From Limnanthes douglasii subsp. nivea (taxonomy: Eukaryota; Streptophyta; Magnoliopsida; Brassicales; Limnanthaceae), in assembly GCA_036936605.1 (NCBI GenBank), contig JAUPFV010000001.1:78759910-78823909 (forward strand): DNA of 64,000 bases, written 5' to 3'. Below, in pieces: positions 1 through 64,000 of this stretch; positions within the stretch are counted from its first letter, which is position 1; each line of letters begins with the position of its first letter. The translations under genes were made by a program, and so were the position numbers. The notes under the pieces are model-generated. The model made no database searches, was not told the origin of the DNA, and saw only the letters and a program-made list of their open reading frames with translations.

Positions 1-276
1 ATATTTGTCATATGATAAGCTGCGAATTGTCATTTATAAAAATATCAGGATATTCAGTAAGGTTGAAAATAAGTAATATAGCAGGTTAACATGCGAATGA
101 AGTGCAAAATGTATTTGGATGCGAATCCTTTATATCATTGAAATTCTGTAAACAAGTTGTATTACAAAAAGAAGGATTGCAATATTTCCAGAAACTAACA
201 ACTGTTTACACATATCAGTACAAGCTACTATTGTTAGTTAGTTGCATTTCAAAAAAACAAAAAACAAAAACCAACT

Positions 277-777
277 CTAGCAGTTGGTAGAGGATTCATC
301 ACCAACTGTTTCCTCTTTCTCCTTTTTGTGCTGATCATCTTTGTCTTTCTCCTCTTTGTCTTTGACATTCTCTTTCTCTTCCACTTTCTCTTCAGCTTCA
401 ATATCTACGTCCATCATGCTTAAAAATTTTGTCCTTGATGGACCAGCTTCGTCTTCCCTCTTCCTTTTGTTGTTTCGAACCTCTGCCGTTTGAGGTTGCA
501 CCTTTTCTGGCTGAGGTGCAGCAGGAAGCATTGGAACCTCTTCTGGCTGAGGTTCAGCAGCAACCTGTGGAACAACTTCCACTGGTTGAGAGTCATCAGA
601 GTAGTAGTCATCATACATGTCTAGTTCGAAGGCAGAGACTGGGCTTGGGGGTTGTACTGCTGGCATGATCAACTCATCACTCCAGTTAACGGTTAAGGAT
701 GACCAGGAGTCACCCAGAGAACCGAGTGAACCAGAGTTTGAGTATGAGGTGGTTGTTGTGGTGGTGGAAAAAGACAT
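277..777 (-). CDS. Small acidic, Lys/Glu-rich hypothetical protein encoded in the MULE
   Basis: Single-exon ORF of 166 codons from an ATG at 777 to a TAG at 277. The N-terminal 45 residues are rich in Ser, Thr, Gly and Trp. Residues 46-62 are acidic with a Tyr/Asp cluster, residues 63-95 are Pro/Gln/Glu/Val-rich, and a basic patch KRKRE near residue 104 could be a nuclear localisation signal. The C-terminal 45 residues are a Lys/Glu/Asp run compatible with a charged helix. A TATA-like CTATAAAAACC lies about 90 bp upstream (864-874 on the minus strand), implying its own promoter. It sits downstream of, and in the same direction as, the Ulp1 gene. I do not recognise the family. Low-complexity composition could inflate ORF length, but the ATG, TATA box and clean frame support a real gene. 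Confidence 0.55.
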   Translation of the reverse strand: MSFSTTTTTTSYSNSGSLGSLGDSWSSLTVNWSDELIMPAVQPPSPVSAFELDMYDDYYSDDSQPVEVVPQVAAEPQPEEVPMLPAAPQPEKVQPQTAEVRNNKRKREDEAGPSRTKFLSMMDVDIEAEEKVEEKENVKDKEEKDKDDQHKKEKEETVGDESSTNC

Positions 778-861
778 GACTTTTTGAATTCTAAGAGAAG
801 AAGATGTGTTTTTTAAAAAAATATAGAGTTTGGTGTAAAATTAGCCTTTGGTTACTAGAGG

Positions 862-874
862 TTTTTATAGGGAA
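862..874 (-). promoter_or_regulatory. TATA-like box of the 277-777 gene
   Basis: Minus-strand CTATAAAAACC lies about 90 bp upstream of the ATG at 777, a normal plant distance allowing a 5' UTR of about 60 nt. No other core element was identified. Confidence 0.45.
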
Positions 875-900
875 AGGAGGTAATCATTACATAGCCTCCA

Positions 901-1393
901 TGTCCAATCAGCATTTAATAAATTATGTACTTGATTAGATTGTTTTTTGTGTGCTCAATGTAGAAAACGTTTACCAAGGCATAAGCCACAGCCTGTTCGA
1001 ATCCTTCCACTTTGTATTTTTAATTTTTTATTTCTGCACCAGGCTGCGAACTGGTTGTAAGCTGGGATACCAGGATGCGAACTGTGTGTGAAGTGATTAC
1101 CATCTATCAGGTTAGGCTGCGAAATATTTGATGATAAGTTATGCTGCGAACTATTCATAAGGATTAGGCTGCGAACTGTTCATACATACAAGAGTAAACT
1201 ACCAGGATCATAATCAACCATTATATATCAGGTTATGATGCGAACTATAAGATAAGAAGTATTCAAGATGTGAAAATGTAATTTGTTTATGTATGCACAA
1301 CGAAACTAAAAATTACAACAGACAGATGTATTTACAAGCAACAGATGTATTTACAAGCAATACACGAATCAGCCATATGTGATGGTGTCTTTG
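901..1393. repeat. Intergenic spacer with TGCGAA motif copies and a short direct repeat
   Basis: Spacer between the small gene and the 3' end of the Ulp1 gene. It holds six TGCGAA copies between about 1044 and 1232, most preceded by GC or GA and followed by CTG or CTA. A direct repeat of about 20 bp (CAGATGTATTTACAAGCAA) occurs twice head-to-tail at about 1322-1359 in what would be the Ulp1 3' UTR. Confidence 0.6.
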
Positions 1394-1618
1394 TCATTTA
1401 AAAAAGTAATTAAACATTTCTGCTCTGAAGGCAGTTACCATATCTGCATCGTATTTTTTCTGCACTGATCCATGCTCAATAATATCCATTGCATATTTGC
1501 AGACGAAGACACCACAGTCCACGTTGCCTCGCTTTTGTTGTGGGATGCCTCTTTCCACTTTCACCTTCCACCCTGTAGTATATTTGGGTAGGAATCCTCT
1601 ATCCAACAAATATTTGAT

Positions 1619-1903
1619 CTGTGTATAATAATTAGTGTTAGGAATATGCACAAAAACAAAAAAAGTTGGTGACATACAATTCGCATCTTAGGCTGCGAAT
1701 TGTATGACAGCCTTGATAGGCTGCGAATTGAGTTGTGGACAGGCTGCGAATTGTATCCAACATGGATAGGCTGCGAATTGAGTTATGGACAGGCTGCGAA
1801 AAAACATCTTGTTTACGCACAATTCGCAGCATACGAGATCTCATTTCGCAGCATGCATAATTAAAATGTGTTCAGATTTAAGTGTATAATTTGGAATATT
1901 TAC
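1619..1903. repeat. Intron 10 of the Ulp1 gene filled with TGCGAA motifs at about 25-bp spacing
   Basis: Bounded by donor GTAAATATT (1903) and acceptor ACACAG (1619). It carries eight TGCGAA/TTCGCA copies from about 1680 to 1850. Five in one orientation are spaced about 24-27 bp, each preceded by GGC. The first two copies form a hairpin with perfect 13-bp arms (1673-1685 and 1694-1706). Confidence 0.7.
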
Positions 1904-2727
1904 TAGTAGTGCAGGTGTTCTTGTGGTGGTGTCTATGGCATGAAGCTTAGGCAAAATCGAATTGTAGTTTGAAATTTTCCTTCCGTCGACGTCGATGACG
2001 AGCAACGTCCAGTGGTTTACATTGTCCTTCGAGTCGGTGCACACTGGAACCATGATGATGTTGGCTGCTTTGCGCCCCTTCCTAAAAGCCATGTCCACCA
2101 AATTTTCCACTTGCCACTCTGCTTTCATTTGATGCTGCATCCAAGCAAGAGTATATTAAAGTGAGAACATTTCTGAGAACTTTGTTCAATTTACGTGAGC
2201 TAAACTTACCGCAGTCATGCCCGAAATCAGTATGGCGTCGTGATGCTCTCCTTTAGCTTTAGTGCATGGAACTTTGTAGTCTGCATCTTCAAGCATCTTT
2301 CGAATCCAAGCATCGATAAGCTAACAAATGAGTTGTAGATTTATGTTAAATATAGAATACATATTTGAAACATTGAAAATAAAATTGGTTCACAATTGGA
2401 TACCTTTACATCCAGCTCCAGTTCTAAAGGTAGTGCCATGACATCACTCGCTTGCACCCTGATTCCGTATATAAACTTGGACTCCGGTAACTGCCATACC
2501 ACTGGATTAGGGGTGTCGCTCTCGTAGGCTTTAACCAACTGTATTTTGTGGTATTCTGCCAGATCGATACGGTCACTTACTTTTGTTGTCTTTGGCCAGT
2601 CGCTGTATTCTACTACTGGCGGTTCCCGCATTGTAATTACGAACTCTTCTTCTTCCTCTGCCACTTGAGGCTGCGTTTGTGTCAGTAGCGCAAAACTTGG
2701 CTGCTCTATCTCTTTACTGGGCTCGAG

Positions 2728-2987
2728 CTTAGTAAATAACAAAAATCAAGAGTAGAAGGGCGTCAGTGGTTTATAAGTGCAACGAGTCCAAACAGTTCGC
2801 AGCTTAGGCTGCAAAATGTAAGGTTCCAGTTAAATAAATTTATTAGTATCTACCAGGGTAGGATGCGAACTGTTCGAGGTTCCACTGAACAGTTCGCATC
2901 CTACCCTGATATTGGTTTGTAATACCCCGATCAGCATTAGACACAAATCTTATGTTATGATGTGAAATCATTATAAGTAGGCCTTAC
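2728..2987. repeat. Intron 7 of the Ulp1 gene with a 22-bp perfect stem-loop built on TGCGAA
   Basis: The arms 2854-2875 and 2887-2908 are perfectly complementary over 22 bp with an 11-nt loop. Each arm contains one TGCGAACTG core. A third copy lies near 2799. Confidence 0.75.
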
Positions 2988-3437
2988 CGCACGGTCAGCG
3001 ACAACCACTGCCGTTGACTTGTTCGGCATAGGATCTGGATCGTGTCGGCAGAAATCATTAATGTCATCCTCCGATATGTTCTCCAAAGACCATTGTATTA
3101 TAGAATCGTAATATACATTATCAATTTCATTTAAAAATGTATGTGAAACTTGAGTACTAATACCATCAACAAAAGCATCGGGTAAACCTACTGTGTTATC
3201 GTGGGACTCTGGAGCTGGCAGTTGATTTGTTACCGGGCCTACAGTTTGACGTTGGCTTAGCAATTCTAACTTTTCTGACAGCACCGTTGGTCTTTGAGGT
3301 TCAACCGAAGAAGTGGTGTTGTCTTCTAAGGATGGTCCTTCCTGGCTGAGTAGTTCTGTCTTCTCACCGGGATGGACAGGTTCTGACTCTTGAGGTGCTA
3401 CCTCTTGAGTTAGCCTTTCTCTCTTCGCCAAGGTTAT

Positions 3438-3794
3438 CTGTTGCTGCTGTTGTTGTCCTTGTTGCTCTTGTTGTTGTTGTTCTTGTTGCCGGTCTTCGTG
3501 TTGAACCTGTGGCTGCTGGTGGTGTTCTTTGTGTTGTTGTTGCAGTGGGTGTTCTTCTTGTTGTTGATGTTCGTGTTGTTGTTGTTGTTGCCGTTGTTCT
3601 TGTTGTTGTTGTTGTTTTTGCTGGGGGTGTTGTTGTTCTTCTTCTTCTTGTTGTTGTTGTTGGGGGTGTTCTTCTTCTCGTTGCTGTTGTTGTTGTTGTT
3701 GTTGTTGTTGTTGCTGTTGTTCTTGTTGTTGTTGTTGTTGTTGTTGTTGCTGCTGGTCTTCCTGTTTCTGCTGGTGTTGTTGTTGGCTTTCGGT
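3438..3794 (-). repeat. Gln-rich (CAA/CAG) coding repeat in the Ulp1 gene
   Basis: The plus strand reads TTG/CTG-rich. On the minus strand, in the frame set by the downstream exon, it reads about 115 residues dominated by Gln with scattered Glu, His, Pro and Lys, open throughout. The tract opens exon 7 right after an in-phase acceptor (AAGAG/ACC at 3794). Mixed CAA and CAG codons with interrupting residues suggest an old expanded repeat rather than a recent pure triplet expansion. Plus-strand Val/Leu-rich ORFs over it are shadows. Confidence 0.75.
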
Positions 3795-3796
3795 CT

Positions 3797-4054
3797 CTTA
3801 TTTCATACAAAAAAAACAAAAGGGTGGAAGGGTTAAGCATAAGTTAATCATTGTGTAATCACATTTCGCACCCTGACCTGATATCTATGTTATACATTCC
3901 TAACAATTCGCAGCTCAGCATGCGAATTGTGTAATAACCAAACCACTAGTTTATTACATAATTCGCAGCTCAAGCTGCGAAACGTTTGGACAAGACTACA
4001 CAAGAGTCCTGATATTTGTTTGATAACATCATATCATCTACTTACATTATCTAC
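3797..4054. repeat. Intron 6 of the Ulp1 gene with two TGCGAA hairpins
   Basis: Hairpin one: 10-bp arms 3903-3912 and 3921-3930, 8-nt loop. Hairpin two: 9-bp arms 3962-3970 and 3973-3981, 2-nt loop. A single TTCGCA lies near 3864. Confidence 0.7.
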
Positions 4055-4837
4055 CTCCTATGTATGTGTCTCCATGATGGGTGAATTGTGGGCATCATCA
4101 TCCCTTTCTTCCGGCAGTACTCCATCAGCATGGTGCTGATCAGCATTAGACACGGATGCTTGCTGATCAGTGGATTTTTGTCCCTCTGGAAGTGCTGTTG
4201 GTACCTGCTTTATTGGGCTTTCAGTACGGCGAATTGGCAGAGAGATAGCATTGTGGAGTTGTTGTGCTTCAAGTTCCGCTATCTTGCGTTTCAATTCTTT
4301 CAGCTGCAAAAATGATAGAAAAATTTTTATAAAACATATTAAGTGCTGATTGTAGTGATTATTTAAGGTTCAAGTCATACTTACTTCTCTGGCCTGTTTT
4401 TCTATTTTTCTCTCGTACTTGTTCTTGTCGGCGTATGTCTTCAAACGCTTAGATTGAGCAACAATATCGGGATTAGGTTCTCTGCGTTTGAATAAATAAT
4501 CACCGATTCTTTCACTCATACTGGTTGTGTCGGTGTCGGAGGGCTCTTTCCTGGATTTGCCTTTCGGTTGTGGTGGAATCGTTTTCTTGGGGAGTCTTGG
4601 TGGTGGAATCGATGGCTCGGGTGGTGTTGGATGTTCGAGTGTGGGAGATATCACCTTATTCATTACATTCTGTGATGCTCGTCTCCTTTGTTTTGGTTTT
4701 GATGTTGTGCTTTTCGTCCTCTTCCTAGGTCTTTCTTCCGGTGAAGTAGGTTCTGTTACTTCTGCATCTTCACCATCTTCTCTTTCTCCGAAAGCTTCAA
4801 TTTCAGCCTCGGTAAGCTGTAATGGACCTTCTAAAAC

Positions 4838-5280
4838 CTACCAACAGATGCACATGTAAGTAAATTAATTGTTTCGAAAGTATGAGGGTGTAGAGAAACA
4901 AATTATTTTGTATAAACAGTTCGCATCATATGATGCGAACTGTGTTATTTTAATCATGTTAGAGTTGCAAAGCATTCGCATTCTGAGCTGCAAAATGTGT
5001 ATGGGACAATATACTGCGAACTATGTGTACCATATGCTGCGAACTAAGTGTAAACCACATGCTGCGAACTAGGTATTTATGTCAGTCTGCGAAAATGGTT
5101 GATGCATGCAGAGCTGCGAAATGTGTGTAAAACTATATGATGCGAACTGTGTAGAGAAAGAAGCTGCGAGGTAAAATTCATATCAGGCTGCGAAATGATT
5201 GATACATTTTTCTAAGCAAAACGCATGATATGCTGCGAACTGTTTGCACCCCCAGTTCAATACATATATAAAGCTTATAC
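4838..5280. repeat. Intron 4 of the Ulp1 gene with about eleven TGCGAA motifs
   Basis: Lies between donor CAG/GTATAAGC (5281/5280) and acceptor GGTAG (4838). It contains a perfect 28-bp palindrome (4916-4943) made of two inverted TGCGAACTGT copies. Further copies follow at roughly 25-bp steps near 5014, 5037, 5061, 5086, 5113, 5140, 5188 and 5232. Variants with one change (for example GCTGCGAGG near 5163) also occur. Confidence 0.75.
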
Positions 5281-6308
5281 CTGGTCATTATCCAGCAAGG
5301 GTGTTCGAAGAAGATATGTCATGGTTGATGCTTGGCACTCTAATCCCAACCATTTGAAAAACCTTGGTATCAATGTTGGCTTTGCTATCTCATGGCCGAT
5401 TGTTGTGTGCTCCATGATGAAGGGTTGCATGGGGACAAGTTTTTATCAACAAGATGCTCTGTACATAACTAGTTTTTATATTGAATAGATGAATCTTACG
5501 ACTACAAGGGCGACGCAGCCGACGACTTTATCAGCTCTTTCTACTGCTAAGCAACTCCTGATAGACTGTCGAAGCTTGTACAGTATTGATCCAGCCCAGT
5601 CATAATTGTTTATTCTGTTGAGGTCTTCAACGTAATAAACTGTGCTCCAGCCCAGGATATCTCCGGATACGGAGTAGAATAGTGTGGAGCACAAAAACAG
5701 TATAAACAGCCTCGCAACATCTTCCAACTCATGCTCCCCTCCTTCGTTTATGGCCTTCGCTATACCCTCATGTAAAACCAACGACAACATGCTATGTTAG
5801 AAATGTACAGAATCTTACTTTATAAAGATGAAGTCCATTTTAGACGTACCTTTATAATGGCATTTGTTATTGTTTTGGTATTACTAGCTGCTACTTTCCT
5901 GCCAGTTTTACCCATGAAGTATTTCTTCATCATCCTTGATTCGTCCTCCTCGCCGGGTGCATACTTGTTGTGAAAAGCTCCGGTTTTTGTTAATTGGATT
6001 TTCTCGGTGCCATGCCTCAAGCCGAATATGATCTTGACATCATTCTCAGTTAGCTTTACATACTTGTTGCCAATCCTAAAGGCGTCTCTATCCACGGAGA
6101 ATTGCTCAATGATATACTGAATGATTGAGTAGAATTTCTTCTTTGGCAGCTCTGCCTCATTACGGATTTGGAAAGCCGTTTTCAGCAGTGTAGAAGGGGG
6201 TGTTTCTTGCAGCTTCAATGTGCGCCCTTGTAATACGCATGTCTTTGAGTAGCTTCAGAAGGCTCACCAACCCTGATCTGTAGTAGCTAGGTTTTGTTGT
6301 CATACTTT

Positions 6309-7120
6309 CTGCACAAACATAAATCAGTTGGAGTGTCAAAAATAATTCGCATCACAAGCTGCGAAATGCATACATATAAATACTGGCTTCACAGACAAGC
6401 TGCGAAATGAGATCTGGTATGATGCGAATTAGGTAGCTCAAGCTACGAATTGTTTGTAAATAAGTATAAACATGCAATCGAGCTGCGAATTGCTTGGATT
6501 GTGGGTGATCAGGGTGCGAACTGTTACACTTTTTACATGCACGTTGCAGGGATCTGGGAATTATGTGACGAACACCAAAATCAACAATGAACTACCTAAT
6601 GCAGATCTAACATACATAATATTTCTCAGGAGAGTATCAGTATTACATGCAACTAAAATTCTACCCTGGCTTCGACTATAAACCCATAAACTGAGCAACT
6701 ATCGTCAGTATATACTTCATTCTAGTATAAAAAGCAACGCGTATCGTAAATTAAGAAAAAAAAGTGGTTCAAATTCGTCAAGAACGAAAAAAAAAGTACA
6801 CTTTCCACGATAATGCATACCTGTTAAATTTCACCGGTCGGAGAACGAGATTGAATCTTTCAGAGACGACTTCACGACAACTTTGTCGAACGAGATTGAA
6901 GGTGTGTAGTCTGACTGAGTAAAAGAGGTTGGCCGGTGCGATAGTGTCGAAGGTGCGAATGGTGAGAAGCTGTAGGGTTTCTGGGTTTGAGAGAGAGAGA
7001 GTATCACAAAGTTGAACGGTTTGTTTTCTGGTGGTTTCTAAAATTAGAATTTTGCGTTTGTTTAGGGTGATAGGAAGGTCGAAAAAGTGGGTTGGATCTG
7101 AAAAATGGGTATATATAGTA
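6309..7120 (-). promoter_or_regulatory. Promoter, 5' UTR exon and first intron of the Ulp1 gene
   Basis: A TATATATA box at 7110-7117 sits just inside the TIR. A transcript starting near 7080 would run to a good donor (AACAG/GTATGC) at 6821/6820, giving a 5' UTR exon of about 260 nt. The first intron (6309-6820) ends with TTTGTGCAG just before the exon with the ATG at 6303. The intron carries six TGCGAA copies between 6346 and 6517, and one more lies in the UTR exon near 6954. The start site is inferred from the TATA position only. Confidence 0.45.
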
Positions 7121-7123
7121 GAA

Positions 7124-7231
7124 GGGTATTTTTGTCCAATTTATTAGTCTGGGTATTAAATAACACTATGTTAAAAGCGGGTACCACCGGGTAATAAGAT
7201 AGTTGAGTGAGTATTTTCAGGTACTTTTCTC
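7124..7231 (-). repeat. Right terminal inverted repeat of the Ulp1-carrying MULE
   Basis: Read on the minus strand from 7231 inward, this arm aligns over about 105 bp with the arm at 7386-7494, including the ends GAGAAAAGTACC, the CTCAACTAT block, a GGTACCCG block and the inner TTGGACAAAAATACCC block. The TATA box of the Ulp1 gene lies just inside it. Confidence 0.8.
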
Positions 7232-7385
7232 TTCTTAAATTCAGACTTGACTGTGTGTAATAATATTAGTGAATTCTTTTGGAAATTTCTTTTGGGATAT
7301 TAATATTTTTCACAAACGGCCTCATTTATGAGGCTATGGATGTAATCGGACTCTAATACCAGAAAATAAAAACAAATAAAAACAA
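7232..7385. other. Host spacer between two related MULEs
   Basis: About 150 bp of AT-rich sequence separates the right end of the Ulp1-carrying element from the left end of the short element. Its last nine bases (7377-7385, TAAAAACAA) are the left copy of the short element's target duplication. Nothing else is seen. Confidence 0.6.
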
Positions 7386-8453
7386 GAGAAAAGTACCGGT
7401 AAATACCTTCTCAACTATGTTATTACCCAGCGGTACCCGTTTTTTGGATAGTGTAACTTGGTACCTCGAACTGAAATTTGGACAAAAATACCCTCGACCA
7501 AATATAGGCGCGCGCTGGTAAAAAAAATTAAAAAAAAAAACTGGTACAATTCTCAAGATGCGAATTGCTTGCAAATTCTCAGGATGCGAATTGCTTGCAA
7601 TTTCTGAAAGATTCTCATGATAAGATGCGAATTGCTTGCAATTTCTGAACGATTCTCATGATAAGATGCGAATTGCTTGCAATTTCTGAACGATTCTCAT
7701 GATAAGATGCGAATTGCTTGCAAAATTCTGAACGATTCTCATGATAAGATGCCAATTGCTTGCAACTCTCAAGATTTCTGAACGATAAAAAAAAACTGGT
7801 ACAATTCTCAGGATGCGAATTGCTTGCAAATTCTCAGGATGCGAATTGCTTGCAAATTCTGAACGATTCTCAAGATAAGATGCGAATTGCTTGCAATTTC
7901 TGAACGATTCTCATGACAAGATGCGAATTGCTTGCAATTTCTGAACGATTCTCATGATAAGATGCGAATTGCTTGCAAATTTCTGAACGATTCTCATGAT
8001 AAGATGCGAATTGCTTGCAACTCTCAGGATTTCTGAACGATAAAAAAAAACTGGTATGAAAAAAAAACAACTGGTACAATTCTCAAGATGCGAATTGCTT
8101 GCAATTTCTGAACGATTCTTGCAACTGGTGAAATTTTATTTTTTAAAAAAATCAAAAAATATTATCAATGGATCTAGTTTTGTTCATTTTTAAAAAACAA
8201 AAGTGATGGTACTTTCATTTATTTTTTTCGAACTCCGGTTCGAAAGATACGGATCTTTTAAAAATAAAATTAAAGAAAAAGTAGGAAAGAGAAGGAAAGA
8301 GAAATTTTGGTTACATGTTCATAAATGGTGAGGGTAGTGAGGGTATTAAAATAAAGTTAGGTACTATATGACAATTAGGTAGTTGAGTTGGGTATTAAGT
8401 GAATTGAGTATAACAATAAAATAGTTGAGTAGGTACCTTTGGTACAATTTCTC
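7386..8453. mobile_element. Non-autonomous MULE with perfect 9-bp target duplication
   Basis: The ends are GAGAAAAGTACC (left) and its inverted counterpart GAGAAATTGTACC (right, minus strand). Each arm extends about 110 bp (7386-7494 and 8339-8453) with shared blocks such as CTCAACTAT. The element is flanked by identical 9-bp direct repeats TAAAAACAA (7377-7385 and 8454-8462), the duplication length typical of Mutator. It has no coding capacity. The interior is mainly a minisatellite of 41-bp units containing GATGCGAATTGCTTGC (7555-8110), then AT-rich sequence. It shares both TIR and motif with the larger element at 1-7231, so it is probably mobilised by the same transposase. Confidence 0.85.
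7555..8110. repeat. Minisatellite of about 41-bp units with a TGCGAATTGC core
   Basis: About a dozen units, with clear 41-bp steps at 7622, 7663, 7704 and again at 7878, 7919, 7960, 8001. Each has the core GATGCGAATTGCTTGCAA followed by a TTCTGAACGATTCTCATGA segment. Within the core, AATTGC and GCAATT form a short palindrome around TT. Shorter units of about 26 bp occur at the array edges (7555-7600, 7805-7860). One unit near 7748 has GATGCC instead of GATGCG. Confidence 0.85.
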
Positions 8454-8462
8454 TAAAAACAA

Positions 8463-9220
8463 AATTATAAGTGAATAATGCAATATAAATTATGTTGATA
8501 TTTATAGAGTTTATATTTCATAGAATATACTAATATCCAAAAGTTATCAGATTCAAAACCAAATGAGGCTAATATTATTTTTAAAAATATTTTTCTAATT
8601 TATTATTATAAAAAAAAATTATAATGTAAAAAAGTTGATAAAATCAGTAAATGACATAGCCGCCGGAGTTGAAGAAAGGGCCAATAAATATGAAGGGTAT
8701 AGCCGTAGACTCTGTCCTACTACCGAGGTGAGATCCATTAATGTTAATTGGGCCTATACACACAAACCGATAGACGATGCTTAATACAGTACTAGTTAAT
8801 AGTACTGCGAACAGCTTCTAGAAAGAAAATACTTTTCTTTTTCTTTGGGATTTACTCCTATACAGCTAATTCATTAAATTAAAATAAACTGTTGTCGATG
8901 CTTAATAAAGTTTTAAACATTTTTCCTTGAGAATTTACATTTTAAAACCTCTACTCAAGTCCCGTTTCGAGGTCACAGAAGCCCAGGAGAGTTCAAAGTT
9001 AGCTAGTTGAATGGACTATTAGTCTATTACAGTAAGACCGAACAAAGACCATCAAGACTGAAAATATATGCCTTATATTTAAATTTATGAACACTTGGAA
9101 ACAAAATGAAGGTATAAATAGGAGCTTTATACCTAGCTACTATAAAATTATAAACACTCCGACTAAAAGAAGATAATCAAACTCAAACCAAACGAGACGC
9201 TAAAGAAAAAACTATAAATA
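8463..9220. other. Spacer downstream of the endoglucanase gene
   Basis: AT-rich, no supportable ORF or RNA gene. It would contain the 3' UTR of the endoglucanase just below 9221, but no strong AATAAA signal is seen there. A lone ACTGCGAAC at about 8805 resembles the TGCGAA motif and may be chance. Confidence 0.5.
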
Positions 9221-12200
9221 TCATTTCTTGTACGACGAAACCAAATCAATATCTTCAATTGCGCCACCAACCTTTTGATCTTCTAACTGTAACATTCTTG
9301 CAAAAACACCAACCAATGGGGCAGTATTATAAGTACAAGCCTCCGTCTGCACATAATTATCTCTCCTGTCCATAAACTTATCTTCAGAATCCGGTCCACC
9401 AACCAAAGCCCCAACAAGCACGTTAGGGTTAGGCTCAGGCCGTCCGTACCAATTATCGTACCCTTGTGTGCATCCAATGAACCCTTTGTTATCTCTATAA
9501 GACATAACCGAAGCTCCTCTATGGTGTACTCTTGTTGGGTACTTAGTACCATAACCAACTAAATAACTCGTTCCTGCCGGGTTAAGACCTAAAATATAAT
9601 CTATCTGAGTTTTGGCGAAACCTAGGATTTCGTCATGAGTGACTTTTTGTCCGTTGCAGTTTAGTTTTTGGTTTGAGTTACGAAGGAGGTCTGAGTAGAT
9701 TGTGAGTACGAATGCTGCGGTTGATACGTATTGCATGTTGTTCCATTCACGGATGTATAATAGACCGCCTGGGGTACGTTCTATGTTGGTGCGGTTGTTT
9801 TTGTTAAGACAAGCGCATATGTAGAACTCAGTTTTTGACTTGTATTGCTCAAGTATGTCTTTATGTGCTTTGTGTTTATCTTCCATTCCCAACTGTATAC
9901 CATATCAAACTAGACAATATTAATCCCTGAAGTAACTAAAATAACTGTCAGAAATTGAGAAGAGTAGAAAAACAATGTCTTTGGACTCATTTGACTAAAA
10001 AAGGTGGGACCTGGACTGTAATGAACGATGGGTCCAAAAGAACAAATTAAGCTGTGCAACATGAGTATATTAATCAGACGGTACTGATGTCACAATATCA
10101 TACTATCTCACTACATGTAATAAAGACAATGTCTAATCTTGAATATATAATTCAACCAATACTATCACGCCAAGTGAACCTTCTTTGATACAGAAGAATT
10201 CAGAAGTACTGCTATCCGAAGCGACAGCCACATGGAAATAAGACGAAACTTATTTTCTCAAATAATATTTTGATATTTTTTTAACAAAAACATTTTTTCC
10301 TGAATTACCGCCTACATAATATACCTTTGAAAAAAATTCTTATAATTCATAACTAAAGCATGAACACAAACGTGATATGAAGATATTATACCATGTTTGG
10401 ATGATAGGAAAAGTAAAATCCCATAAAGATCTAAAGTTCAAATGCTAGCCATTGCCTTTTGCCATTAAGAAAAAGTAAAAAAGCAAATGCACTTAAAGGA
10501 GAACCTCCTACTAGGCGCCTAGTTAAAATTTAAGTGTAGTATTAATTTTAGAATATTAAATATATCCCTCAACTTTGTTTTAAATTTAAAAATTACAAAA
10601 TATATTACTCACCTGACCCACAAGACATTTCCTTTCAAGTTTTCATCAAGAAATAATTTGCTAATTTTCTAACTAGAAATGATTTTACCCCTGTAGTTGA
10701 GTGAGATTGAAACACATGTCTTCTTTAACTTTATTGACCCACATAAAGAAGTCTTTGTTTGTCTCAACTCTCAACGACTTAATTAAGACTTTAAACGGAA
10801 TTTCAGTTGTACTAGTCTCGAGCTAGAAAGCCTAAACATATGTTTAATTAACTTAAATTAATACATGCAGGGCCATCATTCATGGCATAATAGTCCAAAC
10901 TGGGTTTTTGTTTTCAGCTCAGAAAGTTTCAAAAGGACCAAAACAAAGAGCAAACATGCCAAGTGCGTTTATTTACTGTGTGGCCTATATACAAAAAGGT
11001 TTTTTTTACTATACATACAGAAGATTTTTTACTATACACATAGTTATATTTTTCCGTGTGGCAAAAACATTTACACATTTTTTGCATATTTTATCATGTC
11101 GGCAAAAACAGAAATTTATGTCACACAAAACAGAACATGGACATCGACCGTTAATGGTTTTTAGAATCGAAATCGTAACCAAACGGATAAAAATTTGATC
11201 AAGAATGCGACAGAATTTCTATTCACAGTTTTATTTAAAACAATAAGAAAATGAATAGATAAAACCGGTTTGAAAACGAATCTATAAACACATTATAATG
11301 AATGGTTTTAATTTACTTATTTTTATATAATATATTGCTAAAATTATCAGGTAAAAAATTCATTTAAAAAATTACATATTTAGCGGTTGAAATTATTTTT
11401 TTTATATCATTTATATATATAAAGTAAAATATTTGGAAATCATTTTTTTTATTAATATTGAACGACCAAAACGGATAAAAACAAAACAGACCAAACTAGA
11501 CGGGATCGAAAGCTTAGCGATCTCATCAGATTCTAAAAATTAGAACCAAAATTTTATCGGTCGGATCGAAAACTATACACAGCGTCTGATCAAAATCTAG
11601 ACAGATAACAGGCCTGCATAGCCCTGTACATAATAGATCATTTCCCAAAAATTATAATAGATTTCGAAAAACACATTCTACAACTACTAATAGTAAAAAT
11701 CGTATATAGTAATTTTATGTCGATGGTAAAAAAATATTTTATATATATATATATATATATGATGGGCTGAATAATTAGCAAGAAAATTTGTAGGAAATGA
11801 GAGAGAGAGAGAGTACCTTTGTAGCTAAAAGTTGAATGCCAACATACTTAACATCCCAACTAAATTCAGTAATAGCCCAAGTCACACCACCAAAAGAATG
11901 AGCCTCCTTAACCACGTAGTTGAAATACTCTCGATTGTCGGTGGCTTTGTACAACCACATTGCTCCCCACAACAATTCATCCATGTACCCACTCACCGAC
12001 GCATAGTACCTCTTCACTACCCCAATACTACTGTCATATTTCCCTCTATATTTGTCCCCAAACTCAAACAACTACACCAATAAAACATTAACCCATTTTA
12101 GAGCAGTTGGATCTAATCACTATCATCATCATAAAAACTATTAACCTTAAAAGGTTTAGTTTACCTGCTGAGCATGATGCAATAGTAGGTGGGAGTAATG

Positions 12201-12986
12201 TGAATTCGTTTGTCTGAACACAATCGATGCAGCTGCCATAGCCGCTGCTGTTTCTCCGGCCAGATCCGACCCGGGATTATTTTCATCGATTTTGTAAGCT
12301 CGTCTTGACGTCGTCATATCTTCAGGTCGCTGCCAACAATAGTGATCGGTGTCTCCATCACCAACCTAATCAATACAAACACAAATTAATCACATCACTT
12401 CACTAACTTCGATACGTTAGTAGGAGTACTTCAATACTAAGATGAGTTGCTATAATTATTAACGACCTCAGCCCATAACACATTGGGGCTAGTGTGCGCT
12501 TTGATGAAATAATCCGTTCCCCATTTGATCGACTCAAGCGCGTGCTCTAACTCGCCGGCCAGTTCAAGTTGTTTACGGTTTTCGATGACGCTCCATGAGA
12601 GCATTGTGATTGTGAACGCCATTGGTAAACCGAACTTGACATGGTCACCAGCATCGTAGTATCCTCCGACTAAATCAACCTTCATTTGAAAATCAACACT
12701 CACAGCTAAAATCAATCGAGTTCGATTTCATCTAAACGGTTAGAAATTCGAAAAATCGAGAGAAATTACTTACTCCTTGTTCGATTCCGTCGGTAAGACC
12801 AGAGTGATCGCGCCACGTGACACGTTGGTTATACGGTAACCGGCCGGATCGTTGCGATTCGAAGTAGAGAAGGCTTTTTGTGAGAGCATCGGCGTAATCG
12901 AAAGCGCGAATGCAGGTGAAGAGAGTGAAAATGGAGAAGAGAAAACAGAGTTGTAGAGACTTGTTTTGACTCTTCTTCTCCTCCAT
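9221..12986 (-). CDS. Secreted GH9 class-B endo-beta-1,4-glucanase (cellulase)
   Basis: Five exons (minus): 12986-12774, 12679-12467, 12365-12165, 12071-11817, 9892-9221. All junctions are GT/AG and phase 0, giving 71+71+67+85+223 = 517 codons plus stop. It hydrolyses internal beta-1,4-glucosidic bonds in the cell wall. Residues 1-28 form a signal peptide, with mature FDYADAL following. The nucleophile/base loop YYDAGDH gives Asp80 and Asp83. The first GH9 signature ([17 protein letters not shown]) is near residues 403-419, and the second ([18 protein letters not shown]) carries the catalytic acid Glu478. No membrane anchor or C-terminal carbohydrate-binding module follows, so it is class B. 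Wording near [12 protein letters not shown] recalls Arabidopsis endoglucanase 11, from memory only. The exon 2 donor (GTCGTT) is weak. Intron 4 is about 1.9 kb. No frame damage: likely functional. Confidence 0.93.
9893..11816 (-). other. Large intron 4 of the endoglucanase gene
   Basis: A 1.9-kb intron (donor GTACTC at 11816, acceptor TATACAG at 9893), far longer than the other three introns (about 90-100 bp). It holds only AT-rich sequence, a short (TA)n run at about 11742-11760, and 11130-11600, where phrases such as ACCAAACGGATAAAAA and GGTCGGATCGAAAAC recur in both halves. The last looks like a decayed small inverted-repeat element, but I could not fix its ends. Confidence 0.5.
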
Positions 12987-13590
12987 TGATGCTTGATCCT
13001 ACTTAGAAGTAACAGTAATGAAAAAGCAGAGAGAGAAAACAGAGGTCTCTCGTTTATGTTTTTGTTTTTGTCTCTCTCTCTCTTGTTTCTCTCTCTTGAG
13101 CATGTGAAAACGGTGGTTCTCTCTCAGACTTTAAAGCTTTCTTCGAAATGGAAAGCGTGGTTTAAGCAACTGTTTTCACTAGAAATGGAAAAAAAAATGG
13201 AAACGGAGAGAGAGGCCTCCACCACATTTGGATTTCCATCTGTTTCTTTGCTTTTGGTTTTATTTATTACGGGGCATGTCTTTTGGTTTTAAATTCTTGC
13301 AACGGGAATGGTTTTAGAGTTGCTTCGTCTAGCTACCATTTAAGACCTTTTACCGTATTTTGTTATTGAAATATCATCTTTCATAGTAATTTTTTATCTA
13401 TAAATGTTCATATTGTTTCTAAAATTTATTTTGTATATATATTAAAATTTAAAATTTTGAGAATATGCTTGGTCTAAATCATTTATTTGTTTTTATATAT
13501 GATTGGTTTTTTTATAAAAATAAATTGATTGAAAAATATTTTCTCCATTCTATCTAATGTTTGAAAATCGGAATTTAATATGAAAAAGGT
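12987..13590 (-). promoter_or_regulatory. 5' flank of the endoglucanase gene with GA/CT-rich stretch
   Basis: On the minus strand the 120 bp before the ATG at 12986 are full of GAGAGA runs (13025-13100), a common feature of plant 5' UTRs and core promoters. A TATA-like AATAAATAAAA lies at about 13258-13268. The exact start site cannot be set. Short plus-strand ORFs here are shadows. Confidence 0.35.
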
Positions 13591-13606
13591 TTGAGAGATG
13601 TTATTC

Positions 13607-13811
13607 TTTTCTTTCCTGATAGAATTTAGAACCTCTACTCAACAAGTACGCGCAGGGTAAATCTTCGGTTTGATGCAATACTTGCAAACCAACGCCAGAA
13701 GATAAACCACATAAGGGTGACACACTCCGCTAAGAAAGTGTGGGTAGAATTATTCGAACTTACGACCTTTGATCACAAGCATATCTTACTCTCCCAACTC
13801 AGCTACCCCAT
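13607..13811 (-). mobile_element. tRNA-derived SINE (copy A)
   Basis: Minus-strand body starts GGGGTAGCTGAGTTGG (A box TAGCTGAGTTGG, matching TRGCNNAGYNGG), with a degenerate B box AAGTTCGAATAAT about 45 bp on. It continues through TGTGGTTTATCTTCTGGCGT and TTGGTTTGCA. The same order of blocks occurs at 51391-51597. It is flanked by an imperfect duplication: TTGAGAGATGTTATTCTT (13591-13608) and TTGAGACAGATGTTATCTT (13812-13830). No ORF. A functional tRNA is excluded because no acceptor stem or cloverleaf closes. Confidence 0.75.
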
Positions 13812-13830
13812 TTGAGACAGATGTTATCTT

Positions 13831-14865
13831 AGTTTTGGTTGCCCGTAGTTTCTGAATTTTTAAACTTGCCAATGGTTTCAGAATTTTCAAAAAAGTTTGG
13901 TTATAACATTTTTTGTTTTATAAAATAAATCATATTTCATATCGGTTTTTAATTTTTTAACAAGTATTTTTAAGAAGATGTAGTCGATTATCTTTATTCT
14001 AAATTTTCAAACTTTGATGTCTTTTTAATGAATAAATAAGATTCGGTGTATTTTATTGAAATCAAATATAATAAATTATTTTTTACTTAAGTTTTAGTTT
14101 CATATTCAGTTTTTCTAAATGGACAACGTTATTTTAAAAGTTAATACTAAAAAGATTAATCTTTGATTTTAATAGTTCAAAATGTGTTTTGAATTACATT
14201 TATTTGTCAGTGTTAATAAAAAAAATTGAAGTTATAAATTTAGATATGGGTGGTTGTTTATAACGATTAGATATTTTGAGATTTAATATTTGTTGTTGTT
14301 TTATTTTTATTTTATTTTATTATTGGTACTGGTTTCGGTTAAGAATGTCAAAAGTCGTTATCGAAAAGTTTCAAAACCTCATATTTGCGAGTGATTAAAA
14401 CACAAGAACTCGAACGAATAGAACCAGTAGATCCTACGAAAATTTAAGTTAAATTATAATGATACATAATGGTAGGGAACATTCATCACCCTCAATGTAA
14501 GCACCAAAGCCTCGTTATTCCTCTTCACGTAAAGAGGTTCAACTAACCATCAAAGTTAACCTAGATAACGGTCACACTCGATGATATCATCATCATAACA
14601 CTGGACGATGATAGTCACGTTGGACGATATGACCATCATTATAGGTATACGTTGAAGTAATGGTTTGTCAAACAACACAAAGACAAAGATACAATGGTTG
14701 TCCTTGTGTCGAGGTTGTTTGGTATTCCTCTTACAGTAACCAAAGTTAATGTTACTTTTTATAAAGGAATGAGATCACATCACGATGGCATGGTTAAAGG
14801 AATTTCTTTTCCTTTGTTATCGTATTTGGTTAAGTCCATATCACGTACGTTGTTGCACACTAGAC

Positions 14866-14939
<74 letters not shown>

Positions 14940-17900
14940 GTTGTTTTCACCGAAAAAATAAGATGTCAATTAAGGCTGATTGGTTGTATTTCTTAAAAAT
15001 ATATATATACAATGAATGAGTACACATGTGGGATACATATTTTTACAAACTTTTATAGTGTATTACGTTTGATTTTCATACTTGGTATGAAGAAGATAAC
15101 CGACTTTAATGTTTTGGTTGAGTGTTGGATATACAATCATTTCCAAATACTTAAGAACCAGAGCACTGATATGGTTATGCCATATTTATATCACATATAC
15201 GTATATGGATTTGTGAACCAACAAAAATATTTCATTAATCTTCATCAGATAAAGTGGCTTGTTATTTACTGTTTAATTGTTAATACACTACGCATAGTTT
15301 TTATGTATTTATATTGGGATACTATATTTTTTATAACACTTTTTGTTATTTTTTTAGTTATTTTCCAACTAGACGAGTATATACATAGGATAAAACTCTT
15401 CGAGGATATAACATGGTTGACTATGTTATTGGTTGTGAAGACAATATATAACCGTAAATACTCAACCATATATAGTTTGAAAATTTGACCATATATAATG
15501 TGTACCATATCGTCCAAGGAAGAAAGTTACTAGTAAAAATATAAGAGACAACATGTTTGAGAGTTGGAAGGATTTCATTTGGATGGATTATGAGTCTAAC
15601 ATGCCATATGTAGACAAAAAATGTTTGATAATGGTCGAAACTTTTGGTTTTCATACTACAGACTAAAACTATGATGATGTTAGTGGAAAAAATCTTTGGT
15701 ATGTTGTAACCTTAATTTTGACCAAAGAAGAACAATGGTTAAACAGTGCACGAGATGCGCAAAAATAATATGTGTGCGGGGTATAGGAGGGTAGTCGCCA
15801 AGTACAGTACAATACGCAATTTCTAGTATAACACTCCATGAAAGTTGTGATGTAATATGAGACACGATTCATATATGTGATTCTTGCATATATAATGAGT
15901 AATTTGAGTTTTGTATTTGATATTTAATTTACGTTGTGTATTTATATAGATTTGATGTGTTTCATGATGCATTACATATAATTTAATAAATTAGGTTATT
16001 TAAATTCATATTTCATTTTTATCTAATAAACCAACAAACTAACATCGATGCCAAAAATACGATAGATATTAGGTGAGCTATTTAAAAAATAATAAAAATA
16101 ATTATAATCAATGTTATACAACATCACGTAAGGTTAACCATAAAACAAAAAAAATTCAAAAAAACACCTAAAGTAAGCCATCAAACTTTTTCTTAAATAA
16201 CAATAGATTTTAAAGTTTGGGTTGAAATAAAAGGAGAAAATGTTATATTTCATCGCCGAAAAAAGGGAAAAACATCTAATTTCGACTATGTAAGTTTAAA
16301 TTAAGTATTTTATTAGTTTTTTTATTTCTCAACTAAAAACGACCTGTAGTGTGCAACCAGTTGCAATTTATTTTTAAAATGTAAACTAATTTCAACCCCA
16401 TGGATCAAAATAAGAATCAAAATACTTTGTTATTATTCATGAATAAGAAAATCAAAAGACACATAATTTTGACCTAAGGTTGATATATATATATATATAT
16501 CACAATTGATTATGACTTATACGATCGAAATCAGTTGCATTTTGGTTTTAAGAATCTAAAGAAATTCTAAATTATAAGTCAAAATTAAAAGCATGTTTTA
16601 AAATAAATAAATAAATAATACGTATTACTATGTTATTGACTAAGTTTAATCCATCGTACCTCCAACCCATGACTAGTTTAACCTAATTCTACATTGTTTT
16701 GTCTACACATACTGATGAAGTGAACCACATCAACAACTCTGAACCTTGAACAAATAAATTCTTTTAGATCTATAGAGTGAAATACGGTTGAAGCTTCATT
16801 CTTATTGAAACTCGGCAGTATAGTGAAGAAAACGAGCACAAATGAAATTTTTTTTATCATATTTATATAGTACATACAAAATATACTATATGTACGGCAT
16901 GAATCATGTCACTTCAATGCCACATGCACGTGGATGGGAAAAGTCTTTATCGTGTAAGATTATTTGTGATCAATTATAATTTATTAGGTTGTCAACCTCC
17001 CATATAGAGTCACACAATAGGCATTTGAAATATCATCTTCAGGTAGTTCTGATAAAATTCTCGTGTGAATCAAAACCTCGTTGACAAGAGAGATAAACAA
17101 ATGTACGATGTTGAGTACAACCTCTTTAAAGATTCCTATGATGAGCAGTTATAATATATTAAGTTCGACCTTGTGAAAGAGAAACTTGAAGATTTTAATG
17201 AAGTTATATATCAACGTAAACAAGATGAGCACAACGTAAACTAACCCTTATCTATTTGATGTTAATTTATATTATTTTATGTCTTTATTATCATACTTTA
17301 TATATTATATGGTTATTATTTTTACGTTTTAATATCATATTTTTAATTCGATGTTAACAAAAAATTAAGGTTGAATCTTTTATAATTTATTATTACCGTT
17401 AATAAAAAATCAATAATGCAGACATATAGTTTGAATAATAAATTTTAGAATTAAAACAAAATTAAGTTAAAAATATTTAGGTTACAAACAACAATATAGA
17501 GATAGGTTAGTCTTTGGTAATGTATGTTACTTTATACTCGTGTTGTTCTTAAAGTTGGATTTGGATGAATTTTGCAATACGATCAAATAAAAAGTAGTCA
17601 TCCAACCTCGACTCTATGAGTAAACTATACACGACCATATATGATGAATTGTTGGTAGTAAAGTGATACTCATTCATGTGCGCACTAATACTTGTTTTCA
17701 ATAAGAAGGGATATGACACCTCTGAGAGGTAAAACAATTACATACCAAGTTTGATAAAGTGTAATATGATGAATTTAAAAAAGGATGCAATAAAAAAAAT
17801 AAGGCTATGTTCTCTAACTATATTCATTGGATATTAGAGGGAATCAATCTAGTTTAGCTAGATAAACATCTATATTTTTGTGTATACTGTAAACTCGGTC

Positions 17901-19293
17901 ATACAAAGCAAGGTCTGTCAGATTTTATTCATTAGTTATTGCCTCAAATACAACCAATAATCTTAAACTCTGAAATAAAAGTTAGTTATAGCCATAAAAT
18001 CATAGTGACCATCATGTCATCCATCTGTTACGTGTTGGTAAGGAGGATATAATCATAATATAACACTCTTTATTTAAAACAATTCAAAAAAGTTGTTATT
18101 TTTTCGTTTCGGTATCTTCACATGTTTTTTTACAGATGAATGTGTTATTTTGGTTTGGCTAGCTAATTTTCGCGCGGTATTTGTAACTGTTTTTTAAGTT
18201 ATCTTGCTAAGAAACTATTGTGCACTACCGGGTTTTCAAATGACATGCTCAAAGTAGGGTTTCTCTTGTTTAGTCGATCTAGCTTTAACAGTTTTTACAT
18301 CTTCTTGTTTCGACCGATTGTTTGGATGGAACAACTTGAGTTCTTTTAAGATCAAGTACTTCAAGAACTTTTATTATGATATAGAGCCTGAACTCATCAT
18401 CACGGTCACAGACCAAACAACCTTTTTAAAATTTATTTCTCTATGAATTCATTTTGTTGAATTGGAATTTCATAAAAAAAATTAAAGTTTTAACCTCTTA
18501 TCGATTATATTAAGTCATAATACGTCACTCTAACAACATATCTGCAACCTATTTTGTTGATACTTATTTTTTAGTTAATTTACAACGTCTTAACTCAATA
18601 AAAGATATTTTTCAATGAAGCCATGCTTCACCTCTTGTAATATTAAGTGTCATATAAAACCAAAATAGATTAACAACAACCAACGTTTGACATTATTTAT
18701 CCTTAAGGTGAGGGATAATTCCATATGCACACATCTTGTTTCTGAAAATACTTAGTACTGTTAAAAGTGCTCAGTTTATATTCGGCAAGTTCGTATCTAC
18801 TATTTTCCAACTTTTTGTTAGTAATTTTTTCATTTGAATACATGATCATTTTCTTAATGCTATTTTTTCTATATGTGTAAAGTTAAACACGCAATAAGTG
18901 CAGCCTCATAGCTATTATTTTCTTTCGAACGCATTGACCATTTTTATGTTACTTCTGGCGGTGGTATTTCATATACGTTTTGGTAACTATAATACATTAT
19001 GCATACCACGATATCAAAAAAACAAATTACGTAAGTCATTTCTCGTTATCGATACTTTTGAAAAACGTGTATCTTCGTCGGTACGCCAATACATATTACA
19101 TATCTAAGGTTTATTAACAATAATAAAGATTATATATATAGTGGTAGTATGTGGATAAAAAGTATGGTACATAAATAGGTTTTTGCTATGTGTCAGATAG
19201 TATAATCGAATGGTTGAAATCATGTTTTGACACATGTCAAATAAAGATTGAATAACATAAATCATGTTTGTAATCTAAATATTATTTTTAGTT
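13831..19293. other. Unassigned AT-rich interval with possible faint element remnants
   Basis: No convincing gene. It includes a (TA)n tract at 14871-14933. A plus-strand open stretch (15012-15488, 158 codons) contains a WIYNHF phrase recalling plant mobile domains but has no other support. A plus-strand phrase near 17880 reads CVYCKLGHTKQG, reminiscent of a zinc knuckle, without the last Cys. These may be relics of retroelements or MULEs, but I cannot assign them. Confidence 0.3.
14871..14933. repeat. (TA)n microsatellite
   Basis: Uninterrupted TA dinucleotide run of about 63 bp. The Tyr/Ile-repeat ORF across it is an artefact. Confidence 0.95.
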
Positions 19294-19298
19294 AAAAC

Positions 19299-19567
19299 TG
19301 TTAAAAACCAATAGAGAAGTAGCCTTTTGTATTGAACTGTTTTTTATTGAATCAAATCATTACAAGTTGCGCTTGTTTTACTAGGAATGGTAATAAGGCT
19401 CTCAATATATAGAGAACTTAGAGGTCTATACAAGGAAACTTAATACACTGATTTATAGGGAGAAGATTAAGGACCGTATGTGAAATCCCAAATTATAGTG
19501 GTCAATAGTTGACCCCAATTATTAATCCATGAATCCAGCTTTCCAAATTTAGTCGAATATTCTAACA
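19299..19567 (-). repeat. 3' LTR of the Copia element
   Basis: 269 bp; about 95 percent identical by eye to the 5' LTR, but it lacks roughly 45 bp near its minus-strand 3' end (the segment at about 24006-24050 in the other copy). Confidence 0.9.
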
Positions 19568-22500
19568 CTCCCCCTCAAGTTGTGTAGTGGGATCACCAAT
19601 ACCCAACTTGGATAAAACCGATTCGAATGTTCTTGCAGTAAGCACTTTTGTCAGGATGTCTGCCAGTTGGTCTTCGGATCTAACAAACGGAAGTTCGACT
19701 GTCTCATCTTCAATATTTTCTTTTATGAAGTGCCTATCTATTTCAACGTGCTTTCTTCTATCGTGCTGTACCGGGTTCTCTGAAATTTTAATCGTAAATT
19801 TATTATCGCACGTTAACTGAGTTGGACGCTTCAAAGGGAACAGATTTTTTTTCATTATCTTCTTTAACCAAAGTATCTTGATAATCCCCTTAACGATTCC
19901 TCTAAATTCCGATTCAGCACTTGACAGTGAAACTAATTTCTGTTTCTTACTCGTCCAAGTCACCAAGTTACCTCCAAGAAGAGTAAAGTAGCCAGCAGTT
20001 GATGGCTTGTCGTTAGGATTCCCTCCCCAATCAGCATCTGTGAATACTTCAACATCAAGGTGTCTATTTTTCTTATAAATTATGCATCATCCTGGTGTGC
20101 CTTTGAGATATCGAATAATCCTCATTACTGCATCCATATGGTGTTCCTGAGGATGATACATGAACTGGCTAACTACTCCCATCGCGTATGCAATATCGGG
20201 TCGAGTGTGAGCCAGGTAAATCAATTTTCCCACCAACCTTTGTTACCTTTCTTTACTCGCTGGTCTGGCCCCTTCAATTATCTTTAGTTTGTGATTCAAA
20301 ACCATAGGAGTGTCATTTGGTTTGCAATCCACCATGCCAACTTCAGCTAATAAATCCAATATGTATTTCCATTAGGAGATATAAATCCTCCTCTTGACCT
20401 AAGAACCTCGATTCCTAGGAAATACTTCAATCCCCGAGGTCTTTCATTTCGAACTCCTTGAAGAGGTTTTTCCTAAGAGAGCTAATTTCTTCTTCGTCAT
20501 TCCCCGTTATAATCATATCGTCGACATATATTATAAGACAAGTGACTAATTCTCCTTATGTTTTGTAAAACAAGGTATGATCCCCATTACTCTGTTTGTA
20601 GCTATACTACTTCATTGCCATTGTAAATCTCCCAAACCAAGCACGAGGAGACTGTTTGAGCCCATATAATGCCTTTTTCAGTTTACATACCTTATTTTCT
20701 TAAAAACCATCAGAGAACCCTGGTGGTGGTTCCATATATACCTCTTCTTCCAAGTCTCTATGTAAGAAATCATTATTTACATCAAATTGATGAAGAGGCC
20801 AATCTTTATTCGGGGCTATTGAAAGTAAAACTCTTATAGTGTCAATCTTTGCAACCGGAGAGAACGTTTCAGAGTAGTCTATACAATATGTTTGTGTATA
20901 TCATTTGGCAACCAATCTTTCCTTGTGTCGCTCAATGGTACCATCGGATTTATATTTTATATTAAACACCCATCTACACCAGACTGCTTTCTTCGCTTCT
21001 GGTAACACACAATTCTCCCATGTACCATTCCTTTTTAGAGCTTCCATTTTGGTATTCATTGCCTCATGCCATTCAGTCATCTTATTAGCTTCTTGAGCTG
21101 TTTTAGGGATTTGTTCAGAGAGAATAGTAGTTGAAAACTCCTTTGCAATCTTCGTCATTCCTTTCCTGTCCATTTTTACCGGATATGTAGAAGCACGAGG
21201 AACGTGTTCCGGTGAATACCGGCTAGGAGGAACCCCTCTATTTTTTCTTGGGGGAAGAACCAGAGTTTGAGTTTCAAAAAATGAACTTCTTGAAATATCA
21301 TGATCAGTAGCATTTTGTGAGTTATGACATTTTAAATTGTTTACCTCTTGATGGACACTTTCTTCGGCTGATTCGCTGGTAGTATCCATGGCATTTGTTT
21401 CTTGTTGGACATTATCTTCGGGAGAATCATTGGTGGTAAGAACTGCCTCGTCAGTCTCCTTTATGTTGGAAAAGGCGTGTTCGGTGGCGTCATCTACCGA
21501 CTCTGTCTGCACATCCTCAAAGTAACTTTCATATAGCAACCAGTCGAGTGATTCACTTACTTTCTCCCCCTGAGCACGAGATTGGTGGTAAAAAAAATCG
21601 GATTCTAAGAAGTCACGGTTCATGGTGACATGCATTCGACGAGTAACCGGATTGTAACACCGATAACCCATTTGATGGACACCGTACCCAACGAATACAC
21701 ACTTTTCAGCACACGGATTAAGTTTGTCTCGACTAGTTTTAGGGATATGAACAAACACCGAACAACTAAAGACACGGGGTAGTAAGATCATAACAGATGG
21801 AATTGTAACTTGGGTGGCAAGCACTTGTAATGGAGTTTTATTTCCTAGACATCAGGTTGGTAGACGATTTGCAAGATACGTGGCTGTAGCAAGAGCTTCT
21901 GGCCAAAGAGAATGAGGAACTCTAGATTCAATCATAATAGCACGAGTTTTTTCAAGTAAAGTACGATTTTTTTGTTTTGAAGTACCGATATGTTGAGGTG
22001 TGTTCGGATAAGTGGTTTAATGGATAAGACCATTTGTTTTGAAAAAATTATGCATTGTTTGGTTGACAAACTCTGTTCCATTATCAGAACAGATAATCTG
22101 TATTTTTTTCTCAAATTGAGTCAAAATTATTTTGTAAAAACAAACAAATATTTCTGGTACTTCTGATTTATGTTTCATGAAGTATATCCAAGTCATTCTT
22201 GAGAAATCATCCACAAATAAAACAAAGTATTTGATTTTATTATTAGTGGAATTCGGTGCTGGACCCCAAACATCAGAATGGATTAGCGAAAAAACATAAT
22301 CAACTCTAGTATTACCTTGATTAAATGAGACCCTACGATTTTTTGCAAGAATGCAGGTTTCACATTTCTCATGAATGGAATTATTCAAAAAAAGACTAGG
22401 AAACAAACTTTTAAGATAGTTAAAAGAAGGATGACCAAGTCGTCGGTGCCATAACCAAAGTTTCTTTTCAATTGTTCCGTGAGCGATCATGGCATGTCCC

Positions 22501-23929
22501 TTATGAACTACCTCATCAACATAATAGAGACTTCCTTGTTCAGTACCACGCCCAATGATCTCCTTTGTACGAATGTCCTGTAAAACGCAAAAAAATGGAT
22601 GCATAAGAACCACACAGTTTAGTTATTTTGTCACTTGACTAACAGATAATAACTTTAAGGATAGTGAAGGAATGTATAGGCAGTTTTTAATTTCCATTTT
22701 TTCCGAAAAAATAATTGAACCTCCCCCTTTGACTTCACAAATTTCTCCACTGGCAGACTCAATACAGGACTTCTTTGGAGATGACATGTCACCAAAGTCT
22801 TTAGGATCATAAAACATGGTGTCCGTAGCCCCGCAATCAAATATCCAATTCATTGATTTCTCAAACCCTTTACCTCCAAGTTTTTCGTATGAGTTCGCCG
22901 CCATTCCTCCAAAACCAGTGCCACTTCCTTGCTCATTTTTAGTCGGATTTTCACCGCCACTTGTAAACGAAGCCCGTTTAACATTAGATCTGAAACACTG
23001 GTTATTTTTCTCCTTATGATCGTCCTCCCACCATTCTGGATAGCCAACCAGCTGGAAACATGTCTCTTTAGTATGTTTCTTCATCCCACAATGAGTGCAA
23101 TACAACTTGGATTTATCTTCTTTCTCTTTGGATCAGAATTTAAACCTCTGTGCAGAATCTTTAGCAGCCAAACCCATTCAAATTTCAATCGAGTCACTAT
23201 CAAAAGAACTTGATTTTAGTATATTAAGCCTTGCCACTTCTCTTCGTATTGTAGCATATGTTGTTTCCACGGAAGGAAGAGGATCCTTTTTCCAGGGATA
23301 TCTATCTTGACTGGTTCCAGCTTGTCATTAATCGCCATTAGCAATTGATAGAGTCTTTGTTCTTAAGTCTTCTTATTGTAGATCTGAATGTCTTCTGGGT
23401 CTTTCATAGGGTTCGGATCTCGTCTATCTATGGACATCCAGATGTTCTGCAGTTTGTTCCACAAGTCTTCTAGTGTATCGGACCCTTGCCTTAATGAATT
23501 AGCCCTCTTATGAAGGTCAAACACCTGTAACGAATCTGTACCAGCACCGTATGTAGTGGCTAACCCATCCCAGAGGGCTTTTGCAGTGGGATATTGCGAG
23601 ACATTATTCACCAAGCTGGATTCAAGTTTCTGGATAATCCATGTGAAAACACATTGATCATCCTGTTCCCACCTTGGATATGTGTTGTCAGTTTTGGATG
23701 GAGGTGTCGACTCTTCTGTAATGTGAGAACCTCTCCCCCTTCCCCCAATTGATTTCTTCATCAGGTTTGCCCATAGGGCATAGTTGTCACCACCGAGTTT
23801 AATCCCTAGGGATAAATTATCGGGGTTAGTTGTTTGTTGTAGTGTTTCGAGACCATTTCTCAGAATGGCAGCAATCTGCATTGTTAATTCATCAGGGATT
23901 TGACTGACCACGACTTCATTGCCAGCCAT
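19562..23929 (-). pseudogene. Copia gag-pol, interrupted
   Basis: Gag (23929-23363, 188 codons from an ATG) has the plant Copia gag fold with LGGDNYALWANLM. Protease follows in 23105-22623: a CxxCG..KHT..C knuckle-like start and WIFDCGATDTM with the catalytic Asp. Integrase (22613-22017) has the H-H-C-C zinc set (WHRRLGHPSF, CETC) and two DDE Asp residues (HSDVWGP, CSDNGTEF). The expected third residue, Glu of the GTSERKNR type, reads Lys (GTSKQKNR, about 21978-21980). 21824-20901 covers the integrase-RT linker (FVGYGVHQMGYRCY) and RT start. RT (20900-19970) still shows YVDDM near 20525 but has several stops and shifts. RNase H (19966-19562) has SSAESEF and ADILTK. The pol stop codon lies inside the 3' LTR. 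Non-autonomous now. Confidence 0.88.
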
Positions 23930-23979
23930 CTTTGTTGAGGATGTTCAGATTTCCCAGAATCACACGTGCTCTGATACCA

Positions 23980-24292
23980 TGTTAAAAAACAAAGAGAGAA
24001 GTAGCCGCAGGAGGTGGCTAGGGTTTTGTGTTTATTAGAGAAAATTCTCTTTTGTATTGAACTGTTTTTTATTGAATCAAATCATTACAAGTTGCGCTTG
24101 TTTTACTAGCAATGGTAATAAGGATCTCAATATATAGAGAACTTATAGGCCTATACAAGGAAACTTAATACACTGATTTATAGGGAGAAGATTAAGGACA
24201 ATATGTGAAATCCTAAATTATAGTGGTCAATAGTTGACCCCAATTATTACTCCATGAATCCAGCTTTCCAAATTTATTCGAATATTCTAACA
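23980..24292 (-). repeat. 5' LTR of the Copia element
   Basis: 313 bp, minus-strand TGTTAGAATATTCGAA at its start and TTTTTTAACA at its end, directly abutting the tRNA-Met primer-binding site. Confidence 0.92.
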
Positions 24293-24297
24293 AAAAC

Positions 24298-24659
24298 CTT
24301 CAAATGTTATGTTAGAACATTTACCTTTTTTAATTCTAAATCCGGTTATAGCCTTTACCTTAAATTTTGGTAACCTTAATTGTATTGTAACCTAATTGTT
24401 TGTAATTTTATTTTATTTTAACTAAAACTATGTATTTTAATTATTATTTTTATTTTTATTTATGGAACTGATTAAGTTTAAATGTTTTAACCTTATAATA
24501 ATTTTGTTAACATTGAATTAAAAAAAACATGTCAACATAACAAAACAAAATTCAATAAATTTAAATTTTAAGAAGTTTTATTTGTAGGAATCCTCAAGAA
24601 ATTTGTATGAACAACTCGCATTTGTTATTTGTTTTTGTTCATCTGATTCAACTAAGATT
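24298..24659. other. AT-rich spacer between Copia and Gypsy elements
   Basis: No gene or repeat recognised. Confidence 0.5.
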
Positions 24660-25037
24660 TGATCAGTTCGGATATTGCTTGAAGCATATCAGCAGTGATT
24701 ACGATATTATCAGAAGGGCATTTTGGGTAGATCAAATAAAATTCAATAGATGAACAATAGTTTGAGTGGGACACTGACTCAGTTATGTGCATATCAACTC
24801 ATTTCTTGGGCTTGGAGGCTCATATGATCGACCTGACTATAAGATCTGACCCGCACGACCCATGGGTCAGATAAAAAAACTCTAAATACCCCAATATCAT
24901 TAAGAAGGTTGGACTTTTTCCAAAGACATTAAATATTAGCACACACCTATTTTCTCTCACAAACCCTTACAAAAATAGTTAATATCCACCAGCTAAAGGT
25001 TTTCCCAGTTTTACCCTTGATCTTGATTTTACTATCA
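24660..25037 (+). repeat. 5' LTR of the Gypsy element
   Basis: Ends ACTATCA at 25037, followed after a few bases by ATTGACGACCACAGTGGGAG, the leader motif often seen next to plant Gypsy 5' LTRs. Confidence 0.85.
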
Positions 25038-25148
25038 TAAATTGACGACCACAGTGGGAGCTAGAGGTACTTGAATAGCTCCATTCAAAACCTTACTTGT
25101 AATACAAATTTCAGAAATCCTTGAGATAGGAATCTTAATATATAGGAG

Positions 25149-28100
25149 ATGTTGCCTCATAAAAATGAAATGATAAAAGAGGAGAATGAGCATGCTGCTA
25201 CGTCTTATGTCAATCACAATACTGAAGAAAGACTATTCATGCAAGATGAACGTGATCAGTTGAGGGCTAAGATTGAAACTTCGGGGGCCCAATGGCAGAC
25301 AAAAATATCGTTGAAAGAAAAGTCTGATGTAGGAGGTGTATCTACAGATGAGCCTAGGGAAAATAATAAACAAGGAGAGAATGATCAGTCCCAAAGGTTC
25401 ATACATATCCTAAAAAGTCACATCGTGCAAAACAAGTAAAGAGTATATCATAACTTCACCACTGCTTCTGATTCTAATGAGTCTTCTTCATCTAGTAGTG
25501 AGCATGGCTGTCAGAAAAAGAAAATAAGTTTAACCAATAAACATTCAAAGAAAAGGGATAGGAAGGGGAAAATGGAGAAGTATGGTGGGAGTAAAGACCA
25601 TGATAACCATCTCGAGCAATTCAAGAATTTTATGATGAATTTCGATAATGATGACAAACTTTTATGTCATGATTTCTCACAAAATTTCAAAGGGAGTTCT
25701 TTAAAGTGGTATAATAGTTTTCCACATGGATCAATAAATAAATTTGATATGTTTAGGATGGCATTTCGCAGACAGTTCATGGGAAGTAAATAGCTTAAAA
25801 GGAATGGTGACATTATCATCCATTATTCCCAAGAGTCGAATGGATCTTTGAATGAAAAAATCATCTGTTTTGTGAATACGAAGAACGGGTTAGCTGATTG
25901 TTTTGAACAAGTGGTCATTTCTTCATTAAGGAAAGGTTTAAATCTGGGTGAATTGGCTGATTTAGTAACTCGGAAAAAAGTGATGACATTGGGCGGACTG
26001 TTAAATCAGGTTGAAAAACAAATTACGGTGGAAAATATTAAAAAGTCTAGAGTACCACGCCAAAATAAGTCTGCTCCAACAGCACTAATCCCAAAAGCTC
26101 GTATTCAATCTCAAGCCATAGTTTTACAAGCCTAAAGATTCTGGACAAGGATCATATCGGCCAAGATAGAATCAATCAAGTCAATCCCAAAAATTTAAAC
26201 CCAAGAGAGGTCCATGGGTTCAACCTGAATGATTTGCCAAACTAGGGGAGAGTATGGCTACCATTTATAATAAAACTAAGAATGATGTGTATTTTAGAAG
26301 ACCAGCACCAATTTAGTCTCCTAGAGAGACTCGAAATACTCGTTTTTTTTAAATACCACAATGATGTCGGTCACGATACCCAAGACTGCATTGCACTAAA
26401 ACAAGAAGTGTAGAACTTATATTAAGAGAGAGAACTTGTTAGCTTTTGTTTAAAAAACAACAAGGGGGAATAAACCAGTCAATACCCAATCTAATGCAAA
26501 TACAGTCTGAGCTGCATCACCAACTGGTCAAATGACAAAGTATAAGAGCATCTAGACAAAAAGATACTATGGTAATTATGGAAATATTCGACGTGGATTT
26601 GAGATATCTAGATCTTGACCCAGATCAGAATCTAGGTTGGAATGATAACATAAAAGGTTTCTACAGTATACGATCTGCTAACGTTTTTTAATCTTTTACT
26701 ATATTTGGGGGAGAGACTGTGACGACACCTTCAAGATGTTCAAGAAAAACACATGTCAATAGTCTAACAACTCAGATAGAGGGAAAACTTTCTACATATA
26801 TCTATCAACGCCCTGCTCCATTCAATGTCTTTGATGAAGATGATTTAAGAGACATTATTGGGGCACATGAAGATGTTGTGGTAATAGGGGTATCTATTGG
26901 AGGCAATAATGTACAAATGTTCTAATTGATACTGGAAGTTTGGAAAATATATTGTTCATATCAGCTTACAAGAAAATGATAAATCCCGCAGTTGTCCAAC
27001 GTTTCAATAGAATCATAATGGGATTTACTAGAAGTATGGCTGATGTAATTAGGGAATTTTAAAAAAAGGTTTTATTGGGCAAAGGGTCATCCAAGAAGTT
27101 CGTAAGAGTTTTATTTGTGGTAGTTTATTATCCGACGTCTTACAATGCTATATTTTGTAGGTCTTGGCTATCCATGATGCATGCAGTAGCCTCTATTATC
27201 GATCAGTGTTTGAAATATGTTGTGGGAGGGAAAGTAGGCCTCGTCTGAAGTAGCCAGAAGATAGCCCGTGAATGCTATGTCTCTACTCTTGCTTCAAAAT
27301 TTACTAGAAGTTGTAGAGATTAACAAAGAATAGCAATCAGTAGAGCCTTCCGCCAACCAAAACAAGATAGATGATCAGAGGGAGGCTCCTAGTGCGGTAA
27401 TCCCAGTTGAAGAGGTAGAAATTCATTACTTGGCAGAAGATAAAAGTGTTAGGGTCGGATCTAAACTACCCTTAACGCTAAAAGAAAAATTGGTAATAAT
27501 TTACACGTGTTTGCATGGTGCAATGAGGATGTGACTGGATTTCCAGCAACGGTAATTAGTCACAAGCTATTTATCTGATCTAATGTTGGCCCAGTGGTAC
27601 AAATAAGAAGATTATTTTCAAAATAAAAATTCAAAAAGATTGTCCAAGAAGTAGATTAGTTGACCAATATGGGGCATATCAAAGAATCCCAATACCCCAT
27701 CTGGATAACTAATCCTGTTTTGGTCAAGAAAAAGTATGGAAAATGGAATATGTGCATTGACTTCACATACCTCAATAGAGTTTTCCCTAAAGATCCTTTC
27801 TCAGTGCCCAGATAGATCAACTTGTGGACTCTACATTAGGGAACAAGTTGTTATCTTTCATGGATGCCTTTTCTGGGTATAATCAAATACAATGAATCTT
27901 GATGATCAAGACCATACCATATTCATCACTGACAGGGGGGCTTCATTGTTACAAGGTAATGCCTTTTGGGTTGAAAAATACGGGAGCCACTTATCAACAA
28001 TTGGTGAATAAGGCCTTTGCTATTCAGATCAAAAGAAATATGTAAGTCTATATCGATGATATGATGGTTAAGATTCCTAAAGAGAGGATCATATCTCTGA

Positions 28101-30484
28101 TCTCCCGGAAAAATTTTCCAACCTAGAGGTCATCAATTTAAAATTAAATCCGGAGAAATGCACTAGTGTCCGATCAGGTTAATTTATAGGTTATATAATA
28201 AGTGATAAAGGGATTCAGGTTGACCCGAACCAGTTTAATGCATTATTGGCTATGGATCCACCCCAGAATACCAAAGAAGTCCAGATATTAACTCGAAGAT
28301 TAACGACTTTAAACCGGTTTATTTCAAGGTCATCAGACAAATATGCTCAATTTTTCCAAGTCTTGCAAAATACAAAAGACTTCAATTAGTATCCTAACTG
28401 TGATCAAGCTTTCCTTGAAATTAAGAATTATTTATCTTCACCCAATACATTGTTCAAACCTGTTGATGAAGAAATAATCTATATGTATTTGGTCAAATCG
28501 GAGTATGTTGTAAGTGTAGTGTTAGTACGAGAAGTGGATAATTATCGTCGTTCAGCTTACCATATAAGCAAGACTTTGTAAGAAGTTGAAAAAGGGTATT
28601 TAAAATTGGATAAAATAGCTTTGGCGTTGGTGATAGTTGTTAGGAAGATGATACCTTACTTTCAAGCACATTCAATCACAGTTCAAACTTCTTTTCCCCT
28701 GAAGAATGTGCTACAAAATGCTGACATATCGGGAAGAATGACCAAGTGGTTAGTTAAACTTGGAGATTATGATATTGATTTTGTGCCTCGGACAACAATC
28801 AAAGCTCAAGTTGTGGTCGATTTCTTAGTATAATTCCACTCTAAACGGCCTCGTGTAGAATCAGATTACACTAAATTTAAAAAAAGAATGGGTAGTCCGA
28901 ACGAATGGTGGGTCTACTACGATTGGATGTGGAGCTGGAATTTTCTTAATTTCTCTTTATGGTGATACTTTGTACCAAGCTATATGTTTTGGCTCCAGAG
29001 CATGCAACAACAAGTCAGAATATGAAGCGGTTATAGCTGGGTTAAGGTTAGCTCATATATGTGGGGTAAAAGAGTCCAACTAATTAGTGATTCCCAATTG
29101 CTTATCCATTAGGCCCAACGGAAATCCAAAGCCAGGAAAGAACACTTGGTAAAATATTTACAAGTGTTGAAGGAAGTCACCATTGGCTTTAAAAGCGTCT
29201 GATATGAGAACTTTCCTAGATCAGAAAATGTTATGGCAGATTTCTTAGCCTCTATAACATACTCTGAATTGTATCCCTGGACTCTTATACAAGAATTTCC
29301 TTCTATAGATGTAACTACAGAAAGTTAAGTTGAAGTTGGATAAAATTTTCATATATTCGATCCACTTTTTAAAGATTGGAGGACTGAAATCCAAGAGTAT
29401 ATTACTAACTGATTACCAGAGTGTTCTATCCGAATTGCATGTTGGAGAAGGGTCAGCACATTATGTTTATAAATTTTTAACCAAAAGAGTCTTACTAGCA
29501 GGATATTATTGGCCTACCATCATGACAGATACTAAAAATTTGGTGAAGAGATATGATCCTTGTCAAAGGTAAATAAATGTCATTCATGTGCCAGCAATCC
29601 CCATGGAATCAATATCTGAACATATACCATTTGATAGACGGGGACTTGATCTGGTTGGGCCTCTCCCAATGGCTTTAGGGGGCTGTCGTACCATAATTAT
29701 GGCAATAGATTACTTCTCCAAATAGATAAAGGCTACACCATTGTTAGGAACAACTTCTAAGGCACTTATTAAATTTATTATCTCCAACATATGTTGCCGA
29801 TTTGGAATTACTAAATATATCACCACAAATAATTGACCTCAGTTAAATAATAAGGACATGGATACTTTTTGTGCATCTAGAGGAATTCAGGATTGTTTTT
29901 CTTCTCCTTTTCATCCCCAAGACAATGGGAAATTTGAAGTAGAAAATTGGAAAATTACGTGAGGTTTAAAAAATAATTTAGAAGGAGGTGTTGGGAAATG
30001 GCCGAGTTACTTGCAAGAAATACTATGCGCATACCGGACTACTTCACATACAGCCACACACGATTCTCCATTTGCTTTATTTTATGGGATGGATGCAATC
30101 ACACATATGTAGGCAACTCTCCCTTACTTTAGAGTTCAAAATTATTCCAAAATCGAGAATGAGATAGCTATGAGGGCTCGGTTAGATATGATTGATGAAA
30201 ATAGGGTGAATGAACATTTAAGAACTGTACATTATCAAGGGTTGATGAGGATCGGGTTTTCCTCTATGGTAAAAAGAAGAGATTTTCAAGTTGGAGATAA
30301 AGTGTTGAGAAAAGTATTCCTGCACACAAAGGAGAAACAGTTCGGAAAGTTAGCTTCAAATTGGGAAGGACCATACATCGTATATGAAAAAGTTAAGCAA
30401 AGAACGTACAAACTCCAAGATAAAGCAGGCAATTTGTTGAAGCATCCTTGGAACGTTGAACATCTCAAGTTGTACTTAGAGTAA
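25149..30484 (+). pseudogene. Gypsy gag-pol, heavily interrupted
   Basis: Gag fragments at 25149-25439, 25572-25793 (FKGSSLKWYNSFPHGSI) and 25848-26135. The protease region is 26719-26990, with LIDTGS near 26930 one frame off the preceding ORF. RT 27650-28150 reads IWITNPVLVKKKYGKW, MCIDFTYLN, MPFGLKN and the catalytic VYIDDMMVK. RNase H follows (about 28440-28830, DFVPRTTIKAQVVVDFL). A second, aRNH-like domain near 28890-29230 has CNNKSEYEAVIAGLRLA. Integrase: zinc-binding region 29430-29570 (one His and one Cys poor), then GLDLVGPLP, FGITKYITT and FHPQDNGKFE. The integrase C-terminus is open at 30170-30484 (FQVGDKVLRKV, NWEGPYIVYEKV, NVEHLKLYL). Stops and frameshifts are too many to list, so no product is expected. 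Confidence 0.85.
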
Positions 30485-31774
30485 GCTCATCTTGTAAATA
30501 TTTATTTTCCTTTACTTCAATGTAAATATTTGGGGGCATAATCTTTCTTACCCTGGTGGCGTGATGAGGTTTTAATAACGTGTCTAGATTTCAATAAATA
30601 TATTATCCTTTTCCTTTCTTTAAAATTGTTATTTTGAGTGCATCAGAAGTGTTAAGAACTTATTAAACACCTAATGGATTATAGGCTTTTTGAAAACTTG
30701 TTGCCCTTAAATGGATCACATTTTAATAGATGAGAAGTATTATAGACTTATTAAGCACTTGATGGATTAAAGTGTTATTAAACGCTTGTTTCTCTCAAAT
30801 GGATTACCTTTGAGTGGATCGTATGTATTAAATATTGTTTAAAAACCTAATGGATTAAAGACTTCTTGAACACTCATTGCCTTTAAATGAGTGATCTATG
30901 TATGGATCAGATAAATGTAAGACTGATTAAGTGTTTAATTTCTATGTAAAAAATATTTTCTATTTTTTTAAATACTCGGACATTAATGAAAGTATAGAAG
31001 AAGATAAAAAAATATTGAGTAAGTAAAAGTTGAAAGGGCATGAAATACGACTACTATTATAAAAGAATTTGATTCACGTTACAAAATGCCTTGTAAAGCA
31101 CAAGGACTTATACAATTAGAGTTTCTGGAAAATCCGATTTTAAAACAGCAAAATGCCTTGCATAATCCAATGACTTCGATTCAGAATACCAACACAGCAA
31201 AAATAATTAACCTTAGGGCTTGTTCCCTTCGGTTTCCTTCTCGGCATTACTTTATTTTTGCTCTTTACCATCGTTTGAGCCCTTCTCAGTTTCATCATCA
31301 AATTCGGAATCATCCGAAGTCATGTTTTATTTATCACTTTCTGCCAAAGTATGGAAGGGAACTTCATCGTACGACACAAAAATACACAGTTTTCCAAGAG
31401 ACCGTTTGAGAAAATTTTAATGGAACAAAATGATCATATATACTTTAACAGATTCTTCCCTCCGTTTCATGAATTTCAACACCCCCTTAGTATATTCATT
31501 CTTTGCAACAACTATATCTTGGGCCTGTGTTTCTTTCAAAGTGGTGATCTATTATTCTCTTTCTTGAGAATATATTATAATTACTTCTTTTTTTGGATAA
31601 TTATTCATTGGCAGTCTTCTCCTTAGTTAGTGTTTCATTCAAGGATTTAAGCTCTTAGAAAGTGGTCGTTTTTCATTCCGTATAGTTAGTACTTATTTTT
31701 TCTCAAGCGATCTTAGCTTGTTCCAAATCAGCAATCAGTTGCTCCTTTTCTTTTACCAAAGTGTCAACCTTTTT

Positions 31775-33796
31775 CTATTCGGCCGCGATGGAGACCTTTA
31801 GGCCTTCATTGTCAGTTTGAAGGGAAGTAATATATTTTGTCTGAGCTCTCACTTGTCTTTCCAAGTCAATTATGGGCCTAATGTAGCCTAAGACTGCGCA
31901 GTCCATGGTATCATGCTCATTGGATACTTCAAAATATTCACAATCATGAACCACTTCATTGGCTATGATGGTTGATTGCGGGATGGTTGATTGCGGGGTG
32001 GTTTGGTCAAAACATTCTATGGTGTTTGATTGGGGGAAGGTTTGGTCAAAATCTTCTTTGTCAAATTCACTGAAGTATAAGTTCCTAATATCATCCAAGT
32101 TAACTTCACCTTCAGTAGGAAGTTAGATAGCAGTAGGAAACACTGGAGATGAAGGATCATCATGGACTCCTTCTTGGGGATGAATTTCAGTACGAAGGAT
32201 ATGAGGAATGACCTCAGATCAGAGTATAATCTCTGAACTAATGGCCACTTTCTTCTTCTTTTCCGCCTTGTTATCGCTACCCTTTTAGTGTCTCTTGTGC
32301 CTTTTTTTTTCTTCTTCCTGATTTTTTGAGAATGTTGTGGCCTTTTAGCCTCACCTACTATTACTGCAACAACCTCTAATAATGCAGCATCAATCTATCT
32401 TGGAACTCCCGAACTACCTATTTCCTGGAAGTCTTTGAGAGAAATTTTCCAACTTTTGTTTTCTTAATTTTCTCAAGATGACTATGAGCCTTATTTATAG
32501 CTGGTAAATAAAGCTTACCATCTTTTTCCTTAGTCCGTTGTAAAATTTCAACAGCTTCAGAAGGACTGGCAAATTGTTCCCAGGAGAGCTCCCTTGTTGA
32601 GCTTGTTCTTCATAAATGAGCCCTTACCATGTTAGTTGTAGTGAAAAAAATTATGGAACCCAGTTCCCCAATTCTCTGTAGTCCACTGATTTACCTTGAA
32701 AAAGTAGTTCGTCACTCCTCCAAATGTTCTGAGAATATTTTTGTAAACACTAAAAGACAAAATCGTTGTGGAATTTTAATGTTAGCATTCGATGTGAAGT
32801 AACATATTAACATCGATGTGAAATTTAATATTAATTGTAAAGTGATTACCTGAACTTTTCCAATATCTATTTTAAACACTTGGATTTCCTTTGGAAATGG
32901 TATTCTTTCCATTTTCCCAAAAAACAACTAATAAAGAGAAATTGGGTCCTCCAAGGCTTATCAGCTTCCAGCAAGTCATCAACCACCTTGTAATCATTTG
33001 CCATGTTGAAATAATAGAAAAGGATATAATGGTTTTGACATAAGTCAGACACAACAATAAATTGTTCAATGGGCATCGGGATCTTGGAAATCATTAAAGC
33101 AATGATGTTGGTTAATAAGGTATACCAAGCATTTGGGCTTAAATAAGTCGGACATAACCTTACTAAGTGAAAGTATCTAAGTATCTTTGGGTTCAAAGGG
33201 AACTGAAGACCCCAATTGAGTACTTCGGTATATACTATTAGCTCTTTAGCCTTGCTTTCCATTGGAGTCTAATCAGGGATGGGAACTCTCACCTTGATGG
33301 ACTCCGGAAAGCTCCATTTCTTCCTTATTCTATCCAACTCAGCAGTGTGGGTATACACATAAGAATATTTTTGAAGTGCTAACAAGTACTTAACACTGAC
33401 TTTGGAAACATTAGGCCTCACTCACCCAACAAAGCACTCCGGAAGCGGTTCGCCATCAGGTTGTGCTTCTACTTTTTTCTTTTCCCGAACTGTATTGGTG
33501 TCCCTAGTATGTACAGAGGTCTCTAATGAGGTATCTTCCTTACTATCTTCCATTATCTCCTCCATTATTTGTGGCGCTTGATCATCCAACTTGAGTCTAA
33601 TAACTTCTTTCTTGGTATGAGAAGTTTTGGTATGTGGAGTCAATGGGCTTGGATCCAGAGTTGACAGTACTGGAGGCTCCACCCTTATAGAACCTTCTTT
33701 ATTTTTCTCTGCCTCTTTGGTTGTTGGAGTTGCAGTTTTGGATTTTGATAGCCTAATAACCCTTCGAGGTGGGCCCTCTCCTATATTCGACCTCAT
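31775..33796 (-). pseudogene. Antisense ORF of the Tat-like element (putative gypsy-type transposon domain)
   Basis: Minus-strand fragments 33796-33422, 33262-32867 and 32098-31775 lie between the integrase and the 3' LTR, opposite to gag-pol. The first is a charged Ser/Thr/Lys/Glu-rich N-terminal region. The second carries LNWGLQFPLNPKILRYF and LSPNAWYTLL, which recall the 'putative gypsy type transposon' domain found antisense in Tat-lineage elements. The third is Gln/Glu-rich and helical. Separate frames and stops mean it is decayed here. The role of this protein is not established. Confidence 0.6.
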
Positions 33797-34513
33797 AGAA
33801 ATGAAAAGAGATGGAGTTTTGCGACTGGTAACTACTCTAGCTTTGGGAAAAAAGGTTTTTGTTTAGTTAAAATGGTGATTCTGGTTGTTCAAGATTTGTT
33901 AAAGATTGAGCAAGAAAAGTTCTTTTGGAAACTACTTATGGTCTGCGAGAAGATGAACTCCTGTCCGGATTTGATACCTCTTCTATAATCAATCCCCCAA
34001 GAGAGGCAGATAGTCCGGAAGCGATTCTAACCTCTCTTTTCTCTCTGTCTAACTCAGACAAGTTGAGTCAGCCTCCTTTAATTAAGGCAGTTCTTGCTGT
34101 AACATAAAAATATTGGGAAATATTAGAGGAGTTGAACGCTAGTGAAATTTCTAGGCTTCTCTCTCTAGATTTAATTTTTTTATTCCTCTAGAAATGGAAG
34201 CTGTAAAAAAGCATACTTATATATAAAAATAGTCTATTTGAATGCTTTACCTAGGGGGAATGAATCGGCTAAGTAATGATTAAAGTCTATTAACTATAAC
34301 CTAATTAACTTTGGAAGTTTAGTTGCAAATCCCTAGGAGAAAATGGCTAGTAGGTCCAACTAGAAACTGACACATGAAACAGAAGACTAACAATAAAGTC
34401 GTGACCTTTGAACTGATCGGTAGACCCTTCAAATTCACTTCGAAGCCAAATCGTATATTATTCGTCATGACTAGCTCTTCCAAAGATTTCTTGAAAGAAC
34501 TAAAGGGGCTATA

Positions 34514-34892
34514 TGAGCAGTTCAGATATCGCTAGAAGCATATTAAAATGATTCTGATATTATCTGACGGGAATTTCGGGCAGATCGAATAAAAGTCAAT
34601 GGGTGAACAGTAGCATAAGTGGGACAATTACCCATCTATGTGCCTAGCAACTCATTTCTTAGGCTTGAGGGCTCATAGATCAACCTGACTATAAGATCTG
34701 ACCTGCACGACCCATGGGTCAGAATGAAACACTATAAATACCTCAACCAACATCATTAAGAGGGTTGTATTTTTTCCAAAGACATTAAATATTAGCACAC
34801 ATATCTTTCTCTCATAAACCCTTACAAAAATAGTTAATATCCACCAACTAAAGGTTTTCCCGGTTTTACCCTTGATCTAGATTTTACCATCA
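34514..34892 (+). repeat. 3' LTR of the Gypsy element
   Basis: Starts TGAGCAGTTCAGATATCGCT after the polypurine tract and ends TTTTACCATCA. Contains a TATA box CTATAAATA at about 34731. Confidence 0.87.
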
Positions 34893-37700
34893 CTAGTATT
34901 TACTAATTATGTTAGTGATACCTAAAGATAAACTCTTAAACGCCACTTAAATGGAATCGTATGAGAGGTTGAAACCAAATAAGTTAGAAATAATTTAAGA
35001 TAATTCCATATGTGTTCAACATTGGTCCAGATATAGTTTTATGGACATATTGTTGATTGGTCAAATATGAAATAAGCAACAAAGTGTGTTTAATGTAAAA
35101 TATTTTTGGGCATCTCATATAAAACAATAAATATGTATTTAGCATACATCATAATATTAAAAATATTCATAAATAAAATTATTTTGAAAAGTTATATATT
35201 TAGCCTAATCTGATAAATGTGTATGATGTGTAATTGAAAATCTCTACTATAATTTCAGAATATGAGAGAATCATTATTTAAATCCCACTGGCTTCCAGGT
35301 TCATGGTTGGTTGATTCTCTTACATGTTTATGGTTGGTTTATCATCCTCAATAAATCTTAGGTTTTAGTTCTCGCATAAAAGATGGTGAAAATTTATAAC
35401 AGTTTGTTGTTTAGAGTACTCTAACCAACTTTGTCGTATGTTCAACTGGTTCAATTTGTTTGAATGGTCAAGACTCAATCATTCGCGAATATGAGGCTCT
35501 AAAACTCTTTGGTATCTTTCTTAGTGACATCATGTTACAATATGATGAATATAAATCAAAAGTCATTACTAATATGAGAAAAACACAACTAGTTTCAACC
35601 CAGATGGTCAAAATCTTTTAACATACAACTATAACATATTTCAACCTAGTGGGTAAAATCATGTGACATTGCATCAAACTTTATTTTAACCTAAAATCCA
35701 ACCTACAATTGCAACGTACTGGACTTTGACCCTCATATGTCAAAGTCAAACTTAGCAAAAAAACCCAAAATTCTAGCCAACGAACTATGAATAAAAAAAA
35801 TCTCAAATCCATCTTAAAAACAACAAATCCAATTAAATTGTATATCAAACATTGATTAACAACTAGTGTAACCTAAAACGGACTTTAAACAACTAAATAT
35901 TTTTAGATAAATCATATATATTTAGTTAGTGTTCTTGTCACTAAACAGTGACAAATAAACATAATAAAGGATTTTATAGGTAAGGAACGATGTAAAGAAA
36001 AAAATCTTACATTTGATTTAAATGAAAGAAATTATCGAATTAAAATTGGAACCGATTTTTTTAAAAACATACTAGTTTTAGAGTTTTGAATTTTGATTTT
36101 TTAGAAAATAAAAAATAATGATGGATTTAACTAAATCATTTATATATCTTTTTATTTTTTGCTTGAGGACAAATTTGTATATACTTAATTGACGATTTTA
36201 ACAATTTCAAACCAAATTTAAAATAAAAAAATAACTATTTCTTCCATTAAATTTTTTATTTCCTCTCGGCTTAAATTTGTTATAAAACAATTAAATATAC
36301 AATTTTACATTTTAACTTTACACTTGACTTCAAAATTATTTTTTATTGTCACTCTTTATCAAGACTTTAAATATTACAAATATAGCATGAAACTCTCTTT
36401 ATTCATAAATTTTAAGAATTCAAACTCTTAAGAAACAATTAAAAAAATCTAAATCAAGCAAAAGCAACCAAATAATATGAGAAAATGTATATCAATTGTA
36501 AAAAAAAAACACAATGTTAACCTATCACGAAAGTTCACAAAAATTTAAGAGTTTGAGTAGCATAAAAAGAATTTGCTTTCTAATTTTAAATTTAAAATAA
36601 ACTATTTATATAGAGCTAAATTTATGTTAAAATTTTTTATAAATAAAATAAAATAGTGGAGTTTTGTTTAAGACTGAAAATAAAATAAATAGTAAGATAT
36701 GATATTTAAACAAATAAAAATCCTAAGATTTTAAATCGTAAAATATGATATTTAAACAAATAAAAATCTTAACCAAAATCTTACGTACTCAAAATTTAAT
36801 ATACATCCAAATTCAATAGAAATTAAAATCAGAAATAAACTAGGACAATAAATTTGATGAATAAAACCTAATTTGTAAAATTAGGTTTTCGAATTTCGAA
36901 ATTGTAATAAGATAAACTCAAGCATAAATAAAATAGATATCAAAATTAAATTGATTTTAGAATAAATTTTACATTAATGATTAATATAAATTTGATATTT
37001 ACAGAAATTATATCTATAAAAAAAGTTAGATGGTTTTGGAACATCATATTTCATGTCGAAACTAAAGAAGATGCATTAGAATAGGCATAATATGATTTTT
37101 AAATATAAATACAAAATACTTACAATAAAAAAGATTAAAAAAATGACTGACATAAACAGAAGATAGGTATACCTTATATTTATTAAAGCCACAAAATAAA
37201 ATATAACAGCATATATCTTCGATAATTTAAAATCATACTATAATTTAAAGTAATATAATATAGTAGGTTCATTGATATGGTACTTTCTTGAAGTCTAAAA
37301 GTAACATAACTAAATTGGTGAAGTTATTTCCTCCATGAGACCTTTTATTTCTTTTCTATTTCAAAAAATACATCATTTTGTTATTTCTTCCATAAACGAA
37401 ATATCTGATTTGTCTATTTTCTTAATTTTACACCAAACACCATATTTATATTCTTTACTTTCTTTTTCCAGCAACCACCCAAACACCAAATCTACCTTAA
37501 TTGTTTCCAGCAATTCGTCCAATAATTTATGTCCACCATTAATCCACCCATAAACCATAGCCACCATAAATCTGATATAAGTAGACAACCTTCAAGTTAA
37601 AATTATAATGAGCTCTTCTCTTCTAAGCCAAAAAGAAATCCCTAACCATCACTTGAAGTAGTCTCTCTAATACTAATCGTTATTGATTTGGATAATCGAG
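34893..37700. other. AT-rich spacer
   Basis: Long AT-rich interval with many poly-A/T runs and short local repeats (for example two near-identical stretches with GATATTTAAACAAATAAAAATC at about 36698-36770). No gene recognised. Confidence 0.5.
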
Positions 37701-37704
37701 TTAC

Positions 37705-38012
37705 ATGAGAAATGCATCTAATTTTAAGCCAATATCTCGTAAGTAGGTGTTTTTTAAAATTACATCTAATTCCGAGATGCTAGCTTAGAATTAGATCATT
37801 TTTTATTTTAAAAAAAACACATAATTTTGAGATTCTGGCTCAAAATTATATATGTTTTTTTAAAGCACATAATTTCGAGGTGATGGCTAGAAATTAGATG
37901 CATTCTCTCTCTCTAAAAAACACTTAATTCTGAGGTACTGGTTAGGAATTAGATGCATTTTTATATTAAAGATATAATTTTGAGATGATGTCTGAGAATT
38001 AGGTGTCTCTGA
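37705..38012. repeat. Degenerate tandem repeat with internal palindromes, about 62-66-bp units
   Basis: Five or so units each carry a CATAATT(T/C)(T/C)GAG(G/A)T block, a short middle, then (G/A)GAATTAGATGCAT. In each, AATTCTGAG..TTAGGAATTAG-like halves can pair. Units are separated by A/T runs of varying length. Confidence 0.6.
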
Positions 38013-39049
38013 ACTTAACCTGCAAAATCGAGATTTTTAAAAGTTTTGAAAATGGATTTACATGTTGAAATGATGTAAAACTAAAATAAAAGATTAAATT
38101 ACCTTATTGGTTGATTGGGTTATGTTATCTGGTGTTGAATCTTTTGTTTGGTTGTCTTCCTTTTCCATGTGCAATCTTTAAGAAATTTGAGTTTTTTCGT
38201 TTTTATGAGATAATTTTAGAAGTTAAATCATATATATTGGCTCTAATTTGTCTTAATTATGTGTTTGTTGGAATATGGGTTTCATAGTGGATACTGGCAT
38301 GAAATTATAAATTGGAAAGTAAATACAGGATAAAAAAGAAAAAAAATTGTTGAGTATTTTTTTGAAAATTTGAGATAAAAAATATATTTTATAGAAGAAA
38401 TAGTTTCACCCTAATTAAATTTGTCTATCTTATTTTTTTATTTAAATTAACATACTTTTATTAATTGAAGAAATATGGTCGAAGGAAAGTCTAACAAAAT
38501 AATAAATCCAAGTGACAATGAGCACAGATTCACCTAAATCAAAATAAAATCCAATTTGAGCCTTAAACCAAGCTTAATTCTAGAACCCTTATTCATTTTA
38601 ACCTCTTAGACGAACAGCTCGACGACCACCAAATCAGCAGCTCCAAACACCTAAATCAACTCCATTAAAACCTTCTGCTAATCGATGAGAGAGACCAGAA
38701 CCAAGAAAGAAGATAAATACCAAATCTAAGATCTCGGATAGGAAACTTCGAAACCGATTCCATCCACTCCATGAAATCCAAGCGACAAATTTTCAGGCAA
38801 CTTCTCATTGTGACCCTTTTAGCAACCAGAAGATTCTCCAATAACCACACCTTAAGACTCCTTTTGGCAGTCTACGGATTCTCCATAAACCTGCACATTA
38901 AAGGAATATTGATGACAATGTCAAGCAATGTTTGCTGTCTTGTTAGAACCGTAAGAAGACGTCCAGACACTCATCTTCATAAAATTCAGGTAAATAATAT
39001 TCGAAGCTAATATATCCCGGGTTCAAACTTTCCATGAAGGTTGGCCTTC

Positions 39050-42000
39050 AACTGGATATGAACTTAATTAATAGAAAAATCATTTTTCATCTTACACCTC
39101 AGGGTCCACTTCGCAAGCTAGTCGGTTGCTTGATTCTGAACTCTTGAGATGTGTGAAATGGTTATTGAAGGCTTAATTAGTCTTCTAAAGCACTGTAATA
39201 TGCCTTTTAGCGAATCCGGGTATTTAACATAAGCTAAGAGGTTTACCAGTATAAGATAATTCGATTCGATTTCTAGATTATTCCAGCTTTTATTATTGCA
39301 GAGAAGAAGACCATCCAGAAGTGGCGGCGATTCTGCCATAATGGGACCCAACTTTCCATAAAAGTTAGTTGTTGCTGTTAAAATTTCACCATTATGAATC
39401 CTTACAATAAATCCACCATCTTACTCTCCATTTTTTTGACAGGATCCATCAGCGTCAATTTGAAGAAGTCAGAAGTAGAAGTTTTCCATCTCAAGTAAAT
39501 ATGATTTTCCTTCTCCTTGATATAGTTAATACAGCTCAGCATTCTCGTAATTTTAGTGTCTCTTCTTCAATGCTTAGGCTCGAAACTGTAAGCTTGATCA
39601 AGGCAATATATAACATGATTTATATAAATAATAATACACTTCACATTATTAACCTTGTTATTAAATTTAGATAAGTTTCTTTCTTTCCAAAAAGACCAGA
39701 GAATTAAAGAAGGAATAATCGTTCGGATATGCACATCGTGATCAGTAGACCAAAACCATACTCTGATCATGTGGGCAATAGTCATGAACATATCAATCTT
39801 ATTTAAACAAAACAGAATAATAGCTTCAAATTCCCCAAGCAAAATCACAATTTATGAATATGTGTCTAGGATTTTCAATATTATAGCAAAATTGACATTT
39901 GGATACTAACACTAATTTCTTTTTCTTTTTGTAAATTTGTATCAACATAGATAAAAAAATCAACAGCTTCCAAACAAGGAAGGAGCACTTACAGGGGTTG
40001 ATCCAATTCCAAATTTTGCCATAGAGATTGGACCTGATATTTTTAGTTCTCACAAAATTCCTGGTATTCTTTATGTCAAAATTTTGTTTATTCATCCAAA
40101 GAATAATGTCGTCCTTGTTATTATCAACATGGGTTTTTGAATTTTATTTATAGTATCCTTAGAAAGAAAACCATTAAGACAATCAGTGTCCCAAGAGTTT
40201 TATTTCCAAAAATCTTTAACCTCCATACGCCTAAACCAAGCATTATTATCACTATCATTCAGAACTATAAAATGAGGGTTGTCATACCATTTTCAACCCA
40301 ACAATCAATCTCACCCTTACCAACCAGTCACTTTATATTAGGTTGAGCATTCTGTTTTATCTTAGCTAACCTTTTTCAAGTATGAAAGTCAACCATAATA
40401 TCAAAGACTTGAAGAGGGTGCATATTCTTACAGTAAGTATTATGCATCAGATTTTCCCACAAGATCTTATTAGACATGTAATTAAACCAAAATTTACAAG
40501 CAAATGTATCTTGTAAATCAAAAAAGTTACGAATGTGCAGACCTCCCTCATTGAAAGGCTTGCACAAAGCCTCCCAAGTTGTCCAGTGAATTATTCTTTC
40601 ATTAGTAGATTAACCGCGCATAAATTTATTTAACATCTTTTCAATTCTTTTGATGACTCCAACAAGTAGGGAGTGGATCCAATAGGTGGGAATGGGCATG
40701 AGGACAGAATTGGTCAGCACCAGCTTACCACCAAAAGATAAGTTCCTAATTTCCCAGTCCATAAATTTGGTATTAATCTTGTTGATGAGAATGATGTAAT
40801 TGCTTATTATGCTTTATTGTTTATGGTAATTCCTAGATACTCTGTATGAAGAGAACTAGCACTAAACCTTGTAATATTAGAGTAGTAGAAACTCTTGTGT
40901 TGCTCACCCTAGTAGAAATTATGATTTTGGTCTTGTCATTATTAATAACTTGACCTGATAAATTTTGGTAAGTCTAAAGTATAAAAACCAAGCTTATTAA
41001 GAGTAGTTACCATATTATTAGCAAAAATAAGAATGTCATCCGCAAATACTAAGCAAGGAATTAGCATTTTACTTCTAGAAGAGAACTGGATATTTTTATT
41101 GTCATTAAACAACTTATATACACATCGAATTAGGACCTATTCAGCAAGAATGAAAAGACTGGGGTACAAATGATCCCTATGTTTTAAATCCCTTTTAGTA
41201 TTGATTTTTTTTATAAAATTTACCATTAATGAGTAAAGAAACATAGAGAGCGCTAATCAGATTATGAATTAGATTGATAAAAACAGGAGAGAATCTAAAG
41301 CAATCTAGAACTTTAGTTATGAAATAATGAGATAGCCTATCAAAATACTTACTCATATCAACCTGAATAATTAAGTTACTAGTTTTATTTATTTTGTTTA
41401 AATCAAAGATTAACTCTTTAACTATAAATATATTGTCGCGAATTAATGTATTAGGAAAAAATTCTCCTTGGACCTTAGTAATAATCTTAGGGAGAATCTT
41501 ATTTAGTATATTATTAAAGTATTTTAGATATTATTCTGTTAAGCAGACTACATAAACCAATTGGCCTATAGTCCTTCCAATTAGTAGGGTTAGAAGACTT
41601 AGGATCATGCATAACCCCGTAGCCATCATACCTTTAGGGATTTTCTTACCCTGCATAAAGATTGATATAACAATGCAGAGGTCCTCCTTAATAATACACC
41701 AATAAGTTTTGTAAAAACATGCATTCAACGCATCCATCTCTGTAACACTTGGTAAATTTAGATTAGTGATAATATAATAAATCGCATCCTCTTTAGGGTT
41801 TACCATTAGATAAACATTGTCCTCATTAAATTACTAACAAAAGGATATTATCAAATATTGGGCTAATCAATTGAAGATCCTCTTCTTCCTTGTTAGTTTA
41901 AGGCATCTCAGTAGAATTTCTTTGAAGTAGCTAGCAGCTGAGTTACCAATCTGATCTTTGTCAGTGATCCAGATGTCATCCTCCTTGATATTGTTAATAT

Positions 42001-43099
42001 TAATTATCCTTCTTTTTCTCTTCACATAATTATGATAGACCTAAGTGTTTTTGTCCCCCTCCTTAAGCCACGCAGTATAGCATTTTTGAAAATAGTATGA
42101 TTACTTCATCTTAAGAGCTAATAATAGATCAACATTAGCTTTAGATAAGTTCTTATAGACTCAATGTTATTGCTTTCAATAAGATTTATCTCTTTGTTTT
42201 TAAAATTGATTTCACCTTCTTTAACTTTATGAAAAATGTTTCCAAACTTGTTTTTATCCCATTCTTTTAAAATCCTTTTCAATCTATTTTACTTTTTCCA
42301 AAAAACAAAAAGAGGAAAATCTTGTAATTCTTTGTTCCAAATTTTTTCAACAACAAAAAAAAATCTAGATTTAAAATCCACACATCAAGAAATTTTAAAA
42401 AAAATTAAAAAATTTAAATTTTCTTTACTAATAGTGATGCATAGAGGGCTATGATCAGAACATATCCTAGCCATGTGCATCACTTTAGTCTCAGAATAAG
42501 TGTTAGACCATGCAGAGTTATGTAATACTCTATCTAATCTTTTTTATTTAGCATTTTTGTTCCAAGTGAACTTGAAACCATAGCAGCCATCATCCTCTAA
42601 GTTACAATCGCGAATCATATCATTAAAATCATTAGAGTTGTCCATGGAGTAGGTAATACATCATATTTGTTCATTAGGAGAAGTAATAACATTGTAATCT
42701 TTCATTAGGATCCAGTCCCTGTTAGAAGTAGATGATGAAATGTCTCTCAAAGCATAGATTGAACCTGCCCAACATTTGACACTTTGCGTAGATAACAGTT
42801 AATAAGAAGCAATAATTATCATTAATCATAGTCACTTCAGAATAAAGTAATTGAGGATGATTAATTAAAACATTGATCATAAAATCTTTTTTAAAGAAAA
42901 TCCAAACTTTGTTAGAACAGTTAGAAGTGAAGCAATCCATACTAATTTTTTTAGTTGTATTCATCACGTTATCCTCATTTATTAAAGGCTCTTGAATTGC
43001 TACTATATTTATATGCTCCTTATAGGTAATAGATTTGAGTCTTCTTGTTGTAGACATGTTTTTATTTCCTCTAACATTCCAATTCGGGATATTTATCAT
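39050..43099 (-). pseudogene. LINE ORF2 remnant (endonuclease, RT, zinc finger, RNase H)
   Basis: Endonuclease: NWNVRGNKNMSTTRRLKS and AIQEPLI at 43099-43000. RT: DMSKYFDRLSHYFITKVL near 41370, PSLFILAE near 41150 with a stop after it, and catalytic FADDILIFAN near 41040. 40567-40376 reads CKPFNEGGLHIRNFFDLQD, the usual post-RT block. Zinc-knuckle tail: KCSFLVWKLL and CQFCYN..RHIFINC at 40095-39830. RNase H linker: SLILWSFWKERN near 39700. Many stops and shifts. Confidence 0.75.
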
Positions 43100-44460
43100 C
43101 TTGAATTGGATTTATTTTTCATGTTTTTCCTTGAATACATCAGAGATTTAATAGTTGGATTTTTAAATTTTTTCACACCTCTTGCAGTTTTGAGCTTCCT
43201 CTTGAGCAGCTTGTCAAACTCAGTGTTGGATTCTTTGATCTTGTTATCATGAGTAACAGGTAAGCTTCCAGATCCTTCTTTGTTTGGAGTATTCACTTCT
43301 GAAATCAGGTGTTCATATTCTAGGTTATATCCTTTTCGAGAGATTGAATTGCGTCGATTATCTATTCATCTTTAGGAGTACTATCTTCTCTATTATGTGT
43401 AATATTTTTTTCATTTCTGTTGCTGATTGAACTATCCTCTTTTTTTCTAATCAAGATGTTGTTTTGTGATTCTTTAAGAACTCTGTTAAGGTCTGCAATA
43501 ATAGATTTCAGGGTTTTCTTTTCCTCTTTGGTAGTATTCCCATAACCGTTCTTTTCTGTTCCCTTGATTGATATGAATTCTTCGCCTTTTTTTGAACATT
43601 TTCCTTAAACATTTTGTAGTTGTTATCATCATGGCCAATGTGATAATAATTAAAATAATAATTTGGTAGTACTTATACCTAATTTGTATCCAGCAGCCTT
43701 GATTTTCCTCAAATCCGACCCAGACCTTATTCTGTATCTTTTGAGTTAAATTTATCTCAACCCATGCTATACATGAATTATGAAATGTTATATTCTTTTA
43801 AGGTATTTTAATTTGAAGAGGACTACCTATGAATTCAACGATTGATGAGATATTTTGTTCATCAAACAAATATCATGGAATCATTTCTAATCTAAACCAG
43901 ACAGGACAGATAAGGCATTCCACTTTAGTATTAAATTTTGGCGTCCATTTGATGAGCCTTATCACAGATTATCCCATGTACCATACATTCATTCACCAAA
44001 CTTTACACATATCCTCTTTAGATTCAAATTCTAAAATAAGATACCTAGAAATCTCAAATCGAAATACTACATTCCATATTGAGTTTCAATCTTTGTATAA
44101 AGTCATTAAGTGTGTGCTTTGTTAGGAGTCTTTTATTAAATTTGCCTATTATGGTGTATTTCCCTTTCCCAATTCAACCAGTCTAGAACATTTTTATAAA
44201 ATTGGATGGAGATATAATCTCCTTTGTGCTTCACAAACTCAGGCTTAAAGTCTAGATCTTTCGTGCGACTGTTAACTGTATCAGCATAAGATTTACCTTT
44301 GTTCAGATAATTTAGACAATTATCTTCCTTAGTAACCTCTTCTAATGATCTTCATTTTTCTTGCAGCTTGTTGACAAATGATTGAAGACTTGAGAATTTT
44401 TCTATTTCGATGCTACCAACCTGCAATGCTAAACACATAGACCAAGAATTAATCAAGGGA
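43100..44460 (-). pseudogene. LINE ORF1 remnant with degraded zinc knuckle
   Basis: The readable C-terminal part is 43296-43100 (Lys/Ser/Asn-rich). Upstream, near 43615-43660, the minus strand reads YYHIGHDDNN with Tyr where a CxxC..GH..C knuckle would have Cys, consistent with G-to-A changes in TGT codons. Frames are broken throughout. Confidence 0.5.
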
Positions 44461-45712
44461 GGAGCCACAAAGAAGAAACACCAAACTCTACTGAAAGAAA
44501 TACTTTAAATTCTCAGAAAGAGCGATAAGAGAAGAACATGATTGATAAAATTTGTAACTAAACAAGAATTATTCATTGAAACAATTGAAATCTAATGAGA
44601 AAAGTTCTCAAGATTTCATTTCTTGGAGACTCTTCTGGTTTACTTTAAACTTTTAATCCTCAATCATACAATTTTAAAAATATATTTTGTCTATCTTATT
44701 TGTTAATAGAAAAACGTTATATTAGTTAATTAAAATTAGAAGTATACGTGGTTTTAAATTTGACCAAAAAATTATTTCGTCATATCTTATATTTTAGTTT
44801 TAAAAATATGTTTTCTGTATTTTAAGTGTTCTTTTAGTATATTAATACAAAATTAATATCATTTATTGTTTTTTATCGATTATGTTTAATTTTTTCGCCT
44901 TCTATAAAAATGAGAAACAGCCATTACATTCCTTAATATTTATATAGTATTTTAAAATGACACATAAAATGAAACGAAATAAATATATATCATTAGGCTT
45001 ATAGTTAGGTATGTCTAAAATCTAGTCTTTAATTAGTTTTAAAACAAACAAATCAACTTGGAATACATGGTAATTTGTAATAGAAGTTAACGAATTATAA
45101 TTAGAAGACATGACTTAAATGTTTAAAGAATAATTTGTGAAAGTATGGTGAAATTTTGGGCTATGTATGCTTTGAACATGAGTCTTGAACTTCAGTTTTA
45201 TTTTTTAAATCTTTGTTAAAGGGCACAAACTTACCATATTTAGGAAGCTATATACTTGATATTAGAGTAATGTTAAATGTTATTTAATACGAGTTACTCA
45301 ATTTAGGTATAGTTTTATATTCGTGTTTAAAGTTGAACAAATTTTGTATTAAGATTTCATTTAAATATATTAACATAAGTGATGAGTAATGTGACGACGA
45401 ACATTATATTGACATATAATCTAAATGTATCTTATCATTCAAGTAACACTCAACAACATATCAAAATGGTTGTAATACTTATTTAATTATGTAACAATTT
45501 TCATCGGTACTAACTATAACCTGAATGATCTTATAATATAACATAGAAGCTGATACGACACTAGCATTGGACATTAAGTTAGTTCATAAATAAAACTTAA
45601 TGGTTAAGGATCAAGGTGGGCTAATTTGGTCATGGACCCATAAATTATTTTTGTATAATGAGCTCAACTAAAGCAATGAGAACTCATCGTCCAAAATACG
45701 TTTTTTTATAAT
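44461..45712. other. AT-rich spacer
   Basis: No gene or repeat recognised; the last bases are the left copy of the solo-LTR target duplication. Confidence 0.5.
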
Positions 45713-45717
45713 AAAGT

Positions 45718-46154
45718 TGATGAGTCTGAATTCAGCATGCTCCCCGGACACTGACAGATCAGTCCAAGGCCTCCGGACCGGACAGATCGGAGAGATCACA
45801 TGGACCGAACAGATCACTTTGAACACTATGACCATAGGACTGTTCGAACTATGACAAAAGTACTAAAAAACCTAAACACTTCTTGACTAAGCTACTTGCT
45901 CTCCTACTTAGAGCTCATGGTTCTTTGAACATGACCCGGGTCCATTAAACATGACCCGAAAGCCCATAAGGGCCCAAACATCAGTGTATAAATACTCAAC
46001 CACCTGCATTAACTAGAGGTAATGAAAATTAACTGCTACCAAGCTGCTTAATTATCTCTCTACTCTCTACTCTAAAATACTTAACACCCACATACTTCCT
46101 TAAAACACCAACTGAAATTACTAGCCTACCCTCAGGCGATTATTATCCACACCA
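45718..46154 (+). mobile_element. Solo LTR (Gypsy-like)
   Basis: 437 bp starting TGATGAGTCTGAATTC and ending TTATCCACACCA, flanked by perfect 5-bp repeats AAAGT (45713-45717 and 46155-46159). It is more GC-rich than its surroundings, has a TATA-like TATAAATACTC at about 45990 and a CTCTCTACTCTC stretch after it, as in plant LTRs. No second LTR or internal region is present, so it is the product of LTR-LTR recombination. It is not similar to the Gypsy LTRs at 24.7 and 34.5 kb. Confidence 0.85.
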
Positions 46155-46159
46155 AAAGT

Positions 46160-47373
46160 GACTTCATTAAAAAAATGAAGACATGTTTCTTGAAGAATAT
46201 ATTATTTTTAATTAAAAGTTTCATTGTATAAATATAACATAGATTTATACTTTTGTTATAATTGGTATGATTCAAGTTTTTAATATATTTTGAAATATAT
46301 GAAATATGTAATACATAATTTAAAATTAATTTAAAATCAATTTTAAAAAAAAAATATTTAATATATAATAAATAAGGTTACAATATTAGGGGCAATCTCT
46401 AAAGCACAAAAATACAATTGAAAATGGTACAACAAATACAACGGATGATATGAAACTACCAGAATATATAATGAATACATAGATTATATCATAATTACAT
46501 GTAACTACAAAGAAAATGAAATACTAAGAATAAATCAAAGATCTTGATTGACCTTGTTTCAAATACCTTATTTTCACAGACCAACAATTTATACATCCCG
46601 GGATCCCAAATATCAATTCTAGATATAACATAATACATCTGAAACCAAATATTGCTGAGAATAATGAGCTAAAAATCCAATAAACTATGTGTTGTTCCAT
46701 ATCAGGAACCAACCCCTCAATAATCATTTAGTTGAAAAACAAAGTGCAAACCTCAAACTGATCAAGCTCGCAAATGTTGTGTAAGACACTATAGTAGACT
46801 TTGCGCCTAGACTACAACCCAACACCTCCATACGTGAGATGACAAATAATAGATCTCTACTCTTTCTTAATGCACAAGATGACAAAAAAATCTAACTTAA
46901 TGAGGCTACTAAGAAAATAGAGACGAAAGGAAACGATGCAAAACTTTCTTCGGCAAGACGGAATAAAAAAGTTGAAGGACAGTACTCTTCAATCACCATT
47001 CGACGTAGAGTACCCCTTGTGAACGATAGAAAACGGAGCTCCAATTTTATTCGACACGGGAAAGGATAACCTCAGTGCCTCACCATTAAACTATAAAAAT
47101 AAAAGTAAAAGTAATAAAAAATTGAAATAGCGATGCTCTATAAGATTAGAGAACGAGAGAGCACGGCTCTAAGAACCAATATTTTTTAAACAAAAAATAA
47201 AATAAAACATATTTAGGTAGCATAAAATGTAATGTGGTACGTGATGCAGTTATTTTGATCAAACCCTCACTAGACGACTTATTGAATAATCCAACCATTG
47301 ACAATTAAAAATATCGGAATCAAGATTAGTCCATTGATTATATGATAATAAAATAGAGTTTATATTTAGTCTA

Positions 47374-47407
<34 letters not shown>

Positions 47408-47870
47408 CCATGTAATATATTACATGTATAAATAATTTCTATTATATAATTAAATCTTTATTAATAAAACTATCTCATGATATATGAGGAGATAATTTTG
47501 TTCATTCTAACAAAGTATATATAAGTAAGTTATGAACTATTTCATTTTTCTTTTCTTCATTCTTATCATTTCTTATTTTTTTATTCATTCAGATTCAATT
47601 ACCAGTAAATCTACACGAATATAGGCAGGGCTTGGTTGCGTAAATACAAACCCCAAGAATATATTGATACAAAAACACCAAAACTATTTTCGACATACAA
47701 GAGAATTTAGATGTGCATTGATTTGTTTTAAATTTTTTAAACCAAACATAAAAATTAATTAAAACAAAAAATAATATAGCCAGCACAAAGATAATTTTAA
47801 ATCACCTACCATTTTTTGTGATAGAGCATTGATATTCAATATCAATCACACGATAATTTAGTGTTGTATA
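46160..47870. other. Spacer with (TA)n tract
   Basis: AT-rich with a (TA)n run at 47378-47404. The 46.8-47.1 kb part is less AT-rich and may be an old element fragment, but no ORF or repeat boundary is visible. Confidence 0.4.
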
Positions 47871-49080
47871 AAAATATTAAATAAAACATTTAACTTCAAT
47901 TTATAACAATAAATATAACATTTTAAAAACAAAATCAATATATCTATACATTGGATTTAAATTTAACTATAGAAAACAAATTGAACTCGTGAATGCTATG
48001 ATGTTCATTGTTAAAAATAGAAATAATTTATAATACAAAAAATATCAAATTTAAACAAAAATTCTATATAGAGTTAAGGTATTTCTCATCACTATCATTC
48101 ATAACCAATTTTGCATCAACAGAGTTTAGATCAATTTAAACTTTAATTATGCAGTGATTGAGAATGTGTAGAATTTAATTTCACATCAATAGGAAAAAAA
48201 TTTAGATTAAAATAATTACTCGTGATTTCTTGTCACTGTTGAGTTTTTTGTGGCGGAGTGAATGAAGTAAGTTATAATGATCCTGCGGTTGGGAAAAAAT
48301 ATATTAGACGCGCTCGACGATATCAAAGACCTATTTCACATCAATAGGTTTTAGACCGAATTACAATATTATTCTATACCTATTAAGAATGTTAACTTTT
48401 TAATTCTATATATGGTTGAGAAGATTATGACTCTCGCTTTCAATGATAAAATAAAATATAAAAATAAAATTTCTACACAAAGTAGTCCTATTTCTCGTGA
48501 CAGTCGTCGAAGTTATCAAATACCTATTTTACATCAATATATTTTACATCAAAGTAAATTATAATTAGTTATTGATCTATAATTTTTAAAATTTTATTTA
48601 CATATATAGTTACAAAGATCTACCAGCCTAGTTTCCAATAAAAAATCATACTAAAATAAAAAAAAAATTAGAGAATGTTATCGTATTTCTCATACGAGTC
48701 TTCGGAAATGTCAAAACATTATTTTGTATTAACAGATTTAATATCAAATTAAAATTTAATTTTGTCATGCTTTAGAATTTTTAAAATTTAATTTCGTATA
48801 CGATTGACTACGAGTCTAACTTGTAACAAAAAAAATATAATATTAAAATCAAATTTATAGACAAAGTTATTGTGTTTTTTGTAACAAATATCAAAATTAT
48901 AAAAAAAACTTATTATGTGTCAACAAATATGATTATGCATTTATTTAGAATGTTTAAAATTTAACTTCATATATAATTTTGAATATCTACAAGTCTAGTT
49001 TCGAATACAAAAAATATGGACTAGGTTATATCAATACTATTTTTTGTTGGAACAAGACCTCTATTAAAATATCTTTAAAA
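47870..49080. repeat. Degenerate satellite-like array, about 180-bp monomers
   Basis: Recurring blocks: ACAAAGTTATTGTATTTCTCGT, then TCAAA..CTATTTT, CATCAA..ATTTTA, TTTTTAAAATTTAATTT and AGTCTAGTTTCGAATA. The last recurs near 48627, 48810 and 48990 and the TATTTCTC block near 48490, 48688 and 48870, giving spacing of about 180-200 bp. Units near 48.1-48.3 kb are more irregular. The same monomer reappears at 50310-50357 plus 50930-51060 and again from 51826. Confidence 0.6.
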
Positions 49081-50305
49081 CTTGAAATGTATAAAATACC
49101 TTTAATAAAATTTAAAATTGTACATATATAATTTTTCCATTCGGTTACAAAAATATTATTACTATTCTCCTAAAAACTTTACATATTTATTACTTTCTTC
49201 GTAGAAAGAGTATAATATATGCATATCTGGTCATTACTTCAATAAAAAAAATTAAACACAACCCAAAAGCTAATTTTGTTCTTTGAAATGAAAGATAAGG
49301 GATAACTCTGAACTTGTGCCCAAACTTTGAAATTAAAGAGAGTATAGAACAAAATTTAATATTTGCAACGACCATCTTTGTAATATGTTTTGAGGAAAGT
49401 GGTTTACAACATTTATTTCATAAATAAACAAATAAACATGTATAGAAATTTATTTGCTCACATGGTACAAGTGCTTGATGCCCTGCAAACCAAGAATAAT
49501 AAACAAGATCATGAGTAAAATGTATGATTCTTTTTTGCAATAATACAATCTGATATAATTCTTTTTTATTTCTACTGAATCCCCAATTAAATCAAACACA
49601 GCAAAACCTAAAATATGAAGTCAACGATGTCATGGATTATGGATTTAAAACCTAAAATATGAAGACAACATTGTCATGGATTCTGGATTTCTGGATATGA
49701 GTCACACATTCGGATATCCAAATCAAGTTCATAATCTCATGTTCTCTTAATCTCATGCATGCAAAAAAAACCCCAATAAAAACGTGGCTTAAACTTTGAA
49801 ATTTTAAATTACATATATAAAATTATCTTTAAATTGCCAACAATGGTAGCTCGCAAATCCTAATTCCTTAAATACTTGATCGATACTAACAAATATACAT
49901 CCAAATCTAAGATATACAACTAACCTAAACTATAGAACTAACTATAAATAAAATTAACAACTACAAATACATAAAAATTTGATTTTTGCAAACATAATTA
50001 CAAACCTAATTATCACTAAAAATTACATATCTAAATTGGAAAAAAACATCAACATCTAAGTAATACGTACCTTAAGAGTGTTGTGGAGTCAGATTTTCAA
50101 AAACTTAAATTTTTGAAGTGAGTAATTTGAGAGATTTAGGGTTCGGATAAAGAGTTTATGATGGATTTTGAGAAAATAAGGTTTTTATATCAACGAAAAA
50201 ATTATAAATATTGACATCTTGATATAACAGAAACGGGTCTTGATCTAGTCGGGTTTTGATCCAACAAAAACGGATCTTGATATAGTCGAGCCCAAAGATA
50301 TCATA
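49081..50305. other. AT-rich spacer
   Basis: No gene supported. A phrase with repeated GGATCTTGATATAGTCG / GGTCTTGATCTAGTCG (about 50225-50290) is a short local duplication. Confidence 0.4.
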
Positions 50306-50363
50306 TTAAAATAACAAGTTTAGACAAAGTTATTATATTTCTCTTAGCAATTGTTAACATAAA

Positions 50364-50929
50364 GGGTAAAAACACGATAGATACTTCATGTTTGTCAGTT
50401 GTCTCACGTCAGTCTCCATTCTTTAATTTTGTGATAAATATGCCCCCACATTTAAAAAAACGCATTAAACAGGTCTTTTTTTTACCTCCGTCCATATTTT
50501 AGTCTCATTTTGCCCTTCCAAGTCAGCGTCCACGTAGGACGTTGATGTGGATGGTAAATATTTAAAAAATTAATATATATTATTTAACTAATAACTAACC
50601 CACTCAATAACCCGATTCGACTCACCTAATAACCTAGCCACTAAATAACCTGATTCAGCCTATCTAATAACCCATCCCATTTAATTTTTTATTAAAATCG
50701 GGTGGGTTATTAGGTGGACCAAATCGGTTATTGAATGCCTCATTATTAGTTAAATAATAAATATTAGTTTTTAATAATTTATTATCCACGTCAGCGTTCT
50801 ACGTGGACACTGACTTGGAAAGTCAAAAGATAAAATAAGACTAAAATATGGACGGAAGTAAAAAAAACCTATTTATTGCGTTTTTTGAGACAACTGACAA
50901 ACATCGAGGATCTGCCATGTTTTTTACCC
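50364..50929. mobile_element. Foldback MITE with long terminal inverted repeats
   Basis: The left end GGGTAAAAACACGATAG and right end (minus) GGGTAAAAAACATGGCAG begin arms of about 230 bp. Shared blocks are TGTTTGTCAGTTGTCTCA, CGTCCATATTTTAGTC, CCAAGTCAG and GTCCACGTAG. The middle also folds: AATAACCCGATTCG pairs with CGGGTGGGTTATT-type sequence. It has no coding capacity. It sits inside a satellite-like monomer, and GTTAA occurs just left (50353-50357) and right (50930-50934), a possible target duplication. The superfamily is not certain. Confidence 0.8.
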
Positions 50930-51390
50930 GTTAAACCTATCAAAAAATCGATTTTGTATCGACAATTTTTCAATCAAATTAAAATCTACCTTATCACTAA
51001 TTAAATTCTAATATTTTTCAACATAACTATTTTAATCTTATATGTTTTTATATATTTGATTTTTTAACTACTTCCAAAAATAACTGTTCCAAAAAATAAA
51101 TTATTACTTTTAATTTATCTTATAATTATATATTTATGTTTTATTTTTATTTTTATTAATAAATATATAATGAAGCGAATATTTTAGTATACCTAAAATT
51201 GGCATAACAAATTTTTTGATAGAATAATAATACTTAATTTCATAATATATTTAATTGCTAACGGTAACAAGTTAATTTTCTTTTTTTAAATAATCATACT
51301 AAAATTATTTTTAAATATACTAGCACAATCACAAATAAATAAAAATCTCACTTACATGAAAAAACAACAACGAACAATTTTGCCCCCAAG

Positions 51391-51597
51391 GGGGTAGCCG
51401 AGTTGGTTGAGTAAGGCTTGCTTGTGATCAAAGGTCATGAGTTTGAGTATCTCTACATACGCTTTCTCGGCTGAGGCTGTCACCTTATGTGGTTTACCTT
51501 CTGGCGTCGGTTTGCAGGCTATTGCGTCAGAATAAGGGTTTGACCTGTGCGCACTCATTGCACTCGAGTAGCGGCTGCGAGTTCCCTCCGAAAAAAA
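51391..51597 (+). mobile_element. tRNA-derived SINE (copy B, full length)
   Basis: Starts GGGGTAGCCGAGTTGG (A box TAGCCGAGTTGG), then CTTGTGATCAAAGGTCATGAG, CATACGCTTTCTCGGCTGAGG, TATGTGGTTTACCTTCTGGCG and TTTGCAGG, and ends GTTCCCTCCGAAAAAAA. Flanked by a duplication of about 20 bp: CAACGAACAATTTTGCCCCC left (51368-51387) and CAACGAACGACTTTGCCCCC right (51598-51617). Confidence 0.8.
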
Positions 51598-51619
51598 CAA
51601 CGAACGACTTTGCCCCCGA

Positions 51620-51748
51620 AACGGTAGCCGAGTTGGTTGAGTATGGCATGCTTGTGAACAAAAATCATGAGCTCGAATCCTTCTACATACGCTTTCTCGG
51701 CTGATCCTGTCACCTTGTGTGATTTACCTTGTGACATTGGTTTGCAGA
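51620..51748 (+). mobile_element. tRNA-derived SINE (copy C, 3'-truncated)
   Basis: Begins ACGGTAGCCGAGTTGG, B box GAGCTCGAATCC near 51670, CATACGCTTTCTCGGCTGA, and stops after TTGGTTTGCAG, about 75 bp short of copy B. It is followed by ACAACGAACAACTTTA, a third version of the flanking target sequence. Confidence 0.75.
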
Positions 51749-52437
51749 CACAACGAACAACTTTACTAATTTATCTGTGTATGAATTACTTCTTGTTATT
51801 GAAAATAAATACATATAAAAAAACCAATCTGGTATCAACAATTTTCCCATCAAATTAAAAACTACGTTAGCACTAACTACACTCTAAATTCTTTTAGCAC
51901 GCTTGTTTTAATCTTATACATATTTATATATTTGAATTATTTTATTTTTTTAACTACTACTAAAAATTGTTCCAAAACATAAATTATTATTTTTAATTTA
52001 TCTTATAATTATATAGTTATGTTTAATTTTTATTTATAGTAATAAAATGTAATAAACTGAATATTTTAATATATCTAAATTTGGTATACCAAATTTTTGA
52101 TAGAAAAACGATAGTTAATTTCGTAATATTGGTTAATTGATAGCGATAACTATTTTTTAAAACAACAGTACCAAAACTACTTTTAAATATACTATCACAA
52201 TTACAAATAAATAAAATCCACTATCATTATAAAACAACGAACAACTTCACAAATTTATTTTTGTAAAATTAATTATTGTTATCAAAATTAAATACATATT
52301 TATTTATGTGTAATATAAAGTAATAATGATACAAAAATTATATTTCTATTTTAGTTTTAAGAACACTTTTGACCGCGCTTAATATTTAATTTTAGAGTAT
52401 AAGATCGACATTCACATGTCATATTTCTTGTGAAATT

Positions 52438-52440
<3 letters not shown>

Positions 52441-52488
<48 letters not shown>
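52441..52488. repeat. (TA)n microsatellite
   Basis: Uninterrupted run of about 48 bp. Confidence 0.95.
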
Positions 52489-52491
<3 letters not shown>

Positions 52492-52779
52492 TTATTTTGT
52501 TATTTTTTTATTAATTATGGTTGATTATTTATATTGAATAACATATTTATCTTTTTATTATAAAAATATTATATTGAATTTTTTGTATCCATTATTATTT
52601 TTTGTTGTTTGTTCGAGAATGATTTTTTTAATTTAATTGACCAAAATATACTATCTACGAATAGTTTATATCACACCACTTCCACATGACTTTTGTCATA
52701 TTCAGAATAATTCAAACAAATATATCAAAGTTTTTTTGTTGAAAAATCTAATAACTTATACCTTAGGATGGGCAGTATG

Positions 52780-55600
52780 TCTCCGCCAAAACAAAGGATT
52801 TTACTTTATCTATTAATGTATTCCACCATTTTTTTGGCTTGATTATGAGGATATCTTTGTCATCAAGAATAACAAGAGCTCCTTCTATCTTTTAAGGGCT
52901 ATAGAGGTCACAGTCCATTGACATTCTCTGATTTCCTTTTATCACACCTATTTTTCGTGCACTATGTATCCAAGGAATTGGTGTATTTTTTTATACGACA
53001 ATATGTATATAATCCAACCATGACTTTCTAAAATAGTATTTTACGAAAAATGTGCAATTATTATTATAAGCAAACATTTGACATTCTATTTAAATTCTCA
53101 TTTCCCTAAAACCACATTCAAGTTCAACTCTCTTACTATTTTTGCATTGGCCTCACTAAATCAAAAAAAATCATATGGGATGTTATTAAGGATGGAACAC
53201 CCCGCATCTTGTCATGAATACTTTTATATAATATGATAGATGAGTTGTCAGTGTCAACCATTACATGTTTAAGTTCTATCTTGGTTATTTTTACTGTAAT
53301 TATCACGACATCTTGATATGGTGCTGCAAATTTATTTAGGTCTTTATCGGTGAAGCCAAGCATAAGGTAAGGATTTTCATGTTTGATCATAAAATTGAGC
53401 TTCTAAATCATCAATATGTATTTTTAGGAGGAATTAAATATATATATATATATATATGAGTGATTCCCCTCCCACGATTGTGCATATGGATTGTTCGTTT
53501 AGGTATGGATCCATGCATATTTTTTCTCTATCCAAGATGACACTATTTTCCAAGGTTCTCAAATGTTCTACTACAGCTGCATTTTTTTCCATGTATTTCT
53601 TGAGGTTAAAGCTTAGTGGAAACATATCTCTATTCATCCCTATGCTTCTTTCTTACAAATATTTTTGAAGCTTTCCTTTATCAATCTGATTCTAAACTTC
53701 ATCTCTGAGAGTAATACAATCTCATATATAATATTATATATCATTACGAAACTTGCAAAACTTATTCTTGTCCTTCTGATCTCAGGAAGTTAATATATTT
53801 CGAGTCCCCTAAAATTTGACTACATCTTTAGTTCTCATAAATTATGTCTAAAATTTTGTGTAGTCATGTGTATGGTCATATTATTAAACGTTTCATCTTT
53901 TGACTGTTGCTCTAGTTGTTATTAAGTTCCCTATTGGCTTCTAATTGAGATTTAATTTTAATTATAATTTTCCGACCTTACAATATCTTCAGTTATGATG
54001 AATCTGGAAGATAGAACTCTATATGAAGACTTGGTTTGAATGTCTACGACCGAGAACAGCTCATTAACCTTTCTTCAGGGATGGTAGGAAGGGTAAAAAT
54101 TTATAACTTCATCTATCATGGTTCTTATGATATCTTCTCCTTTGATATGTTCTTCCACCTAAGCCAATAAGTCCCCAAAGTTGGTTGCATTATTTTTTAG
54201 GATACTTTCTGCCATAATTTATGAGAAAATCTCTTATGTAAAGCTTCAACTGCCACCAACTCATGATAATCTTGCATCTCATTATAAGTTTTAACAAAAC
54301 TATGAATATAGTCTTAGAGACTCTATATGGTTGTTGTTTATAATAGATTATATAGTTTTCATCTCTCTTGATGATTTTATACCCAATAAACTGGTTTTCA
54401 AAGGCGGTGTGTAATATGCTGAAGCTTTGGATATAACATAAAATAAGGTTTTTAAACCATGTTGAAGCGATGTCTTAAAAGTCGTAAAGAATACCTGCAC
54501 ATGGATATTTTATGTCTTTCATATCACAATATTTCACTATTGAAATAATATATATGTGGTGTTTTAGATCCTATTTTTCCATCATATTTATCTATTTTAT
54601 GGTTGTTGAATATCAGAGATAAGTATCTATACAAAAAAATGGTGCAAATAGAGAACTCATAGTAGCCAGATCTTTGTTCGGCAAAAAATACTATAAATCC
54701 TAACCGAAGAATATATGTGACAATTGATGTGGCTGAGCATGCCACTATGAGGCCGAAGGTATAAAATCGTAGTTTATCTGAATTAATGGTTAATTTCCAT
54801 GAGAGAATAAAAGCAGTGGTTGGTTTGCATAGTAAAGGCTCGACCGCTCTGTTGGAGGAAATCTTGAATGGTTTTGTTGAATTATAGATGGATACGAGAG
54901 GAAATTTGACTATCTTGTATGATTTTTTATGGAACATAAGGTAATTTGTGTGGTAATTATGGGTATGATAGTTGGTTTGGGGGAAATGTTGTTGGATAGA
55001 TTGATTAACTATAAAAACTTGAGGAACTTTTGGTGACTTACTTGCAATTTGTTGAGGCGATAAGTTAGTTTGTAGGACATACTGACTGCCCAAGTTATCA
55101 TTTTCTTGATGTTGTATGGAGGATGCTCATAAACATTCACATCTTGCATTCTCTTATTATGGAAGTAGGCATTATGCTCTTTCTCTTATTACAGAAGTGT
55201 TCACGAAAGTGATGTCGTCTTTCACCTTCAGTAGATGATTTTCTTATTAGAGTTTCCATCAGGGTCATTGGCCTTAGAGTGATAAACAATCGTGTGCCCG
55301 ATTCTGATGTACCAGTAGTGTCCATTTAATGTAGAGCTTATAACATCATCCTCATTCTTAGTATTTTCGCCTCAAAGACGCTGAATTTTAAAACGTACAC
55401 GCGAGGCAAAAGTAGGCATGATGGTTCGCAATGCCCTTAGTTGGCCACTATACTCTTTTAGCTCATCCCATTGTCACTGTAGATCCACATTGAGAGCAGT
55501 GACTGCATCATTCGCAAGGGGAACTTCACATGCATTTGGGTCGATTGTGGGCTCCAAACTTATAGACACATGCGACATCGTGATTTGTTTTTGGATTTTT
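52780..55600 (-). pseudogene. Gypsy retrotransposon relic: gag, protease and protease-RT linker
   Basis: Minus strand, 5' to 3': gag N-terminal region (about 55600-54500, Pro/Gln-rich); gag core 54450-54080 in shifting frames (FENQFIGYK, LVAVEALHKRF); CIMTIVGG-type phrase SICTIVGGESL near 53460; protease 53390-53136 with GFTDKDLNKFAAPYQDVVIITVKI and VDTDNSSIILY, where the usual DTGS reads DTDN; then a linker near 52900-53040 reading GVIKGNQRMSMDC. No RT, integrase or LTR follows. The phrases are of the Tat/Ogre type like the element at 24.7 kb, but this copy is separate and truncated. Confidence 0.7.
53438..53458. repeat. (TA)n microsatellite inside the gag relic
   Basis: About 20 bp; it creates an Ile/Tyr tail on a minus-strand ORF. 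Confidence 0.85.
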
Positions 55601-57277
55601 TAAGTATTTTTCATATTTTTTGTAATTTTTTGAAGATAACATTCTCGACGTTAATTGGTATACAACATGTTGTGTAAATTTGGTGAGGTAAATTACTTTT
55701 GAGTGTTTAAGGTTAAAAAGTAAATTTTGAGAATATGGTATGTTGCTGCGGGAAATAGGATAGAGGTTGGCTGATAGAGCGAAAATATGTTGTTTAGAGT
55801 GAAAAAATGAAGATAATATATTAGTAAGTTTGAATTGCTATAGTGAGAATGTGGATGTTTGAAAGGAAAATACAAACATAAAATCGAGTTATTTTCTATA
55901 TGAAAATTTTGAAATTTTAAATGTATAATTCGATTTGTGACATGAATCTATTATTTTAGAATACCAATTTATAACTTTTATAATTTATAAATTATATAAT
56001 TATATATTTTTAAATTAACCTTGTTTTTCAATTAAAAATATTAATCTTTAACTTTTGATTTAGATTACATATTTCTTCGTACTAGATTACTTTTTAAATT
56101 ATATTATATTAAATAAAATTTACCAAACTGATTATCTATTTTACAAGGACTTAAATTTCCGTTGAAACACCAAATTCATGCGTTCTTAATAATGACTTTA
56201 TCATAAATATTATTCTAAAAATATTTGCAGGTAGATATGGATCTTATATAAAAAAAAAATGTTAAACATTAACAAATCATATATTAAAGATGGTTGATTC
56301 ATTTATGATATTAAAGTTGTTAATTAATATCCGGACAAGTAAATCTTCAATGGTCACCCTACCGCACTCCAACTTCCATCTTGTATAACCTTATTTAAAT
56401 TTATTTGTAGATACTAAATCACGCAACAACTCCAATGTGTAATCATCCTTATAAAAATCAATGCTAATGCTTCCTCGTTTTGCACAAACATTATAATATT
56501 CTAATCACTATCACCATAACAGAAATTATAGTAAAAAAGCCATTTTTATAGCAAATCAATTAACGGCTTTATTAATTTATCTGTACATAAATTAGTAGCA
56601 ATTCATATATAGTTATATACAGTTTTGACTCCACTTATTATTTTCTTTATAGGGCATAAAATCGACCTCCACACGCTGTCTTTCATGTTGTAAACTTCGT
56701 AAAGACAAAAGAAAACATATCAAAGCAATAAAATCGTGTGCTTTATAAAATAAAATAAATAATGGTAGTGGACGTCTATTATATATGTTTAATTTATAGA
56801 AAATAATTGAACCGTTATTAATTATGTGGAAAAATTTAGATACATGCTTTTGTTTTAAAGTATAAATGAAGAAAAAAAAAACAGTTTCCAAAACTTTCAC
56901 TTATCAATTTTAGTGAGAAATAGTTCGTCCATGAAAAAATTCGATAATGTTATGTTAACTAATTTAGATAACATTAGTTGCCAACCCATTAAAAATAAAT
57001 TTAGTCATCTAACTATTATTTTTTACAAAATCAATCCCCTGAATAAATATGTTTTTGAACTAATTCTATCAAAATTTAATAACCAATTAACTTTCTTCAG
57101 ACATTTTTTAATCGAAAAGATATTTATTACTAAAATATTGCAAAAATTACAACTAAAAGTTCTTTTGTCCAGATTGACTTTAGTGATAATAAAAAAACAA
57201 CTATTCAACTACGAATGCTTAAATAGAATATAAAAACAATTAGATTTGAATTCGAATTAAAGTGATTAAAAAATGGC
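55601..57277. other. AT-rich spacer with a diverged copy of the 51-52 kb repeat
   Basis: The stretch 56560-56720 (TTTATTAATTTATCTGTACATAAATTA, then GACTCCACTTATTATTTTC..CATAAAATCGACCTCCACA) parallels 52250-52440. Otherwise no gene recognised. Confidence 0.45.
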
Positions 57278-57553
57278 TTAAGCGTGAATTAAGGTTAAGG
57301 AAGTTTGTGACCGGCTACCGGCCAATTCTTTTGGTTGTCCGGGTAAAACCGTCGGTGCTACACTGATGTGTGAGGATATTTGTAAAACGGCAAGCTCCCG
57401 CACTTGGGGATGACTGGGTTGGACGGTAATAGTGAAGCACCAACTTTTGAAGTGGACCTTTGATGTTCCTTGGCCGACAGTCATGTTAACTAGTTTGGGG
57501 AAATAAACTAAATTTGGAGTGGGTAACTTCAACTGCTTTTGTGGTTCATTCAT
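57278..57553 (-). CDS. Short hypothetical ORF in a less AT-rich island
   Basis: 91 codons from an ATG at 57553 to a TAA at 57278. The composition (Pro, Gln, Ser, Val) and base content stand out from the AT-rich flanks. No domain, signal peptide or promoter is recognised. It could be a captured gene fragment, a decayed element or chance. Confidence 0.2.
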   Translation of the reverse strand: MNEPQKQLKLPTPNLVYFPKLVNMTVGQGTSKVHFKSWCFTITVQPSHPQVRELAVLQISSHISVAPTVLPGQPKELAGSRSQTSLTLIHA

Positions 57554-57633
57554 TCCTCCTCCAACTCTTACATTTAGTGGGGAATGGTGGTTAGAATGCT
57601 AGCAGTAAATTTTTCATTTTAGGTATAATATTT

Positions 57634-57675
57634 GGTTAAGGTTAAGATTAAGGTTAAGGTTAAGGTTAAGGTTAA
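57634..57675. repeat. Short TTAAGG tandem repeat
   Basis: GGTTAA units repeated about six times with one variant. This is not the plant telomere unit (TTTAGGG). Another copy (TTAAGGTTAAGG) is near 57287. Confidence 0.8.
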
Positions 57676-58126
57676 ATATTAAATATTATATTTATTGTAT
57701 TTTAGGGATAATCTTTGGTAAAGGTTGTATATTATATATTATATTCGGTTTAATTTTGTTATATACTTTTTTTTTCCAAGAAAATACCTTTTTATTGATA
57801 TATAAGAAAAGCTTTACAAATGTGTAATGAGTTGTAACTCATTTTATACAGCTTTCTCTTCAAATATTAACTCCAGTTTACATGTTCTACTTTTACATGT
57901 TCTTCCTTATCTCCTCTTACATCCTTCTCTTCTCCTACGACTCTTCCCATACCATTCTATATCGTAGCTGCAATGCCCATCTCTTCCATACTTCATTCCA
58001 TGCCTTCTATTCTTCTTCTTTCCTTAAACAAGTCTTTTCCATGTCCTTATTTTGCAATCCGAGCTGTTTATTGTTCCTTAACCTGTAAAAACAAAATGTT
58101 GGTCAAGCTTCCACTTGCCAAAAGAG

Positions 58127-61100
58127 TTAATCATCATCAAAGAATCTGAAATAACCTAGATTTAATGATTCTAATAACGTTATTGCATTTAATTCATTCA
58201 AATGATGTATTGATTCAACCATGAAATTAGAATTCACTTTCAGTGCGTATTTTGCTACCCAATCAGCAGCATAGTTCTGCTCTATATATATGTTTCAAGG
58301 TCATTTGTGGCTTAATCAAAGATCTACAATATGTAAGCATTTGATCTAAATACCAAGGATAACTGCCATTTGCAAGCATATTGAATAAGCTGAGACAGTC
58401 TGTCTCAATATCTACAAGCAATAAATCATGATCCTTATAGTACATCAGCCCATTTGTTAAAGCTAAAACCTCAGCATTAATGGAAGAACACTTCCCAAGC
58501 AAGTCACCTTTAGCTATTAAAATAGCTCCTAAACTATTCCTAATTATAAAACTAGAACTAGCCTCACCATTGTTTAAAGCAGATCCATCACAATTCAATT
58601 TAAGTCTATTATGATCAGGCAAGGACCAGACAACATACAGAGATGATTTTGTATATTTAACATGATTAAAACATTTCAAGTCTTTGGCTAAATACAGATC
58701 TTTAGACCAATGCTTCCTTGACAACCGCAAGCCTGAATCTAGAGATGCAAGCATGAATAGAATATTGTTGACTATCCTTTTGGGAGATAAGGTTTTATCT
58801 TTGTGTTTACAACTATTTCTAGCATGCCAAATAGAGTATACAATCAATGCGACTCACATGATACAAAGACATGATTTAAAGTTTCTAGATTCTGGCAACT
58901 AGAGCATTTAGATGCTAAACTAAAACCAATCTGTTGCAGCTTAATATCTATACTTAAAATGTTATTCAGTACTCTCCAAAGGACAAAAGAACATTTTTTT
59001 GGTGAGATATTATTCCAGACTTTATCTTTTATTTGTGACTCTATGGCTTTGATCCTTACTTCATTAACAGTTCTCTTTAAATTAAATTTTCCATCAATTA
59101 ATAATTTCCAGATTATAGAATCAGATAAGCATGGGTTAAAATTAACTTTAGTGATTTCATTCACATAATTAACAGGCAACATACTTAACAATTTATCAGT
59201 GTTCCATACATCATCTATCCAATACTCCTTAATCTTTGTTTGTGTATAGTGTATAGAATTACTTGCTGTTAAAGTTATTAAAGGTTTGGTATTGTACCAA
59301 TGATCTAACCAAAAATCTGCATCACCATTACCTAACTTCCATCTTATTTGTTTTTCAGCACTTTCCCTAACTTCATACATTCTCTTCCAAATTTTAGAGT
59401 CTGTCATTCTCAATGTTGATTGTAAAGGATGTAAGCTATTACAGTACTTTGAATGCATTATGTCTGACCAAAGTGTTTTATTATCCCTAAAGTTAAACCA
59501 AAGTTTGTATGAAAAAGCAGTTTGTAAGTCTCTTATACTTCTGATATTTAATCTATTTTCTTTATAAGGCTTACACACTTTATCCCAAGTAGACCATACT
59601 ATATGCTTATCAGTCTCACTAGACCCCCATAAAAACTTATTAAATAGCTTCTCAATCCTAGATATAGTTTTTAAAGGTAACTTAATAGATTGCAAATAGT
59701 ATATAGGGTATGACATAAGAACAGAGTTTATTAAGGTCATTTTGCCTCCAAAAGATAGTTTTTTAGAGTTCCAATCTAAAATTTTAGTTCTTATCTTATC
59801 TATTAACATCTCAAAGTGAACTGAATGATTATTTGTATGAATTGGAATGCCTAAATAAGTAAATGGAAGATCATAATGTTTAAAACCTAAAATATTTTCT
59901 AAAGATGATATTCTTGATCTGTTCATTCTTAAAGGAGTTATGAAAGTAGTTTTTTGTGTATTTACTTGTTGACCAGAAAGAGCTTGATAAGAATCTAAAA
60001 ACTCAGTTAACTTTTTTATATTTGTTTGAGAACCATTAACAAATAGAATAATGTCATCAGCGTAAGCTAAGCAGTTAATCCTTACTAAACTTTTCATATT
60101 ATAGGCCATAGAGCTATGATGTTCAATTAAGTTATTCACACCCCTAATTAGGAATTCCTCTGCTATAATAAAAAGATAAGGAGACATAGGGTCTCCCTAC
60201 CTAAGACCATTAACAGATTTAAAGAAACCATAAACATTCCCATTAACTATAACTGAATACCTAACATTCTCTATGCTTTTCTTAATCAACTTAATAACTC
60301 TATCATTAAACCCAAATGACAACAAGACGTCATAAATGAAGTTAAACTCTAAGTTTGTAAATGCTTTTGACATATCCAAGTTTATAATTACATTATCTCC
60401 TCTGACTTTCCTATTCAAATCCTTAACTAACTCCTGAGTTATTAATATGTTCTCTTGAATAAGCCTATGTTCTACGTATGCTCCTTGTTCCTTAGATATT
60501 ATAAAAGGCAGTAACTTAGCTATTCTAAGGTTTATAAGTTTTGAAATTATAATATTCAGCACAGAACACAAACTTATAGGTCTAAAATGTTTCCAAGTTT
60601 TAGGTGAATTATTTTTAGGTATTAAACATATTAATATAGCAAACAAACTTTTAGGTAATGTAACTTTTAGAAAATAATCTATGACAGCATTTAAGAGATC
60701 CTTTTTTATAATAGACCAACAAGAAACATAAAATCTGGAGTTGAAGCCATCAACTCCAGAAGCACTATCAGGGTTCAAACTCTTAATGACAGCATGAAGT
60801 TCATCTAAAGTAGGCAGTACTAAGATACTATCATTATCAACAGACGATATTATTTTAGGAATAACACTTTAACTGAAGAAAAATCTTTTTGAGTTTGAGT
60901 TTTATTTAACAAATTAAAGAAGTATTTTACAGCAGAATCTCCTATCAAACTATCATCTTCAATCCAACTATTATTTTCCTGAATTTCTTTTATAATATTT
61001 TTAGATCTTCTCTTCTTTACATAATTATGAAACATTGCAGTATTGTTATCACCATCTGTGATCCAATTAGAATAACTTTTCTGTTTCCAATAATCCTCTT

Positions 61101-62097
61101 CTCTCTTAAGCAATATAGAATATGTAATGTTTAAACTGTTTAACTTACTTTGATTTTCAGAACAATCATTTTCTTCTAATCTAAACTCAGCAATTTTTAT
61201 ATCTTCTTCTACTTTACTTAAAAGATCAAAAATGTTTCCAAACGTTTCTTTATTCTATATTTTTAAACGTTCCTTAAGCCTTTTAAGTTTTGACCAAAAT
61301 ATAAACATATTTGAAGAGTCACAGATTGACTTAGACCAGTTATCATTCACAGTTTTTAAGAAATTTTCATGCCTTAACCACATATTCTGAAATCTAAAAG
61401 ATGGTTTTTTATATGTTGAATTATTAGTTACTGAGATTAACAATGGAGAATGATCTGAATATGTTCTAGCCAAATGATTTACCTTTGTTATATTAAAAAT
61501 TTCTCTCCATTTATCATTATGCAATGTTCTATCAAGTCTTTTCCACTTATGATTATTTGTCCAGGTATAATTTGAACCAATGTAACCAGGGTCTTCTAAT
61601 TTACAGTCTATAATCATATGGTTAAATTCATCTATACCTCTAGAGCAAAGAGTATTACAAGCCAATTGTTCATTTACATTAGAGATAGTATTAAAGTCTC
61701 CAACCACTAACCAGGGTAAACTAGTAGCTGAAATATTTCTTAACTGATCCCATAACAACATTCTATGAGCCCTATTACATTTTTCATAAACTATAGTAAT
61801 TAAAACTACTGACTTAGATGAAGAATGACTTACTATAGCATTTAAAAGTTGATCAGAATTATCCAAAACATCAATTTCATAACCATTTTTCCAGAGCAAC
61901 CATATTTTATTATTAGTATTTGCCAATTGTGAATTAAAACCCAGTTTTAGGCAGATTGAAGCTATATTCTCTGCTGATATCATAGGCTCTTGAAGGGCTA
62001 TGATATCAACAGCAAATTTTTTAATCATGTTCTTTATTCTTCTTATTGTTTTACAATTACCAATTCCCCTTACATTCCAATTAAGTAATACAGTCAT
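58127..62097 (-). pseudogene. LINE ORF2: endonuclease, reverse transcriptase, zinc knuckle, RNase H
   Basis: Endonuclease from ATG 62097 (LNWNVRGIGN, ALQEPMIS, VVGDFN, YSDHSPLL) to TAG at 61257-61255. A linker reads YWKQKSYSNWITDGDNNTAM (61060-61010). A one-base frameshift lies near 60868 (VKVLF versus VIPKII). RT: NPDSASGVDGFNSRFY, LIPKNNSP, PISLCSVLN and DMSKAF, then GLR and a TAG (60199-60197) where the family has Gln before GDPMSPYLF. The catalytic YADDIILF is intact near 60065. 58844-60187 continues through SFGGKMTLINSVL to the zinc knuckle CSSCQNLETLNHVFVSCES. The frame then breaks near 58846 with the usual connecting stretch missing. RNase H (58847-58263) has LNCDGSA, NAEVLAL and DIETDC. 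A last shift near 58280 leads to AADWVAKYA and the stop at 58127. Both TAGs could be CAG-to-TAG changes. Confidence 0.88.
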
Positions 62098-62270
62098 TTA
62101 GAAGTTTTATAAGTGGATCTTATAGACCTTTTAAAGTTCCTTGATCTAGATATCACTTTATTTCTTGCAGATCTTCTCACATTAACATTAAATGACTCTT
62201 TAATAGTTTTCCTTTGCTTAGGTGAATTAGGCTCACTTATACTAGACCTTACTAAGGGCATCTGTTCTGT

Positions 62271-63653
62271 TCATACTACCTCTTCTAATTCTTCTAACTC
62301 ATCATCAGATAAAGCATTGAAAGGATTACTTAATTTTATATTTTCAAGTTCATTAATTATATCTTCCTTAGTGATTTCTATAGAGTCTTCTAATTGATTA
62401 AAAATCTTAACATTATTCTTCTGAAACTCTAAAGACACACTATCTATCTCTGTTACATTAAGACCAATTTGATTGTTGCACTGACTTAGTCCAATATTTA
62501 TATGTTCTATATCATTCTGTGTTGTATTTATATTGGATGTATCATTATTAGCTATTTCAACTGACTCCTTTACATTTACTTCTGTTACAATATTAACTTC
62601 TGTTCCTTTTAATTGTTGCCTTTCAGATTGAATATTCTCTATATCACTTTTATTCATTTTATCTTTTGTTAAGATCTTATCCTCATCAGCTGTTTGTTTA
62701 ATTTCAGAATTTTTAGTAGTTTCCTCAATATTCTTAACCTCAATTTCAGTATTTTTATCATTATCAGTTCCTATAACTTTTGGTATCCAGACTTCTTTTA
62801 AGGGTGGATTAGATATATTTTTAATGTTATCTTTATTACTTCTATTTTTATTCACATTTTGATCTATTTCATCTTTTTTACACTGACTTTCTTTATGTCC
62901 TATATGCTTACAAGATTTACAGTAAAAAGGTTTTTTCAAATAAACAATATCTTGCCAAAAACCATCATCTTCCCCAAAGCATATCCAAATGCTTTGAGGA
63001 AGAGGCTTAGACACATCAACCATAACCCAAGCTTTACAGTAGTTATACATAGCAATATTATTCCTAGGGATCCATACAGCTAGAGGCAGACCTATTGATT
63101 TAGCAATTTGGTTAATAGAATCAGAATTATATAGTATTTCAGGTAATTTTGGTAGAGAAATCCAAAGTGGAGTCACAGGTGACTCCTTTTTAGGGTGAAA
63201 GTCAGGAGACCACTTAAGAATTCTAAAGGATAGACTTCCTATCGATCTAACAGGTTTGGTCCAGAATGTTTTTACATCTTCTAGTTGAGCAAATTCTATG
63301 AAAAAATGCCTCAAATCCCATCTAGATATGCTGTAAGATCCTACAAATCTAAATGCAGCAATGTACGCTTTGAACTCGCTGAGAGTTGGACTCCCAAACG
63401 AGAACTTCGCGATTAAAGTATGCTTAAAGTTATTAGTCAGAGAAAACTTATCTGAAAGTCGAAAATGAATCGACCTGTAGTCCTCATGCTCCTCATGCAC
63501 GACTCCTTCATGAATGAACTCCTTGTTTCTTCCTCCAAGCGCTTCAGCAAACGATTTCTTTCCTTCAGAATCAAATGTGGGATTCATTCTCATTGTCGGA
63601 ATAACAACACCTTTCAAGAGGGGAAAGTCTTCTTGAGCGACATTCTTGCTCAT
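62271..63653 (-). CDS. LINE ORF1 protein (DUF4283-type, CCHC knuckle), intact
   Basis: 460 codons, ATG 63653, stop 62271, no breaks. ORF1 proteins of plant LINEs bind element RNA and act as chaperones for target-primed reverse transcription. Residues about 70-220 match the DUF4283 pattern (FKHTLIAKFSFG, WDLRHFFIEF, ILKWSPDFHPKKE, PLWISLPKLP, LPLAVW, VMVDVSKPLP). The knuckle YCKSCKHIGHKESQCKKDE (CX2CX4HX4C) is near residue 245. The C-terminal 200 residues are Asn/Glu/Ile/Lys-rich and probably disordered, ending in an acidic DDELEELEE. The ORF2 start is 173 bp further on, in line with bicistronic LINE organisation. Confidence 0.88.
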   Translation of the reverse strand: MSKNVAQEDFPLLKGVVIPTMRMNPTFDSEGKKSFAEALGGRNKEFIHEGVVHEEHEDYRSIHFRLSDKFSLTNNFKHTLIAKFSFGSPTLSEFKAYIAAFRFVGSYSISRWDLRHFFIEFAQLEDVKTFWTKPVRSIGSLSFRILKWSPDFHPKKESPVTPLWISLPKLPEILYNSDSINQIAKSIGLPLAVWIPRNNIAMYNYCKAWVMVDVSKPLPQSIWICFGEDDGFWQDIVYLKKPFYCKSCKHIGHKESQCKKDEIDQNVNKNRSNKDNIKNISNPPLKEVWIPKVIGTDNDKNTEIEVKNIEETTKNSEIKQTADEDKILTKDKMNKSDIENIQSERQQLKGTEVNIVTEVNVKESVEIANNDTSNINTTQNDIEHINIGLSQCNNQIGLNVTEIDSVSLEFQKNNVKIFNQLEDSIEITKEDIINELENIKLSNPFNALSDDELEELEEVV

Positions 63654-63660
63654 CTTTCCT

Positions 63661-63916
63661 CAGATCCAAATCTTTAGTGATTTCGGATCGAGAACCAGCT
63701 GAGCAAGAAACCAACAACAGATCCAAATCTTGGAGATCTTGGTGATTTCCTTAAGAACCAGCTTCTCAGGGACACGCTTTTTGAACAACGAAACAGCAAC
63801 AGATCCAAATCTTGGTGATCTTGATGATTTCCTTGACGAACCAGCTTCTCAGGGACACGCTTTTTGAACAACGAACCAGCAACAGATCCAAATCTTGGAG
63901 ATTTCAGATTGCAACA
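63661..63916. repeat. Tandem 82-84-bp monomers in the LINE 5' region
   Basis: The phrase CAGATCCAAATCTT recurs at 63661, 63718, 63800 and 63884. Between 63718 and 63884 two units of 82 and 84 bp share GTGATTTCCTT, GAACCAGCTTCTCAGGGACA and CGCTTTTTGAACAACGAA. Flanking units are partial. The block lies directly upstream of ORF1. Confidence 0.8.
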
Positions 63917-64000
63917 CAGCTTCTCATCAAGAGACTGAGAAGCTACAATCGACAACCAGCTTCAGAAGAACGGCTTTGAGTTTTATTTTGATGCTGAAAT

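Follow-up and report, generated by a model that had tools for sequence, protein, structure and literature searches.

TGCGAA arrays in the noncoding parts of a Ulp1-bearing MULE-like element as candidate target sites of a VANC-like anti-silencing protein

The closest described systems are the VANDAL elements of Arabidopsis, which are MULEs in which family-specific short motifs lie in introns and spacers and are bound by the element's own VANC protein (PMC5735166), the binding of which removes DNA methylation from these elements. The VANDAL21 motif reads YAGTATTAY and the VANDAL6 motif AGTTGTCC/AGTTGTAC, both multiplied in introns and spacers, and the sites of VANC21 and VANC6 are placed in introns, intergenic regions, and terminal noncoding regions, where they form tandem repeats and occur as C- and T-types. 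VANC genes that carry a Ulp1 domain (KIU) act like VANC21 and VANC6, and KIU elements are reported to recognise motifs of their own, according to PMC13317346; Ulp1-domain genes have also been reported from both TIR and non-TIR MULEs. The present study concerns a window of 64 kb (the whole stretch of Limnanthes douglasii subsp. nivea DNA that was analysed), at the left of which arrays of the hexamer TGCGAA occupy the noncoding parts of a gene-bearing, MULE-like element (element 1) and of a smaller, gene-less one (element 2). We consider it probable that a VANC-like protein, predicted to be a product of the same element, has these arrays as its DNA target and would through them keep the element free of methylation.

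The window itself served as the baseline for enrichment, by way of both its remaining sequence and shuffles. The original prediction, made from the sequence alone, put about 55 copies of TGCGAA in the first 8.1 kb, where chance would supply a few; the exact count over both strands is 55 in positions 1-8110 (44 on the plus strand and 11 on the minus strand), whereas the dinucleotide composition of the same interval would lead one to expect 4.0. The motif is rare elsewhere, as had been claimed, with five copies in the remaining 55.9 kb, and the shuffling proposed as a refuting check left the enrichment standing, since the 60 copies in the full window compare with a shuffled mean of 15.3 and were reached by 0 of 100 shuffles. 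The longer form that had been proposed, G[CA]TGCGAA[ACT]TG, was found 36 times in positions 1-8110 and 0 times in the rest of the window, and can be refined further, as the unit that is kept spans about 15 bp rather than six, approximately [TC]A.G[CA]TGCGAA[ACT]TGT, with little signal in the alignment beyond about -11 to +12. No Rfam family reached its gathering score within the window, and the arrays are therefore not explained by a known structured RNA.

The distribution of the copies likewise bore out the claim that they fill spacers, five particular introns, and the gene-less element while sparing exons and short introns (Table 1). The five long introns of the Ulp1 gene (1, 4, 6, 7, and 10; 1,910 bp in total) hold 33 copies, the two spacers of element 1 hold nine together, element 2 holds 12, and a single copy lies in the predicted 5' UTR of the Ulp1 gene. 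By the gene model of this analysis, coding sequence (exons and ORF1; 3,606 bp) contains none, and neither do the five short introns (2, 3, 5, 8, and 9; 412 bp in total), the promoter and terminus of element 1 (271 bp), or the opening 173 bp of element 2. Within element 1, 11 of the 43 copies are inverted.

Table 1. Coordinates of the two elements, the Ulp1 gene, and the motif-bearing noncoding regions within the 64-kb window
Feature	Position	Strand	Description
Element 1, gene-bearing, MULE-like	1..7231	-	right end at 7231; left end beyond the window
Spacer at the window's left edge	1..276	.	3 motif copies
ORF1	277..774	-	acidic, lysine/glutamate-rich protein; no Pfam match
Spacer, ORF1 to Ulp1 gene	775..1393	.	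6 motif copies, 5/6 C-type
Ulp1-protease gene, coding exons 2-11	1394..6311	-	GT-AG joins chosen by eye
Ulp1 gene exons 2-6	5850-6311, 5500-5766, 5281-5409, 4385-4837, 4205-4303	-	
Ulp1 gene exons 7-11	2988-3794 (polyQ), 2404-2727, 2210-2320, 1904-2134, 1394-1618	-	
Intron 1 (predicted 5' UTR)	6312..6823	-	512 bp; 6 motif copies
Intron 4	4838..5280	-	443 bp; 11 motif copies, 7/11 C-type (C after the core)
Perfect 26-bp palindrome in intron 4	4917-4942		read directly from the sequence
Intron 6	3795..4204	-	410 bp; 5 motif copies; two pairs lie head-to-head at 14 bp
Intron 7	2728..2987	-	260 bp; 3 motif copies, 3/3 C-type
Intron 10	1619..1903	-	285 bp; 8 motif copies, 6/8 T-type
Target-site duplication TAAAAACAA	left copy 7377..7385; right copy 8454-8462	.	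perfect, 9 bp
Element 2, gene-less, MULE-type	7386..8453	+	1,068 bp; 12 motif copies, T-type, most of them within the 41-bp repeats
Tandem array, 41-bp period	7583..8020	+	about 10 units, each with the core of the motif or a sequence close to it

Element 2 carries imperfect terminal inverted repeats of about 40 bp with small gaps, and the perfect duplication that flanks it is a hallmark of MULEs. Its left end and the right end of element 1, read inwards, share 78.9% identity over 123 aligned positions; no second copy of this end of element 1 was found elsewhere in the window. No MULE transposase was detected among the scanned pieces of the in-window part of element 1, which holds only ORF1, probably a second gene of the element, and the Ulp1-protease gene. 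The latter was modelled with 11 exons, introns 2-10 all being in phase 0; a longer exon 6 (to 4058) runs into an in-frame stop, for which reason the shorter donor was used, and the motif counts are the same either way. The spliced C-terminus matches Peptidase_C48 (PF02902; E 2.2e-13, 51 bits, cut-off 20.7) and the Ulp1 part aligns with SENP5 at E 1e-5. Among 886 candidates in a protein search with this part none reached E ≤ 0.001, in a collection seemingly without plant relatives. The histidine and cysteine of the catalytic triad are aligned and kept, and an asparagine stands opposite the aspartate of YDS in SENP1 and SENP5, which we take to be catalytic as part of the His-Asp-Cys triad. Given this substitution and a break of the reading frame inside exon 2, this copy of the gene may be inactive.

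Comparison with the known systems reveals both likenesses and differences. As in VANDAL21 (Hiun), a MULE-type element bears a short motif multiplied in its noncoding parts, partly as tandem repeats and in C- and T-types, and just as the VANDAL21 motif is absent from exon probes, TGCGAA is absent from exons here; VANDAL6, a second and independent motif, resembles it too in occupying noncoding tandem repeats. The Ulp1 domain in a MULE-borne gene is shared with KIU (Kaonashi) and with ULP1-containing MULEs of melon, rice, and grapevine. The letters of the motif, however, differ from those of VANC21 and VANC6, both of which are free of CpG whereas every TGCGAA core contains one; several copies pair as palindromes, unlike those two motifs; the copies of element 1 run in both orientations, whereas VANC21 motifs are described as arrayed in one; and the inverted repeat of about 40 bp visible in element 2, though imperfect, contrasts with the ends of VANDALs, described as degenerate in PMC10398659. 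VANC proteins carry DUF1985/DUF287, whereas neither domain matched the spliced N-terminal 247 aa of the Ulp1-gene protein at E up to 10, with an Arabidopsis-derived model that may miss distant members, and the sole N-terminal hit was a Plant mobile domain with an E of 0.14, which does not reach the cut-off for that family. The original prediction was aware of no such motif in the literature. For the letters TGCGAA this stands within the search made, as none of the literature matches listed, judged by title and the opening of the abstract, describes them as a plant MULE motif, a search that does not extend to the motifs given for eudicots by Sasaki et al. 2022; for the phenomenon it does not, since multiplied motifs of this kind have been published for VANDAL21 and VANDAL6 (PMC5735166).

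The spacing of the copies is regular. Neighbouring plus-strand copies less than 60 bp apart lie 22-28 bp from one another in 15 cases, in agreement with the spacing of about 25 bp described beforehand, 41-42 bp apart in nine, and 31-55 bp apart in the other five. The head-to-head pairing that had also been described proved to have one common distance, 14 bp, at which five exact pairs form palindromes and two more have a decayed right arm that reads TGCAAA; when sites were placed at random, no more than three exact pairs shared a distance in 2,000 trials. Such palindromic pairs would fit a dimeric DNA-binding protein, and one might suppose this protein to be the transposase, with the motif furnishing internal binding sites for transposition rather than anti-silencing, like the subterminal repeats of other cut-and-paste elements. 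The presence of the motif in element 2, which retains only its ends and the motif, is in keeping with that explanation, but the motif-free stretches beside the end of element 1 and at the start of element 2 speak against it, as does the position of most copies, deep in introns and as far as 7 kb from the end, and we regard it as improbable.

Some of the arrays are true tandem repeats, with periods of 23-26, 41, 50, and 255 bp, which raises the alternative that minisatellites have grown neutrally, by slippage during replication of unconstrained noncoding DNA, and that no protein binds them; the motif-free coding exons would be expected under this alternative too, slippage there being removed. 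The cores, though, have been kept in surroundings that have not. Sites chosen by their flanks alone (G[ACG]..[ACT]TG) have the exact core in 38 cases and a one-base change in four, and 22 of the best 24 sites by a flank-only profile have the exact core, a profile that leans towards such sites because it was built from them, while the flanks of element 1 copies are near random (identity 0.33-0.38, where random pairs give 0.27). The CpG cores, moreover, persist where other CpGs are depleted: the observed/expected ratio outside the motif is 0.45 (46/101.7) in the noncoding part of element 1, while the remainder of the window gives 0.62 and the less CpG-poor element 2 gives 0.83 (22/26.4), and in-context decay forms are scarce (two TGCAAA and two TGTGAA versus 35 intact). 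The base after the core is locally homogenised into C- and T-types in a test confined to element 1 (MI 0.674 versus 0.287 shuffled, p 0.001), which was not found within element 1 for the position before the core (p 0.36). Slippage probably helps to multiply the motif, but by itself it leaves both the intact cores among near-random flanks and the fixed 14-bp inverted spacing unexplained, and as a full account we judge it to be unlikely. Of the interpretations first offered, two fit these observations, namely amplification of a short sequence inside a single MULE family and a predicted binding site of the element's own protein, and slippage alone does not.

A role as intronic enhancers, or as sites through which host transcription factors drive expression of the genes of the element, would suit copies in introns and spacers, the 5' UTR intron included, but this very unlikely explanation is at odds with the spread of copies across the whole element, 3' introns and the spacer past the gene among them, with those in the gene-less element, and with their absence from the promoter-side 271 bp. 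Least probable of all are targets or sources of small RNAs, repeats that feed RNA-directed DNA methylation: noncoding VANDAL regions in Arabidopsis are targeted by this pathway as well as by VANC (PMC10398659), but a conserved unit that spans about 15 bp between diverged flanks falls short of a 21-24 nt match, and the intact CpGs speak against long-term methylation of the motif sites.

On the reading that we favour, and by analogy with VANC21 and VANC6, the VANC-like protein of the Ulp1 gene would recognise the unit of about 15 bp, in some places as a palindrome bound by a dimer, and the density of the arrays would confer family specificity. Binding would bring about the loss of methylation, so that expression or mobilisation of element 1 and its gene-less relatives would become possible, and the bound protein would shield the element from host silencing. 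Tandem duplication would spread the motif, with selection for protein binding preserving its core. This reading draws support from the placement of the arrays, the intact cores among near-random flanks, the local C- and T-types, the Ulp1 domain, and the shared core in element 2; weighing against it are the negative result for DUF1985 and DUF287 in the spliced protein and for a transposase in the scanned pieces of element 1, the broken frame and the asparagine of this gene copy, the inverted copies, the position before the core, and the milder CpG depletion of element 2. An extension of this reading, which we hold to be rather unlikely, draws on the CpG in every core and the fixed spacing of the palindromes to propose that a dimer binds only unmethylated DNA and keeps it unmethylated, the binding site thereby acting as a methylation sensor and each copy as a self-locking on/off switch.

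If the anti-silencing reading is correct, motif-guided anti-silencing would also apply to a plant element whose inverted ends are visible, and a clean motif would be at hand for asking how anti-silencing proteins select their targets. The CpG cores would also make it possible to study whether such a protein is blocked when its own binding site is methylated, a question that the CpG-free motifs of VANC21 and VANC6 are unable to answer. Element 2 would then readily exemplify a non-autonomous copy that could profit from the anti-silencing protein of another copy.

Exactly 55 copies of TGCGAA, 44 on the plus strand and 11 on the minus strand, were found in positions 1–8110, where the original prediction had put about 55 and where dinucleotide content gives an expectation of 4.0. 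The excess was not reproduced by shuffling: the whole window contains 60 copies against a shuffle mean of 15.3, and 0 of 100 shuffles reached 60. The longer form proposed at the outset, G[CA]TGCGAA[ACT]TG, occurs 36 times in 1–8110 and 0 times in the remaining window, and the top four hexamers of 1–8110 by observed/expected ratio (CGCAGC, TGCGAA, CTGCGA, and CGCATC, with their complements) are all fragments of this single motif. The motif may already have been published, in the eudicot study of Sasaki et al. 2022.

Within element 1, a gene-bearing MULE-like element, 33 copies lie in the five long introns of an Ulp1-protease gene (introns 1, 4, 6, 7, and 10; 260–512 bp each, 1,910 bp in total) and 0 in the five short introns (75–90 bp each, 412 bp in total), so the arrays are carried by the long introns. 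Nine further copies occupy the two spacers of element 1, one the inferred 5′ UTR, and 12 the gene-less sister, element 2. The expectation that coding exons, like the short introns, would be free of the motif was borne out: the exons and ORF1, together 3,606 bp, hold 0 copies; the promoter and end of element 1 (271 bp) and the 154 bp separating the elements also contain none.

Coordinates and properties of the elements and neighboring features
Feature	Position	Strand	Description
Element 1	1–7231	−	Gene-bearing, MULE-like
ORF1	277–774	−	Inside element 1, beside the Ulp1 gene; acidic, lysine/glutamate-rich
Element 2	7386–8453	+	1,068 bp; without gene; bounded by perfect 9-bp duplication
Target-site duplication TAAAAACAA	7377–7385 and 8454–8462		Both sides of element 2, perfect
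Glycosyl hydrolase family 9 gene	9224–13000 (approximate)	−	E 7.5e-52 for 9224–9904
Copia-type LTR retrotransposon pieces	19565–23944	−	gag and SH3-like matches
Non-LTR retrotransposon	58266–63659	−	DUF4283, endonuclease, reverse transcriptase, and zf-RVT matches

Alignment of 42 element 1 copies revealed a shared unit of about 15 bp, with T/C at −5 (40/42), A at −4 (36/42), G at −2 (37/42), C/A at −1 (39/42), non-G at +6 (42/42), T at +7 (35/42), and G at +8 (28/42) relative to the core, and little conservation signal outside about −11 to +12. Flank identity ranged from 0.33 between copies in different segments to 0.38 between neighbors, against 0.27 for random pairs. Sites chosen in both elements by flanks alone, G[ACG]..[ACT]TG, included 38 exact cores and four with one change (TGCAAA twice, TACGAA and TGCCAA once each); a flank-only profile, biased by its training on exact-core sites, recovered the exact core in 22 of its 24 best sites and 36 of its 60 best. 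Near-matches regardless of context in noncoding DNA (for example TGAGAA, 18, and TGCAAA, 11) mostly fall outside the unit.

Head-to-head pairing, also predicted, was confirmed: five minus-strand copies (1680, 3907, 3962, 4920, and 6346) have a plus-strand copy exactly 14 bp downstream, against a maximum of three same-distance pairs in 2,000 trials of random placement, and two more (2796 and 4975) have TGCAAA at that place. One pair forms a perfect 26-bp palindrome (4917–4942). Within element 1, copies of one segment tend to share the base following the core, more than shuffling gives (p = 0.001), and no such effect is seen for the base before it (p = 0.36). C follows the core in 5/6 copies of the ORF1–Ulp1 spacer, 3/3 of intron 7, and 7/11 of intron 4, and T in 6/8 of intron 10 and all 12 of element 2, where copies have a flank identity of 0.64 and lie mostly within 41-bp repeats. 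The pattern looks like local duplication with homogenization.

Apart from the motif, CpG observed/expected is 0.45 (46/101.7) in element 1 noncoding DNA, compared with 0.63 in its exons, 0.62 in the rest of the window, and a higher 0.83 (22/26.4) in element 2. Element 1 retains 35 intact cores in the context G[AC]..[ACT], against two TGCAAA and two TGTGAA; the motif CpG is thus kept where other CpGs were lost, which points to copies that are young, under selection, or little methylated.

The 9-bp duplication flanking element 2 has the usual length for Mutator-like elements, a norm also given in PMC2528002, and the termini of element 2 are imperfect inverted repeats of about 40 bp. At its right end, element 1 aligns with the left terminus of element 2 (78.9% identity over 123 aligned positions; a second alignment gave 78% over 114 nt); the left end of element 1 lies outside the window. 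Both elements are inserted downstream of the glycosyl hydrolase family 9 gene. No MULE transposase was found among the scanned pieces of the part of element 1 inside the window; ORF1, which had no match in a Pfam scan, is possibly a second protein of the element.

The Ulp1 gene, modeled with GT-AG joins set by eye, has ten coding exons on the minus strand preceded by an inferred 5′ UTR exon, and introns 2 to 10 are all in phase 0. The C-terminal 296 aa match Peptidase_C48 (E 2.2e-13) and human SENP5 (E 1e-5); the Pfam scan yielded nothing above cut-off for the N-terminal 247 aa and no DUF1985 in the product, and the Ulp1 part retrieved no relative from a protein collection that seems to lack plant relatives. 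Exon 7 includes a long CAG/CAA-like tract (3439–3785) encoding a glutamine-rich stretch; variable, repeat-rich regions are also reported in VANC proteins (PMC5735166). Since the reading frame is broken in exon 2 and an Asn in exon 10 (1900–2000, minus strand) aligns to the Asp of YDS in SENP1/SENP5, this copy may not be functional. Given this Asn, the enzyme may lack protease activity, and a role in DNA binding instead of proteolysis would fit with that.

Among published systems, VANC of the Arabidopsis VANDAL elements comes closest. The target of VANC21 is YAGTATTAY; in VANDAL21 this motif has multiplied in introns as well as in intergenic and terminal noncoding DNA, forming tandem repeats of C- and T-types; VANC6 motifs differ from those of VANC21, and VANC binding is accompanied by methylation loss (PMC5735166). 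Some VANC genes (KIU) carry an Ulp1 domain, and KIU-carrying elements recognize their own motifs, according to a 2026 review (PMC13317346); PMC2528002 reports ULP sequences from both TIR and non-TIR MULEs. Element 1 is like these systems in motif placement, variant types, density, and its Ulp1 gene. However, VANC21 and VANC6 motifs lack CpG, whereas each core here has one, and VANC21 motifs are described as arrayed in a single orientation, whereas 11 of the 43 copies in element 1 are inverted, seven of them in the fixed 14-bp palindrome arrangement. Were the predicted protein to bind unmethylated palindromes only, the array would act as its own switch, an idea we consider improbable. By its resemblance to VANC systems, the motif together with the Ulp1 gene would have a VANC-like function.
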